From: Thalassotalea crassostreae | Lineage (GTDB): Bacteria > Pseudomonadota > Gammaproteobacteria > Enterobacterales > Alteromonadaceae | Direction: 5' to 3' | Assembly: GCF_001831495.1 (NCBI RefSeq) | Contig: NZ_CP017689.1 | Span: 1,054,001-1,118,000, forward strand | DNA length: 64,000 nt | The notes under the pieces: model-generated | Told to the model about the DNA's origin: nothing | Database searches by the model: none | The model's input: the letters and a program-made list of their open reading frames with translations, nothing else | Part shown: positions 1 through 64,000 of the stretch, one piece after another | Layout of the letters: each line of letters starts with the position of its first letter | Numbering within the stretch: the first letter of the stretch is position 1 | Position numbers and translations under genes: made by a program

Positions 1-124
1 AGTTCTTGCTTTTCTTTATGTTAGTTACCACTAAATTAGCAAATCGCTAGACTAGTGAATAAAACATCAATGCTTAGTTTAGCGAAATTTAAATAATTAC
101 AACAGTAAAGTTAAAGGAAAGTTT

Positions 125-343
125 ATGAATGTATTTCAGTTTATTTTATTATTTTTCATCTGTTACAGTATTTTTGAATTACTTAAACAACGAAAATCAA
201 TAAAGGCATCGTCGGCTACGACAGAAAAACAACACAGTGAAACCGAACAAGAAATCGAACAACTTAAGAAGCGCATCGAAATATTGGAAAAAATCGTCAC
301 CGATAAAGGTTATGATTTGAAGTCAGAAATAGACGATCTCTAA
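125..343 (+). CDS. Small membrane protein with C-terminal coiled coil (PspB-like)
   Basis: A 72-residue protein not recognised as a named family. Residues 3-20 are strongly hydrophobic (one membrane segment, probably N-out). Residues 38-60 are charged heptad-like sequence (EQEIEQLKKRIEILEKIV), ending in KGYDLKSEIDDL. The layout of one N-terminal helix followed by a short basic/acidic helix resembles PspB, and RIEILEKIV resembles RIKTLEAIL of the PspB encoded at 43084 in this window. AAAGGAAAG just upstream of the ATG is a good ribosome-binding site. It is convergent with hemW. A link to phage-shock-like membrane stress is inference only; the gene itself looks real from RBS, start and composition. 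Confidence 0.7.
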   Translation: MNVFQFILLFFICYSIFELLKQRKSIKASSATTEKQHSETEQEIEQLKKRIEILEKIVTDKGYDLKSEIDDL

Positions 344-359
344 GCGCTTATACAAGCGA

Positions 360-1511
360 TTATAAAAACAGGCTTAATAGATCGTTTAAATAACGATGGC
401 CCGTAGCTGTCACTTGCCATTGTTCACCGGTTTGACTAACCAGTTGCTTGTTTTTTGCTGTGTTCAATGCCGGCTCTACGGTCTCCGCTGGTAAGCCTGT
501 CGCTTGTTGATAATCGTTCAGTGTAAAAGGTTTAAATAAGCGCAAACGATTCATCATATATTCGAAAGGGCGCTCAGTCGTAGCAACTTCATGAGCGTGA
601 TCTAAATGCTCACGTTCGTCATCCATATAGCCCTTAGGGTGTTTCACTTTTACGGTTCGATAAATCGTGCCTTGATCGGTTATTTTGCCATGGGCACCAC
701 AGCCAATGCCGAGATAATCGCCATTCTGCCAATAGTTTAAATTGTGACGGCATTGGTATTTCTCGCCATTGCTGTAAGCCGAAATCTCATATTGCTGATA
801 GCCCGAGCTTTTCAGTAGTTCAAACCCTTGCTCTTGAATATCCCACAACACCTCATCTTCTGGAAGAGTAGGTGGTTTCGAATAGAATGAAGTATTTGGC
901 TCAATCGTTAATTGGTACCAAGATAAATGATTAGGCTTTAGTGCTATTGCTTGGCGTAAATCATCTAAAGCACCTTCAATGCTTTGTTGCTCAAGGCCAT
1001 GCATTAAATCAAGGTTAAAGCTATCTATGCCACATTCTTTTGCGATTTCAGCCGCTCTTATGGCTTGTTTATTATCATGGATACGACCCAATTTTATCAG
1101 CTTATCTGATTCGAAACTTTGCACGCCAATAGACAGCCTATTTACCCCAGCTTCTTTAAATCCTTTAAACTTGTCCGCTTCCACCGTCCCTGGGTTGGCT
1201 TCCATAGTTACTTCCACCTTAAAGTTTTCATCTGGGTGTTTGGGAAAACGTTTAAATACTTCAGCTAATAATGTATTGATAGCATTTGCTGAGAATAAAC
1301 TCGGCGTACCACCGCCAATGAATATCGAATATAAAGGTCTGTCGATGTTGAATCGTTTTATATCTTTGTCGAGATCGAGCAACAGATGGCGAATATAATT
1401 CGCTTCGTCTATATCTGCTTTTAACGCGTGAGAATTAAAATCACAATAAGGACATTTTTGAACACACCATGGAATATGGATATACAAAGATAGTGGTGGT
1501 TGAACTAGCAC
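360..1511 (-). CDS. hemW: HemW-like radical SAM heme chaperone
   Basis: The 383-residue protein has the radical SAM cluster motif CVQKCPYC (Cys16, Cys20, Cys23), the SAM-binding GGGTPSL around residue 67, and the C-terminal HemW domain with winged-helix-like end. HemW (formerly annotated as oxygen-independent coproporphyrinogen III oxidase-like, YggW) binds heme and a 4Fe-4S cluster and delivers heme to membrane respiratory enzymes; it lacks the extra Cys pattern of true HemN. The start is GTG (codon at 1509-1511) preceded by AAAGG at a suitable distance on the minus strand. It lies 33 bp after rdgB, the usual gammaproteobacterial order, so the two are probably cotranscribed. Confidence 0.95.
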   Translation of the reverse strand: MLVQPPLSLYIHIPWCVQKCPYCDFNSHALKADIDEANYIRHLLLDLDKDIKRFNIDRPLYSIFIGGGTPSLFSANAINTLLAEVFKRFPKHPDENFKVEVTMEANPGTVEADKFKGFKEAGVNRLSIGVQSFESDKLIKLGRIHDNKQAIRAAEIAKECGIDSFNLDLMHGLEQQSIEGALDDLRQAIALKPNHLSWYQLTIEPNTSFYSKPPTLPEDEVLWDIQEQGFELLKSSGYQQYEISAYSNGEKYQCRHNLNYWQNGDYLGIGCGAHGKITDQGTIYRTVKVKHPKGYMDDEREHLDHAHEVATTERPFEYMMNRLRLFKPFTLNDYQQATGLPAETVEPALNTAKNKQLVSQTGEQWQVTATGHRYLNDLLSLFL

Positions 1512-1544
1512 AGTGCAGGCCTTTATATTGAGAGCTTAAATTGG

Positions 1545-2132
1545 TTATTTAAAATGCTTAACTAAATGCATTAATGCTTTACCGCGGTGACTCATTGCAT
1601 TTTTAATATCTCGAGGCAATTGCGCTGAAGTCATATTATGCTCAGCTACCCAAAACAAAGGGTCGTAACCGAAGCCTTGAACACCGTGTTTTTCTGTTGT
1701 TATGCTGCCGTCCCAAGTACCTTGGCAAATGATTGGAGTTGGATCATCGGCGTGACGCATATACACTAAAACACACTGAAAGCGTGCACTTCGCTTTTGT
1801 AGGTCAACACCGTTAAGCTCAGTCAGTAATTTGCTATTATTAGCGTCATCATTGCCTTGCTCTCCGGCATATCGCGCAGAGTAGATCCCTGGGGCTCCGT
1901 TTAAATAATCTACTTCTAACCCTGAATCGTCGGCAATTGCTGGTAAGCCCGTGATTTTTGCGGCGTGACGCGCCTTAATAATTGCATTCTCAACAAATGT
2001 CGTTCCAGTTTCTGGCACATCAGGCACGTTAAAATCGCTTTGCGGAACGATCTCAATGTTTTGTTCTGAAAGTAATTCACTAAGCTCTTTTACTTTACCT
2101 TTGTTGCCTGTTGCTAACACGATTTTGTTCAT
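1545..2132 (-). CDS. rdgB: XTP/dITP pyrophosphatase (non-canonical purine NTPase)
   Basis: RdgB/HAM1 hydrolyses dITP, dXTP and ITP to monophosphates, keeping deaminated purines out of DNA and RNA. The 195-residue protein carries the family signatures: ATGNKGK at residues 7-13, the ADDSGLEV segment with the metal-binding Asp near residue 68, GYDPLFW around 155 and SHRGKAL near the C terminus. The length matches the family. It sits between a DUF4426 gene and hemW in a conserved minus-strand cluster. A strong hairpin at 2166-2188 lies just upstream, so some transcripts may end or be processed before it. Confidence 0.96.
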
Positions 2133-2165
2133 TGCTAAACCTTTGTTGAAAGACTGATAAATAGA

Positions 2166-2188
2166 AAGTGCGCTATTTTAGCGCACTT
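2166..2188 (-). terminator. Hairpin between the DUF4426 gene and rdgB
   Basis: A perfect 10-bp inverted repeat AAGTGCGCTA / TAGCGCACTT with a 3-nt loop. On the minus strand it is followed by TTTCTATTT, an imperfect U tract, so it is a partial terminator or RNA processing site inside the cluster. Confidence 0.6.
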
Positions 2189-2234
2189 GTAGGGGGGTTT
2201 TCATTAACTAAATAAAACCTGCGCAATTAGGCGC

Positions 2235-2678
2235 CTATTGTTCTACGTAAAACTTTTGTTGGAATTTAAGCGAGTGCTGTTTGCCATTGTTATTAATTAA
2301 AATATCAAATTTGATAATCTCTTCATCGCTATATGACACCTGAGCAATGTAATAGATTGCTTTACCTTCAGTCACTTTATCAAAATCTAAATTGATGCGT
2401 TGGCCTGCTAAGTTTGTCGAAACGCCAGATAAACCAACGCTTATAGCTGGTTTCGATTCAACGCTAGCATCCAATATCGCAATATTTATGAAACCCTTGT
2501 ATCTACTTCGTTCAATGCCGTAGGTCTTGGCAATTTGCGGTTGTAGCATCATTGTTGGTAAGCCGATGTAGTGGACTTCGAGTTCATCAAACATTTGCAT
2601 GTTTTCATTGCTAGCATTTGCATTGAATACCAATGAAATCAGCATCAAAAATATTGTTTTTTGAAAGTAATTCATCAT
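2235..2678 (-). CDS. DUF4426 exported protein
   Basis: A DUF4426 family protein of unknown function, found in gammaproteobacteria beside rdgB and yggT as here. The start is set at the ATG of MMNYFQKTIF because AAAAGG stands 7 nt upstream; a 13-residue upstream extension rich in Arg/Lys (start at 2717) has no such site. With this start the protein (147 residues) begins with a signal peptide ending near FNANA-SNE, so it is exported, probably periplasmic. The rest is beta-rich with conserved segments VHYIGLPTMMLQPQIAKTYG and RSRYKGFINIAI. No catalytic motif is apparent. Confidence 0.82.
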   Translation of the reverse strand: MMNYFQKTIFLMLISLVFNANASNENMQMFDELEVHYIGLPTMMLQPQIAKTYGIERSRYKGFINIAILDASVESKPAISVGLSGVSTNLAGQRINLDFDKVTEGKAIYYIAQVSYSDEEIIKFDILINNNGKQHSLKFQQKFYVEQ

Positions 2679-2774
2679 TTTATGGCCTTTTGTTCTTCGC
2701 TTGCGCAAAGCTGTCATTTATCTAAGTATAGGAGATTGCGCTATATCAGCGTAGTTTATCAACGTAATTTCTAC

Positions 2775-3323
2775 TTATAAAATAGCCCAATATGGGATAG
2801 CCCCGCTAATTAATTTACTTAAAAATATTAAGACAAATATTGCGATGGCAACCGATAAATCGATTCCGCCTAAATCAGGCATTATTCTACGGATCGGGCG
2901 CAATACAGGTTCAGTGAGTTGATGGAATACTAATTGAATAGGACTGCCGCCTTGTACAACCCAACTCATTAACGCCATAGCGATCATCACGTACATAAGA
3001 ACCGCGCCCATGGTCTTAGCAAGTAAAATCAGGCCGATCAGAAAGCTTGCTACAGGATCCATTGCATAAATACCGAGTAGGAAAAAAACGTATATTTTTA
3101 GACATGCAACAGCGTAGGCGATTAACAATGTCGCAAGGTCTATCCCTGCAAAACCTGGAATGACACGTCTAAATGGTACCACGAGAGGACTTGTCGCTTT
3201 CACCACAAATTGACTGAAAGGATTATAAAAATCCGCTCTAACTAATTGCATCCAAACTCGCAATATAAGCAGCATGATAAAGGCATCGAAGACAAAATTG
3301 AGCAAGTATATTAATGCTTCCAT
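2775..3323 (-). CDS. yggT: YggT family integral membrane protein
   Basis: A 182-residue inner-membrane protein made of two tandem YGGT domains. Each half shows a hydrophobic helix followed by the signature P(F/L)RPIRR-like and PDLGGIDLS / PGFAGIDLA segments (first copy near residues 50-62, second near 141-155). The duplicated form is standard in gammaproteobacteria. Genetic work in other species links YggT to osmotic tolerance and septum-related or cofactor-insertion roles, but its biochemical job is not settled. It lies between proC and the DUF4426 gene in the same direction and is probably part of the yggS-proC operon. Confidence 0.93.
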   Translation of the reverse strand: MEALIYLLNFVFDAFIMLLILRVWMQLVRADFYNPFSQFVVKATSPLVVPFRRVIPGFAGIDLATLLIAYAVACLKIYVFFLLGIYAMDPVASFLIGLILLAKTMGAVLMYVMIAMALMSWVVQGGSPIQLVFHQLTEPVLRPIRRIMPDLGGIDLSVAIAIFVLIFLSKLISGAIPYWAIL

Positions 3324-3441
3324 TATTTTTCCGTTTTTAAATTGGTTTAATTTATTGTTCTTTCTATATTGTAAGAACTATTCTGCGATTAAGAAAGTGC
3401 TATTAACTTATTGTTACTATTTGCAAATAGTGAACGAGCTA

Positions 3442-3502
3442 GTCGTTGCTCTAAGTCGTTGCTCTAAGTCGTTGCTAAGAGTCGTTACTAGCTGTCGTTA
3501 GC
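3442..3502. repeat. 13-bp tandem repeat overlapping the 3' end of proC
   Basis: GTCGTTGCT recurs at 3442, 3455 and 3468, then as GTCGTTACT at 3481 and GTCGTTAGC at 3494, a strict 13-bp period over five copies with the rest of the unit diverging. The last copy lies inside the final codons of proC (stop codon at 3488-3490), so the array seems seeded by the gene's own end. Confidence 0.8.
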
Positions 3503-4306
3503 TTCAGTCATCTCAATTGCTCTTGCTTTGCACGCTTGCATTGCGTCACTTACAATCTGGTCGAGGTTGTTTTCGGCTAATACCGAAAGAGCAGCATAGG
3601 TTGTACCACCTTTTGAGGTTACGTTTTCTCTTAATGTTGCGATGCTTTCATTATTTTGCACCACCATCTGCGCCGCACCTAGCGCCGTTTGTTGTACTAA
3701 GTCACGGGCTGTTTGCTCACTAAAGCCAAATGCTAAGGCTTGTTTTTGCATTGCTTCCATAAAAGCAAAGAAGTACGCCGGTCCTGAACCTGAAACAGTA
3801 ATAAGGTTATCCATTTCATCTTCATTCGCTAGCCATTGCACCTTGCCAACGCTTTTCAATAAACTATCAGCAAAATCAATATCACTTTGCGCTACGTTTT
3901 TCGCCGCCAACATACCACTCATGCCAAGGCCTAATTGCGATGGAGTATTTGGCATGCAACGAATAATATTGGCGTTGTTACCAAGGACTGATTGCATTTG
4001 AGCAATTGAAACACCAGCGGCAACTGAGATAAAGCACTTATTAGTAATGTCCATATTGTCGGCAATTTCTTTACAAACCGCTTTTATAAAGTGTGGTTTA
4101 ACGCCAAGAACAATGACATCCGCCTGATTGGCAGCCTCAATATTGCTTGGTGTTTGACAAACGCCGAAGTCGCTCGCTAATGCTTCTCGTTTTTCTGGGC
4201 TAGGGTTACTAACAATAACAGCTTTGGCGTCATAACCATTGTTGACCAGGCCGATCAAAATTGCGCGATTCATGTTGCCGGCGCCGATAAATGCTACTTT
4301 CTTCAT
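3488..4306 (-). CDS. proC: Pyrroline-5-carboxylate reductase
   Basis: ProC performs the last step of proline synthesis, NAD(P)H-dependent reduction of 1-pyrroline-5-carboxylate to proline. The 272-residue protein opens with the Rossmann motif FIGAGNMNRAI and contains the family signatures MPNTPSQLGLG, SGSGPAYFFAFMEAM and VTSKGGTTYAAL near the C terminus. The start at 4306 is chosen because GAGGAAAT stands 4 nt upstream; an eight-residue extension to 4330 would lie across this site. It follows yggS in the conserved order. Its last codons are part of a 13-bp tandem repeat. Confidence 0.96.
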   Translation of the reverse strand: MKKVAFIGAGNMNRAILIGLVNNGYDAKAVIVSNPSPEKREALASDFGVCQTPSNIEAANQADVIVLGVKPHFIKAVCKEIADNMDITNKCFISVAAGVSIAQMQSVLGNNANIIRCMPNTPSQLGLGMSGMLAAKNVAQSDIDFADSLLKSVGKVQWLANEDEMDNLITVSGSGPAYFFAFMEAMQKQALAFGFSEQTARDLVQQTALGAAQMVVQNNESIATLRENVTSKGGTTYAALSVLAENNLDQIVSDAMQACKARAIEMTEANDS

Positions 4307-4438
4307 TTTATTTCCTCGATACAAAAACAACTTAATGTGGTGTTTTTGTATGTATTTATTCGTCTATGTGTATTGATAAATCAGAGTTATCAACTTTTGT
4401 TTAATTTTGAGTTTGTCATTAGCTCTGTTATTTGGCTG

Positions 4439-5122
4439 CTATTCTCGTTTGCCAAATATCGCCGTTCCGACGCGAATCATAGTCGAACCGCATTCTATAG
4501 CAATATTCATATCACCGCTCATTCCCATTGAAAGGGTATCTACTGTACTGTATTTTTGTTGCAACGCTTGATACAAACTTTGCATATTTTCAAAGCTTTT
4601 TTTTACCTGTTCTGCGCTGCCTTTCGCAGGGATGGCCATAAGCCCTCGCAATGATAAGTTTTCACAATTGCTGATAAATTCAGCTAACTCATCAATTTCT
4701 TCTACGCTGACCCCAGATTTACTCGCTTCTGCACTAATATTCACTTGTAAACAAACGTTTAGCGGGGTAATGTTATTGCTACGTTGTTCATTAAGACGTT
4801 TTGCTACTTTTATTCGGTCTACCGAGTGGACCCAATCAACATTGTTAGCGATTTGTCGAGTCTTATTACTTTGTAATGGACCGATAAAGTGCCACGTAAT
4901 GTCGGTTAGATGTTTAAGTTGTTCGACTTTGTCGACCATTTCTTGAACATAATTCTCGCCAAAATGGCGTTGTCCGGCATCATAGGCTAACTGTAAAGAA
5001 TCAATAGGTTTGGTTTTACTTACAGCTAATAACTCAATGTCAGAAATCGGTCTCTTTGCACTGTTGCAAGCAGCCAACATTTGTTGTTGAACTTGAGTTA
5101 AATTGTCAGCGATAGTTGTCAT
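4439..5122 (-). CDS. yggS: YggS family pyridoxal phosphate homeostasis protein
   Basis: A 227-residue single-domain PLP-binding protein with an alanine-racemase-like TIM barrel and no known enzymatic activity; it controls free vitamin B6 pools and, indirectly, amino and keto acid balance. The PLP Lys is Lys36 in LLAVSKTKP. HFGENYVQE near residue 75 and SMGMSGDMNIAIECGSTMIR, with the phosphate-binding end of the barrel, are characteristic. The gene starts 63 bp from pilT, divergently, so the two share a short promoter region. It probably leads the cluster yggS-proC-yggT-DUF4426-rdgB-hemW. Confidence 0.95.
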   Translation of the reverse strand: MTTIADNLTQVQQQMLAACNSAKRPISDIELLAVSKTKPIDSLQLAYDAGQRHFGENYVQEMVDKVEQLKHLTDITWHFIGPLQSNKTRQIANNVDWVHSVDRIKVAKRLNEQRSNNITPLNVCLQVNISAEASKSGVSVEEIDELAEFISNCENLSLRGLMAIPAKGSAEQVKKSFENMQSLYQALQQKYSTVDTLSMGMSGDMNIAIECGSTMIRVGTAIFGKRE

Positions 5123-5185
5123 AATTTAGCGTCTGAATTTTGAATAAAAAAAGCATTAATAAAACAATAATAAAACAGGAATTCT

Positions 5186-6229
5186 ATGGATATTACTGAA
5201 CTTTTGGCATTTAGTGTCGAGCACGATGCATCCGATTTACATTTATCTACTGGTATGCCACCAGCAATTCGAGTTGATGGTGATATACGTAAGGTTAACA
5301 TCCCACCATTAGAAGACAAAGACGTTAACGCATTAGTTTACGATATTATGACCGATCGTCAACGTAAAGAATACGAAGAAAACCTAGAAGTGGATTTTTC
5401 TTTTGAAGTTCCGAATTTAGCCCGCTTCAGGGTAAATGCATTTAACCAAAACAGGGGGCCTGCAGCGGTTTTCCGTACTATCCCAAGTAAAATATTATCG
5501 CTTGATGATTTAGGTTGCCCTGACATTTTCAGAACAATTTCTGAAAACCCTCGAGGATTAGTTTTAGTAACCGGTCCTACAGGTTCTGGTAAATCAACAA
5601 CTCTTGCCGCTATGGTTGATTACATTAATGAGTCAAAGCGTGACCACATCCTTACCATCGAAGATCCAATTGAATTTGTTCACGATAATAAACAGTGTTT
5701 AATTAACCAGCGTGAGGTTCACCGCGATACGCTAAGTTTTAGTGCGGCATTACGTTCAGCACTACGTGAAGATCCAGATGTGATACTTGTTGGTGAGATG
5801 CGTGACTTAGAAACAATACGCTTAGCGATGACTGCTGCAGAAACAGGTCACTTAGTATTTGGTACATTGCATACAACTTCAGCGCCAAAAACTATAGACC
5901 GTATTGTTGATGTATTCCCTGGTGAAGAAAAAGACATGGTTCGTTCTATGTTGTCAGAATCATTACGAGCTGTTATCTCACAAACCCTCATCAAGAAAGT
6001 TGGTGGCGGTCGAGTTGCTGCTCATGAAATCATGATTGGTGTTCCGGCGATACGTAACCTTATTCGTGAAGATAAGATTGCACAAATGTATTCAGCCATT
6101 CAAACAGGTATGTCACACGGTATGCAAACTATGGATCAATGTTTACAAAACTTATTAAGCCGCGGCATGATCACACGTGAAGACGCACTATCTAAAGCTG
6201 CTGATAAAAACCAATTCCAGGTTTATTAA
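5186..6229 (+). CDS. pilT: Type IV pilus retraction ATPase PilT
   Basis: PilT is the hexameric cytoplasmic ATPase that depolymerises type IV pili, driving twitching motility and DNA uptake. The 347-residue protein has an N-terminal PAS-like segment (DASDLHLSTGMPPAIRVDG), Walker A GPTGSGKST (residues 130-138), the Asp box around ILTIEDPIE, Walker B ILVGEMRDLETI and the His box HLVFGTLHTTSA. The C-terminal AIRNLIRE motif needed for retraction is present. AGGA stands upstream of the ATG. It is followed by pilU after 12 bp, the normal tandem arrangement. Confidence 0.97.
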   Translation: MDITELLAFSVEHDASDLHLSTGMPPAIRVDGDIRKVNIPPLEDKDVNALVYDIMTDRQRKEYEENLEVDFSFEVPNLARFRVNAFNQNRGPAAVFRTIPSKILSLDDLGCPDIFRTISENPRGLVLVTGPTGSGKSTTLAAMVDYINESKRDHILTIEDPIEFVHDNKQCLINQREVHRDTLSFSAALRSALREDPDVILVGEMRDLETIRLAMTAAETGHLVFGTLHTTSAPKTIDRIVDVFPGEEKDMVRSMLSESLRAVISQTLIKKVGGGRVAAHEIMIGVPAIRNLIREDKIAQMYSAIQTGMSHGMQTMDQCLQNLLSRGMITREDALSKAADKNQFQVY

Positions 6230-6241
6230 TAGGGTTTAGTT

Positions 6242-7354
6242 ATGGACTTAAATCAACTACTTGAAAAAATGACCAAGGAAGATGCATCGGATTTATTTAT
6301 CACCGTAAACCTTCCTGCAAGCGCCAAAATTAACGGCGAGCTGCAACCAATTGATGATTCGGTATTAGATTATGATACGGCATTAGAGTTAGTACATAGC
6401 TCGATGAAAGAAAAGCAGCGTCAAGAATATGACGAAACCAAAGAGTGTAACTATGCGATTGCAGTTGATGGTATTGGTCGTTTTCGTATCTCTGCGTTTT
6501 GGCAGCGTGAAATGCCAGGTATGGTAATTCGTCGAATCGTGACTGATATTCCTGATGTTGATGCGCTAGGTTTACCTGCGGTATTAAAAGACATTGTTAT
6601 GTCTAAACGTGGGTTAGTATTATTCGTTGGTGGTACTGGTACCGGTAAATCAACATCGATGGCATCATTGATTGGTTATCGTAACCGTAATGCTCGAGGG
6701 CATATTCTTACCATTGAAGATCCAGTTGAATTTGTTCATGAACATAGTAAGTCGATGATCACCCAACGTGAAGTTGGCATGGATACCGAATCGTTTGATG
6801 CGGCGCTTAAGAGTTCTTTACGACAAGCGCCTGACGTTATTCTTATTGGTGAGATCCGCTCGCAAGAGATTATGGAACACGCCTTAAGTTTTGCCGAAAC
6901 AGGTCATTTATGTATTGCGACACTGCATGCAAACAATGCTAACCAAGCCATTGACCGTATTATGCACCTTGTACCGCCAGAGCAACATGAGAAGCTACAG
7001 TTCGATTTAGCCTTGAATTTGCGTGGTATTGTGGCTCAGCAACTTGTACCTACTCGTGATGGTCATGGTCGCAGAGCTGCTATTGAGGTTTTATTGAACT
7101 CACCATATATATCTGAGCTAATTAAAAAAGGCGAAGTAGGTGACATTAAAGAAGTCATGTCGAAATCGAGAGAGCTGGGCATGCAAACATTTGATCAGGC
7201 GTTATTTGATTTATATGAAGCCGGTGATATTAGTTATACCGATGCACTGCATCATGCTGACTCACCAAATGATTTACGCTTAATGATTAAATTACGTGGT
7301 GGCGATCAAGGCGGTATTGGTGGCTTAAAAGGTGCAACGTTAGACGGTGATTAA
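6242..7354 (+). CDS. pilU: PilT-dependent retraction ATPase PilU
   Basis: PilU is a PilT paralogue that boosts retraction force and depends on PilT for function. The 370-residue protein aligns with the upstream PilT over its length: DASDLFITVNLPASAKING at the N terminus, Walker A GGTGTGKST (residues 130-138), ILTIEDPVEFVHEH, Walker B VILIGEIRSQEI and the His-box HLCIATLHANNA. It has the extra C-terminal tail typical of PilU, ending in a glycine-rich stretch. Its RBS (AGGGTTTAGTT) follows the pilT stop directly, so the pair is one transcript that ends at the terminator at 7387. Confidence 0.96.
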   Translation: MDLNQLLEKMTKEDASDLFITVNLPASAKINGELQPIDDSVLDYDTALELVHSSMKEKQRQEYDETKECNYAIAVDGIGRFRISAFWQREMPGMVIRRIVTDIPDVDALGLPAVLKDIVMSKRGLVLFVGGTGTGKSTSMASLIGYRNRNARGHILTIEDPVEFVHEHSKSMITQREVGMDTESFDAALKSSLRQAPDVILIGEIRSQEIMEHALSFAETGHLCIATLHANNANQAIDRIMHLVPPEQHEKLQFDLALNLRGIVAQQLVPTRDGHGRRAAIEVLLNSPYISELIKKGEVGDIKEVMSKSRELGMQTFDQALFDLYEAGDISYTDALHHADSPNDLRLMIKLRGGDQGGIGGLKGATLDGD

Positions 7355-7386
7355 TATCTTCTGATACCTAGCCCGATAAAAATTTT

Positions 7387-7424
7387 AAACCCCAATTAGA
7401 AGCGAATCTAGTTGGGGTTTTTCT
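7387..7424 (+). terminator. Rho-independent terminator of pilTU
   Basis: AAACCCCAATTAGA pairs with TCTAGTTGGGGTTT (14 bp, one G-T pair) around a 6-nt loop, followed by a T run. Confidence 0.9.
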
Positions 7425-7545
7425 ATAATAGCAAATAAAAACTAGAGTATTTTAATGTAAAACCTATTTGCTTGCTTTGAATTGTTATTTGACTGTTGTT
7501 TTAGTGTTAATTTGCGTATCCAAACAAATCAAAAAGTAAAAGTTT

Positions 7546-7561
7546 AGACGTCTAGACGTAA
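7546..7561. promoter_or_regulatory. MetJ operator (met boxes) upstream of metK
   Basis: AGACGTCT (7546-7553), an exact match to the 8-bp met-box consensus, is followed without a gap by AGACGTAA (7554-7561, 6 of 8). MetJ with S-adenosylmethionine binds tandem boxes and represses methionine genes. The position, about 150 bp before metK, fits feedback repression by the product of MetK. No metJ gene is in the window. The rest of 7425-7710 is AT-rich with no gene. Confidence 0.85.
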
Positions 7562-7710
7562 AAAAGTGGATTTAAATCTGATTCCGCGTTAGAATTCGCC
7601 CATATTTTTGAATCACTTCTATTTAAATTAAAGATTTCTAATCTTTTTAACCATTTAATTCGTATAAAGGTTTTCAATTAAATAGATAACAATTAAGTGT
7701 AAGAGGCGTC

Positions 7711-8898
7711 ATGGCTAAACATTACTTTACTTCAGAGTCTGTATCTGAAGGTCATCCGGATAAAATTGCCGATCAAATTTCTGATGCGGTATTAGATGCA
7801 ATTATTGCAAAAGATAAACATGCACGTGTGGCCTGTGAAACTATGGTGAAAACCGGTGTTGCAATAATTTCTGGTGAAGTAACCACGGAAGCTTGGGTTG
7901 ATTTAGAGAAAATCACTCGTCAAGTGATTAGCGATATCGGCTACACCTCTTCTGATGTGGGTTTTGATGGTGACACATGTGGCATTATGAACTTAATTGG
8001 TCAACAATCGCCTGAGATTGCCCAAGGTGTTGACCGCAGCAAGCCTGAAGACCAAGGTGCTGGTGACCAGGGGTTAATGTTTGGTTATGCAACAAACGAA
8101 ACACCTTCATTGATGCCTGCGCCGTTGTATTTTTCTCATCGCTTAGTTGAGCGTCAAGCTGAAATGCGTAAATCAGGTGTTTTGCCTTGGTTGCGTCCTG
8201 ATGCAAAATCGCAAGTCACTTTTATCTACGAAGATAATAAACCAGTAGCTATTGATGCTGTTGTTTTATCAACACAACATAATCCTGAAATCAGTCAGGA
8301 AGATTTAAAAGATGCGGTAATGGAAAACATTATCAAGCATGTTTTACCAGCTGAGTTGTTAAACGAAGATACTAAATACTTCATCAATCCAACAGGTCGT
8401 TTTGTTATTGGTGGTCCTGTAGGCGATTGTGGTCTTACTGGTCGTAAGATTATCGTTGATACTTATGGTGGTATGGCACGTCATGGTGGTGGTGCATTTA
8501 GTGGTAAAGATCCTTCGAAGGTTGACCGCAGTGCCGCTTATGCAGGTCGTTACGTGGCAAAAAATATTGTTGCTGCTGGACTTGCAGACCGTTGTGAGAT
8601 CCAAGTGTCTTACGCTATCGGTGTTGCCGAGCCAACGTCAATATCAATTGAAACGTTCGGTACAGGTAAAGTTGACGAAGCAACGTTAATCGATTTAGTT
8701 CGTCAACATTTTGACCTTCGCCCATACGGCATTACTAAAATGCTTGATTTGTTGCACCCTATGTATCAACAAACAGCGGCTTATGGTCACTTTGGTCGTG
8801 ACCCATATGAAATGACAGTGGGTGAAGATACCTTTACTGCATTTAGTTGGGAAAAAACCGACAAAGCAGATGCACTAAGAGCTGCTGCCGGTTTATAA
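7711..8898 (+). CDS. metK: S-adenosylmethionine synthetase
   Basis: MetK makes S-adenosylmethionine from ATP and methionine. The 395-residue protein, the normal length, contains [20 protein letters not shown] at the N terminus with the catalytic His and metal Asp, the [12 protein letters not shown] signature near residue 117, and the P-loop-like [19 protein letters not shown] segment near 260. The start ATG has GAGG 6 nt upstream. It is monocistronic: a MetJ operator and a leader of about 290 bp precede it and a strong terminator follows at 8919. Confidence 0.98.
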
Positions 8899-8918
8899 GC
8901 GACAATAATTATTTTACT

Positions 8919-8946
8919 AAAGGCCAGATATTTTCTGGCCTTTTTT
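8919..8946 (+). terminator. Rho-independent terminator of metK
   Basis: AAAGGCCAGA and TCTGGCCTTT form a perfect 10-bp stem with a 5-nt loop, followed by six or more T. Confidence 0.92.
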
Positions 8947-9040
8947 GTATCTAAATATCTGCTTTATATACAATTGCCCTTGTTTTTTACCCCTCATGAC
9001 CCTATCTTGTAATCATTACTAAATTAACTATTGAGTTAGT

Positions 9041-9772
9041 GTGTCGAATCCAAGAATTTATCAACAAGATAACTTTACCGTAGGCGAAACTTGTCAGTTA
9101 TCTGATGATGCCTTTGGTCACTTGATCAGAGTATTACGTCTAGGTAATGACGCTACAGTCACCTTTTTTAATGGTGACGGTCATGATTATTCCGCTCGAC
9201 TTGTCGACGTAAGTAAGAAAAAAGCTTTCGCAGAAATAGTCGACAAACAATTTGTCGCCAATGAGTCACCAGTTAATATTCATTTAGGCCAAGGAATTTC
9301 TCGTGGCGATCGAATGGATTTCACCCTACAAAAATCAGTTGAGCTGGGCGTAAATACAATAACACCGCTGTTTACTGAACGTTGTGGCGTTAAACTGTCT
9401 GGCGAGCGCTTAGATAAAAAAGTACAACAATGGCAGAAAATTGTCATTAGTGCCTGTGAGCAATCTGGCCGCGCGTCCGTACCAACGGTGTTAACCCCGC
9501 AATATCTCAATGATTGGTTAGAACAAGAAACTAGCGCGGTTAAAATTAACTTGCATCCAAGAGCAAAGCACTCAATTATGAGCTTGCCAGTAAGCGCAGA
9601 TAGAGTTCGTTTATTGATAGGCCCAGAAGGTGGGCTATCAGATGATGAAATCGAAATTGCCTCAAACGCCGACTATACTGAAGTCTTACTTGGTCCGCGT
9701 GTATTACGCACCGAAACAGCAGCATTAACAGCAATTACTATCTTACAATGTAAGTTTGGTGATTTAGCTTAA
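9041..9772 (+). CDS. rsmE: 16S rRNA (uracil1498-N3)-methyltransferase
   Basis: RsmE methylates U1498 of 16S rRNA using S-adenosylmethionine, acting on the 30S subunit. The 243-residue protein has an N-terminal PUA-like barrel (IYQQDNFTVGETCQLSDDAF) and a SPOUT knotted domain with the family signatures ISRGDRMDFTLQKSVELGV, FTERCGVKL, LLIGPEGGLSDDEI and GPRVLRTETAALTA, the last two forming the cofactor knot. Translation starts at GTG (9041). Next to gshB, as in related genomes. Confidence 0.96.
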   Translation: MSNPRIYQQDNFTVGETCQLSDDAFGHLIRVLRLGNDATVTFFNGDGHDYSARLVDVSKKKAFAEIVDKQFVANESPVNIHLGQGISRGDRMDFTLQKSVELGVNTITPLFTERCGVKLSGERLDKKVQQWQKIVISACEQSGRASVPTVLTPQYLNDWLEQETSAVKINLHPRAKHSIMSLPVSADRVRLLIGPEGGLSDDEIEIASNADYTEVLLGPRVLRTETAALTAITILQCKFGDLA

Positions 9773-9827
9773 ATTATATTTCCCTGGCGCTAAGCGCTGG
9801 TTAAACAACAATACTTTAGGAATACAA

Positions 9828-10778
9828 ATGACTATAAAGCTAGGTATCGTGATGGATCCTATTTCAACCGTAAACGTGGTTAAAGATTCGAGTATGGCAA
9901 TGATGCTCGAAGCACAAAACCGAGGTTGGGAAATTTATTATATGGAAATGCAAGACCTTTACCTTGATCAAGGTGAATGTCGAGCTGATGCTGCAAAAGT
10001 AAAAGTGTTTGATGATAAAAATAAATGGTATGAATTAGCAGACGGTGAAAATATTGCTGTTGCTGATTTAGATGCCGTTCTTATGCGCAAAGATCCTCCA
10101 TTTGATACTGAGTATATCTACGCAACTTATATGCTCGAGCGAGCAGAACAATTAGGCACTCTTATTGTAAATAAACCTCAGAGTTTACGCGATTGTAATG
10201 AAAAATTATTCACTGCCTGGTTTCCAGATTTAACCCCAAAAACACTGGTCACTCGAAGTGCTAAACGGATCCGGGACTTTCACAGCGAAAATAAAGATAT
10301 CATCATCAAACCTCTTGATGGTATGGGGGGATCTTCTATTTTTAGAATGGGACCTGATGAAGTAAATGTTGGCGTTATTATTGAAACCTTGACCAATCAT
10401 GGGCAAATGTATGCCATGGTTCAAGAGTATATGCCTGAAATTCTAGATGGTGACAAACGTATCCTGATAGTTAATGGTGAACCAATGCCATATTGCTTAG
10501 CGAGAATACCTGCACAAGGCGAAACTCGTGGTAACTTAGCTGCCGGAGGCCGTGGCGAAGCTCGACCTTTATCGGCAAGCGATCGATTAATTGCCGAGAC
10601 TATTGCTCCGGAGCTAGTCAAACGTGGCCTTTACTTCGTCGGTCTTGATGTTATCGGTGATAAAGTAACTGAAATCAACGTTACCAGCCCAACCTGTATC
10701 AGAGAAATTGAAGCAGCATATTCAATTAATATCAGCGGCAAATTGATGGATGCTATTGAAAGTAATATTGCTAAATAA
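9828..10778 (+). CDS. gshB: Glutathione synthetase
   Basis: GshB joins gamma-glutamylcysteine and glycine with ATP to make glutathione in the cytoplasm. The 316-residue protein matches the family length and has the N-terminal GIVMDPISTVNVVKDSS, the ATP-grasp segments IIKPLDGMGGSSIFRM and VQEYMPEILDGDKRILIVNG, the substrate-binding LARIPAQGETRGNLAAGG and the metal-binding EINVTSPT near the C terminus. It follows rsmE by 55 bp. A 160-bp gap with small inverted repeats but no clear terminator separates it from yqgE. Confidence 0.97.
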   Translation: MTIKLGIVMDPISTVNVVKDSSMAMMLEAQNRGWEIYYMEMQDLYLDQGECRADAAKVKVFDDKNKWYELADGENIAVADLDAVLMRKDPPFDTEYIYATYMLERAEQLGTLIVNKPQSLRDCNEKLFTAWFPDLTPKTLVTRSAKRIRDFHSENKDIIIKPLDGMGGSSIFRMGPDEVNVGVIIETLTNHGQMYAMVQEYMPEILDGDKRILIVNGEPMPYCLARIPAQGETRGNLAAGGRGEARPLSASDRLIAETIAPELVKRGLYFVGLDVIGDKVTEINVTSPTCIREIEAAYSINISGKLMDAIESNIAK

Positions 10779-10938
10779 ATAGTAAATACTAGATTTGATA
10801 AATAGCGAAATTGATCCCATTGTTATTATATGGGCTGTTTACCGGTCTGATAATATAAGACAAAGAAATAAGTCTTATTAGTACTTACTACAATGCATAT
10901 TTGGAATTACTTATTAGGGCTTTATATGGGGGTTGTTT

Positions 10939-11493
10939 ATGGATAGTTTAGAAAACCAGTTATTGATCGCAATGCCGAATTTGAATGACCCGTATTTTCA
11001 AAAAACGGTTACCTACATTTGTGAGCATAATAATGAAGGTGCGATGGGGTTGATCATCAACGTCCCAGTGCGCATTACATTAAACGAATTGCTGGCCCAA
11101 ATAGATGCAGATAAGAATAATACAGATACTCTCAATCAACGAGTGCTTGCAGGTGGACCTGTGTCTGCTGATAGGGGGTTTGTATTACATAACACTCAAA
11201 AGGGCTGGGATAGCTCATTAGCATTGAGCAGTGACATAATGATCACTACAAGCCGAGATATTCTTGAATCAATGGGCACCGAAAAAGCGCCAAACCAGTT
11301 TTTGGTAACATTAGGGTATGCAGGCTGGGGTGCTGGCCAACTTGAACACGAGATTGGTCAAAATTCATGGTTACACACTGAGGCTGACGCAGATATATTA
11401 TTCAATACACCGATTGAACTGCGTTGGCAAAAAGCGGCAGAAAAACTAGGTATTGATTTAGGTCATTTGTCTAGTGATGTTGGCCACGCTTAA
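10939..11493 (+). CDS. yqgE: YqgE/AlgH family protein (UPF0301)
   Basis: A 184-residue member of UPF0301, called AlgH in Pseudomonas, whose molecular function is uncertain; the family has been linked to regulation of alginate and other pathways. Recognisable blocks are LIAMPNLNDPYFQKTVTYIC at the N terminus, GAMGLIINVP, VLAGGPVSADRGFVLH and LGYAGWGAGQLEHEI. The ATG at 10939 is preferred over a TTG two codons upstream because the purine-rich GGGGG tract stands about 7 nt before the ATG. It precedes ruvX, the usual partner gene. Confidence 0.95.
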   Translation: MDSLENQLLIAMPNLNDPYFQKTVTYICEHNNEGAMGLIINVPVRITLNELLAQIDADKNNTDTLNQRVLAGGPVSADRGFVLHNTQKGWDSSLALSSDIMITTSRDILESMGTEKAPNQFLVTLGYAGWGAGQLEHEIGQNSWLHTEADADILFNTPIELRWQKAAEKLGIDLGHLSSDVGHA

Positions 11494-11552
11494 CTTTACT
11501 TAATTAATATAAAAAATCTACTTGATTACGGTATAGGGATACAGATATAAAC

Positions 11553-11987
11553 ATGGCCAAATCGTCAAAAGACAAAGGGATGCGTACTATATTAGGGTTT
11601 GATTTTGGCACCAAATACATTGGCGTAGCTGTTGGTCAAGAAATAACCGGAAGTGCGTCCCCGGTGAGGTCAGTAAAAGCAAAAGATGGAGTCCCAAATT
11701 GGGATAATATTGAAACCATAATTAGAGAGTGGGAACCCGACTTATTAGTGGTAGGTTTACCGCTTAATATGGATGGTAGTGAGCAGTTGCTAACTAAGCG
11801 TGCTCGTAAATTTGGCAATCGAATGTCTGCTAAATTTTCTATTCATGTAGATATGCAAGATGAGCGGTTAACCACCGCCGACGCTAAAGCTGAATTGTTT
11901 GAGCGAGGCGGTTATCGAAACCTACAAAAGGATAATATTGATTGCCAATCGGCTGTTATCATCCTGCAAAGTTATATGGCTGAATAG
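11553..11987 (+). CDS. ruvX: YqgF/RuvX Holliday junction resolvase-like nuclease (pre-16S rRNA processing)
   Basis: A 144-residue RNase H-fold protein. It has the first acidic motif [14 protein letters not shown], the central [13 protein letters not shown], the catalytic [10 protein letters not shown] and the C-terminal [12 protein letters not shown]. YqgF is essential in Escherichia coli and takes part in 5'-end maturation of 16S rRNA; it was named RuvX for predicted resolvase activity. It lies 60 bp after yqgE on the same strand. It converges with the GGDEF gene cluster, whose last gene ends 28 bp beyond; no clear terminator lies in that short gap. Confidence 0.95.
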
Positions 11988-12015
11988 CGCTAAAGCGCAA
12001 ATAATCTCCTACACT

Positions 12016-13836
12016 TTATACTAATTGAAGCTTTGTCTGGTATCGAATGACGCAATTTTTATTCTGCTGTTTGGCTGTCACTAGTGCTTGTTCAGAGTCA
12101 TTGAACAACTGTTTAATATCATAGCCACTGGTTGTAGTATCACTAACCCCAAAACTGGCTGAAACATCAAATTGGTAGCTAATATTTTTAGTGTCTAATA
12201 CGTTAATTGCATAACGGTAGTTTTCGACAAGATTCATCGTTCTTTTAATATCTTTATTGGGGATTAGAAAGCCAAATTCATCGCCACCTAAACGTCCTTT
12301 AATTACATCGATTGGCAAATGTTCATTACTTAAATCAATAATAAGCCTGATTAACCGGTCACAGCGGTCGTTTCCTTGCAGCTCATTGACATTTCTTAAA
12401 TTATCAATATTCAATATGACTAATGCGTAGTTCGTCGCTATTATTTGACCTCTTGCAATCTCTTTTTGACAGCATTCTAAGAAATGATTTCGTTGCATCA
12501 CTTTAGTGGCATCGTCAAAGCATAATTGTTCTTCAATAGAGCGTTTTAGGCGCCAATTGTTATAGAGCATTTTTAATAAAAATAATATACATAGCGTCAG
12601 TAATCCTTGGTATATACGGCCGCCGACAACAAAGTTTTCTAATTTTTGCGAAATGTTTTGTTGAAACTTCGAATGCTTATTTTCTTGAACGATTGATTGT
12701 TGATATTCTCTTAATTCATTTTCCAGGGTGTTCAATTTGAATTTGATTTTATTAAGGGCTACAGACTTTTCACGCCAAATATTTGTTATTTTATGCTCTA
12801 ATAATATTTGCTGACGCAGGGTACTTATCTTTGCTTCAGTATTGTCAAATTTATTGGCAATGTTATGGGCAATACGATACGCGTTTAATAGCGCAGCATT
12901 GTTCGGGTGTTGCTCTTTATTAAGTATAGCTTTATCAACATATACAGTGGCAGTGGAGAGATCGCCGAGGTGATAAAAAGTCGTCGCTAGAGCACTATAA
13001 AATTTCAAATTATTTAGAGAAAAGTTGGTCGTCTCTAGTTGTTGTTGATGATCCAATAACAGTTTATTTGCTTGTGAAAATTTTTCTAGTTCGATTAACT
13101 CTGTTGCTACATCAATAATGATTTGGCTGTGTATTATCTGTTCGCCACTTTTCAGGCAATAGTTTTTTGCTTCTTCGACAAATGAGCTTTTAATACTAAT
13201 TTCGTTTAGGGCGAACAATGTATTTAATTTTTGCGATATGGTGAAACACAAATCTCTGGAAGATAATGAATTTCTATCGATAGTGTCGAGTTCGTTTAAA
13301 TTTTGCAACGCCTGCGGATAATCGCCTAGCTGATTATAATACCAGGCAAGGGTAGACAAGGTATCATACTTAACTTTTTGTTCGAGTAATTCATTGTTAA
13401 GTAATGACATTATCGGCTCGATATAATTACTACTTTTTCGATAGTTTTCCAGTTTGGTTTCTAGATATAAAATATTGTTCAAGGCGACAATGTTGTAATT
13501 TATGTTTCTAGACGTAGTGTTTTTGTTGTGGTGATATATTGCCTTAATAAAGTCTCCGTTCAGAGCAGAATTATAACCAATTAAATAATTCAATTGTTCT
13601 CTTTGCGAAGTCGATAAACGTGTCAATCTTGATTTCAGAATGCTAATGATTTGCTGCGACTCATGTAAGTTACTGCTTTTTATCTTATGAGCGTATTCAA
13701 TCAGTTCGCTCGACGATAATGAACTACTTTGCGCATGAGCAGTTAATGATACTGTATAAAACATAACGCCAAAAGCTAGCGTCAAAGAGCATAATTTAAA
13801 TTTTATTATCAGTGATTTAATATTATTCATAGACAT
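12016..13836 (-). CDS. TPR-transmembrane-GGDEF protein (module copy 2, B type)
   Basis: A 606-residue predicted signalling protein. Residues 15-36 form a signal peptide, 45-330 are helical TPR-like repeats predicted to be periplasmic, 355-400 are coiled coil, 403-425 are a membrane helix and 440-600 are a cytoplasmic GGDEF domain. The motif GGDEF is intact (517-521) and guanine-side residues are partly kept, but the first metal Asp of diguanylate cyclases is Asn476 (LNID), so activity is doubtful; no RxxD inhibitory site is seen. It overlaps the end of the A-type gene by 14 bp and so is likely translationally coupled. It resembles the gene at 16027-17889 along its length (QIISILKSR...LNYLI). 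The signal recognised is unknown. Confidence 0.85.
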   Translation of the reverse strand: MSMNNIKSLIIKFKLCSLTLAFGVMFYTVSLTAHAQSSSLSSSELIEYAHKIKSSNLHESQQIISILKSRLTRLSTSQREQLNYLIGYNSALNGDFIKAIYHHNKNTTSRNINYNIVALNNILYLETKLENYRKSSNYIEPIMSLLNNELLEQKVKYDTLSTLAWYYNQLGDYPQALQNLNELDTIDRNSLSSRDLCFTISQKLNTLFALNEISIKSSFVEEAKNYCLKSGEQIIHSQIIIDVATELIELEKFSQANKLLLDHQQQLETTNFSLNNLKFYSALATTFYHLGDLSTATVYVDKAILNKEQHPNNAALLNAYRIAHNIANKFDNTEAKISTLRQQILLEHKITNIWREKSVALNKIKFKLNTLENELREYQQSIVQENKHSKFQQNISQKLENFVVGGRIYQGLLTLCILFLLKMLYNNWRLKRSIEEQLCFDDATKVMQRNHFLECCQKEIARGQIIATNYALVILNIDNLRNVNELQGNDRCDRLIRLIIDLSNEHLPIDVIKGRLGGDEFGFLIPNKDIKRTMNLVENYRYAINVLDTKNISYQFDVSASFGVSDTTTSGYDIKQLFNDSEQALVTAKQQNKNCVIRYQTKLQLV

Positions 13837-15766
13837 ACTTTAATGACGATTTATCAATTATATCTTTTGATTTTAGTTGCATCGATTTATCAAAATTAAC
13901 AACCTTTTGAGTTTTCGATGATTTAGCACAGCGCAGTGCTAGAGAACTATCAGTCAATAAGCTTTTAAGAGTAAGGTTGCTAGTTGATGAGTCAGTAAAC
14001 CCAATACTCACGTTAAAATCCGTTTCCTTAATAAGTAAGCTACTTGCAATTAATTTGCTTTGCTTGCGAATGTCATCACTTAATTGTTCAATTTTGTGTT
14101 TTGTCTTTTGATTATAAATAACAGCGAATTCATTGGCGCCAATTCTACCAATACAACATCCCGACGAAGCTAGTTCTTCTATCATTTGTGCTGTTTTGTA
14201 CAGCAGCATATCACCAGTTTTAATACCGTATTTTTTGTTTATCGCTCTAAAATGATCAATATCTATAATCACCATACTTACCAGTGAGTGCTGCTTCTGT
14301 GCTTTGTAGATTATGGATGAAAATAAATCCATGGTTCGTGTTCTATTGTTGAGTTTTGTGATTGGATCGAGCTGTTTTTTTAAGCCAGAAATAACCTGCA
14401 AGTGACGGACATAAAATATCAGCGCAACCAATAAAAGAATGATTAATATGAGTGAGCCATAGATGTAACTATCTATCTGTATTAGATGCTGATAATGGTG
14501 ATTTTCGCCATAGTTTTGTATACGAGTATTTACTTTTTCATTGAGTAAATTAGCCATTTGTAGTTTTTGTTTTTGCTGGCCAATATTTGCATGTTTTATT
14601 TGTGCTCTGGCGATGTTTTCTCGACTCGAAAGTTGTGCTTGAGAAAGCATATTTTGATGATACATTTTTAAATAGGATAGGGCACCTGTCTTATCGCCTT
14701 GGTCATAAGATAATTTAGACAAAATGTCATAAACACTGAGCATCCAACGATTAGTGACTATGTTGATAGGGGTGTTAATTGCTTCGTCTGAAAAATATTT
14801 TGCCTTTGCATAATGACCGATTTGATAGTTTGCTTTAGCTAAATTTGAATGGAATATAATGTCTAATGTTGTCTGATTAAGTGACTCTACTTGTTTAAAA
14901 TATTGAGTCAATAAGTCTATAGCGCCTTGTGCATCTGAATTGTTGATTAAATGTGTTGAATACTCACCGACGGTATACAGTATGGCGAGATGTTGATTGA
15001 CATCGCTACATTCGTCGATGACCCTTTTAAATCCTTGGCTATCTACCTGATTTGGAAAAATGTTAATATCAATTTGAAATTTTTGACTGTGATATAGGCA
15101 TAGATCAATTGCATTTGTCTGGCTATTATTGCGCAGCGACAGAAAAGTTAACGCGAGTTCATCTTCACCAATGTTTTGGTAAAAGTTGGCAATGACATTA
15201 AGTGCTGAGTTTTTTAAATCTATAGATGTGACTTGATCAAACTCCGCTAATAGATCGTCAATTGAAACAAGTAGTGAATCATAGTCATGGTAAATAGCGG
15301 ATAAACGAACAATGGCTAAATTCGCATAAAAACGTGTTTCGATATCTTTAGATTGTTTGGTAATGATTAAACTTTTTTTTGCTCGTTCAAAAGAGTTTTT
15401 ATAAAACAAATTTATACCAACTAGATATTCAAATTTATCATTCTGAAGCGCAGTAAATTGTGTTTTATGGGGCTCTAGGTAACGTTCAAGTTCAATAAGT
15501 TGAATATTTTCGCCTTCTACTCCATTGGAGATAGGTTGAAAGGCCATTGCTAGAAGTTCATCTATTGTTTTACTGTCTAGTTTATTGTCTAGTTTATTGC
15601 TGCTTATTATTCGCGTAGGCAGATTTTTAGTAAAACTATTCGTTGTTTTTAATGCAATATCTTTAGTCGATGGCACAGTTTCTTCGGCAAAAGCGCAGTG
15701 CATCGCAAATGATATTAGCAATGTGATTAAATGCATAACACGTTTTAAATTATGCTGATGTCTCAC
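13823..15766 (-). CDS. TPR-transmembrane-degenerate GGDEF protein (module copy 2, A type)
   Basis: A 647-residue protein with a signal peptide (1-27), periplasmic TPR-like helices (about 85-375), a coiled-coil stretch, a membrane helix at 433-453 and a C-terminal GGDEF-family domain. The signature is GANEF (543-547), with Ala and Asn replacing Gly and Asp/Glu, while both metal-side Asp residues are kept (IIDIDHF, Asp502 and Asp504). It is the closest relative in the window of the gene at 17879-19774, both ending in LKYxY plus acidic residues; that tail contains the start of the next gene. It is the first gene of module copy 2, after 260 bp of AT-rich sequence in which no clear promoter was picked. 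Likely a binding or scaffolding pseudo-cyclase, which is inference. Confidence 0.85.
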   Translation of the reverse strand: MRHQHNLKRVMHLITLLISFAMHCAFAEETVPSTKDIALKTTNSFTKNLPTRIISSNKLDNKLDSKTIDELLAMAFQPISNGVEGENIQLIELERYLEPHKTQFTALQNDKFEYLVGINLFYKNSFERAKKSLIITKQSKDIETRFYANLAIVRLSAIYHDYDSLLVSIDDLLAEFDQVTSIDLKNSALNVIANFYQNIGEDELALTFLSLRNNSQTNAIDLCLYHSQKFQIDINIFPNQVDSQGFKRVIDECSDVNQHLAILYTVGEYSTHLINNSDAQGAIDLLTQYFKQVESLNQTTLDIIFHSNLAKANYQIGHYAKAKYFSDEAINTPINIVTNRWMLSVYDILSKLSYDQGDKTGALSYLKMYHQNMLSQAQLSSRENIARAQIKHANIGQQKQKLQMANLLNEKVNTRIQNYGENHHYQHLIQIDSYIYGSLILIILLLVALIFYVRHLQVISGLKKQLDPITKLNNRTRTMDLFSSIIYKAQKQHSLVSMVIIDIDHFRAINKKYGIKTGDMLLYKTAQMIEELASSGCCIGRIGANEFAVIYNQKTKHKIEQLSDDIRKQSKLIASSLLIKETDFNVSIGFTDSSTSNLTLKSLLTDSSLALRCAKSSKTQKVVNFDKSMQLKSKDIIDKSSLKYVYE

Positions 15767-16026
15767 TGAAGAAAACGATCCATGTTAAAACTATTTCCCA
15801 TAGGTAATCTGGTTTATTGCCGCCATTTAGCCAGAGCATTGCATATTAATTTATTTACTAATAGGTTATCTGCTACTGCTAGTTAAAGCTATCCAAAGCT
15901 ACTTTATGCGACTATTTAAATTGTAATAAATAACTATAGCCAATTGTTGCCTGTTATCAACTTTGATTGCAGCTTTTTTTGCTGGTTTTTTTTCGTAGTT
16001 TTACTCGAAGGTTAGCGTTACTAATT

Positions 16027-17889
16027 TTAGGATATACGATTTTCTTTTTTTTCTTGTTTTTGCTTTCCAAGAGCCAACTCCGCTTGCTTAACTAGTCGTT
16101 CGATGTTTATTGTGTTTTCAACAACATTGTCAGCAATACCAAAACTGATCGTAAGCGTGTATAAACTGTTGATTTGCTTTTTGCCAATCTCGACAATTTC
16201 TTGCTGATAACCTGCCAAGTTTTCTTCTACTTTCTGGGTGTAAACATAAGGTACAAACAGGGCATATTCGCCGCCATTTAAGTTGCCTGTGATAGTACCT
16301 TTTGGAAAGTGAAGTTCGCTTGTGGAAAGTATAGTTTCGATTAATCGATTACAGCGGTCATCTCCGTGTGTCTCATTTAATCTTCGTAAATCGTCAATAT
16401 TGAAAACCAACAGAGCGTAACTACCTTGTTCAGCGGTTAGTTTATCAATGTTTTCTTGGCATAAATTTAAGAAGTACGGTCGTAATAATAGTTTGGTATT
16501 GCTATCAAATTTTATTTCTTGCTCAATGGCTTGGATTTTTCTAATGCTGTCATAAATTACTTTAATTAGAATCACGATAAATATCACCAAAAAGCTAATA
16601 TAAATAACTCCCCCGATAATGAATGATTCAAACTTTTGCGTCATCATTTGTTGGTGTTGTTGTCGTTTTACTTCTTGGTTTATGAATTGTTGCGTTTCTT
16701 GTAATTCAACCTCAAGTGATGAAATTTTTGATTGCATTTTATTATAAGCGACGGTTTTTAGTCGAATGTTCTGGTTATGAATTTTTACCAAAGTTAATTT
16801 CTGACGCAATGCATTTATTGTTTCTAATGTGTCATTTTGCTGCTGAGCAATTTTATGAGCAATTTCATAGGCAATTAAAAGCTCACGAGGTGAACCCGAA
16901 TCATCTTTATAACTTAACGCTTTAGTGATAGAAGATTTAGCTTTGTTAAGTTTGTTTAAAGACTGCTGCGCATTAGCAAGCTTTGCATAAAAAATTAATT
17001 TGTCTAAAGGATAACTTAGCTCGTCTACCATTTGAATATGGTCTAACAAAAGCACTTCAGCCTGTTTATATTGTTGGTCCAAGATATGCTTTTCTGCAAT
17101 GGCTACGATTAGTTGTAAGTAAAGGTTGCTTTCGTTACTTAAGCCGCAATGCTTTAACCCTTTTGCGATTAAAGGATCTGTTGTTGATAGTTTTTCTAGA
17201 GCCAATAGCGCGTTGGCTTTTTGCGTATAAGTGAAACATAGATCTCGATTTGATATAGAGGCAAGATCTAATAGTTCAATATCATTTAACTTAGTTAAAG
17301 CCTCCGCCGGTGCATCAATATTTAAATAGAAGTACGCCAGCGTGTTATATGTTTCGTAAAGATCACGGGTATTTAATGTTTCATTATTCAATATTTGAAA
17401 AATTGGCTCGAGATACGCAATGCTTTGGTCATAATTTCCGAGTAATGCCTCAATAAATAATATGTTATTGTTGGCTTTTATACGGATGCTAGGGTCGATT
17501 GAATTGAGGTTTTTTCGATGGTATAAAATTGCATTATCGTATTGCCCCTTCATTGAATATTGATAGGCGATCAGATAGTTTAACTGTTGATTCTGTACTT
17601 TTGATAAACGGCTCGTTCTCGATTTTAAGATACTAATAATTTGCGAGGATTGTGCTAAATCAGAACTTTTAAGAGTAATCGCTTTATCTATTAACTGCTG
17701 ATTTTCACGAGTACTAAATATTTGATTATCTTGGGCCGCCAATGAACTTTGTGCTGTGATACAAAGCATACCTAAAGTGATTATAACTTTTCGTCGTAGC
17801 GCTAGTTTTAGCGCAAGTGTTGGCCATAAAGTTAATTTTAAAACCCAATATAAAGTCATCAATAATCGTCTTAAAAAATTACTCGTCAT
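16027..17889 (-). CDS. TPR-transmembrane-degenerate GGDEF protein (module copy 1, B type)
   Basis: A 620-residue protein built as the B-type gene of copy 2: hydrophobic export segment near 33-52 after an unusually long basic N terminus, TPR-like helices (70-340), coiled coil (375-418), membrane helix (424-446), and a GGDEF-family domain (460-610). The signature is NGGEY (538-542) instead of GGDEF, and the first metal Asp is Asn497 (FNID), so it should not make c-di-GMP. It overlaps the upstream A-type gene by 11 bp. A later Met at residue 11 or 41 could be the true start; the overlap with the A-type tail argues for the long form. Function unknown. Confidence 0.85.
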   Translation of the reverse strand: MTSNFLRRLLMTLYWVLKLTLWPTLALKLALRRKVIITLGMLCITAQSSLAAQDNQIFSTRENQQLIDKAITLKSSDLAQSSQIISILKSRTSRLSKVQNQQLNYLIAYQYSMKGQYDNAILYHRKNLNSIDPSIRIKANNNILFIEALLGNYDQSIAYLEPIFQILNNETLNTRDLYETYNTLAYFYLNIDAPAEALTKLNDIELLDLASISNRDLCFTYTQKANALLALEKLSTTDPLIAKGLKHCGLSNESNLYLQLIVAIAEKHILDQQYKQAEVLLLDHIQMVDELSYPLDKLIFYAKLANAQQSLNKLNKAKSSITKALSYKDDSGSPRELLIAYEIAHKIAQQQNDTLETINALRQKLTLVKIHNQNIRLKTVAYNKMQSKISSLEVELQETQQFINQEVKRQQHQQMMTQKFESFIIGGVIYISFLVIFIVILIKVIYDSIRKIQAIEQEIKFDSNTKLLLRPYFLNLCQENIDKLTAEQGSYALLVFNIDDLRRLNETHGDDRCNRLIETILSTSELHFPKGTITGNLNGGEYALFVPYVYTQKVEENLAGYQQEIVEIGKKQINSLYTLTISFGIADNVVENTINIERLVKQAELALGKQKQEKKENRIS

Positions 17890-19774
17890 ATGAGTACTTC
17901 AACTGTTCATTTTCAGGCTGTGGCTGAGTTTCATTGTGCTTCGAATAAATAACGATATTACTTGCTTGCGTAGCTTTAGTTGTGTTTTTCGCTTGCATTA
18001 GAGCATTACTGCTATCACGCATTAATACTTTAGGTGATAAGCTACTTAGCATTGAATCACTGATGCCAATATCCAATTTTAAATCTGTTACGTCAATTTT
18101 TAATGCTCTAACCATGTCTTCAGTTTTAGTGCTAATAGAGCGTGCATGGTGGATAACCTGTTGGCTATTTTTCTGATAAAAGATTAGAGCAAATTCATTG
18201 GCACCAATTTGACCAACTTCTGCAAGTTCTTTGGTTTCTTCAGCTAATATATTAGCGATGTTTTTCAGTACTTCATCACCAACTGCAAAACCATATTTGT
18301 GATGAAATCTGCCGGCATTATGTAGTTTTATAATCATTAAACTGAGTACCGAATTCTGATGCTGAGCTTGATATATGGTTGTCGCAAGTACTTCCATGGT
18401 TTTGCTGCGATTTTTTAACTTTGTTAACGGATCATGAAATTGCTTATTATGTGTCAACATTTGACGATGACGCAAATAGAAAATAACGGCAACAGCAATA
18501 ACGATTATGCCAAACAAAGCAGCATAGACTAGTTCACCCTGTTCAACCTCCTGTTGTTTTTGTAAATTACTTTTCGCTGTTCGAATTCTTTGCTCTATAT
18601 TAGATTGCAACAAATTCTCTAACTTTTGCTTTTGGTTTTGCTGATTGATGTTGATATGGTTTATTTGTTCTCGAGCAACTTCTTTGAGCTGATCGAGTTC
18701 AAATAGATGTTCTAACCGAATTTGATATTCATTTAAATAAGCTAGTGATTGTGGGTAATTCATTTCGCTATATTCAACTTCTGACAAAACTCGGTATACA
18801 TTAGTTAAACTTCTGTGAAACTTACTTGATAGCGGCAACGCTAGAGCGGCCTCAGCATATGTTTTTGCTTTGTCAGTTGCACGTATCGCTAAATAGGCTT
18901 CGGCAAGCACCGAATAATAAATAACAGATAAATTAGGGTGATTAACTTGTTTTACCCTAGGTAAGTATTTTTCACCATAATCTATGATTTGCTGATTTTG
19001 ATCTGCGCCTAGCATTTTTTCAGAAAACAAAATGATATCGTAAAGTATATGAGTTTGTTTCTCATCTGTATCACAGTCTTTTATTATCTGTTCTAAGTCT
19101 TCAAAACTTAGCTGGTAATCTCTTAGCTGACTTTTAATTTGAAGTGATTTACCTCTTATATTACAGCGCGATCTTAGTGACGAGTCTGTCGTATCTGTTA
19201 ACTGTAAATACGATAGTGCAATTTGATCTTCACCGATTCGTTGATAGAAGTTAGCTATATCGTCATAGGCGTCATTTTTGGCTGACTGTGATTCAATCTC
19301 GTCTATTTCAGCAATTAATTTACTAACATTAAGCCCCGCGTTTTTAAATTCACCTAACAATGAATGAACGCTGACTAGGGTTCTTGTGGCCTCAAATCGG
19401 ATGGCGGTGACTTCTGATTGTTGAGCTTCTAATAGTAATTGAATCGCTTGTTGATACTTGCCCTCTACCGCTCTTTGAATTGCCAGTAAGTGTTGATAGC
19501 TATTTAATTGGTTTTGATTAAACTGCGGTTTTAGTTCGGTAAGATTGTCTACTAAATTTTTATATGTGACAGCGTTAACACTACGCAGTTTATGGGCTTT
19601 TAGTAATAAACTGTCGATTTGCTGGCTGGTAATAAGTGAGTTATCTGTGGAGACCATTTCAGCAAAAACGGGTTGTGTTGCAAAGTTTATAATTGATAAA
19701 CATGCAACCAACAACCCGAACATCGTATTTTTTGCTTTATAGCTTGTTAAAACAAGTAGTGGGAATCCATTCAT
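17879..19774 (-). CDS. TPR-transmembrane-degenerate GGDEF protein (module copy 1, A type)
   Basis: A 631-residue protein with signal peptide (cleavage near FA-EMVS, residue 39), TPR-like helices (50-360), coiled coil (365-412), membrane helix (414-434) and a GGDEF-family domain (445-600). This is the most eroded of the four: signature GANEF (524-528), and both metal Asp positions lost (IIKLHN, Lys483 and His485). It begins only 14 bp after the serA stop, so it may be read from the serA transcript. Met18 is an alternative start that leaves a more compact signal peptide; neither start has a clear RBS. It ends in LKYSYDE, which overlaps the start of the next gene. Confidence 0.85.
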   Translation of the reverse strand: MNGFPLLVLTSYKAKNTMFGLLVACLSIINFATQPVFAEMVSTDNSLITSQQIDSLLLKAHKLRSVNAVTYKNLVDNLTELKPQFNQNQLNSYQHLLAIQRAVEGKYQQAIQLLLEAQQSEVTAIRFEATRTLVSVHSLLGEFKNAGLNVSKLIAEIDEIESQSAKNDAYDDIANFYQRIGEDQIALSYLQLTDTTDSSLRSRCNIRGKSLQIKSQLRDYQLSFEDLEQIIKDCDTDEKQTHILYDIILFSEKMLGADQNQQIIDYGEKYLPRVKQVNHPNLSVIYYSVLAEAYLAIRATDKAKTYAEAALALPLSSKFHRSLTNVYRVLSEVEYSEMNYPQSLAYLNEYQIRLEHLFELDQLKEVAREQINHININQQNQKQKLENLLQSNIEQRIRTAKSNLQKQQEVEQGELVYAALFGIIVIAVAVIFYLRHRQMLTHNKQFHDPLTKLKNRSKTMEVLATTIYQAQHQNSVLSLMIIKLHNAGRFHHKYGFAVGDEVLKNIANILAEETKELAEVGQIGANEFALIFYQKNSQQVIHHARSISTKTEDMVRALKIDVTDLKLDIGISDSMLSSLSPKVLMRDSSNALMQAKNTTKATQASNIVIYSKHNETQPQPENEQLKYSYDE

Positions 19775-19788
19775 CTACAATATTTATA

Positions 19789-21018
19789 CTAGTGAATTAA
19801 ACGAGCTCTAATCGTACCATCAATCTCTTTTAAATGTCTAAGTGCTGCTTCACTATCATTTGCTTCGACGTCAATCACCACAAAACCAACATCGCCTTTG
19901 GTTTGAAGATATTGCGCTGCGATGTTTATTTGTCGCTCAGCAAAGGTTTGGTTAATTTGCGTCAAAATACCCGGTAAGTTTTTATGAATATGCAATAAAC
20001 GACTGCGATTGGTATGTGCTGGCAATGACACTTCAGGGAAGTTCACGGCAGATAATGTCGAGCCATTATCAGAGTATTTTGCAATTTTTCCTGCAACTTC
20101 ACGGCCAATATTTTCTTGTGCTTCTTTTGTGCTGCCACCAATGTGTGGTGTCAGTATCACATTATCAAAACCTCTTAGCGGTGAAATGAATTCATCGTCG
20201 TTGGTTTTTGGCTCAACCGGGAACACATCGATCGCTGCACCAGCAACGGTTTTATTTTCAAGAGCGTTTGCTAAAGCGTCAATATCAACCACTGTTCCGC
20301 GCGATGCATTGATAAATATGGCACCTTTTTTAATGGCATCAAATTCAGCTTTAGCGATCATGTTTTGTGTTTCTACAGTCTCAGGTACATGCAGTGATAC
20401 CACATCAGAAGTGGCAAGTAATTCAGTTAGACTGTTTACTTGGTTGGCATTTCCTAGGGGTAGCTTAGTTTCAATGTCATAGAAATTAACTGTCATGCCA
20501 ATATGTTCAGCCATAATACCTAGCTGCATACCTATATGACCATAACCGATAATACCTAATGTTTTACCACGAGCTTCAACTGAGCCTGCGGCAGACTTTA
20601 ACCATACACCTCGGTGAGCTTTCGCACTTTTCTCAGGAATGCCACGTAATAACAATAAGATTTCACCTAATACTAATTCTGCAACAGAGCGAGTATTTGA
20701 AAATGGCGCGTTAAATACTGGAATACCACGGATTTGAGCTTGGTCTAAATCAACTTGGTTAGTACCAATACAAAAGCAACCTATCGCTGCCAATTTATTC
20801 GCATGCTTTAATACATCTTCAGTTAATTGAGTTCTTGAACGAATACCGACAAAGTGTACGTTGGCAATTTTTACTTTCAATTCGTCATCCGAAATTGAAC
20901 CGGTAAGGTATTCAATATTGCTATAGCCATTTGATTTAAGTACTTCAAGGGCAGATTGATGCACACCTTCAAGTAGCAATATTTTTATTTTATCTTTGTG
21001 AAGCGATGTTTGGGCCAT
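19789..21018 (-). CDS. serA: D-3-phosphoglycerate dehydrogenase
   Basis: SerA oxidises 3-phosphoglycerate with NAD, the first step of serine synthesis. The 409-residue protein is the E. coli-type length: a substrate domain, a nucleotide domain with GIIGYGHIGMQLG (from about residue 155), the catalytic Arg in NASRGTVVD, a Glu, and the catalytic His in TPHIGGSTKEAQ. A C-terminal ACT domain (LPGILTQINQTFAERQINIAA) carries allosteric serine feedback. The rpiA gene that often lies next to serA is absent here; instead the TPR-GGDEF cluster follows after 14 bp. Confidence 0.97.
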   Translation of the reverse strand: MAQTSLHKDKIKILLLEGVHQSALEVLKSNGYSNIEYLTGSISDDELKVKIANVHFVGIRSRTQLTEDVLKHANKLAAIGCFCIGTNQVDLDQAQIRGIPVFNAPFSNTRSVAELVLGEILLLLRGIPEKSAKAHRGVWLKSAAGSVEARGKTLGIIGYGHIGMQLGIMAEHIGMTVNFYDIETKLPLGNANQVNSLTELLATSDVVSLHVPETVETQNMIAKAEFDAIKKGAIFINASRGTVVDIDALANALENKTVAGAAIDVFPVEPKTNDDEFISPLRGFDNVILTPHIGGSTKEAQENIGREVAGKIAKYSDNGSTLSAVNFPEVSLPAHTNRSRLLHIHKNLPGILTQINQTFAERQINIAAQYLQTKGDVGFVVIDVEANDSEAALRHLKEIDGTIRARLIH

Positions 21019-21184
21019 AGCGAAGTCTCTTTAATTGGCGAGTAATTAAGGGTTTAGTTAACAATAAACTAACATATAGAGTTAATACTCGAAAGTGCTT
21101 TTTATTATTTAATATTACTTAATTGTATTTTTTTAAGTAGAGGCAAAATATTTGCTCGATAAATGTGTATTTTAATAACATAAA

Positions 21185-21202
21185 AGGCGCCCGAAAGCGC
21201 CT
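21185..21202 (-). terminator. Rho-independent terminator of folD
   Basis: AGGCGC / GCGCCT stem with a 6-nt loop, followed on the minus strand by TTTTA. It lies 57 bp beyond the folD stop. Confidence 0.75.
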
Positions 21203-21258
21203 CTAAATTATATTGATTATGGTAATGAACTTACGGCTTATCACAGGTCAATTAGCGA

Positions 21259-22116
21259 TTAATAATCGTGGAAGTCTTCACAAGCAATTAAGGTATTTTC
21301 AATTAAGCTTGCGACCGTCATCGGGCCAACACCACCTGGTACAGGAGTAATAAATGATGCTCTTTCTTTTGCTACATCAAATTCAACGTCACCCACTAGT
21401 TTACCGGTGTCTAATCGATTAATACCAACATCGATCACAATTGCACCAGGCTTAATCCAATCGCCAGGTATAAACGCCGGTTTACCGACTGCAACAACAA
21501 CAAGGTCAGCTTGGCGAATGCGAGATTCTAAATCTTTAGTAAAGCGATGCGTGGTGGTTGTCGTACAACCGGCCAATAAAAGCTCTAACGTCATTGGGCG
21601 ACCGACAATATTTGAAGCGCCAACAATTACTGCTTCTAAGCCATGAGGCTTTACACCGGTAGATTCAATTAAGGTCATAATACCTTTTGGTGTACATGGG
21701 CGAAGGCCTGGTTGGCGCAGTGTTAATTTACCAACATTAAAAGGGTGGAAGCCATCAACATCTTTAAGTGGATTAATGTGTTCGATAATTAAGTTAGCAT
21801 CTAAACCTTCAGGTAAAGGTAATTGTACTAAAATACCATCGATTTCATTATCGTTATTTAGCTGGTCGATTAGGTCGAATAATTGCTGTTGTGTAGTATC
21901 CGCAGGCATATCATAAGACTTAGAAACAAAACCAACTTCTTCACATGCTTTGCGCTTACTACCAACGTATACCTGAGAAGCTGCATCTTGACCCACTAAA
22001 ACAACAGCTAAACCTGGTGCGCGTTTGCCTTCACTTAGGCGCTTAGCAACCTTTTCTTTTACATTGTTTCGTATTTGTTGGGCGATGGCTTTGCCATCAA
22101 TTAATTGTGCAGTCAT
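21259..22116 (-). CDS. folD: Bifunctional methylenetetrahydrofolate dehydrogenase / cyclohydrolase
   Basis: FolD interconverts 5,10-methylene-, methenyl- and 10-formyl-tetrahydrofolate, supplying one-carbon units and NADPH. The 285-residue protein shows [14 protein letters not shown] with the catalytic Lys, [12 protein letters not shown], the signature [16 protein letters not shown], and the Rossmann segment [34 protein letters not shown] closes the family pattern. It is monocistronic on the minus strand, with its own terminator at 21185. Confidence 0.97.
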
Positions 22117-22273
22117 GGTAGTTAAAATTCTTCCGATAAAAAAGTGCCGCTATTTTGTCATATTTTGTAAATTGTCTCTATAGTTATAAAGTTGAAATAA
22201 CGATTAATTTCAAAATTAGAATGACTAAATCGCTTTAAAAATAAGCGAACGCATATTATTTTTGAAAAAGTGT

Positions 22274-22302
22274 TTGACGGCACATCAGCACATAGGTAAT
22301 AT
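22274..22302 (+). promoter_or_regulatory. Sigma-70 promoter of the first tRNA-Pro
   Basis: TTGACG (22274-22279), a 17-bp spacer, then TAATAT (22297-22302), followed by GCGC, a GC-rich discriminator typical of stringently controlled stable-RNA promoters. Confidence 0.85.
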
Positions 22303-22347
22303 GCGCTTCCGTTGACGCACATAGTGTTTCAATAATTAGGAATGTAT

Positions 22348-22424
22348 CGGTGATTAGCGCAGCTTGGTAGCGCACTTGGTTTGGGTCCAAGGGGTCGCAA
22401 GTTCGAATCTTGCATCACCGACCA
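22348..22424 (+). tRNA. tRNA-Pro(TGG), copy 1
   Basis: A 77-nt gene with encoded CCA. The acceptor stem CGGTGAT pairs with ATCACCG; the anticodon stem-loop has loop TTTGGGT, giving anticodon TGG. The T arm contains GTTCGAATC. The body is identical to the copy at 25927-26003. Its 3' half is repeated in degraded form immediately downstream. Confidence 0.97.
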
Positions 22425-22654
22425 CTTCTTGATATTTAAATATAAATTAAGAGTGTTGAATGCTGAACAATCAAACCAATGGTTTGGGTACTTACATTCA
22501 ATCGGGTCGCAAATTTAAATCTTGCATCACCGACCACTTCTTGATATTTAAATATAAATTAAGAGTGTTGAATGCTGAACAATCAAACCAATGGTTTGGG
22601 TACTAACATTCAAACGGGTCGCAAGTTTTAATCTTGCATCACCGACCACTTCTT
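22392..22654 (+). repeat. 112-bp tandem repeat seeded by the tRNA-Pro 3' end
   Basis: Starting in the tRNA-Pro T-arm, GGGTCGCAA recurs at 22392, 22504 and 22616, an exact 112-bp period (two full units and a 39-bp partial unit). Each unit ends in the tRNA 3' end CTTGCATCACCGACCA plus CTTCTT. Units also carry an anticodon-arm remnant GGTTTGGGT, a short hairpin AAACC-AAT-GGTTT and an outer inverted repeat TTGAATG / CATTCAA (22456-22462 and 22495-22501). The T-loop is mutated in both downstream copies, so they are not functional tRNAs. Confidence 0.92.
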
Positions 22655-22762
22655 AATACTTAGAAAGTTAAATACAAGTTGATTTCTCAAATCAATTCTT
22701 ACTTTCTTAAATTTTAACTTTAATTTTGGTTAAAGTTAGGATAGCCTGATTAAGGTAATTTT

Positions 22763-22839
<77 letters not shown>

Positions 22840-23266
22840 TTTCCTTTTCCTTGATTTACATTGCGTTAAGCAAAACTCATATTCAATTCAAAATTAAACA
22901 TCGAACGAAATTAATTTAAAAAATTAAATTTGTTCTAGCTCTATTTCAAAAAAATAAAATTTATTCTAGTTCTAAGTTAAAAAAATTAAATACTTACTAA
23001 TCAGCTATTTATATATGTCTTGTAATATTTTTGTAAAGCTATCGTTACAATAATGTTGCAGTTAATTGTAATTTTACAGCTGTACAATTAAGTGTTTTAA
23101 GTAATTGTAATTAAATAATTAAGTCAGTTTTTTTGCCAGAAATGTAAAAAAATGCGTTATTTGAAAGACTAAAAATCCTCCTCTACACTCGCTTTTGTTC
23201 CTTAAAATCCTAAGTCCCAATTTAGGTAAATAAAAATAAATAAATAACAATTCAAAGAGGTTTAAT
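22840..23266. other. AT-rich gap between tRNA-Arg and the M6 protease gene
   Basis: No gene is seen. It holds two imperfect 31-bp repeats around TTCTAG (22933 and 22964) and a TyrR-box-like site at 23032, listed separately. AAAGAGG before the protease ATG is the RBS. Confidence 0.6.
23032..23049. promoter_or_regulatory. TyrR-box-like operator upstream of the M6 protease
   Basis: TGTAAA-GCTATC-GTTACA matches 11 of the 12 fixed positions of the TyrR box TGTAAA-N6-TTTACA. It lies about 220 bp before the protease start. TyrR is encoded at 48553 in this window. Regulation is inferred from sequence only. Confidence 0.5.
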
Positions 23267-25579
23267 ATGTTGAAACAAAAGTTACTGGCGCTCACGCTAG
23301 TAGGTCTTTCGTGCAGCGCTTTTGCTGCAAAACACTCTCCGCAAGAACAACATGGCGCTTTTGACTTAGCTGTGGCGAATGAATTTAAATTAATAGAAAT
23401 GCTGCGTGATTCTGGCAAAATTTCAAAAGATGCTTCAATAAATGATGCTGAAAATGCATTGAAAAGCTATTTAAAAGAGCGCCAACAAACGGAGCGTAAA
23501 AGAGCTGGCAATGTAGATTTTTCTTTTGCAAGTAAGATGAAATCGAAAAACTCATCGGTTAATCGTAGTTTGCAAAATGGCAAAGGAAATAAATTGGGTC
23601 AAGCCAAGAAAAAAGCCCCAAAAAATGTTGTGCTAGAAGAGTACGACGGTGATAAACGTACTGCCAAAATACTCGCTATCTTAATGGAGTTCCCTGATTT
23701 TCCGCACAACTCGATAACACCTGGCGAAACGGGTATGTACTATGAGGATTATAATCCAGCTCATTATGCTGAAATATTATTTAGTGAAAACGGCTGGACA
23801 GCGCCAAACGGCCACTTAGCCAATTCAATGAAAATGTATTATGAAAAGCAATCTGGTGACAGTTATTCTGTTGAAGGTTCAGTAGCGGGTTGGTATATGG
23901 CATCAAAACCAGCCGCGTTTTATGGCAACAATGTCGATGGAGATATTCAATCTTTGGTTAAAGAGGCATTAATGGCTGCAGCTGCGGATCCTAGCGTTAC
24001 TCTTGAAGATTTTGATATTGAAGATAGATATGACTTGGATAATGACGGTAACTATTGGGAACCGGATGGATTGGTTGATCATGTTATGGTTTTCCATTCT
24101 AGTGTTGGTGAAGAAGCTGGGGGCGGTCAATTAGGTGAGGATGCTATTTGGGCTCACCGTTGGAATTTAGGCGCTCCTTTTGCAATTGCTGGCACAACAC
24201 CTGAAGCAGATCCTTTACAATTAGGCGCTATGGGTGCGTTTGACTATACAGTAAATCCAGCTGATAGTGCGGTAGGCGTTATCAGTCATGAATATGGTCA
24301 TGATTTAGGTTTACCGGATGAGTACGATACTGAATATTCTGGGCGAGGAGAGCCTGTTTCAAGTTGGTCTCTTATGGCATCAGGTACGTGGGCTGGACGT
24401 CTCGGTGGTACTGAGCCAACTGGTTTTAGTGCATGGGCAAAACAAGAGTTACAAGCAAGCTTAGGTGGAAACTGGATGCATGGTGCAACCATTCATATTG
24501 ATGATATTGATAGCGAAGGTGTTACAGCATTAATTGACCAAGCAGTTAGTAAAGGTAAGAACAACGATGCAGTGCGCATTGATTTGCCGCCAAAAGAAAA
24601 AGTCATCGCAGTACCAACCAGTGGTGAGTATGCTTACTTTAGTGGTTCTGGCGATAGTTTGTTTAATCGTATGATCGGAACCGCAGACTTAACGGGTACA
24701 AACACTGCAACGGCTAAATTTAAAGCTTGGTATGATATCGAAACCGATTGGGATTATGCCTATGTTTACGCATTTGTTAATGGCGGTTTCGTTGGGATGT
24801 TACCAACATCTGTATCGACAAATGACAATCCTAACGCACAAAATAGAGGTAACGGCATTACCGGAAATTCAAACGGTTGGGTTGACGTTGAAATTGAGCT
24901 AACAACGTATGCTGGCGCTTCTTCAGTGACGTTAATTTTTTTGTATGAAACTGATGGTTATGTGTCTAACCCTGGCCTTTATGTAGACGATTTTGTCGTT
25001 GAGTCAGACCTAGGTACATTGGCAATGGCTAATGCAGACGTTGATGAGAACTTTTTTGCTTTTGATGGTTTTAACGTTGATAGTGGTATGAGTTACACCT
25101 CTCACTATTATTTAGCTGAGTGGAGAACACATCAAGGTATTGATAGAGGGCTTAGTAATATCAATATCGCTGGCGAAAACATGAAGTATGATGAAGGATT
25201 ATTAATATGGTATGTGGACGACAATTATACAGACAACTGGGTTGGTGTTCACCCAGGTGATGGTTTCTTAGGTGTAGTTGATGCAGATCGTCATTCCAAT
25301 ATATGGAGTGATAAAGGTGTAGCGTCTACACGTTACCAAATTCACGATGCAGCATTTGGTTTAGATAAGTCTGAAAAGATGTTTCTAGATTTATCTGATT
25401 ACGGTTTCACTTTACGTGATAATTTCACCAAACGTAATCCCGTATTTGATGATAGCGCTTCGTTTATCAGTAGTGATATTCCTGATGCAGGACGAGCTTT
25501 AACAAGTTATGGCTTAAAAATAAGAGTAACATCGCAAAGCAAAGATAAATCAGTAGGACAAATTCTGCTTTATAAGTAA
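23267..25579 (+). CDS. Secreted M6 family metalloprotease (immune inhibitor A-like)
   Basis: A 770-residue exported zinc protease of family M6, related to Bacillus InhA and Vibrio PrtV. The signal peptide ends at residue 20 (SAFA-AKHS). Residues 21-120 form a lysine-rich propeptide. The catalytic domain holds a DLDNDGNYWEPDG calcium-type loop (256-268) and the zinc motif HEYGH (341-345) followed by DLGLPDEYD. Residues 440-590 look like a beta-sandwich accessory domain (AYFSGSGDS ... LYVDDFVVESD). No PKD domain or sorting signal is apparent, so release to the medium is likely. It stands between tRNA genes, with its own terminator, which suggests insertion into a tRNA array. Confidence 0.93.
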   Translation: MLKQKLLALTLVGLSCSAFAAKHSPQEQHGAFDLAVANEFKLIEMLRDSGKISKDASINDAENALKSYLKERQQTERKRAGNVDFSFASKMKSKNSSVNRSLQNGKGNKLGQAKKKAPKNVVLEEYDGDKRTAKILAILMEFPDFPHNSITPGETGMYYEDYNPAHYAEILFSENGWTAPNGHLANSMKMYYEKQSGDSYSVEGSVAGWYMASKPAAFYGNNVDGDIQSLVKEALMAAAADPSVTLEDFDIEDRYDLDNDGNYWEPDGLVDHVMVFHSSVGEEAGGGQLGEDAIWAHRWNLGAPFAIAGTTPEADPLQLGAMGAFDYTVNPADSAVGVISHEYGHDLGLPDEYDTEYSGRGEPVSSWSLMASGTWAGRLGGTEPTGFSAWAKQELQASLGGNWMHGATIHIDDIDSEGVTALIDQAVSKGKNNDAVRIDLPPKEKVIAVPTSGEYAYFSGSGDSLFNRMIGTADLTGTNTATAKFKAWYDIETDWDYAYVYAFVNGGFVGMLPTSVSTNDNPNAQNRGNGITGNSNGWVDVEIELTTYAGASSVTLIFLYETDGYVSNPGLYVDDFVVESDLGTLAMANADVDENFFAFDGFNVDSGMSYTSHYYLAEWRTHQGIDRGLSNINIAGENMKYDEGLLIWYVDDNYTDNWVGVHPGDGFLGVVDADRHSNIWSDKGVASTRYQIHDAAFGLDKSEKMFLDLSDYGFTLRDNFTKRNPVFDDSASFISSDIPDAGRALTSYGLKIRVTSQSKDKSVGQILLYK

Positions 25580-25596
25580 ACTTTGATAGTGTGAAA

Positions 25597-25627
25597 AACC
25601 AGTAAGCTTAGCTTACTGGTTTTTTTT
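25597..25627 (+). terminator. Rho-independent terminator of the M6 protease gene
   Basis: AACCAGTAAGC and GCTTACTGGTT form a perfect 11-bp stem with loop TTA and an 8-T tail. Confidence 0.93.
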
Positions 25628-25732
25628 GCTCTTAATTGCCGCAAATTATCATCGAATAAAGCAAGTCTTGGACACAAAATAGGCAAACAGCAAATTTATT
25701 TAAGTTTATTACAATTAATTACCTGCTTAGTG

Positions 25733-25761
25733 TTGACAGGTAAACAGCACATCATTAATAT
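25733..25761 (+). promoter_or_regulatory. Sigma-70 promoter of tRNA-His / tRNA-Pro
   Basis: Consensus TTGACA (25733-25738), a 17-bp spacer and TAATAT (25756-25761), followed by ACGCACC. It closely resembles the promoter at 22274, including a shared GCACATCA in the spacer region. Confidence 0.9.
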
Positions 25762-25819
25762 ACGCACCACTTGAAGGAGCGGAGTTAAATTCGTACCTCT
25801 TAAGTGTTAAGTAGACAGT

Positions 25820-25896
25820 GGTGGCTATAGCTCAGTTGGTAGAGCCCCGGATTGTGATTCCGGTTGTCGTGGGTTCAAATCCCATTAGCCACCCCA
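25820..25896 (+). tRNA. tRNA-His(GTG)
   Basis: A 77-nt gene counting the extra 5' G (position -1) and encoded CCA. Acceptor GTGGCTA pairs with TAGCCAC; anticodon loop TTGTGAT gives GTG; T arm GGGTTCAAATCCC. It is 30 bp before tRNA-Pro copy 2. Confidence 0.97.
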
Positions 25897-25926
25897 CTTC
25901 TTCTTCCTGAAGAATTGGTCATGTAT

Positions 25927-26003
25927 CGGTGATTAGCGCAGCTTGGTAGCGCACTTGGTTTGGGTCCAAGGGGTCGCAAGTTCGAATCTTGCATCACCGA
26001 CCA
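25927..26003 (+). tRNA. tRNA-Pro(TGG), copy 2
   Basis: Identical over its 77 nt to tRNA-Pro copy 1 at 22348, including encoded CCA and six bases upstream (ATGTAT). The two copies form direct repeats bracketing tRNA-Arg, the M6 protease gene and tRNA-His. Degraded 3'-end copies follow it. Confidence 0.97.
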
Positions 26004-26400
26004 CTTTTCTTTGTTTTTCCTATATCTAAAAATCTTCCTAAATTACTTATTTCATTATTCGAACTTGCGAAGCAAGTTTAAAAAAATTGTATGGAACAAT
26101 TTTTCACGCACGTAGTGCGCCCGAAGGGTGAAGTACAGGATGTACTGAATACATCTTGCATCACCGACCACTTTTCTTTTTTTATCCTATATCTAAAAAT
26201 CTTCCTGAATACATCTTGCATCACGAACAGATTCAATTCATTTTTCAACAAAATTAGTTCTCATCTTGGCATATTGAATTAGCGACCACTTTTCTCTTTG
26301 TTTTTCCTATATCTAAAAATCTTCCTGAATACATCTTGCATCACGAACAGATTCAATTCTTTTTTCAGTAAAGTTAGTTCTCATCTTGGTATTTCTTTAA
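25988..26400 (+). repeat. Degenerate tandem repeats derived from the tRNA-Pro copy 2 3' end
   Basis: CTTGCATCACCGACCA plus a tail ending ATCTAAAAATCTTCCT occurs intact at 25988 and 26155. A third copy near 26283 keeps only GCGACCACTTTTC and the tail. The segment ATCTAAAAATCTTCCTGAAT recurs at 26191 and 26311, a 120-bp period. The units carry an ATTCAAT / ATTGAAT inverted repeat. A 63-codon open frame over this stretch is only repeat sequence. Confidence 0.85.
26062..26145. repeat. Run of five back-to-back mini-hairpins
   Basis: Consecutive short perfect hairpins: AACTTGC-GAA-GCAAGTT (26062-26078); a 9-bp A/T stem with loop ATGGA (26082-26104); CGCAC-GTA-GTGCG (26107-26119); CCC-GAA-GGG (26120-26128); GTACA-GGA-TGTAC (26133-26145). 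Hairpins three and four are enclosed by TTCA / TGAA, giving a three-way junction. It is inserted between the first and second tRNA-Pro end copies. It may be a dispersed palindromic element. Confidence 0.75.
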
Positions 26401-26844
26401 ATCCAATGTTCAGCGTTACAAAATAATTAATATTTATTAGCTTTACGCTTGTTTTTTGAATAAGCGTCCATATATCTATCGCTGAAAGCGAATATAGTTT
26501 GCTAAGTGATTGTATATAAATGATATCAATTGTCACTGTAGATAAGTCTACGAAGACTGTTGATAGTAGGGCTTTGGCTTAAACGAGTCGTTTGATATTA
26601 AAGTAAAGTCATTACTTATTAGATAGGTGTTTACAGCATCGCATTGCACCGCTATAATTCCGCGTCACATTTTAATCAAGTCTATATTTTATAGACGTTA
26701 GAACATCTTTTTAAGAAAGAGTTTTTATAGCTTTTTCTACGTAAGACAAATTTAGTTTGTTTTACAACGACGGTAAGCATCAGTTTACTAGTGAAAATAG
26801 AGATGCATTAATAGGCGTAAAACGCCGTAATTTGAGGTATAAAA
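26401..26844. other. Leader region of tig
   Basis: No gene is seen. It contains the tig promoter at 26630, about 180 nt of 5' untranslated sequence and an RBS (GAGG) 8 nt before the tig ATG. Confidence 0.6.
26630..26658 (+). promoter_or_regulatory. Sigma-70 promoter of tig
   Basis: TTTACA (26630-26635), 17-bp spacer, TATAAT (26653-26658). Confidence 0.75.
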
Positions 26845-28149
26845 ATGCAAGTTTCAGTTGAGACTACTCAAGGCTTAGAACGTAAAGTTTCTATTACTGT
26901 TCCAGCCGAAACAGTAGATGTAGAAGTAAGAAACCGTCTGCGTCAAATCGCAAAAACACAGAGAATCAATGGCTTCCGTCCAGGTAAAGCACCAATTTCT
27001 CATATCAAAAAACTTCACGGCGCATCTGTACGTCAAGAAGTTGCTGGTGAATTAATGCAACGTCATTTCGTTGAAGCTATCATGGCTGAGAAATTAAACC
27101 CTGCAGGTCGTCCAGCGTTCGTTGCTACTAGCAATGAAGAAGGTAAAGAATTAGCGTTCAGCGCAACGTTTGAAATCTACCCAGAAGTTGAATTAGCCGG
27201 TCTTGAAACAATTAAAGTTGAAAAGCCAGCGGTTGAAGTAACTGAGAAAGATCTTGATGAGATGTTTGTTACGTTACAAAACCAACACAAAACTTGGAAA
27301 GAAAACAAGCGTAAAACTAAGAAAGGCGACAAGCTAACTATCGATTTCAATGGCCGTGTTGACGGTGAAGAATTTGAAGGTGGTAAAGCGGAAGCTTTCG
27401 AACTTGAACTTGGTTCAGGTCGCATGATCCCAGGTTTCGAAAAAGAAATCACAGGTATGAAAGTTGGTGAAGAGAAAACAATCACTGTGACTTTCCCTGA
27501 AGATTACCATGCAGAAAACCTTAAAGGTAAAGATGCTGAGTTCGATATCGTTGTTCACAAAACTGAAGGTCCAATTGTTCCTGAAATTGATGACGAATTC
27601 GCAACTAAGTTTGGTGTAGAAGAAGGCGGTGTTGAAGCTTTACGTGTTGAAGTTCAAAAGAACATGGAACGCGAATTAGAGCAAGCTGTTAAAGCTAAGG
27701 TTAAAGAACAAGTTCTTGAAGGATTAGTTGCTGCTAACGAAGTACACGCTCCGCAAGCGCTAGTTTCTCAAGAAATTGATGTTTTACGTCAACAAGCAAT
27801 GCAACGTTTCGGTGGTCAAATGGACCCGAAGAACATGCCACAACTTCCAGCTGAAATGTTCCAAGAACAAGCTGAACGTCGTGTTAAAGTTGGCTTGTTA
27901 TTAGGTGAAGTTATTAAAACTAACGAACTTAAAGTTGATGACGCGAAAGTTAAGTCTCTAATCGAAACAGCTGCATCTGCATATGAAGATCCTCAAGAAG
28001 TTGTAGATTACTACATGGGTAACCAAGAAATGCTTCAACAAATGCAAAATGTTGCACTTGAAGAGCAAGCGATTGAATTAGTTCTTGAAAAAGCGACTGT
28101 TAAAAACAAAAAGACTAAATTTAAAGACATCATGAACCCACAAGGTTAA
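26845..28149 (+). CDS. tig: Trigger factor (ribosome-associated chaperone, peptidyl-prolyl isomerase)
   Basis: Trigger factor binds the ribosome exit tunnel and folds nascent chains. The 434-residue protein has the N-terminal ribosome-binding domain with signature [16 protein letters not shown] (residues 41-56), a central FKBP-type isomerase domain (about 150-245; [20 protein letters not shown]), and the helical C-terminal chaperone arms. The length equals the E. coli family. It heads the conserved order tig-clpP-clpX-lon-hupB-ppiD, but a strong terminator separates it from clpP. Confidence 0.98.
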
Positions 28150-28248
28150 TTAATGCCTTTCAGCGTAAAACTTTAAATATTTGCGCTGCTTAGTATAAAT
28201 AACAGCTTTAAACGTCTTTTGCATTGACATTGTCTCTAGCAATAGCTT

Positions 28249-28290
28249 AAATGGCTTATATGAATACATATAAGCCATTTTTATTTTTTA
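28249..28290 (+). terminator. Rho-independent terminator of tig
   Basis: A perfect 14-bp stem AAATGGCTTATATG / CATATAAGCCATTT with a 4-nt loop and a T-rich tail, just before the clpP RBS. Confidence 0.88.
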
Positions 28291-28302
28291 AGGGTAAATT
28301 CT

Positions 28303-28917
28303 TTGTTTAATTCTAATAACAATTCTCCGATCGAAAATGCGTTAGTACCTATGGTTGTTGAACAAACAGCGAAGGGCGAACGCTCATATGATATTTATTC
28401 TCGTTTGTTGAAAGAGCGAGTGATCTTTTTGTGTGGTCAAGTAGAAGAGCACATGGCCAACTTAATTGTTGCGCAATTATTGTTCCTTGAGTCGGAATCT
28501 CCAGAAAAAGATATTTTCCTATATATCAACTCGCCAGGTGGTAGCGTTACCGCAGGCATGGCGATATACGATACCATGCGTTTTATTAAACCAAACGTTA
28601 GTACTGTATGTATGGGCCAAGCGGCAAGTATGGGCGCTTTCCTGTTATCTGCTGGCGAAAAGGGTAAACGTTTTTGTTTACCAAATGCACGTGTAATGAT
28701 TCACCAGCCTTTAGGTGGATTCCAAGGTCAAGCATCTGATTTTGAAATTCATGCGAAAGAAATCCTGTCTATTAAAGAGAAGTTAAATCGATTAATGGCA
28801 GAGCATACTGGTCAAGATTATAAGAAAGTAGCTAAAGATACCGATCGCGATAACTTCTTAAGTGCACAAGAAGCGGTTGATTATGGATTAGTTGACTCCA
28901 TATTAACTAATAGATAG
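28303..28917 (+). CDS. clpP: ATP-dependent Clp protease proteolytic subunit
   Basis: ClpP is the tetradecameric serine peptidase that degrades substrates unfolded by ClpX or ClpA. The 204-residue protein has the catalytic triad Ser109 (GQAASMGAF), His134 (VMIHQPLGG) and Asp183 (DTDRDNF), and a short N-terminal propeptide before ALVPMVVEQ. The start is a TTG (28303) with AGGG 8 nt upstream; the next ATG would remove the processing region. It is followed by clpX after 145 bp, with a weak hairpin between. Confidence 0.97.
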
Positions 28918-28942
28918 TAGTAACGATTACCATTGAACAGCT

Positions 28943-28965
28943 AAGCCAAGAAGCCTTGGCTTTGT
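28943..28965 (+). terminator. Weak hairpin after clpP
   Basis: AAGCCAAG / CTTGGCTT, an 8-bp stem with a 4-nt loop followed by TGTTA. It lacks a proper T run, so read-through into clpX is likely. Confidence 0.45.
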
Positions 28966-29062
28966 TATCTTTATTGTGAAATGCGTAATTTGTGAAATAC
29001 TTAGTATTAGAAGTTTTATTTTTTGCCAGCAGGCAAACTGTTTAGATTGAGGTAAAAACCGT

Positions 29063-30343
29063 ATGACCGACGATATAAAAGGTAGCGGTGATAACGAAAA
29101 GTTATTGTATTGCTCGTTTTGTGGAAAGAGCCAACATGAAGTTAGAAAACTGATTGCGGGTCCTTCTGTTTATGTATGTGATGAGTGTGTTGAGCTTTGC
29201 AATGATATTATTCGCGAAGAGATTAAAGATATTTCGCCGAAAGCGGAAGCAGATGAGCTACCGACACCTAAAGAAATTCGCGATAATTTAGAAGATTACG
29301 TTATCGGCCAAACCCACGCCAAGAAAGTGCTCGCGGTAGCGGTTTACAATCACTATAAGCGTTTACGCAATGGTGATAGCCATAATGGTGTTGAACTAGG
29401 TAAGTCAAACATCTTGTTAATTGGACCAACAGGTTCAGGTAAAACATTATTAGCTGAAACTATGGCTCGTATGTTGGATGTGCCGTACACAATGGCTGAT
29501 GCGACTACATTAACCGAAGCCGGTTATGTTGGTGAAGATGTTGAAAATATTATTCAAAAACTTCTACAAAAATGTGATTACGATGTAGAGAAAGCGCAGC
29601 GTGGTATCGTTTACATCGATGAGATCGATAAGATCTCTCGCAAGTCAGACAACCCTTCGATTACTCGAGATGTTTCTGGTGAAGGCGTACAACAAGCATT
29701 ACTGAAGTTAGTTGAAGGTACAATAGCATCTGTGCCGCCACAAGGTGGCCGTAAACATCCACAGCAAGAGTTTTTGCAAGTTGATACTTCTAAGATTTTA
29801 TTTATCTGTGGTGGAGCGTTTGCTGGACTTGATAAAGTGGTTGAACAACGAATGATCACCGGCACTGGTATTGGTTTTGGACAAAAAGTAAAAGACAGCG
29901 ATGCGAAGAAGTCTTTGACTGAAAACTTCCAAAATGTTGAACCAGAAGATTTAGTGAAATATGGTTTAATACCAGAGTTTATTGGTCGATTACCTGTTGT
30001 TGCGACATTAACAGAACTTGATGAAGACGCACTTATCCAAATATTGCAAGAACCGAAAAATGCGTTAACTAAGCAGTTTACCGCATTATTCGATATGGAA
30101 GGTGTTGAGTTAGAGTTTAGAGAAGATGCCCTTAAAGCGATTGCCAATAAAGCCATGGTTCGTAAGACAGGAGCTCGTGGTTTACGTTCGATCGTTGAAG
30201 GTGTATTGCTTGATACTATGTACGAATTACCGTCATTAACGGATGCCTGTAAAGTGGTTGTTGATGAAGCTGTGATTAAAGGTGAATCTAAACCAATTAT
30301 TATCTTCGAATCACCAGAAGATAAGAAAGTTAACGAAAAGTAG
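29063..30343 (+). CDS. clpX: ATP-dependent Clp protease unfoldase subunit ClpX
   Basis: ClpX is the AAA+ hexamer that recognises, unfolds and feeds substrates to ClpP. The 426-residue protein has the N-terminal C4 zinc-binding domain (Cys17, Cys20, Cys39, Cys42), Walker [10 protein letters not shown], the pore-loop segment [11 protein letters not shown], Walker [11 protein letters not shown], and the ClpP-docking IGF loop ([10 protein letters not shown]). Sensor 2 GARGLRSI lies near the C terminus. GAGG precedes the ATG. It ends in a clear terminator, so clpPX and lon are separate transcripts. Confidence 0.98.
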
Positions 30344-30360
30344 ATTCATAACCCTTGCTA

Positions 30361-30390
30361 AAGACCAGCTTAAACGCTGGTCTTTTTATT
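30361..30390 (+). terminator. Rho-independent terminator of clpX
   Basis: AAGACCAGC / GCTGGTCTT, a 9-bp stem with a 6-nt loop followed by TTTTATTT. Confidence 0.9.
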
Positions 30391-30468
30391 TGTCGACTGC
30401 AATATTTTTTGTTGAAAGCTAATTGCACTGAAAAATTACTTTTCCTAAAGAATATTTACAATTAGATA

Positions 30469-30495
30469 TTGAATATCAAACTGATATCCCCATAT
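30469..30495 (+). promoter_or_regulatory. Heat-shock (sigma-32-type) promoter of lon
   Basis: TTGAAT (30469-30474), a 13-bp spacer and CCCCATAT (30488-30495) match the sigma-32 pattern TTGAAA-N13-CCCCATNT well. It lies about 105 bp before the lon ATG, as expected for a heat-shock protease. Confidence 0.7.
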
Positions 30496-30599
30496 ACTCA
30501 ATTAAGCACTTATTTTTTTGATAACTGAACTGCTGATAACTAAGAATAATTAGAACTCAGAGTTTGGTTGTTACTCACCATTTTCCAAGAGAACTTCCT

Positions 30600-32948
30600 A
30601 TGACTACAGAGCATACAGGACAATTTGAAACCCCAGTGTTAGCACTGCGAGATGTTGTGGTCTATCCACAAATGGTTATTCCGTTATTTGTTGGTAGAGA
30701 AAAATCTATTCGTTGTTTAGATCGTGCAATGGAAAACGATAAACGCGTTTTCTTGGTTGCGCAAAAAGATGCGGGCATTGATGAGCCGCAAGCAGAAGAC
30801 TTATTTGAAGTAGGTACTGTGGCTACAATTTTACAAATGCTCAAATTACCGGACGGCACAGTTAAAGTGTTGGTTGAAGGTATGCAGCGAGCAAGTGTAA
30901 AAGAATTTACAGAAACTGAAGAATACTTCATTGCAAATATCGAGTACTTGCAAGCCGAACAAGAAGAGGATGATAACTACGAAGTGTTAGTTCGCAGCGC
31001 AGTTTCTCAGTTTGAAGGTTATGTAAAACTAAACAAAAAAATCCCTCCGGAAGTATTAACTTCTGTGTCTGGTATTGATAATGCAGAGCAGCTTGCCGAT
31101 ACTATGGCAGCACATATGCCACTTAAGCTGGCAGACAAGCAACATGTATTAGAGATCACTAATGTTGGACAGCGTTTAGAATATTTAATGGCATTGATGG
31201 AAGGTGAAATAGACGTATTGCAAGTTGAGAAGAAGATCCGTGGCCGTGTCAAAAAACAAATGGAAAAAAGCCAACGCGAGTACTATTTGAATGAGCAAAT
31301 GAAAGCAATTCAAAAAGAGCTTGGTGATATGGATGACGTTCCAGATGAAGCAGAGCAATTAGTTAAGAAAATTGAAGAAGCTCAAATGCCTGCTGAAGCG
31401 AAAGAAAAAACTCAAGCAGAACTGCAAAAATTAAAAATGATGTCTCCGATGTCAGCTGAAGCTACCGTAGTGCGCAGCTACATCGATTGGATGATTTCAG
31501 TACCGTGGAAAAAACGTAGCAAGCTTAAACGCAATTTAAAACTTGCTGAAGACGTGCTTGAGCAAGATCACTATGGCTTAGAAAAAGTCAAAGAACGTAT
31601 TATTGAATATCTAGCGGTGCAACAACGTGTTACTCAATTGAAAGGCCCAATTCTTTGTTTAGTTGGTCCTCCAGGTGTTGGTAAAACGTCTCTTGGACAA
31701 TCAATTGCTAAAGCGACTGGTCGTAAATATGTTCGTATGGCTCTTGGTGGTGTGCGTGATGAAGCGGAAATTCGTGGCCATCGTCGTACCTATATTGGTT
31801 CTATGCCTGGTAAATTAGTTCAAAAAATGGCAAAAGCGGAAGTGAAAAACCCGTTATTCCTATTGGATGAAATTGATAAAATGGCATCTGATATGCGCGG
31901 CGACCCTGCATCAGCATTATTAGAAGTATTAGATCCAGAACAAAATAGCGCGTTTAACGACCACTACCTGGAAGTTGATTACGACTTGTCTGATGTTATG
32001 TTTGTGGCAACGTCGAATAGTATGAACATTCCAGGTCCATTATTAGACAGAATGGAAGTAATTCGTCTATCGGGTTATACCGAAGATGAAAAACTTAATA
32101 TTGCCACTCGTCATTTGTTGAATAAGCAAATTAAACGCAATGGCTTGAAAGAAAAAGAAATTGAAATTGAAGATAGCGCAATCATTGGCATCATTCGATA
32201 TTACACTCGTGAAGCGGGTGTGCGCTCCCTTGAGCGTGAAATTTCTAAGTTATGTCGTAAAGCAGTGAAAGAAATTTTACTTAATGATGACATCAAGAAA
32301 GTTACCATTAGCCAAGAAAACCTTGAAAAGTACCTTGGTGTACAGCGTTTTGACTATGGTAAGGCTGAAGATGAGAATCGCATTGGTCAAGTCACTGGAC
32401 TTGCTTGGACAGAAGTCGGTGGTGAATTACTAACCATTGAAGCAGCTTCAGTACCTGGTAAAGGTAAATTAAGTTTTACCGGCTCGTTAGGTGAAGTGAT
32501 GCAAGAATCTATTCAAGCGGCAATGACGGTTGTTCGTTCTCGTACTGAAGGTTTGCGTATCAATAGCGATTTTAATGAAAAACGCGATATTCATGTTCAT
32601 GTTCCTGAAGGTGCAACACCAAAAGATGGACCTAGTGCTGGTATCGGCATGTGTACAGCCTTAGTGTCTAGTTTAACGGGTAATCCTGTTAAAGCCGATG
32701 TGGCAATGACAGGTGAAATTACTCTTCGTGGTGAAGTTTTAGCCATTGGTGGCTTAAAAGAAAAGCTTCTTGCGGCACACCGCGGTGGCATTAAAACAGT
32801 CGTTATTCCGAAAGATAATGAGCGTGATTTGAAAGAAATTCCGGATAATGTGAAGGCTGATTTATCAATTCACCCAGTAAAATGGATCGACGAAGTACTT
32901 GAATTAGCATTGTTAGAATCGCCTGAAAAGTGGTCTGTTGCTAGTTAA
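30600..32948 (+). CDS. lon: ATP-dependent Lon protease
   Basis: Lon is a homohexameric AAA+ serine protease that removes misfolded and regulatory proteins. With the ATG at 30600 the protein is 782 residues, close to E. coli Lon (784); an in-frame TTG 12 codons upstream is rejected because it adds residues absent from the family. Order: N-terminal substrate domain (LALRDVVVYPQMVIPLFVGR), coiled coil, Walker A GPPGVGKTSL, Walker B LFLLDEIDKM, and the C-terminal protease with the Ser-Lys dyad in PKDGPSAGIGMC and GGLKEKLLAAHRGG. Confidence 0.98.
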   Translation: MTTEHTGQFETPVLALRDVVVYPQMVIPLFVGREKSIRCLDRAMENDKRVFLVAQKDAGIDEPQAEDLFEVGTVATILQMLKLPDGTVKVLVEGMQRASVKEFTETEEYFIANIEYLQAEQEEDDNYEVLVRSAVSQFEGYVKLNKKIPPEVLTSVSGIDNAEQLADTMAAHMPLKLADKQHVLEITNVGQRLEYLMALMEGEIDVLQVEKKIRGRVKKQMEKSQREYYLNEQMKAIQKELGDMDDVPDEAEQLVKKIEEAQMPAEAKEKTQAELQKLKMMSPMSAEATVVRSYIDWMISVPWKKRSKLKRNLKLAEDVLEQDHYGLEKVKERIIEYLAVQQRVTQLKGPILCLVGPPGVGKTSLGQSIAKATGRKYVRMALGGVRDEAEIRGHRRTYIGSMPGKLVQKMAKAEVKNPLFLLDEIDKMASDMRGDPASALLEVLDPEQNSAFNDHYLEVDYDLSDVMFVATSNSMNIPGPLLDRMEVIRLSGYTEDEKLNIATRHLLNKQIKRNGLKEKEIEIEDSAIIGIIRYYTREAGVRSLEREISKLCRKAVKEILLNDDIKKVTISQENLEKYLGVQRFDYGKAEDENRIGQVTGLAWTEVGGELLTIEAASVPGKGKLSFTGSLGEVMQESIQAAMTVVRSRTEGLRINSDFNEKRDIHVHVPEGATPKDGPSAGIGMCTALVSSLTGNPVKADVAMTGEITLRGEVLAIGGLKEKLLAAHRGGIKTVVIPKDNERDLKEIPDNVKADLSIHPVKWIDEVLELALLESPEKWSVAS

Positions 32949-33244
32949 AATCAGGCACTCACAGTGTTTTTGGTTAAAAAATAGACGAAATAACTGAAAT
33001 AAATGAAAAAAATTTCAATTTAGGGGTTTCTAATTCAAAATACTGTGGTAGTGTAGATATCGAAGTTAAGCAAATCACCGCTCTAGCTTAGGCTTAGCAA
33101 GGGTTTGCATAAGAACTAAATAAAATAAAATTATTAATCTTATTTTTGCAATCTGAAGCTTCTTGTTAATGAAAGTGTTTGACCAACAAATTAACGAACA
33201 CTTTTTGAGAAGTTTCAAATAATAACAATTAAAGGGGAAACATT

Positions 33245-33517
33245 GTGAATAAGTCTCAACTAATCGAAAAAATCGCAGCTGGTGCTGATATCTCTAAAGC
33301 GGCTGCAGGTCGTGCATTAGATTCATTTATCGACGCGGTATCTGATGAGTTAAAATCTGGTGAGCAAGTAGCTCTAGTTGGTTTCGGTACTTTCTCTGTA
33401 CGTGACCGTGCTGCACGTACTGGTCGTAACCCACAAACTGGTGCAACTATCCAAATCGCAGCAGCTAAAATCCCAGCTTTCAAAGCAGGTAAAGCTCTTA
33501 AAGATGCAGTGAACTAA
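33245..33517 (+). CDS. hupB: DNA-binding protein HU-beta
   Basis: HU is a small dimeric nucleoid protein that bends and compacts DNA. The 90-residue protein has the full HU fold: [18 protein letters not shown] at the N terminus and the DNA-arm signature [20 protein letters not shown] (residues 46-65), ending in the [16 protein letters not shown] motif. It starts with GTG, preceded by AGGGGAAAC, as in E. coli hupB. It stands in the usual place after lon, with its own terminator. Confidence 0.98.
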
Positions 33518-33535
33518 GAAAAATTTCTTATTCTG

Positions 33536-33565
33536 AAAAAGCTGGCTGATGCCAGCTTTTTTTTT
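33536..33565 (+). terminator. Rho-independent terminator of hupB
   Basis: AAAAAGCTGGC / GCCAGCTTTTT stem with loop TGAT and a 9-T tail. Confidence 0.94.
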
Positions 33566-33685
33566 GCCCAAATTTTAGTGAAATGAATTTTGGTGATTAA
33601 TGCAAATTAACACTTCAAGGTAAGTCATACCTTTGATACAATCTTGCACTATTAAAATTTATGTCATGATGTTAGCGAGACAAAC

Positions 33686-35578
33686 ATGTTAGAAAGAATT
33701 AGAGAAGGCTCTACGGGAATTACAGCTAAGGTTATTTTAGGCTTAGTGATTGCGACATTTGTATTCGCTGGAGTAGGTACCTATAACAACTCTGTAGATA
33801 CCTCAGCTGCGACGGTTAATGAGCAAAAAATTAGCCAAGCTGATTTTGAGCAAGCGTACAAAAACCAACGTGCACGTATGGAACAGCAATACGGTGAAAT
33901 GTTTGCACAACTTGCAGGTAACGAAGTTTACATGCAAAACATGCGTACTAGTGTGCTAGAGCAATTAATAAACGAAGAGTTAATTGACCAAAATGCGAAG
34001 GCATTGTCGATGGTTGTTAGTGATCAACAAATCAAAGATACAATCTTAAACATGCCTGAATTTCAGGTAGATGGTAAGTTTGACCAAAACCGCTATCAAA
34101 TGGTTATAAGCCAAGCGGGATTTTACCAAGCTTCAGCATTTCGTGATTACTTACGCACAGATATGGCTCGTCGTCAATTGATGCAAAGTATCATGGCGAC
34201 AGAATTTAGCTTGCCTTACCAAAACGAATTAGCAATTAAATTAAACAACCAAACTCGTAATATTCGTTATTCGACTATTGGCGCTGAACAATTTAAAGCA
34301 ACTGTTGTAGTCACTGATGAAGAAATAAATGAGTACTATCAAGCGAATCAAGCTCGTTTTGCAACTCAAGAACAAGTTAAATTGGAATACATTTCTCTTG
34401 ATATTGCTTCATTAGCGAAGGATGTGTCTGTTAGCGAAAGTGATGCTCAATCATACTATGATAATAACTCAGATAGTTACTCTACGATCGAACGTCGTCG
34501 TGCATCTCATATCTTGATTGAAACTGGTGATGATGAATCTGCAGCGCAAGCGAAAGCAGAAGAAATACTTGCTAAAATTAACGGCGGTGAAGACTTTGCC
34601 GAATTAGCTAAGACTGATTCAGCAGATACTTTTTCTGGTGAAAATGGCGGTGATTTAGACTGGTTTGAACAAGGCACAATGGATCCTGCATTCGATGAAG
34701 CTGTATTTGCATTAACCATGGAAAATAACGTTTCAAAGGTTGTCCAATCTGAATTTGGTTTCCATATCATCAAATTAACAGATATCGAAGCGGCTACAGT
34801 ACAGCCATTCGCTGAAGTACAAGCGGAAATCACTGAACAGCTTGCCAACGACCAAGCATTAGAGCGTTTTTACGACTTACAAACTCAAATGGCTGAAACT
34901 GCTTTTGAATCACCTGATTCTTTAGATGAAGCTGCTAGCGTTATTGGCGCAACAGTTCAAACAAGTGAATTTATTGGCCGTTCAGGTAACATGGCGCCAT
35001 TTAATAATGCATCTGTAATTGATGCAGCATTTTCTGATGTTGTTTTACTTGATGCAATGAACTCGGATGTTATCGAAGTTGAAACTGATCAGTTAGCTAT
35101 GGTTGTTCGCGTTTTAGAACACAAGCCTGCAGCAACAAAAGACCTTAGCGAAGTATCAGAGCAAATCAAAACTCAGTTAGTAAATACGAAAGCGAGTGAG
35201 CAAGCTCAGCAAGCTGCAGATGCATTACTTGCACAAGTGATTGCTGCCGAGCAAACTACAACAACTTTCGAGACTGTAGAAAATGTTACTCGTCGTGGTG
35301 GTGTTGTAGAGAATAACATCGCACAACAAGCATTTTTATTAGCTCATCCGGTTGATGGTCAAGTATCAGCAGCGGCAACGTTGATGTTAAATGGTGATTA
35401 TGCGGTTGTTGAAGTTTTATCTGTTAGCGAAGGTGTTGCTAGTGAAGCAGATGCTAATATCGAACAACAACAAGCATCCATTTTGGCACAGTCTGCGTTT
35501 GCAAGTTACATTGCTAACTTAAAGTCTACTGCTGAAATTACTCGTAATTTGCCAGCAAATAGCGCACCGATTTTTTAA
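33686..35578 (+). CDS. ppiD: Periplasmic folding chaperone PpiD
   Basis: PpiD is an inner-membrane-anchored periplasmic chaperone that sits near the Sec translocon and assists envelope protein folding. The 630-residue protein starts with a short cytoplasmic segment (MLERIREGSTGITAKV), an uncleaved membrane helix at 16-32, a SurA-like chaperone domain, and a central parvulin domain (about 270-365; RRASHILIETGDDESAAQA ... SEFGFHIIKL). The parvulin domain of PpiD is usually catalytically weak. Usual neighbour of hupB. It converges with the sap operon across a shared hairpin. Confidence 0.96.
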   Translation: MLERIREGSTGITAKVILGLVIATFVFAGVGTYNNSVDTSAATVNEQKISQADFEQAYKNQRARMEQQYGEMFAQLAGNEVYMQNMRTSVLEQLINEELIDQNAKALSMVVSDQQIKDTILNMPEFQVDGKFDQNRYQMVISQAGFYQASAFRDYLRTDMARRQLMQSIMATEFSLPYQNELAIKLNNQTRNIRYSTIGAEQFKATVVVTDEEINEYYQANQARFATQEQVKLEYISLDIASLAKDVSVSESDAQSYYDNNSDSYSTIERRRASHILIETGDDESAAQAKAEEILAKINGGEDFAELAKTDSADTFSGENGGDLDWFEQGTMDPAFDEAVFALTMENNVSKVVQSEFGFHIIKLTDIEAATVQPFAEVQAEITEQLANDQALERFYDLQTQMAETAFESPDSLDEAASVIGATVQTSEFIGRSGNMAPFNNASVIDAAFSDVVLLDAMNSDVIEVETDQLAMVVRVLEHKPAATKDLSEVSEQIKTQLVNTKASEQAQQAADALLAQVIAAEQTTTTFETVENVTRRGGVVENNIAQQAFLLAHPVDGQVSAAATLMLNGDYAVVEVLSVSEGVASEADANIEQQQASILAQSAFASYIANLKSTAEITRNLPANSAPIF

Positions 35579-35620
35579 TGGGTCGCTAACACAGCAGGAT
35601 AGACCTCTGTATAACATATA

Positions 35621-35655
35621 AAAGTAAGGCCGCTAATAGCAGCCTTACTTTTTTT
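35621..35655 (+). terminator. Terminator between ppiD and sapF
   Basis: AAAGTAAGGC / GCCTTACTTT, a 10-bp stem extended by an inner GCT / AGC pairing, with a 7-T tail. It may act in both directions for the convergent sap operon. Confidence 0.88.
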
Positions 35656-35719
35656 GAATATATGGTAAGTTTAATTAATTTAGGCTTAATTGAGTTAGTC
35701 TCAATTGATTTGGCGTAAG

Positions 35720-36496
35720 TTAAATTCTTAATCGTCTTTGATTGAGTATTAGCTTACGCGTGTACTTGTCTTTTGGGTTTTTAAGTACTTCGCTAGTTTG
35801 TCCGTATTCAACAACTTTTCCATCTCGTAATACCATTAACTTATCACTGAAATGCTCTACTACGTCGATATCGTGTGATACTAAAATATAAGCAAGTCCC
35901 ATATTCTTTTGTAATTCTAGTAAAAGATTAATCATTTGAGCTCTTAATGACAAATCTAAGGCCGCTAAAGCTTCATCGAGAATTACTAGCTGTGGTTGTA
36001 ATATAATGGCTCTAGCAAGTGATATACGCTGTTTTTGACCACCAGAAAACATGTGAGGGTAATAATGCATATGATCTGGTAATAGACCGACTTTTTTTAG
36101 TGTTGCTCGGATCATTTCATAGCGCTGCTCTTCAACCATATTGGTATTGAGTAGCAGCGGTTCTTCCAATTGCTGACGAATTGTTAGACTTGGGTTTAAC
36201 GTATTTACCGCGTTTTGGAAAATCATTCGCACATGCTGACAACGCTGTTTAAAGTTACCGGTTTGAAGATGTTGGCCATTGAGCAGTATTTCGCCATGAG
36301 TAGGGCGAGCAGCTCCGACTAATAACTTTGCTAATGTCGACTTGCCAGAGCCAACATCGCCAATAACAGCCAAGGTCTCATTTGCTTCAAGTTTAAACGA
36401 TAATGGATGTAAAACCGTTATCGCTTTCTTACCAAACCAGCCGGATTTAACTTTATAGTCTTTACTGAGATTTTTAACCTCTATTAATGTCGTCAT
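35720..36496 (-). CDS. sapF: Sap peptide ABC transporter, ATPase SapF
   Basis: One of the two ATPases of the Sap importer, which takes up small peptides including host antimicrobial peptides and influences potassium uptake. The 258-residue protein has Walker A GDVGSGKST (about residues 46-54), signature SGGQKQRISLARA, Walker B LVILDEALAALDL and the switch His in LVSHDIDVVEH. It is the last gene of the sapABCDF operon; its start overlaps the sapD stop by one base. No extra oligopeptide C-terminal domain is present, fitting SapF rather than SapD. Confidence 0.93.
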   Translation of the reverse strand: MTTLIEVKNLSKDYKVKSGWFGKKAITVLHPLSFKLEANETLAVIGDVGSGKSTLAKLLVGAARPTHGEILLNGQHLQTGNFKQRCQHVRMIFQNAVNTLNPSLTIRQQLEEPLLLNTNMVEEQRYEMIRATLKKVGLLPDHMHYYPHMFSGGQKQRISLARAIILQPQLVILDEALAALDLSLRAQMINLLLELQKNMGLAYILVSHDIDVVEHFSDKLMVLRDGKVVEYGQTSEVLKNPKDKYTRKLILNQRRLRI

Positions 36497-37488
36497 TATT
36501 TATAGTCTCCCTTGTGGGAAAAGTGACAACTAAATTGATGGCCATGAAAGGTTTCAATTTGTGGCGCGATAACACACTTTCTTTGTGCATTTGGACATCG
36601 TGGTCCTAATCGACAACCCGCCGGTAAATGCTGTAATGACGGTATGCTACCTGGCAAAGCAACGAGTTCTGACTTTTTAGCAAAGGTTTCGCCTGTTTTC
36701 GGCGTACTGGCAATTAAAGCTTTAGTATAAGGGTGGAACGGCGTATTGAATATTTGCTCTGTACTGCCTGCTTCAACAAACTGACCGGAATACATTACTG
36801 TCAAATTTTCTGTCCAATGACTGATCTTTTCTAATTCGTGACTGATCAACAGAATAGACATGTTTTTTAACTGGTTTAAACTCGCCAAAAGGCGGAATAT
36901 TTGTGTTTGGTTAGTGGACTCCATCGATGCCGTAGGTTCATCGGCGATCAATAACTTAGGCTGTTTTGCTAAGGCGATAGCAATCATTACACGTTGGCCT
37001 AACGCCGAAGTTAATTGATGAGGATAACTTTTACGACACGCTTCATGTTTTTTTATACCTACTTTGTGGAGTAATTTAATAGCCGCTTCTTTTCTTTGTT
37101 GCGCTCGCTGCCAAAAAAAACCACTGAATTGTTTGCTGTCTAAAGACTCTTCGATTTGGTCACCGATACTATTGGTCGGATCTAGACAACTAATCGGCTC
37201 TTGAAAGATCATTGCCACATCTTGAGTGATAATTTGTTTTCGCTCTTCAATCGGCAATCTTAATAAGTCGATGCCTTGCCAATGAAAACGATCAGCATTT
37301 ACTTGCCATTTATCATCTAAAACACCAATCAGTGCTTGCGCCAGAATAGATTTTCCTGATCCAGATTCGCCAACTAAGCCTCGAAATTCGCCTTCCTTTA
37401 GCGCCAATGAAACCCTGTCTACAGCCAGAATGTTTTCTTTTTGGCCGACTAATTCAATACTTAAGTTTTTAATATCTAGTAAATTCAT
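36496..37488 (-). CDS. sapD: Sap peptide ABC transporter, ATPase SapD
   Basis: The 330-residue partner ATPase of SapF. It has Walker [10 protein letters not shown], a Q-loop [13 protein letters not shown], a variant signature [18 protein letters not shown] in place of LSGGQ, Walker [13 protein letters not shown] and the switch LISHELEKI. The C terminus has the oligopeptide-transporter domain with cysteines in [14 protein letters not shown], typical of DppD/OppD/SapD and capable of metal-cluster binding in relatives. The weak signature motif is normal for SapD. One-base overlaps with sapC and sapF show tight coupling. Confidence 0.93.
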
Positions 37489-38381
37489 TAGCTTTCTTTC
37501 TGTGTCTTAAGGGCGTGACGTAATCCTTCACCAACTAAGTTAGTAGAAATTACAGTAAATAGTATTGCTAGACCCGGTAAATATGAGGTCCAAGGAGCAA
37601 TATAAAATAAATCTAATGAGTTCTTCAGCATCGAGCCCCATTCCGGCATTGGTAGTGGGGCGCCTAATCCAAGATAACCAAGGGCGGCGATTTCTAAAAT
37701 CGCAACGGATTGAGAGAGAGTCGCCTGGATGATTATTTTATCGATAATATTAGGAAATATTGAGGTAATTAGTACTCGTATCTCACTTGCACCATCTAAT
37801 ATTGGGATTAGGACGTAACCCTTTTGTTGCTCTTCTTTAATGGCATCTCGTGTTACGTGAACAAATTGTGGGATCGAAACTAACGCGATAGCCCATATGA
37901 CGTTTTCAAGGCCAGGGCCTAGAATGGCAACAATGATAATTGCTAATAACAAGGAAGGTATCGACAATATTACATCGAGAAAATGGTTTAGAAAGCTCGA
38001 GCGTAACCCTCGAGTTAACGCCGAAAAAGAACCAAAGAACACACCAATTACCATGGCAAAGATAACCACAATAAAGCTTAATCCAAACGTTAAAGAGGCA
38101 CCATGAATCAGTCGAGATAACATATCTCGGCCTAAATCATCGGTACCTAATAAGTAACTAATATCACCGTCATCATTCCAAGAAGGCGGGAGTAATAATT
38201 TATCCAAATCATTTTCAAGCACATCATGTGGTGTGATAAATTGGCCAAATATAGCAATGATCACTAAAAATATATAACCACTAAATCCAATCATGGCGAT
38301 AGGCGTTTTACGAAACGTCAGCCATAATTGCTTCATTGGAGATGGAAACTCCTCTTCAACGTATATTGTTTCACGAGCCAT
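37488..38381 (-). CDS. sapC: Sap peptide ABC transporter, permease SapC
   Basis: A 297-residue DppC/OppC-type inner-membrane permease. It has an N-terminal cytoplasmic stretch, a first membrane helix (PIAMIGFSGYIFLVIIAIFG), a periplasmic loop with LLGTDDLGRDMLSRLIHGA characteristic of this permease type, and five further helices. The EAA-like coupling loop is around DGASEIRVLITSIFPNI. It overlaps sapB by 11 bp and sapD by one base, as in the enterobacterial sap operon. Confidence 0.93.
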   Translation of the reverse strand: MARETIYVEEEFPSPMKQLWLTFRKTPIAMIGFSGYIFLVIIAIFGQFITPHDVLENDLDKLLLPPSWNDDGDISYLLGTDDLGRDMLSRLIHGASLTFGLSFIVVIFAMVIGVFFGSFSALTRGLRSSFLNHFLDVILSIPSLLLAIIIVAILGPGLENVIWAIALVSIPQFVHVTRDAIKEEQQKGYVLIPILDGASEIRVLITSIFPNIIDKIIIQATLSQSVAILEIAALGYLGLGAPLPMPEWGSMLKNSLDLFYIAPWTSYLPGLAILFTVISTNLVGEGLRHALKTQKES

Positions 38382-39399
38382 GTTTTTTATGCCTCTGTAA
38401 CGGGTTGATTGCGACGTATATAAAATCAGCCAAAATATTAATAATAAAGGTAAAAGTTGCTAATGCAATGAGCCCACCTTGTATCGCAGTATAGTCGCGT
38501 TGGAAGATACTTTCGATCAACCAACTTCCTGCACCGTGCCAATCAAAAATTACTTCAGCTATCATAGCCATAGTCACTAAGTTTGCGAAATGTAAGCCAA
38601 TTTGTCTTACAATCGATACTAATGAATTACGAATACCATGATGCAAAATAATATGCGCTTGACTTAACCCCTTTGCTTTCGCCGCTTTAATATAATTTGA
38701 CTCTAACACTTCAAGCATTGAGGTGCGTGCTAATCGAATAAATATTGTCATCGGTGCCATAGCGACCGTAATCGAGGGTAAAATAATGTGCATTAAAGCA
38801 TCTTGGAATGCTTGATATTTATATGGTGTATCACTAAGTAAAATATCAATAAAAAGAAAACCGGTGACTGACTCAATTTCAAATAGCAAATTAAGCTGTC
38901 CTGAAGAAGGAAACCATGAAAGAGTAATTGAAAATATCAGAATAAAGATCAGCGCTAACCAAAATACAGGAATAGAGTAACCAAGCATGGCAAATGACAG
39001 AATGGCTTTATCAATTGTTTTTTTGTGAAAAATTGCTGCAACGAAGCCTAATGGAAAGCCAAATATCATGGCGATAAACAAACTCACTAAGCAAAGTTCT
39101 ATTGTTGCCGGTAAATACCGTAGTAACTCTTTGCTCACCGGCTCACCTGACGCCATCGATACACCAAAATTACCGCTAAATATCTGCTCGATATAAGCAA
39201 AGTATTGATGGAATATAGATTGGTCCATCTTATAGATTTGTGCTAAATCAGCGAGTTGTTTTTCATCGTTGTTAGCAACGCCTGTTAAGTTAACTAGTGC
39301 GTCACCTGGAAAGAAATAACTTAAGCTAAAACTTACAATGGATAAAATTAATAAGGTGAAAAATAGTAAATTTAGTCTTCTCAGAGTAAAGATTAACAT
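38371..39399 (-). CDS. sapB: Sap peptide ABC transporter, permease SapB
   Basis: A 342-residue DppB-type permease. It begins with an uncleaved membrane helix (LRRLNLLFFTLLILSIVSF), has a long periplasmic loop, and five more helices. The conserved coupling segment is ARTSMLEVLESNYIKAAKAKGL, which contacts the ATPases. It begins at the last base of the sapA stop codon. Order sapA-sapB-sapC-sapD-sapF is fully conserved, supporting the names. Confidence 0.93.
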   Translation of the reverse strand: MLIFTLRRLNLLFFTLLILSIVSFSLSYFFPGDALVNLTGVANNDEKQLADLAQIYKMDQSIFHQYFAYIEQIFSGNFGVSMASGEPVSKELLRYLPATIELCLVSLFIAMIFGFPLGFVAAIFHKKTIDKAILSFAMLGYSIPVFWLALIFILIFSITLSWFPSSGQLNLLFEIESVTGFLFIDILLSDTPYKYQAFQDALMHIILPSITVAMAPMTIFIRLARTSMLEVLESNYIKAAKAKGLSQAHIILHHGIRNSLVSIVRQIGLHFANLVTMAMIAEVIFDWHGAGSWLIESIFQRDYTAIQGGLIALATFTFIINILADFIYVAINPLQRHKKHGS

Positions 39400-41051
39400 T
39401 AATCCTCCTCTGCTTTTCTGCTGACATTTTCAAAACTGATGCCGCCAAATGAATACAGTATGTTGCCTTCTATGCCGGCAACACGAGCTTGTGAACGTTT
39501 GCCGTTGGCAAGTGGAATAAGCGGCACTTCGTTTGCCAGTATCTGTTGTGCTTTAAAGTAAAGATCTTTGCGGATCAGATCATCATTTGATGACAATGCT
39601 TGCTGCAATAGTTGGTCAAAGTTTGGGTTACACCAATTTGCACGATTACCGCCAGACTCTACCGCGGCACAGCTTAATAACGGCGAGAAAAAGTTATCAG
39701 GATCAGGGTGATCAGCAGACCAACCAATAAGCACCGATTGATGTTCGCCACTGGCAAGTTTTTTTAAAAACGTCGACCATTCAAAGGTGATGATATTGAC
39801 GTTGATATCAATTTGAGCCAAATCTGCTTGAATTAACTTCGCCATCTTCATCGCGTTAGGATTGTATGAGCGTTGCACCGGTATTGCCCAAACATCGATA
39901 CTAAATCCGTCACCCAATCCAGCATCAACTAATAATGATTTAGCGATTTCTTTCGAGTGTTCAACTGTACTTACTTGATCAGAGTAAGCCCATGAAGCTT
40001 TCGGCAACAATGAATCGGCAATCTCGGCTTGGTCATAATAAACGGCATTTATTAATGCCTTTTTATCGATTGCATGAGCAATTGCTTTACGAACTAATGG
40101 GTTATCAAACGGTGGTTTTTGAACATTGAATGCTAGAAATGCCACATTGAATGAGGTTACTTGTTCTAATTCTAAATCCTCACGAGACTTAATCTCTTCC
40201 ATGGCGATTGGGTAGGCAATGACATCGCACTCGTGAGTGAATAACTTGGTTAATCGGCCGGTGTTGCTTGGACTGATGTTATATAACAGTTTCTCTATTT
40301 GTACTTCACTACGCCAGTAATCGTCATGGCGTTGAAAACGCACCAATACACCATTTTGATAACTTTGAAACTTAAATGGACCAGTTCCAATAGGTTGTGA
40401 ATCAAGGTTAGTTAATGATTCTTCTGTTGTTAAAAGCTGATCGGCATATTCTTTTGAAAGTATCACTGAGAAGGGAGCTGCAATATTAGCTAAAAATGTA
40501 CTTTGTGGTCGCAATAAACGAAAGCGAACCGTGTGATCGTCGATTTTTTCAATCGACTCAACCATTTCTGAAAACTTAACACTTTGGAAAAAAGGAAAAC
40601 TACCATTTACTGATTGATAAAAAGGGTTCTCTTTATTGAGAATACGATCGAAGCTAAAAATTACATCATCAGCGTTTAAGTTTCGAGTTGGCGTAAAGTA
40701 TGGAGTTTGATGAAATTTTACGTCTTTACGTAAGTAAAAGGTGATCATCTTACCGTTACTTGTTACGTGCCAAGAACTTGCTAGGGCAGGAACTTGTTCG
40801 TAGGTAGTAGAGTCAAAATCAATTAAACGGCTATATATTTGATTTGAGGTAACATCGACGTCTGTACCAGAGGTAATTAGTTGTGGGTTAAATGACGTAG
40901 GTGCGCCTTCAGAGCAGTATACTATGCCTGATTGTAATATTGACGCATCTTCGACTTTTGAGCAGCTCGCTAAAAGTAAAACCGCAAATGATAATAATGC
41001 GCCAGGTATAATTTTCGGCACCAAAATCATCTTATTTTTCATGTTCACCAT
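39399..41051 (-). CDS. sapA: Sap peptide ABC transporter, substrate-binding lipoprotein SapA
   Basis: A 550-residue family 5 solute-binding protein that captures peptides in the periplasm. The signal sequence ends in a lipobox, LLASC with Cys30, so it is a lipoprotein, whereas enterobacterial SapA is usually a soluble periplasmic protein. Conserved blocks are GAPTSFNPQLITSGTDVD, LASSWHVTSNGKMITFYLR and the C-terminal WSADHPDPDNFFSPLLSC. The start overlaps the end of pspF by 20 bp; Met4 at 41042 is an equally possible start. The overlap suggests that sap transcription continues from pspF. Confidence 0.92.
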   Translation of the reverse strand: MVNMKNKMILVPKIIPGALLSFAVLLLASCSKVEDASILQSGIVYCSEGAPTSFNPQLITSGTDVDVTSNQIYSRLIDFDSTTYEQVPALASSWHVTSNGKMITFYLRKDVKFHQTPYFTPTRNLNADDVIFSFDRILNKENPFYQSVNGSFPFFQSVKFSEMVESIEKIDDHTVRFRLLRPQSTFLANIAAPFSVILSKEYADQLLTTEESLTNLDSQPIGTGPFKFQSYQNGVLVRFQRHDDYWRSEVQIEKLLYNISPSNTGRLTKLFTHECDVIAYPIAMEEIKSREDLELEQVTSFNVAFLAFNVQKPPFDNPLVRKAIAHAIDKKALINAVYYDQAEIADSLLPKASWAYSDQVSTVEHSKEIAKSLLVDAGLGDGFSIDVWAIPVQRSYNPNAMKMAKLIQADLAQIDINVNIITFEWSTFLKKLASGEHQSVLIGWSADHPDPDNFFSPLLSCAAVESGGNRANWCNPNFDQLLQQALSSNDDLIRKDLYFKAQQILANEVPLIPLANGKRSQARVAGIEGNILYSFGGISFENVSRKAEED

Positions 41052-42114
41052 CGCTTGAATCTAACAAGTTGTATTTTTTCAAATACCCTCTCAATTGATG
41101 GTAGGTCAATTTTAATGCATCTGCCGTTTTCTTTTGATTAAATTGGCAAGCAGCAAGTGCATCTTTTAGCATGTTAATTTCATAATCTTGCGATAATGTT
41201 TTTAGTGAAACAGGGTACTCCAGTGGCGCGTTAGAATTTATTACTGTTTGTTGAGTAGTCGCTTCTGTATCAGCGACAGAATCTTTAGTTGCTGGTCTGC
41301 GATCTAAAGTCTTAACGGCTTTAGTTGGACGATATGGCGATTCAAATGGATCGATTATCAATTCATTTACCGGCAAATGTGGACTGTTATGGCGATATAC
41401 ACTGCGCTCAATTACGTTTTTAAGTTCACGAATATTACCTGGCCAATGGTAAGCAAGCATGGCTTTTTTTACTTTTGAGGTAAATCCACTAAACAATTCA
41501 AACTCAAGCTCTCGAGCCATATTGATAGCGAAATGTTCAGCTAATATAGGTATATCTTCTACGCGCTCTCTCAATGGCGGCAATGTAATAACATCGAAAG
41601 CTAAACGGTCGAGTAAATCGGCTCTAAACTCACCTTTATCAGCAAGTGTTGGCAGATCTTCGTTTGTGGCAGCGATAAGTCGCACATCTGTTTTAACTGT
41701 TCGCGAGCCACCAACTCGTTCAAATTCACCATACTCAACCACTCTTAATAGCTTTTCTTGAATTAATCCCGAGGTATTGGCTAGTTCATCAAGAAATAAA
41801 GTACCACCACTAGCGCGTTCAAATCGACCTTCATGGCGTTTTGATGCACCAGTAAACGCACCGCCTTCATGACCAAACAGTTCACTCTCTAGAAGGTTTT
41901 CGTTTAGCGCGGCACAGTTGAGTTTTAAATAGTTTTGATCCCATCGTTTAGATAGGTAATGAAGTCGAGCGGCGACAAGTTCTTTACCGGTACCCCGTTC
42001 GCCAATCAGTAGCACTGGTTTTGACAACGGTGCTATCTGAGATATATGTTCCAATACTTCCAAAAAGCTATTGGATTGTCCGATAAGATTATCTTGTTGC
42101 TTAAAGCGGGCCAT
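41032..42114 (-). CDS. pspF: Phage shock protein operon transcriptional activator PspF
   Basis: PspF is a sigma-54 enhancer-binding AAA+ activator, held inactive by PspA until the membrane is stressed. The 360-residue protein has no N-terminal sensory domain, as in true PspF: it starts directly with the AAA+ module. Walker A is GERGTGKE (38-45), the sigma-54 contact loop GAFTGA (85-90) is intact, Walker B is GTLFLDELA, and a Fis-type helix-turn-helix closes the protein (NQKKTADALKLTYHQLRGYL). It is divergent from pspA by 202 bp, across which it should act. Confidence 0.95.
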   Translation of the reverse strand: MARFKQQDNLIGQSNSFLEVLEHISQIAPLSKPVLLIGERGTGKELVAARLHYLSKRWDQNYLKLNCAALNENLLESELFGHEGGAFTGASKRHEGRFERASGGTLFLDELANTSGLIQEKLLRVVEYGEFERVGGSRTVKTDVRLIAATNEDLPTLADKGEFRADLLDRLAFDVITLPPLRERVEDIPILAEHFAINMARELEFELFSGFTSKVKKAMLAYHWPGNIRELKNVIERSVYRHNSPHLPVNELIIDPFESPYRPTKAVKTLDRRPATKDSVADTEATTQQTVINSNAPLEYPVSLKTLSQDYEINMLKDALAACQFNQKKTADALKLTYHQLRGYLKKYNLLDSSDGEHEK

Positions 42115-42238
42115 AGGTTGACCTAATTATTAGTTTTTTTCACTAACAAATAGTGTATTTCATTAACGGCTAACTGAGAAGTATTTTTTCAAAATAAATT
42201 TACCTATTTAAAACAACGGCTTACTGTCATTTTTAAAG

Positions 42239-42255
42239 TTGGCATTAAAAATGAA
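42239..42255 (+). promoter_or_regulatory. Candidate sigma-54 promoter of pspA
   Basis: TTGGCA (GG at 42241-42242) and a G at 42253 after 10 bp, in ATGAAT. The -24 element is good; the -12 element is GA, not GC, so it is imperfect. The 202-bp divergent region also has CACTA / TAGTG inverted sequence near 42142-42156, a possible PspF binding site. Confidence 0.5.
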
Positions 42256-42316
42256 TGTATTAGTGAAAGTGATAAATTAATAAATTCATAAAATTGAAGT
42301 AAAAGAGGATGTCAAT

Positions 42317-43030
42317 ATGGGTATTTTTTCAAGATTTACAGACATTATTAATTCTAATATTAATAGTATTTTAGACAAGGCTGAAGATCCAGAAAAAATG
42401 GTGCGTTTAATCATTCAAGAAATGGAAGACACGCTAGTAGAAGTTCGTTCTTCGTCAGCAAGAACTTTGGCAGATAAAAAAGACTTGAACCGTCAGCTTA
42501 CCCGCATGCAAAATAATGGTAAGACTTGGCAAGAAAAAGCCGAGTTAGCGTTAAGCAAAGGTCGTGAAGATCTAGCGCGAGCTGCATTAGTTGAAAAGAA
42601 TAAATGTGAAGAAGCAGCGACAGCAATGGAAGATGAGTTAACTCATTTTGATGAACATATTGCTAAGCTTCAAGATGAGATTGCCCAGTTACAAGAAAAA
42701 CTCGCGGACGCTAAAGCTCGTCAAAAAGCAATTATCATCCGTGGCAAAACTGCGACGTCACGGTTGAAAGTGAAAAGCAAACTGGATAGTTCGAAAGTAG
42801 ATGATGCATTAAGTCGTTTTGATCGTTACGAAAGTAAAATTGATGATTTAGAAGCGCAAGTTGAATCTTACGACTTAGGTAAAAAGTCATTAGCAGATGA
42901 AATTGCTGAATTAGAAACTGAAGATGGCATCGATGACGAATTAGCGGCAATGAAAGCAAAAATGAACAAGCCAGCTAAAACAACTAAAACAACGAAAGCC
43001 GCTACTACTAAAAAAGCAGCAAAAAAATAA
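42317..43030 (+). CDS. pspA: Phage shock protein A with a lysine-rich C-terminal tail
   Basis: PspA is an ESCRT-III-like coiled-coil protein that binds and stabilises stressed inner membrane and inhibits PspF. The 237-residue protein starts with the membrane-binding amphipathic helix MGIFSRFTDIINSNINSIL and continues as long helices rich in Glu/Lys. The family normally ends near residue 220; here the last ~20 residues are Lys/Thr/Ala-rich (AKTTKTTKAATTKKAAKK), like histone H1-type tails. AAAGAGG precedes the ATG. First gene of pspABC. Confidence 0.95.
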   Translation: MGIFSRFTDIINSNINSILDKAEDPEKMVRLIIQEMEDTLVEVRSSSARTLADKKDLNRQLTRMQNNGKTWQEKAELALSKGREDLARAALVEKNKCEEAATAMEDELTHFDEHIAKLQDEIAQLQEKLADAKARQKAIIIRGKTATSRLKVKSKLDSSKVDDALSRFDRYESKIDDLEAQVESYDLGKKSLADEIAELETEDGIDDELAAMKAKMNKPAKTTKTTKAATTKKAAKK

Positions 43031-43083
43031 ATAGTATTACGCTAATAAAAAAGTATTAAATTGCACAGTTAAGGAGAGTTCCT

Positions 43084-43311
43084 GTGGAAGGATTATTAAT
43101 GGCACCAATTATCGTCTTCATGGTTATTGTTGCACCGATTTGGTTAATATTGCATTACAAATCAAAGCGTCAAATAAACCAAGGTTTAAGTGAAGATGAT
43201 TATCATAAGTTAAGTGAGTTAGCTGAGTTAGCTGACAAAATGTCAGATCGCATAAAAACATTAGAAGCTATTTTAGATGCGGAAACTCCTGATTGGAGAA
43301 ACAAATCATGA
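43084..43311 (+). CDS. pspB: Phage shock protein B
   Basis: PspB is a small inner-membrane protein that, with PspC, relays membrane stress to PspA. The 75-residue protein has an N-terminal membrane helix (LLMAPIIVFMVIVAPIWLIL) and a cytoplasmic helix ending in the family signature DRIKTLEAILDAETPDWR. It starts with GTG preceded by AAGGAGAG. Its TGA overlaps the ATG of pspC (ATGA). Confidence 0.95.
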   Translation: MEGLLMAPIIVFMVIVAPIWLILHYKSKRQINQGLSEDDYHKLSELAELADKMSDRIKTLEAILDAETPDWRNKS

Positions 43312-43739
43312 GTAAGTTAAAAGGTGAGTTGTTTCGAGACCCAGTAAAAGGAAAGATTGCCGGAGTTTGTGCTGGTCTTGCTCAATACTTTGGTTGGGAA
43401 GCTTGGTTAGTTCGCATATTAGTTGTTTCTGGTGTGCTGTTAGGAATGGGATGGTTTGTTATCTTATATATCGCTGGTTGGTTTATTTTAGATAAAAAAC
43501 CACAATCATTTTCACCGAGTGAAACTGCGAAACGTTTTAAAGCAAAGCTTCATGAAGAAGAAGTCGTTAATGAATCGATTAAAGTTAAATCGAGAATTTG
43601 GCAAGCAGGCGAGCCACCTAGACAAGCGTTTAGAGATATTAGCTTCAAGTTTAAATCATTAGAGCAACAGTTGCGCAGTATGGAACGTCATGTGACATCA
43701 CCAGAGTTTACTGTTTCTCGCGAGATTAATAAACTTTAG
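43308..43739 (+). CDS. pspC: Phage shock protein C
   Basis: PspC is an inner-membrane regulator that recruits PspA when membrane energy falls. The 143-residue protein has the PspC domain KIAGVCAGLAQYFGWEAWLVRIL followed by a membrane helix (VSGVLLGMGWFVILYIAGWFIL) and a charged cytoplasmic helix ending in the leucine-zipper-like LEQQLRSMERHVTS. The ATG at 43308 overlaps the pspB stop and is preferred to an in-frame TTG five codons upstream. A terminator follows, so ycjX is transcribed separately. Confidence 0.94.
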   Translation: MSKLKGELFRDPVKGKIAGVCAGLAQYFGWEAWLVRILVVSGVLLGMGWFVILYIAGWFILDKKPQSFSPSETAKRFKAKLHEEEVVNESIKVKSRIWQAGEPPRQAFRDISFKFKSLEQQLRSMERHVTSPEFTVSREINKL

Positions 43740-43762
43740 CTAGGCAATAACTAATTGAATTT

Positions 43763-43790
43763 AAAGGCTGCATTTGCAGCCTTTTATTTT
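43763..43790 (+). terminator. Rho-independent terminator of pspABC
   Basis: AAAGGCTGC / GCAGCCTTT, a perfect 9-bp stem with loop ATTT and a T-rich tail. Confidence 0.92.
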
Positions 43791-43884
43791 TGTTCGATAC
43801 AAACAATTGTTCCTGAGGACTAATTGATTTACATTAAGATCAAAGATTCTCATTTAGTAGAAAATAAAGTGGTTAAGTGTTTTT

Positions 43885-45327
43885 ATGGCGCTGATAAACA
43901 GTAAAAAACTAAAAAGATTAAAAAAACGCATACTGAGCTCGACGTCAGAGGTAATTAATCGTGGCTTAGACCAACACGTAAATATCGCAGTTACAGGGTT
44001 GTCACAGGCTGGTAAAACAGCATTTATTACGTCATTGGTCAATCAATTGGTCAATGAAGGCAGTACCCGTCCTTTGAATTTTTTCAATGTGGTCCAACAG
44101 GGACGCTTTATTGCCGCAAAACGAGTGCCGCAACATAATTTGCACATTAGTCGCTTTGATTATGACGGTGCGATGGAAAAACTGAGCCAAGAACCGCCAA
44201 TATGGCCGGAGCCGACCAAAAGCATTAGTGAAATACGCTTAGCTCTACGGTATTACCCTGATCAGTCTTTACTTAAGTATACTCGTGACATGGCGACGTT
44301 ACACATTGATATAACCGATTATCCGGGTGAATGGTTACTCGATTTACCAATGTTAAATCAAACGTTTGAACAATGGTCTGAATATATGGGGGAGCTGTTA
44401 CTGCAAGAGCCACGAGCTAGTGTAGCAGCAGATTTTCTAGAAAAGTTACAACAAATTGACCCGCTAAGCCCTGCAAATGAAAACGAGTTAGCTGAGCTTG
44501 CTGACGAATATACTCAGTTATTAAAAAACTTTAGAGAAGATTTGGGCTTATCTGTGATACAGCCAGGTCGTTTTATCTTGCCAGGCGAGCACGCTGGTGC
44601 GCCGATTTTGCAGTTTGTACCTTACCCGTTTTTGGATAATATTGACGAAGAACACTACCAAATGGCAGAACAAGATACGTTCATCGGTATGTTAAGAGCA
44701 AGATATCTTGAATATAGAGAGCGAATAGTTCGCGAGTTCTATAAAAAGTATTTTGTTAATTTTGATCGTCAAATCGTGTTGGCAGATTGTTTAACGCCAC
44801 TTAATAGCGGTGCCTACGCATTTAAAGACTTACAGCAAGCGATAAGCTTAATTATGGAAAGCTTTGCCTATGGTAAATCGAACATCATTAGCCGATTGTT
44901 TTCGCCAAAAATAGACAAGCTATTATTTGCTGCGACTAAGGCTGATCATGTGACTTCGGATCAACATCATAATTTAACCGCATTGCTTGAACAATTAGTA
45001 CATAAAGCGAAAAAATCTTTAAGCTTTGATGCCATTAAGATGAAAACACTTGCCATTGCCTCGGTCAAAACTACTGAACAAGGAAAGAGTGAATATCAAG
45101 GTAAGCCGATTACCGTATTGAAAGGTAAGCGTGCTGATAATGATAAAGCAATCACCATATTTCCTGGCAGTGTGCCAGGAAAATTGCCTGAACAAGACTA
45201 TTGGCAGCAAAAAGGGTTTAATTTTTTGGCGTTTAAACCTATGCATGCAATCAGTGAACATCAATCATTACCGCATATTCGTATCGATCAAGTACTGCAG
45301 TTTTTATTAGGAGATAAACTAAAGTGA
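43885..45327 (+). CDS. ycjX: YcjX family P-loop NTPase (DUF463)
   Basis: YcjX is a GTPase-like protein of the PspF regulon, present beside psp genes in many proteobacteria; its exact role in envelope stress is not settled. The 480-residue protein has Walker A GLSQAGKTAF (about residues 38-47), the switch-like DITDYPGEWLLDL near 138-150, and a late ATKADHV motif for guanine binding. The start ATG has no strong RBS. Its TGA overlaps the GTG start of ycjF, showing coupling. Confidence 0.93.
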   Translation: MALINSKKLKRLKKRILSSTSEVINRGLDQHVNIAVTGLSQAGKTAFITSLVNQLVNEGSTRPLNFFNVVQQGRFIAAKRVPQHNLHISRFDYDGAMEKLSQEPPIWPEPTKSISEIRLALRYYPDQSLLKYTRDMATLHIDITDYPGEWLLDLPMLNQTFEQWSEYMGELLLQEPRASVAADFLEKLQQIDPLSPANENELAELADEYTQLLKNFREDLGLSVIQPGRFILPGEHAGAPILQFVPYPFLDNIDEEHYQMAEQDTFIGMLRARYLEYRERIVREFYKKYFVNFDRQIVLADCLTPLNSGAYAFKDLQQAISLIMESFAYGKSNIISRLFSPKIDKLLFAATKADHVTSDQHHNLTALLEQLVHKAKKSLSFDAIKMKTLAIASVKTTEQGKSEYQGKPITVLKGKRADNDKAITIFPGSVPGKLPEQDYWQQKGFNFLAFKPMHAISEHQSLPHIRIDQVLQFLLGDKLK

Positions 45328-46355
45328 GTGAGGAAAAAGAACCGCTACAACAACAAGTGCTTTTTGATGAAAGTGCCGAATTAAAAGTTGAAACGAATGG
45401 CGAAAAGCAGTTGCCGGAACAGCAGGTTATTTTGCCTGAAGAGGCTTTTATTCCGGTTGTAGAAACACCTATTGATGATGTTGTTGATGCAAAAGTTGAA
45501 AAACCACGTTGGTTATGGCGCATTGCCGGTGTCAGCTTTAGTGTGATTGTCATTTATGAGTTGATTGACTTTCTTCTATCTAGCTTTGCTCAGTCGCCAG
45601 TAATTGCTGCTGTTTATGCTTTGTTATTTGGCAGTGTTGTGGCGATAGCGTCGTTATCCTTAGTTAAAGAGTTGCTAGGTTTAAGACAATACCGCAGACA
45701 ACAACACAGTCAGCATAAAGCAAGTAAATTGTTAGCGAGAGAATTGAATTTTGATGCGGCTCAATTTTGTCAAAACATTGGTGACAAACTGCCAAGTGAT
45801 AGCATTAATGAACAACATAATGCCTTTTTCGAACATTTAACCGATGATTTAAGCGAGCAAGAAATTGTCACTTTATATTCTACCCAAGTACTGTCAAAGG
45901 TTGACGAGCAAGCACTTAGTCAAATTGCTAAGTTCTCGACAGAAGCGGTAGTACTCGTTGCGGTTAGCCCGGTAGCAATTATCGATATGATGGTTTTAAT
46001 GTGGCGTAACCTAAGGATGATTGACAAAATTGCCGGTCTTTACGGCATTCGTTTAGGTTACTGGAGCCGAATTAAACTCATTCGTCAGGTGTTCACCAAT
46101 ATGGTATATGCTGGGGCTAGTGAAATAATTGCAGATGTTGGTGTACAAATGTTAGGAATGGAAACCCTTGGTAAATTATCAACTCGAGCAGCACAAGGCC
46201 TTGGCGCTGGCATGTTAACCGCTAAACTTGGCATCAAAACCATAAACCTTTGTCGCCCGATACCATTTACTGACAATGCCCCTGGTATTGCCAAAGTGCG
46301 TAAGCAAGTAATTAGCCAAGTGAAAGGATTACTTAGTTCATCGAGCAGTACATAA
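45324..46355 (+). CDS. ycjF: YcjF family membrane protein (DUF697)
   Basis: A 343-residue inner-membrane protein of the UPF0283 / DUF697 family, the constant partner of YcjX. The first ~70 residues are acidic and soluble, then two membrane helices follow (IAGVSFSVIVIYELIDFLL and VIAAVYALLFGSVVAIASL). The DUF697 domain includes ALSQIAKFSTEAVVLVAVSP and the C-terminal RAAQGLGAGMLTAKLG. It starts with GTG at 45324, overlapping the ycjX stop by 4 bases. Function unknown beyond its link with the phage-shock response. Confidence 0.92.
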   Translation: MSEEKEPLQQQVLFDESAELKVETNGEKQLPEQQVILPEEAFIPVVETPIDDVVDAKVEKPRWLWRIAGVSFSVIVIYELIDFLLSSFAQSPVIAAVYALLFGSVVAIASLSLVKELLGLRQYRRQQHSQHKASKLLARELNFDAAQFCQNIGDKLPSDSINEQHNAFFEHLTDDLSEQEIVTLYSTQVLSKVDEQALSQIAKFSTEAVVLVAVSPVAIIDMMVLMWRNLRMIDKIAGLYGIRLGYWSRIKLIRQVFTNMVYAGASEIIADVGVQMLGMETLGKLSTRAAQGLGAGMLTAKLGIKTINLCRPIPFTDNAPGIAKVRKQVISQVKGLLSSSSST

Positions 46356-46406
46356 ACAAACAGCATAAATCAAAGGCTTAAGTCAAAGGCTAGCGCAGAA
46401 ATTAAG

Positions 46407-46435
46407 AAACCAGCAATTATGCTGGTTTTTTGTTT
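46407..46435 (+). terminator. Rho-independent terminator of ycjXF
   Basis: AAACCAGC / GCTGGTTT stem with a 6-nt loop and a long T run. Confidence 0.9.
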
Positions 46436-46477
46436 TTGCCTAGAAGGTAAATAGGCGTAAAAGCAGTGTAATCGCGG

Positions 46478-46495
46478 CGTAACACAATCTTTACA
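46478..46495. promoter_or_regulatory. TyrR-box-like operator of phhAB
   Basis: CGTAAC-ACAATC-TTTACA matches 10 of 12 fixed positions of TGTAAA-N6-TTTACA, with a perfect 3' half. TyrR/PhhR proteins control phenylalanine hydroxylase genes in related bacteria, and tyrR lies just downstream. Confidence 0.65.
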
Positions 46496-46761
46496 GAGAG
46501 CGATCTAGTAAAGTTCGATAAAAATTTTAAATTAGCAACGTCTTCTCATAGTATTAGTCCAACTAAATATACTAATTAAATGGTTTTAAAAGAACTCTCT
46601 TATTCGTTAAATCAGCCACTGGTTCAGCTATAACAGTGATTTCAATGAGTACATCATCTGCGATTCGCTGCCTAACCATTGTTGTTAATACGAAACAGTT
46701 GTTATAACGAAGCAGAGAGTAAGCAAAAATAAAACTGTTTAAGTCACAAAGGAAAGTAATT

Positions 46762-47565
46762 ATGGCTAAAGAAACGTCTTATGTTTCTAAAATTGGCGAT
46801 GATAATGGCTTTATAACTTGGACGGCTGAAGAGAACGATATTTGGCAAAAGCTATTTAAACGTCAAATGGCATGCATCGAAGGTAAAGCCTGTGACGAAT
46901 TTCTCGATGGTTTAAAAACGTTAGGTTTACCTGAAGATAAAATTCCTCAACTAGATGATGTATCACAAATTTTAATGGCAAAGACTGGTTGGCAGTGTCA
47001 TCAAGTGCCTGCTTTAATTGGTTTCGGCGAGTTTTTTCGATTGTTGAGTGAACGCAAATTCCCTGTTGCGACTTTTATTCGCAGTGAAGAAGAGTTTGAC
47101 TATCTGCAAGAACCCGACATATTTCATGAAATATTTGGTCATTGTCCTTTATTAACCAATAAAGCGTTTGCCGACTTTACTCAAATGTACGGTGAACTAG
47201 GTTTAGCAGCAAGCAAAGAAGATAGAGTATTTTTAGCTAGACTATACTGGTTTACTGTAGAGTTTGGTTTATTAGATACTGATGATGGCTTGCGTATCTA
47301 TGGCGGCGGGATTTTATCATCACCAGGTGAAACGTTATACGCAATGAATGATCCTAAAGCGCTGCGCAAGCCACTGGATATCGTTGACGTATTTAGAACA
47401 CCATACCGTATTGATATTATGCAACCAATTTATTACATGCTAAACAGCATCAATGATTTGGATACAATTCGAAAAACCGATTTAATGGCTCTTGTTGAAC
47501 AAGCTAAAGAGCTTGGTTTACACACACCATTATTTCAACCAAAAAACATCAAAATAGCCAGTTAA
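46762..47565 (+). CDS. phhA: Phenylalanine-4-hydroxylase
   Basis: PhhA is an iron- and pterin-dependent monooxygenase converting phenylalanine to tyrosine, the entry to aromatic catabolism. The 267-residue protein is the short, regulatory-domain-free bacterial form. Iron ligands are His122 and His127 (FHEIFGHCPLL) and Glu167 (TVEFGLLDT). The pterin-binding segment EPDIFHEIFGH and the IYGGGILSSPGET loop are conserved. phhB, which regenerates its cofactor, follows after 14 bp. Confidence 0.97.
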   Translation: MAKETSYVSKIGDDNGFITWTAEENDIWQKLFKRQMACIEGKACDEFLDGLKTLGLPEDKIPQLDDVSQILMAKTGWQCHQVPALIGFGEFFRLLSERKFPVATFIRSEEEFDYLQEPDIFHEIFGHCPLLTNKAFADFTQMYGELGLAASKEDRVFLARLYWFTVEFGLLDTDDGLRIYGGGILSSPGETLYAMNDPKALRKPLDIVDVFRTPYRIDIMQPIYYMLNSINDLDTIRKTDLMALVEQAKELGLHTPLFQPKNIKIAS

Positions 47566-47579
47566 GGGATATTTAAAAA

Positions 47580-47912
47580 ATGACATTAGCAAAACAACAA
47601 TGTGAAGCATGCCACGCAGATGCACCAAAGGTTTCTGATCAAGAGCTAGCTGATTTAATAAAAGAGATCCCTGATTGGGTACCGCAAGTACGTGACGGCG
47701 TTATGATGCTTGAGCGTGAATATAAGTTCAAAAATTACAAATTAGCATGGGCTTTTAGTAATAAAGTCTCAGAACTTGCAGAAGCTGAATTTCATCATCC
47801 GTCTATTTTGCTTGAATGGGGCAAGGTAACCGTTACATGGTGGACTCATGCGATTGGTGGTTTACACCGTAATGACTTTATTTGCGCCGCTAAAACTGAC
47901 AGCATGTTATAA
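47580..47912 (+). CDS. phhB: Pterin-4a-carbinolamine dehydratase
   Basis: PhhB dehydrates the 4a-carbinolamine made by PhhA, recycling tetrahydrobiopterin-type cofactor. The 110-residue protein has the signature [20 protein letters not shown] with the catalytic His pair and a later His in THAIGG, then RNDFICAAK. The N-terminal [10 protein letters not shown] is the usual Cys-rich start. The last codons and stop (TDSML-stop) are the first part of a 50-bp tandem repeat that continues for about 400 bp downstream, so the C-terminal few residues are repeat-encoded. Confidence 0.97.
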
Positions 47913-48310
47913 GGTAGATGCGTCAGTTTCTGTCGAAGACTCATACTGACAGCATGTTATAAGGTAGATGCGTCAGTTTCTGTCGAAGACTCATACTGAC
48001 AGCATATTATAAGGTAGATGTGTCAGTTTCTGTCGAAGACTCATACTGACAGCATATTATAAGGTAGATGTGTCAGTTTCTGTCGAAGACTCATACTGAC
48101 AGCATATTATAAGGTAGATGTGTCAGTTTCTGTCGAAGACTCATACTGACAGCATATTATAAGGTAGATATGTCAGTTTCTGTCGAAGACTCAAACTGAC
48201 AGCATGTTATAAGGTAGATGCGTCAGTTTCTGTCGAAGACTCATACTGACAGCATGTTATAAGGTAGATGCGTCAGTTTCTGTCGAAGACTCGTACTGAC
48301 AGCATTTTAT
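47896..48310 (+). repeat. 50-bp minisatellite, eight units, seeded by the phhB 3' end
   Basis: CTGACAGCAT recurs at 47896, 47946, 47996, 48046, 48096, 48146, 48196 and 48246, with a partial ninth at 48296: an exact 50-bp period and no unique spacers. Unit 1 begins inside phhB and contains its stop codon. Units 1, 2, 7 and 8 read CATGTT and GATGCG; units 3-5 read CATATT and GATGTG; unit 6 has GATATG, so outer and inner units form two sequence types. Each unit has ACTGAC / GTCAGT and CTGTC / GACAG inverted pairs, allowing alternative hairpins in RNA. Confidence 0.96.
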
Positions 48311-48394
48311 AAAAGAGTTTATTAAACTGCAGTTATTTTCAACAACTCTTAGCTGAAATAATACTAGTTTTTGTAACTGCAGTTAAAAACTTTC

Positions 48395-48434
48395 AAAGGC
48401 GATTAATATCTATTGGTATTAGTCGCCTTTTTTG
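48395..48434 (+). terminator. Rho-independent terminator of phhAB
   Basis: AAAGGCGATTAATATC pairs with GGTATTAGTCGCCTTT (16 bp, two G-T pairs) around loop TATT, followed by T6. The phhAB message therefore carries the whole repeat array as its 3' untranslated region. Two AACTGCAGTT palindromes (48325 and 48375) lie before it. Confidence 0.9.
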
Positions 48435-48435
48435 T

Positions 48436-48453
48436 TGTAAAATAAAGTTTACG
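48436..48453. promoter_or_regulatory. TyrR-box-like operator of tyrR
   Basis: TGTAAA-ATAAAG-TTTACG matches 11 of 12 fixed positions of the TyrR box. It lies about 100 bp before the tyrR start and right after the phhAB terminator, consistent with autoregulation as in E. coli. Confidence 0.7.
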
Positions 48454-48552
48454 ATGTTTTGTTTAGCTATGTGTTTGTTATCAGTAGTGTGACTTGTGCA
48501 ATTTTGGGCGCTTTTACTGCTACTTTTGTCAACCGTTTAATTGGAAAATAAT

Positions 48553-50100
48553 GTGCGTATAGAAATCACTTGTCAGGATAGAGTGGGGATTGCTCAACAA
48601 GTATTGGCAGTCTTTGTAGAAAGAGAAATTAACATAAGAGGCATTGATGCTCAGACAGAGTCAGGGCAAATTTTTATTCACACTCCCGATCTAGATTTTT
48701 CACAATTACAAGACTTTATGCCGCAACTTCGTTTGATTGACGGTGTTGTCGATGTAAAAACTAACTCCTATATGCCGTCTGAACGTGAACGTAATGTATT
48801 AGATACTATCGTTCGCACTTTACCCGATCCTTTAATACTTATTGATGTAAAGGGTAATGTTTATGGATTAAACCAGGTAGCAAAACATAAAATTGGCCTA
48901 GAACGTAGCGAAATAGTGAATGCTCCTGTAAGTAATTGGATCAAAGGTTTTAATATCACTAGGTTTCTCGAAGGCGATGAAATATTAGCTCAAACTAGAA
49001 AGATTAAATTTCAGGAAGAAGATTTTGTTGCTGATATATTGCCGGTAACAGTACCGAGTGAAAACAAACAGAAAATACTTGCTGGCGCAATATTAATGTT
49101 AAAATCGGAAGCGCGTCTCGGGCAACAAATTATTGCCTTTAAACACCCCAAAACAGGCGATTTTTCAGGTATTCAAGCAAGCTCTTCTGGGATGCGTAAA
49201 GTTATCCGAGAAGCAAGAAAAATGGCGGTTATTGAATCATCGATTTTAATCGTTGGTGAAACTGGTGTAGGTAAGGAACTATTAGCACGTTCATGTCACA
49301 GTGCTTCTGATCGCAATGAACATCCTTTCTTAGTTCTAAATTGTGCGTCGATGCCAGACTCTGCTTGTGAATCAGAGTTGTTCGGTAAACAAGTTAATGG
49401 TCAACTTAAAAAGGGAATTTTTGAACTTGCCGACGGAGGTACAATATTTCTTGATGAAGTGGCAGAAATGTCGCCGAAACTTCAATCGAAACTTCTTCGT
49501 GTTCTCGAAGATAGCAGTTTTAGACGAGTCGACGAAGAAGAAGAAGTTAAGGTTAATATCCGAGTTATCAGTGCCACAAGTAAAGATTTGTTGAGTTTAG
49601 TGGAGCAGGGCGAATTTCGTGAAGACTTATATTACAGACTCAATGTATTAGGCTTAACAATCCCTGCACTAAGGGATAGGCGTCAAGATATTGCACCTTT
49701 AGCACAAACCTTTATGAATAAAGCTGCAAATATAAATCAAAAACACAGCGTCAACTTTGATAAAGATTGCCTAGATTTTATTGAAAGTTATCCATGGCCT
49801 GGAAACGTCCGTCAATTGGAAAACGTGATATTAAGAGCTGTGTCATTGTTGGACGACGAAACGTTGAAAGTTGCGCATTTACAATTGCCAACATATACCA
49901 GTGACCAAGGGTATTTAGAGCAGGAATTTAGTGGCACATTGGATGATGCTGTTAAAGGCTTTGAAGCTAACTTATTACGCAAACTTTATCCTGCATACCC
50001 AAGTACGCGTCAGTTGGCGAAAAAGCTTGGTTTAAGTCATACCGCGATCGCAAATAAACTACGCGAGTATAATATCAATAAGAAAACCGTAAAAATTTAA
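48553..50100 (+). CDS. tyrR: Aromatic amino acid transcriptional regulator TyrR
   Basis: TyrR senses aromatic amino acids and activates or represses their transport, synthesis and catabolism genes. The 515-residue protein has an N-terminal ACT domain (RIEITCQDRVGIAQQVLAVF), a PAS domain (about 75-190), an AAA+ domain with Walker A GETGVGKE and Walker B GGTIFLDEVA, and a C-terminal helix-turn-helix (STRQLAKKLGLSHTAIANKL). The sigma-54 loop GAFTGA is replaced by KQVNGQLKKG, so it should work with sigma-70. The GTG at 48553 is chosen because family members begin MRxE and GGA stands 9 nt upstream; a TTG four codons earlier is possible. Confidence 0.95.
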   Translation: MRIEITCQDRVGIAQQVLAVFVEREINIRGIDAQTESGQIFIHTPDLDFSQLQDFMPQLRLIDGVVDVKTNSYMPSERERNVLDTIVRTLPDPLILIDVKGNVYGLNQVAKHKIGLERSEIVNAPVSNWIKGFNITRFLEGDEILAQTRKIKFQEEDFVADILPVTVPSENKQKILAGAILMLKSEARLGQQIIAFKHPKTGDFSGIQASSSGMRKVIREARKMAVIESSILIVGETGVGKELLARSCHSASDRNEHPFLVLNCASMPDSACESELFGKQVNGQLKKGIFELADGGTIFLDEVAEMSPKLQSKLLRVLEDSSFRRVDEEEEVKVNIRVISATSKDLLSLVEQGEFREDLYYRLNVLGLTIPALRDRRQDIAPLAQTFMNKAANINQKHSVNFDKDCLDFIESYPWPGNVRQLENVILRAVSLLDDETLKVAHLQLPTYTSDQGYLEQEFSGTLDDAVKGFEANLLRKLYPAYPSTRQLAKKLGLSHTAIANKLREYNINKKTVKI

Positions 50101-50121
50101 TAAAACAAATTTGGAAAAATA

Positions 50122-50763
50122 ATGATCAAACTATACGGCTATTGGCGTTCTTCTGCTGCGTACCGAGTAAGAGTCGCGCTTAATCTTAAAAACATTGAAC
50201 ATCAATTAATTTCGGTTCATTTAGTAAAAGACGGTGGTCAGCAGCATCAACCAAGTTATGTAGAGATGAACCCTACTCATTTAGTGCCAACGCTAGTTGA
50301 TGGTGATTTTACCTTAAATCAATCATTAGCAATCATTGACTATCTTGAAGATACTCATCCGCAATTACCTTTATATCCAGAAAATATAAAAGAAAAATCA
50401 GTTGTTAAAGCATTAGCATTTGATATTGCGTGTGATGTACATCCATTAAATAATCTTAGAATCTTACAATACTTAGATAAAAACCTAGGTGTTAGTGCTG
50501 ATCAAAAAACGGCTTGGTATCATCATTGGATTACAGTTGGATTTACTGCTCTAGAAAAACAGTTAAGCAAAACCGCTGGCGTATTTTGTTTTGGCGACTC
50601 TGTAACCATTGCAGATCTTTGTTTGATCCCGCAAATTTATAATGCCAAACGTTTTAATGTTGATATGACAGAATTTCCGATCATCAATAAGATCGAAGCG
50701 AACTGCCAGAAACTTCAGGCATTTATTGACGCTTTGCCTGAAAACCAAGCAGATGCCACTTAA
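50122..50763 (+). CDS. maiA: Maleylacetoacetate isomerase (zeta-class glutathione transferase)
   Basis: MaiA isomerises maleylacetoacetate to fumarylacetoacetate with glutathione in tyrosine/homogentisate breakdown. The 213-residue protein has the zeta-class N-terminal motif SSAAYRVRVALNLK (usual form SSCSxRVRIAL), the thioredoxin-like MNPTHLVPTLVDGDF and the QSLAIIDYLEDTHP segment, plus the helical domain with CDVHPLNNLRIL. The Cys of the SSCS motif is Ala here, which occurs in some bacterial members. It follows tyrR by 21 bp; the homogentisate dioxygenase and hydrolase genes are not in the window. Confidence 0.92.
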   Translation: MIKLYGYWRSSAAYRVRVALNLKNIEHQLISVHLVKDGGQQHQPSYVEMNPTHLVPTLVDGDFTLNQSLAIIDYLEDTHPQLPLYPENIKEKSVVKALAFDIACDVHPLNNLRILQYLDKNLGVSADQKTAWYHHWITVGFTALEKQLSKTAGVFCFGDSVTIADLCLIPQIYNAKRFNVDMTEFPIINKIEANCQKLQAFIDALPENQADAT

Positions 50764-50784
50764 ACAAATTAATTTTATATGACT

Positions 50785-50813
50785 AAAGCCAGAGAAAAAC
50801 TCTGGCTTTTTAT
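50785..50813 (+). terminator. Rho-independent terminator of tyrR-maiA
   Basis: AAAGCCAGAG / CTCTGGCTTT, a perfect 10-bp stem with loop AAAAA and a T-rich tail. Confidence 0.93.
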
Positions 50814-50869
50814 TATTTGCAGCACTATCTTTTAATTAGTCCTTTTTAATTCTCATTGATGTAATAAAT

Positions 50870-51736
50870 ATGCTTTTTACTAATAGAGACAATAAACTAA
50901 GCTTTCGCCAAAAAGGTGCGATGAATGTTGTCGTTTTGATAACGATTGTTGTTGCTTTAGTCGTCGTGTTTGCTTTAATTTGGCAACAAAAAAACGACGA
51001 AAAACTAGAATCTAACTTAGTTGAAGAAGTTCAACCGGTGACTGAACCAGTAGAGCCGCAAATCGAGCCTGAGGTTGAAGTCGAAATAGCTGAGCCAGTA
51101 GAGTCAGAAATTATCGAAGAAGACGTCATTGTTATAGAGTTACCCGAATTAAATGAAAGTGATGATGAACTTAAGCAGCATTTATCGACACTTTCGTGGA
51201 ACAAACAGCTGTTATCATTGATGCTAACCGATGATTTGATCCGCCGTATTGTCGTATTTACCGATAACTTTGTTCGAGGTGAAGTTGCTTACACACATAT
51301 TCCGCTAAAACCGCTTGAACAATCATTTCAAACAGACGTTGTTGATAGCGACTCTTATGTCATTAATATGAGTAATTACTCACGCTATTTAAGTTATATA
51401 GAATTAATGCACTCTTTTGAGCCGGAGCAATTAGTTGCGAGTTATTTACAATATGAGCCTTTGTTTCAGCAAGCATACGAAGAATTAGGTTATCAGGAAG
51501 AATTCCGCCAAGCTGTAAAGACTCTGCTTGATCAGATTTTAGAGACTCAAATGATCGATGTTGAAACTAAGCTGCAAAAACCTGAACACTATTATCAATA
51601 CCAACAAGAAAATATTGAACAGTTGAGCGATGCAGAAAAGTTTTTATTAAGAATGGGTAAAGAAAACTTATTGCAATTAAAAGCAATCGCACTGGAACTT
51701 GAAAATCAATTAAATAAGCAAGCACAAGCGGGTTAA
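50870..51736 (+). CDS. DUF3014 membrane-anchored protein
   Basis: A 288-residue protein of the DUF3014 family, function unknown. A short cytoplasmic start is followed by one membrane helix (MNVVVLITIVVALVVVFALI, residues 18-37), an acidic, Glu/Pro/Val-rich linker (about 45-90), and a helical periplasmic domain containing the family segment LPELNESDDELKQHLSTL and RRIVVFTDNFVRGEVAYTHI. Start at the first ATG; Met18 is possible but would leave too little before the helix. It is followed by the acyltransferase gene after 3 bp and is probably cotranscribed with it. Confidence 0.85.
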   Translation: MLFTNRDNKLSFRQKGAMNVVVLITIVVALVVVFALIWQQKNDEKLESNLVEEVQPVTEPVEPQIEPEVEVEIAEPVESEIIEEDVIVIELPELNESDDELKQHLSTLSWNKQLLSLMLTDDLIRRIVVFTDNFVRGEVAYTHIPLKPLEQSFQTDVVDSDSYVINMSNYSRYLSYIELMHSFEPEQLVASYLQYEPLFQQAYEELGYQEEFRQAVKTLLDQILETQMIDVETKLQKPEHYYQYQQENIEQLSDAEKFLLRMGKENLLQLKAIALELENQLNKQAQAG

Positions 51737-51739
51737 TTA

Positions 51740-52345
51740 GTGGATAAAGACATTATTGAGTCGAGAGTACCTGAGCTACCAAATAGCATTCCGCGTACCG
51801 GTGGTAATATTTCTCGTTGGTTTGGATTAAAATTGATGTCATTGTTTGGTTGGAAAATCACCGGTAACTTTCCCAACAAAAAAAAGATGATATTGGCGGT
51901 GGCACCGCACACCTCAAATTGGGACTTTGTCATTGGCGTTGTTGTTAAAATGGCATTGAACCTAAAGCTTAACTTTTTAGGAAAACACTCGATATTTTTC
52001 TGGCCATTTAGTTTATGGTTAAAAGCGATAGGTGGCATTCCAATTGATCGACGTAAGTCTTCAGGTGTTGTTGGTCAATTGGTCGAGTATTTTAACAGCA
52101 AAGAAACCTTAGTTTTAGCTCTTGCGCCTGAAGGCACTCGGTCGAAAGTAAGCGAATGGAAAACAGGGTTTTTGACCGTTGCTAATCAAGCAAATGTGGA
52201 TGTTGTTCCCGTTGCACTAGATTTTACTAATAAACAGGTTGTGTTCTTTAGTGCTCGAAAAATCAGTGATGATATTGATGGCGAACTTGAAGCATTTAAA
52301 GCCTTATTCGATAGTAAATGGGCAAAATTTCCGCAAAAATTTTAA
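51740..52345 (+). CDS. Lysophospholipid acyltransferase family protein
   Basis: A 201-residue PlsC-like glycerolipid acyltransferase. Motif I is His57-x4-Asp62 (HTSNWD), motif III is APEGTRSK (Glu131), and GGIPIDRRK around 98-106 is motif II. It lacks long N-terminal membrane segments, and the sequence most resembles the small subgroup annotated as 1-acyl-sn-glycerol-3-phosphate acyltransferase-like; the true acceptor is unknown. The start is GTG at 51740, three bases after the DUF3014 stop (TTAGTGG context). Confidence 0.88.
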   Translation: MDKDIIESRVPELPNSIPRTGGNISRWFGLKLMSLFGWKITGNFPNKKKMILAVAPHTSNWDFVIGVVVKMALNLKLNFLGKHSIFFWPFSLWLKAIGGIPIDRRKSSGVVGQLVEYFNSKETLVLALAPEGTRSKVSEWKTGFLTVANQANVDVVPVALDFTNKQVVFFSARKISDDIDGELEAFKALFDSKWAKFPQKF

Positions 52346-52383
52346 AGTCCATAATAATTGTTAAATTATTCGCTCTCTAACTC

Positions 52384-52412
52384 TTGCACAAGCGCAAACA
52401 ATTGGCCATAAT
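52384..52412 (+). promoter_or_regulatory. Sigma-70 promoter of the 4.5S RNA gene
   Basis: TTGCAC (52384-52389), 17-bp spacer, CATAAT (52407-52412), followed by GCGCGTCGC, a GC-rich discriminator. The predicted transcript start is about 40 nt before the mature RNA. Confidence 0.7.
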
Positions 52413-52457
52413 GCGCGTCGCTAGAGTATTTATTTATCTAAATTCTCTAGCCATTAT

Positions 52458-52567
52458 GGTACCTCTCTTGGTCCTCCCGCAATGATACTCTGTGAACTCG
52501 GCCAGGTCCGGAAGGAAGCAACCGCAGCAGACGACTCATGTGCCGGGATGTGGCTGAGAGAGGGACC
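52458..52567 (+). ncRNA. ffs: Signal recognition particle 4.5S RNA
   Basis: The RNA component of the bacterial signal recognition particle, partner of Ffh. The diagnostic Ffh-binding hairpin is present: CAGGTCCGGAAGGAAGCA with the GGAA tetraloop and the asymmetric internal loop GCAGC / GCCGGGATG. The 5' GGTACCTCTCT pairs with the 3' AGAGAGGGACC with one mismatch, closing a helix of about 110 nt. The surrounding 52346-52753 has no protein gene. Confidence 0.96.
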
Positions 52568-52753
52568 ACCCAAACTCCCCTAAATCATTTAACGTAATTT
52601 TCTTTTTGTATCTTTATATAACCTGCTGGGTATAGGACACTTATTACTTTAAATTTCTTATAGTCTTATATGAAAAGCTTGTTCGCCAATTCTTTGCTAA
52701 AGACAGAATGCAAGCTTCTTGGATTTAAGGGATTGATAGGCACTTAGGCTTCG

Positions 52754-53401
52754 TTATCGTGACGTTTCACTATCTTCAATTTGTTTTTCAACTTCCGAAA
52801 TAGCTTTTCTGCAACGACCCAATCTTTGATGCAGCGCCAGTAATTGCTGCTGAATATCTTTGCTGTTTTGACTGTCCGCCTTACAACGGTTTAAGTTATC
52901 CTGCTTCTCTTGCACCATATCTAAAAGTCTTCTTTCGAATCCATGATACTCAGAAAGCTTTTGGTATAGTTGCTGACTTGGTAAAATAATCTTAGTTGCG
53001 GCTTTTCGATGAGCGGCCGATGGCTGCTTATGTTTGTCTTTTAGTTTATTTAAACGGTTTCTTCTATCTAATCGATAATCTCCATCGTGGTGACGGTTAT
53101 CATTTGATTTAATGGCGTTGATCAGCGCCATTACTTGTTCTTCTAAACCCTGAAACATCATATTAGCGACTTCAGCTTTATTGGAATTTAGCAATTTTTG
53201 CAAATGAGCAAGACGTTTTTGTGTATAGCTAACATAGACATTGTATGAAGAACTAGCGATTGGAAATAGTTTTTCATCGAATAACGGCTGATCATGCAAG
53301 TAATAATGGGCTTTGTTGTTTTTGTTAGCTAGATCTGCCTGCTTTGCGTCATCAGCCAATTGCATTAATAGCTGCTGCAAACGCAATAACGATTGTTTCA
53401 T
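52754..53401 (-). CDS. priC: Primosomal replication protein PriC-like
   Basis: PriC helps reload the replicative helicase at stalled forks independently of PriA. The 215-residue protein is almost all charged helix. N-terminal HDQPLFDEKLFPIASSSYNVYV (spread over residues 30-57) and the C-terminal QQLLALHQRLGRCRKAISEVE match the PriC pattern of a conserved LFxxxLF and an RLxRCRKAI helix. The middle (about 100-130) is a basic, low-complexity linker. Recognised by pattern, not by search, and PriC is poorly conserved, so the name is probable rather than certain. Confidence 0.75.
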   Translation of the reverse strand: MKQSLLRLQQLLMQLADDAKQADLANKNNKAHYYLHDQPLFDEKLFPIASSSYNVYVSYTQKRLAHLQKLLNSNKAEVANMMFQGLEEQVMALINAIKSNDNRHHDGDYRLDRRNRLNKLKDKHKQPSAAHRKAATKIILPSQQLYQKLSEYHGFERRLLDMVQEKQDNLNRCKADSQNSKDIQQQLLALHQRLGRCRKAISEVEKQIEDSETSR

Positions 53402-53957
53402 TGCACTGCCTCTGAAAGTTTACTGAGCATTATTAATTGCTAATCTATCACAGTTTATTGACTACTAGGTTAGATTTACCCTTTCTTTGTCGAAATAAGT
53501 TTATTTAAATATGCACCTTTGATGTTCACCGCCATACAAATCTTATAATGCTCTTTATATATAGTGGTGTTTTCTTTCTAGTGTCCAAATATCAACAGCG
53601 CCTAAATGTAACTAGACAATTACATATGAAGATTTTGTTACAAAATATGATACGTAATGGTTAAAAAATGACCGTATTTCTCTGTTTTTAATGCGAAAAT
53701 GTGGATTTATTATGCCTGTTACATTTTTTTTTAATATTTTTGAACTTTATTTGTTTTTGCAAATACATTCACAAAATTCTTCTGTAGTAACTTGTTTTTC
53801 GACGTTGAAAAATTAACCTTACTGATAATTTTACATTTTTACAAACTGGTTGTGCTCTTTTGTAGTGATTGATATTACGGGGTTCTTCTTTAGTTATAAG
53901 CTATTTCTTTTGGTTATAGTTAGTTCAGGCTTTAGAAAATATTAATGAATAAATATC

Positions 53958-53980
53958 CGCATAAAATCATTGTTTATGCG
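53958..53980. promoter_or_regulatory. Candidate operator: 8-bp inverted repeat upstream of the TonB receptor
   Basis: CGCATAAA and TTTATGCG separated by 7 nt, about 75 bp upstream of the likely -35 element. The binding protein is unknown. Confidence 0.4.
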
Positions 53981-54053
53981 CTAGGGGGTGCAGGTTTGTG
54001 TGTCATTTTGTCAAAAAGTGTTAAAAAATATTAATGGATTGTAATTTATGTAG

Positions 54054-54082
54054 TTGACCTGTTTACAATAATCGTTTTATTA
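54054..54082 (+). promoter_or_regulatory. Candidate sigma-70 promoter of the TonB receptor gene
   Basis: TTGACC (54054-54059), 17-bp spacer, TTATTA (54077-54082), about 110 bp upstream of the start codon. Confidence 0.55.
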
Positions 54083-54192
54083 TCATTGACGACAGATCAG
54101 GTCTTACGGCCAATCAAAATCAAAATAACAAAGCAATATAGCTTTGAATTTTAAAACAATCGAATCACTTTAAAGTGGTCCAGGGAGTAAAC

Positions 54193-57066
54193 ATGTATAG
54201 CAATAATAAACTTGCTAAAGCCGTTCGCTTAGCACTAGTGTTTGGTGCAACAGCTACCGCTGGCATCTCAGCCAACGCAATTGCAGCAGAAGAAGAAACT
54301 GCAGCAGAAGATGTAGAGCGTATTGAAGTAACAGGTTCTCGTATCAAACGTACTGATATGGAAACACCGGTACCAGTAACAGTTATCGGTCGTGCCGATA
54401 TGCTTGAAATGGGTGCATTAAACGTTGCAGACGTTTTAAACCAGTCTCCAGTTGCTATCGCATCTAGTGATCAATCAAATTCAGCATTTACAACAAGCTC
54501 AGTAGGTCTGAACACTACAGCACTTCGTAACCTAGGCCAATCACGTACATTAGTACTTGTAAACGGTCGTCGTTTCGTATCTGGTGTATCACCATCAGTT
54601 GGTTACGCAGTTGATTTGAACGCAATCCCAACATCAATGATTGAACGCATTGAAATCCTGAAAAGTGCATCATCAGCCATTTATGGTTCTGATGCGGTAG
54701 CTGGTGTTGTTAACATCATCACTCGTAATAACTTAGAAGGTATTGAAGTGAATGCTCAGTCTGGTATTTCTTCAGAATCAGATCGTGAGAAATATACCTT
54801 AAATATTACTGCTGGTAATTCATGGGATACTGGTAGTGTAACAGTTGCGATTGGCTACGATGAAGACAAAGGTTTAAAGTCATCAGACCGCAGTTTTTCA
54901 GATACAGACCAAGCTATTTTCTTAGATGAAAACGGCAATGAAGTTGTAGGTGATTTGTATTCATCTTACCCTCCTCAAGGGCGAGTAAGTTGGTTTGATC
55001 CTGCAACGGGTACAGGTGCAAACTATAATGGTGACGGTACGGCTTTTGATACTCGCTTTAATCGAGCTGCCTATCGACAATTAGTAACCCCAATTGAACG
55101 TAAATACGCTGCCCTTAATATTAAGCAAGAAGTTACTGATTCTGTAGAGTATTTTGCAGAAGTAAATTGGAACTCGTCGAAAACGAACGATTCAACAATC
55201 GAACCTACACCATTTGATGCGATTGGTGATGTTTATTTACCATCTCGAGGTGGTACTGTAGGTTTAACTATAGACAACCCAATGGTTCCGCAGTTACTGC
55301 GTGACAATTTAATTAATGACGGTTTTGCTCCAGATGCTGCATTACCAGGTTTGGTTCGCCGAATGTTAGAGTTTGGGCCTCGTGCTACGGATGTTGAGCG
55401 TTCAACTATACGTATTGCAACAGGGGTGGATTGGGAACTGAACGACTCGTGGATGTTAAATTCGTACGTCTCTTGGGGACAAACAGATCAAATTCAAGAA
55501 AATGGTGGTCAAGTAAATGTTGAGCGTACCGCAAAAGCATTTGATGTAGTTGCCGATGGCATGGGCGGCCTTAAATGTGCTGACGATCTAGCTGTATTAC
55601 AAGGTTGTGTACCACTTAACTTATTTGGTGAAGGTACTATAACTCAAGATGCTATTGATTATGTAGGTGTACCAGCTAAAGTTACAGGGAAAGCGGAACA
55701 GTTTGTATTTTCCCTATCTGCTGTTGGTGAGCTTGGACTAGAGCTTCCAGGTGGTAATATCGGGGTCGCTGTAGGTTATGAACATCGCCTTGAAAAAGGC
55801 ACTCATAATCCTGGCGATTTAGCGCAAACTGGTGCGTCTTCAACGAATAGATCTGCTGCAACAGATGGTTCATTTTACACTAATGATTATTTTGCAGAAG
55901 TTGTATTACCGGTTCTTGATACGGTAGAAGTTGACTTAGCTGCTCGTTATTCAGATCATGAAGTCGTAGGCGGACAAACTACATGGAACGCTGGTGTTCA
56001 GTTTACCCCATTCGAAAGCTTCATGGTTCGTGCCTCAGCGGCAACGGCGATTCGTACTCCAAACGTTGCAGATCTTTATGGTGGTCGTGGTGAAACATTT
56101 AGAACTGTTACCGACCCGTGTAATGGTTTACAAGCCGATGGAACAGGTGTAGCGAATGCTGATATCGCAGCGAATTGTTTGTCTATTCCTGAAATAGCTA
56201 CTCGAGTTGCTGGAGCTGGTGAATTTGCATTGACCCAAGTTGAGACTCAAAGTACTGGTGGTACGATAGGTGGTAGTGCGACAGTTAAAGAAGAAACTGC
56301 TGATACATTTAGTGCTGGTTTTGTATGGCAAGTTACTGATGGCTTATCAATGACTGTCGATTACTACGACATTACTGTTGAAGATGCAATTGCAACAACT
56401 AGTCGCTCAACTGTTCTTTCTCGTTGTTTCGATGTTGCTCCTGGTGAATTTGATGCGTCTTGTACTGACGCTTCTGGTCAAATAGGTGCAATTCGTGATG
56501 CTAATGGTGCCCTAACAGATGTTAATTCAGGTACTTCAAACGAAAATGACTATGAAACATCTGGTATCGACCTAGAAGTTTCATACTCTGTTGAGTTTGG
56601 CCCTGGTACGTTCACAGCTGACGTTATTTGGAACCACACTAACGAATATGTCATTACAAGCATCGAAAGCGGTGAATCTACCGATTATGTTGGAGAAGTA
56701 TTAACTCCAGACGATCGTGCTAACTTTAACTTAGGTTATGCGCTTGACGATTGGTCTTTCGCATGGCGTATGCGTTACTGGTCAGAATCAGAAGATTCTG
56801 TTACTGGTAATAACTATAACTTCACTAACTTTGCTCCTTTAGAAAAGTTCAACACATTTGATGCTGTTGTTTATCACGATATCGCTGCAACTTGGTACTT
56901 CATGGAAAATGCGAATGTTACCTTTAACGCTCGTAACATCCTTGATGAAGAGCCTCCAGTGGCTAACCAATCTAGTTGGAATGGTGGTACAGGTATAAAC
57001 ACAGTTTCAGAAGCATATGATGTAACTGGTCCATACTATCAAGCAAGCTTGACATTCAAGTTCTAA
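54193..57066 (+). CDS. TonB-dependent outer membrane receptor
   Basis: A 957-residue outer-membrane beta-barrel for active uptake of an unknown ligand. The ATG at 54193 has AGGGAG 6 nt upstream; the upstream in-frame GTG has none. A signal peptide ends near NAIAAEEE. The TonB box is likely VERIEVTGSRI, followed by the plug domain (METPVPVTVIGRADMLEMG ... DAVAGVVNIITRNN) and a barrel ending in the aromatic SLTFKF typical of this porin-like class. It belongs to the large polymer- or peptide-receptor group common in marine Alteromonadales; substrate not predictable. The TonB2 operon follows. Confidence 0.93.
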   Translation: MYSNNKLAKAVRLALVFGATATAGISANAIAAEEETAAEDVERIEVTGSRIKRTDMETPVPVTVIGRADMLEMGALNVADVLNQSPVAIASSDQSNSAFTTSSVGLNTTALRNLGQSRTLVLVNGRRFVSGVSPSVGYAVDLNAIPTSMIERIEILKSASSAIYGSDAVAGVVNIITRNNLEGIEVNAQSGISSESDREKYTLNITAGNSWDTGSVTVAIGYDEDKGLKSSDRSFSDTDQAIFLDENGNEVVGDLYSSYPPQGRVSWFDPATGTGANYNGDGTAFDTRFNRAAYRQLVTPIERKYAALNIKQEVTDSVEYFAEVNWNSSKTNDSTIEPTPFDAIGDVYLPSRGGTVGLTIDNPMVPQLLRDNLINDGFAPDAALPGLVRRMLEFGPRATDVERSTIRIATGVDWELNDSWMLNSYVSWGQTDQIQENGGQVNVERTAKAFDVVADGMGGLKCADDLAVLQGCVPLNLFGEGTITQDAIDYVGVPAKVTGKAEQFVFSLSAVGELGLELPGGNIGVAVGYEHRLEKGTHNPGDLAQTGASSTNRSAATDGSFYTNDYFAEVVLPVLDTVEVDLAARYSDHEVVGGQTTWNAGVQFTPFESFMVRASAATAIRTPNVADLYGGRGETFRTVTDPCNGLQADGTGVANADIAANCLSIPEIATRVAGAGEFALTQVETQSTGGTIGGSATVKEETADTFSAGFVWQVTDGLSMTVDYYDITVEDAIATTSRSTVLSRCFDVAPGEFDASCTDASGQIGAIRDANGALTDVNSGTSNENDYETSGIDLEVSYSVEFGPGTFTADVIWNHTNEYVITSIESGESTDYVGEVLTPDDRANFNLGYALDDWSFAWRMRYWSESEDSVTGNNYNFTNFAPLEKFNTFDAVVYHDIAATWYFMENANVTFNARNILDEEPPVANQSSWNGGTGINTVSEAYDVTGPYYQASLTFKF

Positions 57067-57085
57067 TAGTCTTTTTAGATATGGC

Positions 57086-57114
57086 AAAAAGGTCGCTTTC
57101 GAGCGGCCTTTTTT
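57086..57114 (+). terminator. Rho-independent terminator of the TonB receptor gene
   Basis: AAAAAGGTCGC / GCGGCCTTTTT (one G-T pair) with a 6-nt loop and a T run. Confidence 0.92.
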
Positions 57115-57911
57115 ATGTCTGTTATGTTGTACTAATTCGAATAAGAAATAACAAAAATCTGGTTATGTCCATTCAGATAACATCTTTAAGATTTGGTCGC
57201 GGAAAAATTGCCTGTAAAACGTCACTTTCAAAGAAATATTAGTAACACTGAAGAATGGCTGTTACTTTTACATTTAGCCCTCTCTATTTAATAATCGACA
57301 GATAACCATTCACCGTTCAACTTACAAGTAATATCACAGTCTTATCTTATATTTAAATGACCAGACTAGTGAATTTAGACCGCTGTAGAAAATACTAAAG
57401 ATTATCAGTCAACGTCGAACTAACAAGTAAAACGCATTGTAGGTAATTGTCTATGTCACTAGCTTGCAAATGGATTGTGGTAATAGATGTTTGGTTTTTA
57501 TATTTGTCGTTGTTAGATTTTTTACCTGCCTTTTATTAATATTTAGCTATTATTAATAAGGCTTCTGTCTTTTATGATAAGAATTTGTAACGGAAGTGCA
57601 TAAAGCCGTATTTTTGTGTTAGAGTGTTGAATATCACGAATTTAGTGATTTTTTTGTACAAAATCTGCTCAAACAAATCAAAAAGTTTGACATTAGAGGA
57701 CAGCTATTGTCTTATATGAGGCTGTCTTTTAAGAAACAGGTAGGTATCCGAAAATACAGATGGGTTATGAAAATAACTTGAGTGTATTATTCAGAGACTA
57801 TACAAATACAACTTAAAATATAGAACTTAAGGTTTTTTAAATCTAAGGTTCAAATCTTGAAACCTTTTCGGGTTTCATTGGAAAAGTTAAAATAGCAATT
57901 GGTTGGGAACT
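57115..57911. other. Long intergenic leader of the TonB2 operon
   Basis: No gene is seen in about 800 bp of AT-rich sequence. It holds the operon promoter (57687) and, in the leader, a GACAGC / GCTGTC pairing around 57699-57728 and a GAAACC / GGTTTC hairpin near 57859-57876 just before the RBS. Confidence 0.6.
57687..57715 (+). promoter_or_regulatory. Sigma-70 promoter of the TonB2 operon
   Basis: TTGACA (57687-57692), 17-bp spacer, TCTTAT (57710-57715). It implies a 5' leader of roughly 190 nt before the first gene. Confidence 0.6.
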
Positions 57912-58694
57912 ATGTCCAAAATAAGCAAGAAAAGCCTAATCGCTTCGACGATTATTGGCGCATTGGCAATCGCAGGAAGTAATGTCGCTTCAGCTGCAAG
58001 CCTAAATGAACTTCAAAAGGGCGAAGCTACAATAGTTAAAGCTTCAGCTAAATCACAAACTAAAATCACTAACATCTACGAGCAAACTCAAGAGCTTTTA
58101 GCTGAGTACCGTAATGTTGTTGATGAAACTGAAAACTTGAAAGTGTACAACGATCACGTTCAACGTTTAGTTAACGATCAACAAGCAGGTATTGATTCTT
58201 TAGTTCGTCAAATTGGCACTATCGAAGATACCAAGAAAGGTGTTGTTCCGTTAATGTACAAAATGATTGATTCATTAGAGCAATTTATTGCTTCAGATAT
58301 TCCAGTTAACCTTGTTGACCGTACTGAACGTGTAGAGCGTCTTAAAGATGTTATGCAACGTCAAGGTATCTCAGTAGCTGAGCAATTCCGTTTAGTATTA
58401 GAAGCATACGAAATTGAAACTGATTACGGTTCAATGTTCTCTGCGTACCAAGGTGATTTAGAGTTTGATGGTAAAAACATCACTGTAGATTTCGTACACA
58501 TGGGACGTACAGTATTAGTAGCACAGTCTTTAGATTTAAAAAATGCATGGATTTGGGAACAAAGTTCACGTAGTTGGAAAGCATTAGGTGATGAGTACCT
58601 AAACCCAATTACTAAGACTATTCGTATGGCGCGTAAGCAAACTGCACCTGACCTTATCAAATTACCAGTATATGCAGCGGGGGCTGGTGAATAA
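57912..58694 (+). CDS. DUF3450 periplasmic protein of the TonB2 operon
   Basis: A 260-residue protein of the DUF3450 family, which is found almost only in TonB2/TtpC-type operons. A signal peptide ends near SNVASA-ASL. Residues 30-120 are coiled coil (TKITNIYEQTQELLAEYRNV), and the C-terminal part is a mixed domain (LEFDGKNITVDFVHMGRTVL). Likely a periplasmic accessory of the energy-transducing complex, inferred from context. The ATG at 57912 has GGGA 5 nt upstream; a TTG three codons earlier is rejected. The stop overlaps the next gene's start (TAATG). Confidence 0.88.
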   Translation: MSKISKKSLIASTIIGALAIAGSNVASAASLNELQKGEATIVKASAKSQTKITNIYEQTQELLAEYRNVVDETENLKVYNDHVQRLVNDQQAGIDSLVRQIGTIEDTKKGVVPLMYKMIDSLEQFIASDIPVNLVDRTERVERLKDVMQRQGISVAEQFRLVLEAYEIETDYGSMFSAYQGDLEFDGKNITVDFVHMGRTVLVAQSLDLKNAWIWEQSSRSWKALGDEYLNPITKTIRMARKQTAPDLIKLPVYAAGAGE

Positions 58695-60049
58695 TGAAAC
58701 AGTTTATGAAAAGTGCAGCGATTGCTGCAACACTAGTGTTAACTGCCGGTATTTCTACAAATGCAGCAGCTAACCAATTAGATGACTTATTAAAGCAAGT
58801 TAAAGCGGATCGCGTATCAGTTGCAAAACTTGATAAAAAGCGTGAGCAAGAGTTCTTATCTGCTCGTGCAGACAAGCAATCATTGTTAAACAAAGCAAAA
58901 GCTGATCTTAAAGCTGAGCAAGCGCGTAACGCACGTTTAACTAAACAATTTGCAGACAACGAAACAATGTTGACTACTAAAGAAGCCGAGCTAGAAGCAG
59001 CTAAAGGTGACTTAGGTGAAATGTTTGGTGTTGTTCGTCGTGCATCTGGTAACGCATACGGTCGTATTGCTACTTCAATTGTAAGTGCACAATACCCAGG
59101 TCGTGAAGCTGTTCTAGAAAGCTTAGCTAACGCTAAAGAAATCCCTGTTTTATCTGAACTAGAAGAACTTTGGTTTGCAATGCAAACTGAAATGACTGAA
59201 TCAGGTAAAATTGCAGCATTTGAAGCAGAAATTACTCAATTAGACGGTTCTAAGAGTTCAGCTCAAGTTGTTCGTGTTGGTTCATTTAACTTAGTGTCAG
59301 ACCAAGGTTACTTAAACTACAATGATGACCAAGGTTTAATTCAACCTCTAGGTAAACAACCTGCAGGCGGTATCGTAAGTGAAGTTTCTCCATTCTTGGC
59401 GAGCACTTCAGGTTACTCTCCTTTATATCTTGATCCATCAAAAGGTCAAATCCTTAACTTAGAAACTCAGAAAGCTACAATGGAAGAGCGTTTCCACCAA
59501 GGTGGTGCAGTTGGTTATGTAATCACTGTTGTTCTTATCCTAGGTTTCTTAATTGCAATCGAACGTCTAGTATTCCTAGGCTCTATCGGTGCAAAAGTTA
59601 AATCTCAACTTAAAGATACTTCATCACCAAGCGCAAACAACCCTCTAGGCCGTATGTTAAATGTTTATAACGAAAACAAAAACATCGATGCAGAGTCACT
59701 TGAGCTTAAATTAGACGAAGCTATCTTGCGTGAAACACCGAAGATTGAACGTGGTATTAACATCATTAAGATTTTCGCAGCTATCGCTCCATTACTTGGT
59801 CTATTAGGTACAGTTGTTGGTATGATCGGTACATTCCAATCAATCACACTATATGGTACTGGTGATCCGAAGATTATGGCGGGTGATATCTCTATGGCAC
59901 TTGTAACTACTGCTATGGGTCTAATTGCAGCATTACCTCTTATCCTTGTGCACTCAATTGTAGCGGCACGTGGTAAGTCTATTTTCCACATTCTTGACGA
60001 GCAAAGTGCGGGTATCGTAGCTTCAATCGCCGAGAAGGAGAAACAGTAA
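58694..60049 (+). CDS. TtpC-like MotA/TolQ/ExbB proton channel protein
   Basis: A 451-residue ExbB-family protein with a long periplasmic front end, like Vibrio TtpC, needed for TonB2-dependent transport. A signal peptide (1-26) precedes a periplasmic coiled coil (about 27-110) and a helical region. Membrane helices are at about 272-295, 360-382 and 399-424; the last two form the ExbB/TolQ channel signature (IAPLLGLLGTVVGMIGTFQSI). It overlaps both neighbours by one base, so the genes are translationally coupled. Confidence 0.92.
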   Translation: MKQFMKSAAIAATLVLTAGISTNAAANQLDDLLKQVKADRVSVAKLDKKREQEFLSARADKQSLLNKAKADLKAEQARNARLTKQFADNETMLTTKEAELEAAKGDLGEMFGVVRRASGNAYGRIATSIVSAQYPGREAVLESLANAKEIPVLSELEELWFAMQTEMTESGKIAAFEAEITQLDGSKSSAQVVRVGSFNLVSDQGYLNYNDDQGLIQPLGKQPAGGIVSEVSPFLASTSGYSPLYLDPSKGQILNLETQKATMEERFHQGGAVGYVITVVLILGFLIAIERLVFLGSIGAKVKSQLKDTSSPSANNPLGRMLNVYNENKNIDAESLELKLDEAILRETPKIERGINIIKIFAAIAPLLGLLGTVVGMIGTFQSITLYGTGDPKIMAGDISMALVTTAMGLIAALPLILVHSIVAARGKSIFHILDEQSAGIVASIAEKEKQ

Positions 60050-60573
60050 TGTTATACCTGATAGAGCTCTGGGAGACTGTCAGGGAATTTCTTGCGACAG
60101 GTGGCTTCGTATTATATTTCGTCGCCTTCGCACTCTTCTTAATGTGGATATTGATGATTGAGAAGTATTGGTTCTTAGCAGCTGTTTACCCAAAAATGAA
60201 AAGCGACATTGTCGCTAAGTGGGATGCTCGAACTGATACTACATCTTGGTATGCACATAAAATTAGAGATGCATGGATTTCTGAAGCAGCAGAAGTATTA
60301 AACGCGCGTATGCTAACAATTAAAACGTTAGTAGCAATGTGTCCTTTGATTGGTTTATTCGGTACGGTTACCGGTATGATAATGGTTTTTGAAACCATGG
60401 CCACTCAAGGTACTGGTAACCCTCGTCTAATGGCGTCAGGTATATCAATGGCAACAATCCCTACAATGGCGGGAATGGTTGCGGCATTATCTGGAGTTTT
60501 CTTTAGCTCTAGATTAGACGCGAAAGTAAAAATGGCGAAGGCTAAGCTAGTTGATAGCTTACCTCATCACTAG
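60049..60573 (+). CDS. exbB2: ExbB2 proton channel subunit
   Basis: A 174-residue ExbB-type inner-membrane protein. A first helix (GGFVLYFVAFALFLMWILMI) is followed by a cytoplasmic segment and two helices with the family signature CPLIGLFGTVTGMIMVFETM and IPTMAGMVAALSGVFF. With ExbD it converts proton flow into TonB movement. It is shorter than classical ExbB, typical of the TonB2-type systems. exbD2 follows after 12 bp. Confidence 0.93.
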   Translation: MLYLIELWETVREFLATGGFVLYFVAFALFLMWILMIEKYWFLAAVYPKMKSDIVAKWDARTDTTSWYAHKIRDAWISEAAEVLNARMLTIKTLVAMCPLIGLFGTVTGMIMVFETMATQGTGNPRLMASGISMATIPTMAGMVAALSGVFFSSRLDAKVKMAKAKLVDSLPHH

Positions 60574-60585
60574 AGAGATTTTCAC

Positions 60586-60990
60586 ATGGCACGTAAACGT
60601 ATTCGTGAAGAAGAAGAAGCGGCAATCGATATGACGCCGATGCTTGATATCGTATTTATCATGCTTATATTCTTCATCGTAACCACTTCATTTGTTAAAG
60701 AAGCTGGTATCGATGTGCAAAAGCCTAAAGCGGCTAATGCAAGTAAAAAACCATCAGCGAACATTTTCATTGCAGTTCGAGAGAATGGTGAAATTTGGAT
60801 GGACAAGCGTGTAGTTGATGTAGAGCGTGTTTCTGCAAACATCGAAAAACTACTAGCTGAACAACCTACTGATATTGTAATTATTCAAGCTGACAAAGGC
60901 GCAAAACATGGCGTAGTTGTTAAAGTTATGGATGCAATCAAGGATGCAGGAATCGATAAGATTTCTATTGCTGCAGCGTCGGGTGGTTAA
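60586..60990 (+). CDS. exbD2: ExbD2 proton channel subunit
   Basis: A 134-residue ExbD/TolR protein: basic cytoplasmic N terminus, one membrane helix with the essential channel Asp (DMTPMLDIVFIMLIFFIV, Asp at residue 21), and a periplasmic domain (about 45-134) ending in the conserved KVMDAIKDAGIDKISIAA. It associates with ExbB2 and TonB2. The RBS is GAGAG upstream of ATG; tonB2 begins 2 bp after its stop. Confidence 0.95.
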   Translation: MARKRIREEEEAAIDMTPMLDIVFIMLIFFIVTTSFVKEAGIDVQKPKAANASKKPSANIFIAVRENGEIWMDKRVVDVERVSANIEKLLAEQPTDIVIIQADKGAKHGVVVKVMDAIKDAGIDKISIAAASGG

Positions 60991-60992
60991 CT

Positions 60993-61604
60993 ATGGTTCG
61001 CTTTTTAGTATCAATACTATTGGGCGTTGTTGTAACCTTTGGCTTGTTTGTCTTTATGGCTTACTTGATTTCAGGTGGCGCAAAGCGTTATGCAGATGCG
61101 GGTGATAGCGTAGTTATCGACATCGTATCTACACCACCTGAATCTAAAGTACAGCAACGTAGACGAGTTCCGCCGCCGCCGCCGCCGCCGCCTAAAACGC
61201 CGCCTAAGCCGCAAGCGCCAGAACCTGAACAAAGTAATGATAACTCAGGCTTGCAATTTAATGTTCCTGGTGTAGAGATCTCGGGAGCGTCAGCTGGTAT
61301 GGACGCACCTGGTGCAGGATTCGGTCGTGATGGTGAGGCAACTCCTATTGTTCGAATCGAGCCTAAGTATCCTATTCAAGCAGCACGAGATGGCAAAGAA
61401 GGTTGGGTACAACTTAGCTTTACTATTAACGAAGTTGGTGGTGTTGAAGACGTAAAAGTCATCGCTGCACAACCTAAACGTATTTTCGATAAAGAAGCGA
61501 AACGAGCTCTTAAGAAATGGAAGTACAAACCAAAAATCGTTGATGGTAAGCCGCTTAAACAAGTTGGTTTAACTGTACAGTTAGACTTTTCAATGGGTCA
61601 ATAG
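60993..61604 (+). CDS. tonB2: TonB2 energy transducer
   Basis: A 203-residue TonB family protein. The N-terminal membrane anchor is residues 3-27, the periplasmic proline-rich spacer includes eight consecutive Pro (60-67) and further KTPPKPQAPEPE, and the C-terminal domain (about 115-203) has the receptor-contact PKYPIQAARDGKEGWVQL and ALKKWKYKPK. The Pro run is encoded by seven CCG codons in a row plus CCT (61170-61193), a site open to slippage. It is the fifth gene of the operon. Confidence 0.95.
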   Translation: MVRFLVSILLGVVVTFGLFVFMAYLISGGAKRYADAGDSVVIDIVSTPPESKVQQRRRVPPPPPPPPKTPPKPQAPEPEQSNDNSGLQFNVPGVEISGASAGMDAPGAGFGRDGEATPIVRIEPKYPIQAARDGKEGWVQLSFTINEVGGVEDVKVIAAQPKRIFDKEAKRALKKWKYKPKIVDGKPLKQVGLTVQLDFSMGQ

Positions 61605-61618
61605 GAAGGAGCATTACT

Positions 61619-62890
61619 ATGTTTAAAAAACTAATCACTTCTTCATTGTTGGTTGCGTTTGTAGCAACAACTACAATGCCAGTATCATCGACAGCATTTG
61701 CTGCCGAAGATACTAAGAAAACCCAGAAAAAGAAGAAAAAGTCGACTAAGATTGTTGGTCCGTCTGTTGGTAAGAAAGTTCAGAAGGCGTTTGAAGCCTA
61801 CTCTGAAGATCGTATCGATGACGCACTAGAGATTTTGCTAGATATAGAAACGTCAAAAACCTATGACCGTGCTTACTTAGATCGCTTTATTGCGAGCATG
61901 TATGCAACAAAAGGTGGTGACGCGAACATTGCAAAAGCACTAGTCCGCTTAGAAGCTGCAACGAAAGATAACGCACTTAACGAAGGTGAGCACGCTGAAG
62001 CACTTAAATTACTAGCTGACTTGCAGATGCAAGAGAAGCAGTATGAAAAGGCATTAGCCAACTACGAAAAGTGGATGAAGTTTACTGGTAAAGAAGACGC
62101 TGATACTTACGTTAAAATTGCACAAGCTAATTATGAGTTAAAAAATCTAGATAAGATGATTGAACCTTCAGATAGAGCAATCGCTTTATATAAGAAGCCT
62201 AATCAAAACCCTTATGTATTAAAATTAACGTCATATTACGAGCGTAAGCAATATACTAACGCAGTGAAAGTGCTTGAAGAAGTAGTGGTAATTTTCCCTG
62301 AAAACAAGATTTGGTGGACACAACTAGGTAGCTTCTACATGTTAATAGAAGATTACGATAGAGCGTTATACACTTTAAATCTTGCTTATAAACAAGGATT
62401 CCTTGAAAAGGAATCTGAAATCAAAATGTTAGCAAACTTGTTTGCGACTAATGATAACCCTTATAAGTCAGCGAAATTACTTGAGAAGCACATTGACAGT
62501 GGTTTAGTAGCTCGAACGGATACTAATTTGTTCGCAATGGCAAACTCATTCCATGCGGCTCAAGAAATTGCTTTAGCAGCGAAGTATTTTGGTGAAACAG
62601 CTAAGCTGTCTAACGATCCAAGACATTATCGTCGTCAAGGTATGCTTTTACAGCAATCGGAAAAATATGATGCCGCAGCTGCGGTATTACAAAAAGCTAT
62701 TGATCTAGGTATTGAAAACCCAGGTCGAGTATGGATGACAATGGCAGAAGCATATTTCTACCAAGAAAAATTCAAACAAGCTTATGCTGCGATAAAGAAA
62801 GCGCAGGAAGATCCGAAAACTAAGAAAGCAGCTCGCGCTTGGGCATCTTATATTAAAGATACTGCAGAGCGTAAGAAGAAAAGCATTTAG
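61619..62890 (+). CDS. Periplasmic TPR protein of the TonB2 operon
   Basis: A 423-residue exported tetratricopeptide protein that ends TtpC-type TonB2 operons. A signal peptide ends near AFA-AED, followed by a lysine-rich stretch (KKTQKKKKKSTK). Residues 50-410 are TPR-type helix pairs with recognisable repeats (YEKALANYEKWMKFTG, YDRALYTLNLAYKQGF, YDAAAAVLQKAIDLG, FKQAYAAIKKAQEDP). It probably scaffolds the complex or links it to receptors; no enzymatic motif. GAAGGAG is its RBS, and the operon terminator follows. Confidence 0.9.
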   Translation: MFKKLITSSLLVAFVATTTMPVSSTAFAAEDTKKTQKKKKKSTKIVGPSVGKKVQKAFEAYSEDRIDDALEILLDIETSKTYDRAYLDRFIASMYATKGGDANIAKALVRLEAATKDNALNEGEHAEALKLLADLQMQEKQYEKALANYEKWMKFTGKEDADTYVKIAQANYELKNLDKMIEPSDRAIALYKKPNQNPYVLKLTSYYERKQYTNAVKVLEEVVVIFPENKIWWTQLGSFYMLIEDYDRALYTLNLAYKQGFLEKESEIKMLANLFATNDNPYKSAKLLEKHIDSGLVARTDTNLFAMANSFHAAQEIALAAKYFGETAKLSNDPRHYRRQGMLLQQSEKYDAAAAVLQKAIDLGIENPGRVWMTMAEAYFYQEKFKQAYAAIKKAQEDPKTKKAARAWASYIKDTAERKKKSI

Positions 62891-62909
62891 TTCGACGTTT
62901 TAAGTTATC

Positions 62910-62939
62910 AAAAACCAGCCTAACGGCTGGTTTTTTTTT
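62910..62939 (+). terminator. Rho-independent terminator of the TonB2 operon
   Basis: AAAAACCAGCC / GGCTGGTTTTT, a perfect 11-bp stem with loop TAAC and further T. Confidence 0.94.
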
Positions 62940-63182
62940 GCCTAAATTATTCAACTTTTAATTGCATTATAAATAGCACAATCCAGTTATTAATCGCTTA
63001 TTGGCTTTTGGCTTTAGCAATACTTCCGATGTTTTATTAACCACAATTTTGAAAGTCTTTTTAAATTAATCAGTTAGTCTGTTGATTTGACATGTTAGTG
63101 AAGAAAAAAGACTACAAAATTTCATTAAAACAGCTATGATAAATAATAACAAAAATATAATTTCATAAATTCAGGGTATACT

Positions 63183-64000
63183 ATGAAAAGATCTTCTTCG
63201 ATTGGCTTATTTTTCCTCTACCTTTTTTCCTTCTCCGTTCTCGCTGTTGATCTTGAAGAAAAACCTTCTGAAGATGTCGCTGAAGTTGACGATGCCTCTA
63301 GCGAGTTTTCAATGGCAGATATTCAGCAACTTGAGCTTGAAGTGTTAGATGAACCACCAGTTATTGATGGCGACTTGACCGATAGATTTTGGGCCTCTTC
63401 GAGCATACTAAGCATCGACTTGGAGATGTACCCTACGCGTTTTGATAAATCAGTTGTCGATACAGATGCGTTAATAGGCATGACTAAGACTCACGTATAT
63501 TTTGCTTTTAATGCCTACGACCCAGATACATCACAGCTCAGAACGGCAATAAGAGAAAATGACGGTGTTAAAGAAGATGATTACGTATCAGTCGTTATTG
63601 ACCCTACCGGTAATTTAAGAAAGAAATACGAGTTTCGAGTTAATCCAAGTGGCTCAAAAGCAGACGTATTACAAAATACGGTGAGTGACCGGTACATATA
63701 CGACTGGGACACTGAATGGGAAGCAACAGCAAAAATAACTGAAACCGGTTATTTAGTAGAAATGGCGATTCCGATTGATTCTCTAAAGTCTCCCAAAGCG
63801 GAAGGTGAAGAGCGAAATATGTGGGCGCTAATATTAAAACGTTCTTATCCTAGAAAAATAGATAGAACAATGGGCGGGATTTACATCATATATCCACCAA
63901 ACCCGGTTTCGAGTCAGCGTATAGCATCTTCTGAAGGCGGCGAAATTACCTTTGAAAATGCTACTAAAAATTTAGAAATATACCCTTATGGTATTTATCA
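63183..64000 (+). CDS. DUF5916 / CBM9-like outer membrane protein (partial, runs off the window)
   Basis: The first 272 codons of an open frame that continues past the window end. CAGGG stands 6 nt before the ATG. A signal peptide ends near FSVLA-VDL. An acidic linker is followed by a family-9 carbohydrate-binding-like domain with the typical opening PPVIDGDLTDRFWASSS, then THVYFAFNAYDPD, DDYVSVVIDPTGNLRKKYEF and GYLVEMAIPIDSL. Such domains usually head the DUF5916 barrel-like proteins of marine bacteria, which have unknown function. The C-terminal part lies outside, so the family call rests on the N terminus only. Confidence 0.8.
   Translation, partial: MKRSSSIGLFFLYLFSFSVLAVDLEEKPSEDVAEVDDASSEFSMADIQQLELEVLDEPPVIDGDLTDRFWASSSILSIDLEMYPTRFDKSVVDTDALIGMTKTHVYFAFNAYDPDTSQLRTAIRENDGVKEDDYVSVVIDPTGNLRKKYEFRVNPSGSKADVLQNTVSDRYIYDWDTEWEATAKITETGYLVEMAIPIDSLKSPKAEGEERNMWALILKRSYPRKIDRTMGGIYIIYPPNPVSSQRIASSEGGEITFENATKNLEIYPYGIY

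Follow-up and report, generated by a model that had tools for sequence, protein, structure and literature searches.

The four consecutive minus-strand genes at positions 12016-19774 of the window (the whole 64,000-nucleotide stretch of DNA that was analyzed) are arranged in two A-B pairs, and we give roughly an even chance to the reading that they represent an orphaned, re-duplicated and cyclase-dead receptor pair from a split-borosin peptide-sensing cassette. The architecture of these proteins and the linkage of their relatives to borosin genes are direct observations.

The ORF list of the window places all four genes exactly where the original prediction had put them. A1 (17879..19774, 631 aa) encodes a hydrophobic N-terminal start, a TPR solenoid, a transmembrane (TM) segment and a degenerate GGDEF domain in which the signature reads GANEF and Lys replaces the metal-binding Asp, and it ends in LKYSYDE; A2 (13823..15766, 647 aa, GTG start) has the same architecture and also reads GANEF, with the metal Asp kept and LKYVYE at its C-terminus. 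B1 (16027..17889, 620 aa) comprises a TPR solenoid, a TM segment and a degenerate GGDEF domain (NGGEY, with Asn in place of the metal Asp), and B2 (12016..13836, 606 aa) a hydrophobic N-terminal start, a TPR solenoid, a TM segment and a GGDEF domain whose signature is intact, with Asn replacing the metal Asp and the I-site lost. The QIISILKSR motif predicted for the B proteins was found in B1 and B2, as was GANEF in A1 and A2. Overlaps of 11 bp (A1/B1) and 14 bp (A2/B2) were reproduced, both of which vary with the start codon chosen; later in-frame ATG codons are present in A1 and B1. The locus is flanked upstream by serA (19789..21018, minus strand) and downstream by ruvX/yqgF (11553..11987, plus strand), both conserved across the genus. 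The minus-strand spacer between the two pairs (B1-A2, 15767..16026) holds the top promoter-like match of the region (15960-15933, 10/12), with neither promoter-like sites (34 vs. 38.5 in shuffles) nor terminator-like sites (9 vs. 5.8) in clear excess over shuffled sequence.

BLASTP aligned A1 with A2 at 31% identity over 596 residues (E 5e-82) and B1 with B2 at 38% over 551 (E 3e-116). Because A and B also match each other (20-22%, E 6e-9 to 5e-19), all four proteins are homologous across most of their length, and separate origins of A and B are ruled out. Both trees excluded a grouping of A1 with B1; as the original prediction had expected, A1 joined A2 (support 100/100 in the careful tree) and B1 joined B2 (100/97), with A and B forming distinct clades whose branching orders largely match. 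The whole-pair duplication proposed for the window was likewise borne out. A and B are the products of duplicating one ancestral receptor, which genomes outside the genus encode as one gene or as simple tandem copies. Homologues within the genus are linked rather than mostly alone, with A always preceding B at a gap of -53 to +51 bp in the 13 same-genus genomes with A-B (in G002, A was assigned from its position and a weak BLAST match). The matching clades, constant order and spacing, duplication of the pair and predicted topology make an A-B partnership likely. Of the 19 A proteins of the genus, 16 carry a C-terminal LxYx[FY] tail, against 0 of the 16 B proteins; the overlap with B is unlikely to account for this tail by itself, because it is also present in A copies without B directly after them (L074 12525-14444, L075 12253-14115). 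Database searches with two-row profiles, for which the best-sharing ~8000 candidates were scored, returned 2 and 3 proteins, mostly the queries themselves, alongside two relatives of B2 (85% and 25%).

A split-borosin cluster, that is, a SonM-family alpha-N-methyltransferase gene with a precursor peptide gene, lies next to A-B in 9 of 14 other genomes of the genus; for this methyltransferase, the 15-protein profile against SonM gave E 5e-104. The methyltransferase and precursor genes of these relatives sit inside the A-B cluster, and ORFs of 85-98 aa lie at the spacer position in nine methyltransferase-bearing loci of the genus. The B1-A2 spacer of the window contains no ORF of at least 30 aa and no methyltransferase or precursor relic, and a search of the whole locus for a precursor relic gave nothing convincing (best E 0.095). 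A borosin methyltransferase elsewhere in the window's genome was also sought and none was found, with no match to the A3 profile at E 1e-12, no SonM match at 1e-30, and three PF00590 proteins, none of which is among the borosin methyltransferase matches. The original prediction saw no borosin context, whereas relatives show a split-borosin peptide cluster that was not found in the window's genome. Of 15 genomes of the genus, 5, the window's included, keep A-B without a methyltransferase, so the tie is not absolute, which counts against the cassette reading. The serA-A gap of G008 (locus L076), another methyltransferase-less genome, holds 10 residues that weakly match a methyltransferase (E 0.02-0.04).

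Across Gammaproteobacteria, a single A/B relative sits next to the SonM-family methyltransferase: a same-strand TPR partner was present within 3.5 kb of 59 of 62 methyltransferase genes whose regions had been chosen blind to their neighbors. Conversely, 17 of 18 full-length A/B relatives among the matches listed in 12 genomes, with all candidates scored, were within 2.5 kb of a methyltransferase. No TPR partner was seen at L264 and L271, and in the class sample it was absent in 5 of 8 methyltransferase genomes, those methyltransferases being more distant; both gaps likewise count against the cassette reading. The class-wide TPR-cyclase search, in which no more than 3 candidates were scored for each genome, is of no use for absence. 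The adjoining methyltransferase matches SonM of the split (type IV) borosin SonM-SonA of Shewanella oneidensis (PMC8429565), and a locus with 93% identity to SonM carries a SonA-like precursor followed by a TPR-cyclase of the A/B kind; unlike SonM-SonA, the window's genome yielded no such methyltransferase and its locus no precursor. The main text of PMC8429565 makes no mention of GGDEF, diguanylate or tetratricopeptide. Some GGDEF-borosin link is already in print, the legend to figure 1 of PMC11395268 naming a “GGDEF-sequence-containing domain” among borosin architectures, while its main text lacks the words diguanylate, tetratricopeptide and TPR. That paper alone, among the matches listed, mentions both borosin and GGDEF. 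A text search found no paper joining borosin with diguanylate cyclase, and the receptor linkage may nevertheless already be in the literature.

The output of the TPR partner is usually a GGDEF domain, sometimes a histidine kinase and sometimes absent. At L237 and L261, TPR-only proteins with a hydrophobic N-terminal start come after the methyltransferase and could be chaperones, not receptors; together with the lack of any exporter or protease seen recurring in the borosin cluster, they speak for the TPR protein as a biosynthesis or transport partner or an immunity protein, which would escort, protect or mature the peptide in the periplasm while its cytoplasmic domain merely couples to c-di-GMP. 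This role is rendered quite improbable by the complete cyclase or kinase kept in most partner copies, and by the TPR proteins of the genus, which persist where the methyltransferase is gone, have been duplicated in the window's genome and, as A-B, are under purifying selection in the methyltransferase-less G008. The precursors have no evident signal peptide, which, like the lack of a recurring exporter or protease, leaves the cassette reading without an evident route for the peptide into the periplasm and counts against it, as would a chaperone role of the TPR-only neighbors.

GGDEF is the sole domain over the Pfam cut-off in these proteins, the TPR matches falling under it. In AlphaFold models of B2 and A2 a single long helix connects a TPR-like helical solenoid to the GGDEF domain. 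By hydropathy, each of the four proteins has a TM segment ahead of GGDEF, and an N-terminal hydrophobic segment is over threshold in A1, A2 and B2 and under it in B1. Hydropathy and the models agree with the topology given in the original prediction, with TPR predicted to be periplasmic and GGDEF cytoplasmic. Taken with a Cys pair that 55 of 55 aligned proteins share, these segments do not predict the cytoplasmic TPR location of the RRNPP receptors. The modeled solenoids of B2 and A2 superpose on Rap/Phr structures over ~300 residues at 6-10% identity, and that of A2 on NprR as well (~300 residues), such that the models match these RRNPP pheromone receptors as well as any TPR structure among the matches listed; what differs in the window's proteins is the predicted periplasmic TPR and the fused TM segment and GGDEF domain. 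TPR solenoids are common, and LGN and APPBP2, eukaryotic peptide-binding TPRs, score level with Rap, matches that we did not take as relationship; both points count against the cassette reading. That TPR domains have many binding partners would suit a TPR-GGDEF protein that senses another envelope cue (stress, a wall fragment) and controls the borosin cluster through c-di-GMP or a phosphorelay, with the window's A-B genes as a rewired leftover, as would the facts that every identified output domain is a signaling domain and that A-B outlasts the methyltransferase. Such a local regulator, however, needs no adjacency to the precursor while its output is swapped for a kinase or for nothing, and the modeled fold resembles peptide receptors; we judge this explanation unlikely.

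Not one of the 35 genus proteins has both GG[DE]EF and the metal-binding Asp (which we take to be the equivalent of PleD D327), compared with 88 of 88 outside the genus, and the RxxD inhibitory site (I-site) is present in 0 of 35 vs. 76 of 88. This c-di-GMP inhibitory site is not essential in all diguanylate cyclases. A1, A2, B1, and B2 each lack the signature, the metal Asp or both, and on these residues all four GGDEF domains look catalytically dead; the metal-binding Asp was probably lost before the split into A and B.

The original prediction knew of no described coupled pair of this kind, a statement overtaken by rcbAB of Vibrio vulnificus, which PMC12282931 describes as a bicistronic TPR/TPR-GGDEF pair in which A de-represses the cyclase B. 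Like A-B, RcbA-RcbB is a two-gene operon with TPR in both proteins and GGDEF on B, and contact between the Rcb partners is TPR-mediated; unlike in A-B, both proteins are predicted to be cytoplasmic, RcbA has a C-terminal region without an identifiable domain, and RcbB is an active cyclase (PMC12282931). An ordinary cyclase pair of this type, in which B, switched on by a degenerate A, would still produce c-di-GMP in spite of its altered residues, would draw on that precedent and on the GGDEF signature retained in 10 of 16 B proteins of the genus, B2 included, but it appears very unlikely given the catalytic-site counts above, the I-site gone in all, and a TM segment in four of four proteins set against cytoplasmic Rcb partners. 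Cyclases of V. parahaemolyticus cited in PMC12282931 share with A/B a predicted periplasmic TPR plus a cyclase, but are reported there to be separately encoded and to require an intact cyclase motif.

Under the cassette reading, the ancestral cassette, of which the linkage is observed, would have combined an alpha-N-methyltransferase and a precursor with an inner-membrane protein whose TPR solenoid lies in the periplasm and whose diguanylate cyclase domain lies in the cytoplasm. Peptide binding, A-B dimerization and signaling output are what we infer beyond this: the TPR groove would bind a mature N-methylated or other extracytoplasmic peptide, as Rap and NprR do, and the output domain would receive the change upon binding through the long TM helix. 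Within the genus, where by sequence the cyclase site is degenerate in both partners and the I-site gone, A and B may be pseudo-cyclases that work only as a heterodimer, which would signal through contact, without making c-di-GMP, and which is possibly GTP-gated, because the guanine-contact residues mostly remain. In the window's lineage the A-B pair was evidently duplicated again, and as searches of the genome turned up no borosin methyltransferase, the receptors may sense the peptides of neighbors or another ligand. A broader version, possible but doubtful in our estimation, holds that split borosins are N-methylated peptide signals whose receptor is a periplasmic RRNPP-like TPR membrane protein with cyclase, kinase or no output; in the genus this receptor would have become an A-B heterodimer with dead cyclase sites, and the window's species would eavesdrop with two such pairs without producing the signal.

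The near-constant neighbor of the precursor, its modeled fold, similar to pheromone receptors, and its exchangeable outputs amount to a testable proposal for the function of borosin peptides, and suggest that they may be signals with dedicated receptors; a later report is said to describe one bacterial borosin product. The window is also a natural experiment in which a receptor enzyme turned into a pseudo-enzyme pair in one lineage, with the receptors kept and multiplied where peptide genes are no longer found. Counting against the cassette reading, A and B diverge faster between G007 and G011 (dN 0.06-0.15) than the methyltransferase (0.04) and serA (0.02).

The four minus-strand genes A1 (17879-19774), B1 (16027-17889), A2 (13823-15766) and B2 (12016-13836) are present as the original prediction described them. 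Their BLASTP identities (31% for A1-A2, 38% for B1-B2 and 20-22% for A versus B) indicate a single family in which the A/B split is the older event. Pfam matched GGDEF in all four, with TPR matches falling under the cut-off; hydropathy placed a transmembrane segment ahead of GGDEF in 4/4 and an N-terminal hydrophobic segment above threshold in three, B1 lying below. AlphaFold models of B2 (mean pLDDT 93.2, 55 sequences) and A2 (87.5, 52 sequences) predict a helical solenoid leading into a single helix of 106-107 residues across the membrane and then a GGDEF fold. A solenoid cysteine pair is unchanged in 55/55 aligned proteins, as would be expected of a periplasmic disulfide.

The window's genome is a single contig of 3.86 Mb. 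Homologues of A-B were found in 13 of 14 other same-genus genomes, the search giving no match in G014, and the conserved pairing that the original prediction had proposed to look for in relatives was borne out, the order being A then B in 13/13 with a gap of -53 to +51 bp. The pair lies between serA and ruvX in 12/12 loci with both flanks inside the fetched stretch; the short contig L071 holds the ruvX flank only. In G002, A was assigned from position and a weak BLAST match and was omitted from trees; this gene (L070, 8953-11301) encodes 782 aa without any Pfam GGDEF match. Additional A copies occur in G006, G007, G010 and G011. G003 has, downstream of B, another TPR-GGDEF copy (L071, 1719-3604) that is split into ORFs of 440 and 180 aa and is apparently decaying, and in G012 an IS605-type OrfB gene (L080, 10266-11492) stands between B and ruvX.

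Nine of the 14 other same-genus genomes encode a borosin-type methyltransferase, in each case within the A-B cluster and together with a small ORF (85-98 aa); genome searches did not find one in G000, G001, G005, G008, G012 or G014. A GNAT gene also lies within the cluster in L072 and L079 (Pfam, scanned ORFs only). Near the start of A in the methyltransferase-less G008, a 10-residue stretch (L076, about 10937-10966) weakly resembles the methyltransferase (E 0.02-0.04), either by chance or as a relic.

The methyltransferase (METHYLTRANSFERASE) is a protein of roughly 270 aa, with PF00590 in 7/7 scanned. A 15-row profile matched both SonM (PDB 7LTC, E 5e-104) and OphMA (E about 1e-70); its match to precorrin methylases was far weaker (E 5e-5). 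Judged by eye, the adjacent small ORFs begin with a helical part resembling that of SonA; a short hydrophobic stretch, in many cases containing Cys, comes next, and the tail is acidic. By contrast, precursor-like ORFs in Steroidobacter and Povalibacter (L131, 11426-11857; L141, 11470-11901) carry long Lys-rich C-terminal tails. The methyltransferase of L219 is 93% identical to SonM and is accompanied by a 71-aa SonA-like ORF (6822-7037) and then a 596-aa TPR-cyclase starting at 7038. SonM-SonA is described in PMC8429565, and the terms GGDEF, diguanylate and tetratricopeptide are all absent from its main text. A GGDEF-borosin link of some kind is already in print, since a figure legend of PMC11395268 includes a GGDEF-containing domain in its borosin types; the excerpted text of PMC11285071 has no mention of GGDEF. 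The rcbAB system is described in PMC12282931.

An order-wide SonM search (295 genomes, 106 matches) supplied 60 regions, mostly higher-scoring and chosen with neighbours unseen, which contain 62 methyltransferase genes. A same-strand TPR partner lies at most 3.5 kb away in 59/62, 46 of these partners having GGDEF and 13 lacking it in the same frame; of three inspected among the 13, L237 and L261 are TPR-only and the GGDEF part of L227 is a separate ORF. Among the three misses, L266 has a divergent TPR partner (496 bits), and profile search of the regions found none in L264 and L271. Conversely, 75/75 TPR-profile matches in these regions sit within 3.5 kb of a methyltransferase, a local control only since the regions are about 13 kb. 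The nearest TPR-cyclase is directly upstream of the methyltransferase, not downstream, in L234, L235, L239, L241, L243, L245, L246, L248, L274 and L276.

Other samples, whose counts are not additive because some loci are the same place (e.g., L120 and L079), bear on this linkage. The best 80 of 553 methyltransferase matches, a sample skewed to close relatives, include 77 with a TPR partner, 74 of them with GGDEF in the nearest copy; the other three end within 0.7 kb. When all 787 GGDEF candidates of 12 methyltransferase genomes were scored, 17 of 18 receptors covering at least 90% of the model, among the matches listed, lay within 2.5 kb of a methyltransferase (exception, G442:C17). In the search for relatives, 15 of 17 full-length matches outside the genus (covering 440 or more of the 628 model positions, tallied by hand) adjoin one, the exceptions being G023:C14 and G015:C11. 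Against a tight link counts a class sample of 369 genomes, in which a methyltransferase was found in eight and a TPR partner in only three of these (G423, G344 and G404); the remaining five have more distant methyltransferases (<250 bits).

The TPR part runs into HisKA-HATPase in six loci, giving TPR-TM-histidine kinases beside the methyltransferase in L199 (8883-12131), L206 (second gene, 8474-11434), L207 (8882-11671), L208 (10060-12132), L209 (8721-10733) and L211 (9064-11919), with receiver domains added in L199, L206, L207 and L211. One of the six genes has an Hpt match. In family f7 (L237, 3434-5614; L261, 6895-10104), two or three TPR-like, GGDEF-less proteins (about 355 aa) come after the methyltransferase, and the first of them matched the TPR part only. 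Since the output is GGDEF, HisKA-HATPase or none across loci, the constant companion of the methyltransferase is the TPR module, not the cyclase.

Within the genus the cyclase site is altered. Among 123 aligned receptors, GGEEF and the metal Asp are both present in 88/88 from outside, versus 0/19 A and 0/16 B. Asn occupies the metal position in 12/19 A and 14/16 B, and this residue common to A and B suggests that the metal Asp was lost before the A/B split; A2 keeps Asp there. The RxxD I-site occurs in 76/88 outside and 0/35 inside the genus. Guanine-contact positions are mostly kept in the genus (Asn in 18/19 A and 14/16 B; Asp in 19/19 A and 14/16 B), the window exceptions being A1, without the Asn, and B1, without the Asp.

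In a careful tree the 35 genus proteins form a single clade (100/100), within which A (100/100) and B (95/91) branch largely alike. A1 and A2 are sisters, as are B1 and B2; the grouping of A1 with B1, which the original prediction had named as evidence against it, was not seen. A quick 123-row tree gives the same picture, with a warning that long branches join at A1-A2. Where dS is finite, dN/dS of the A and B pairs is 0.12-0.22, a range that takes in the A genes of methyltransferase-less G008 versus G013 and is rough because dS exceeds 1 in several pairs; one B pair was saturated, and the divergence between the pairs in the window is too great for this test. Both genes look constrained rather than decaying, and in the single genome pair holding all four their evolution outpaces that of the methyltransferase and serA.

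Elsewhere in the window are an Immune inhibitor A-like M6 metallopeptidase (23267-25579) and, at least about 18 kb away from the A-B locus, oligopeptide-type ABC transporter genes (37488-41051; SBP_bac_5 and an OppC-like permease).
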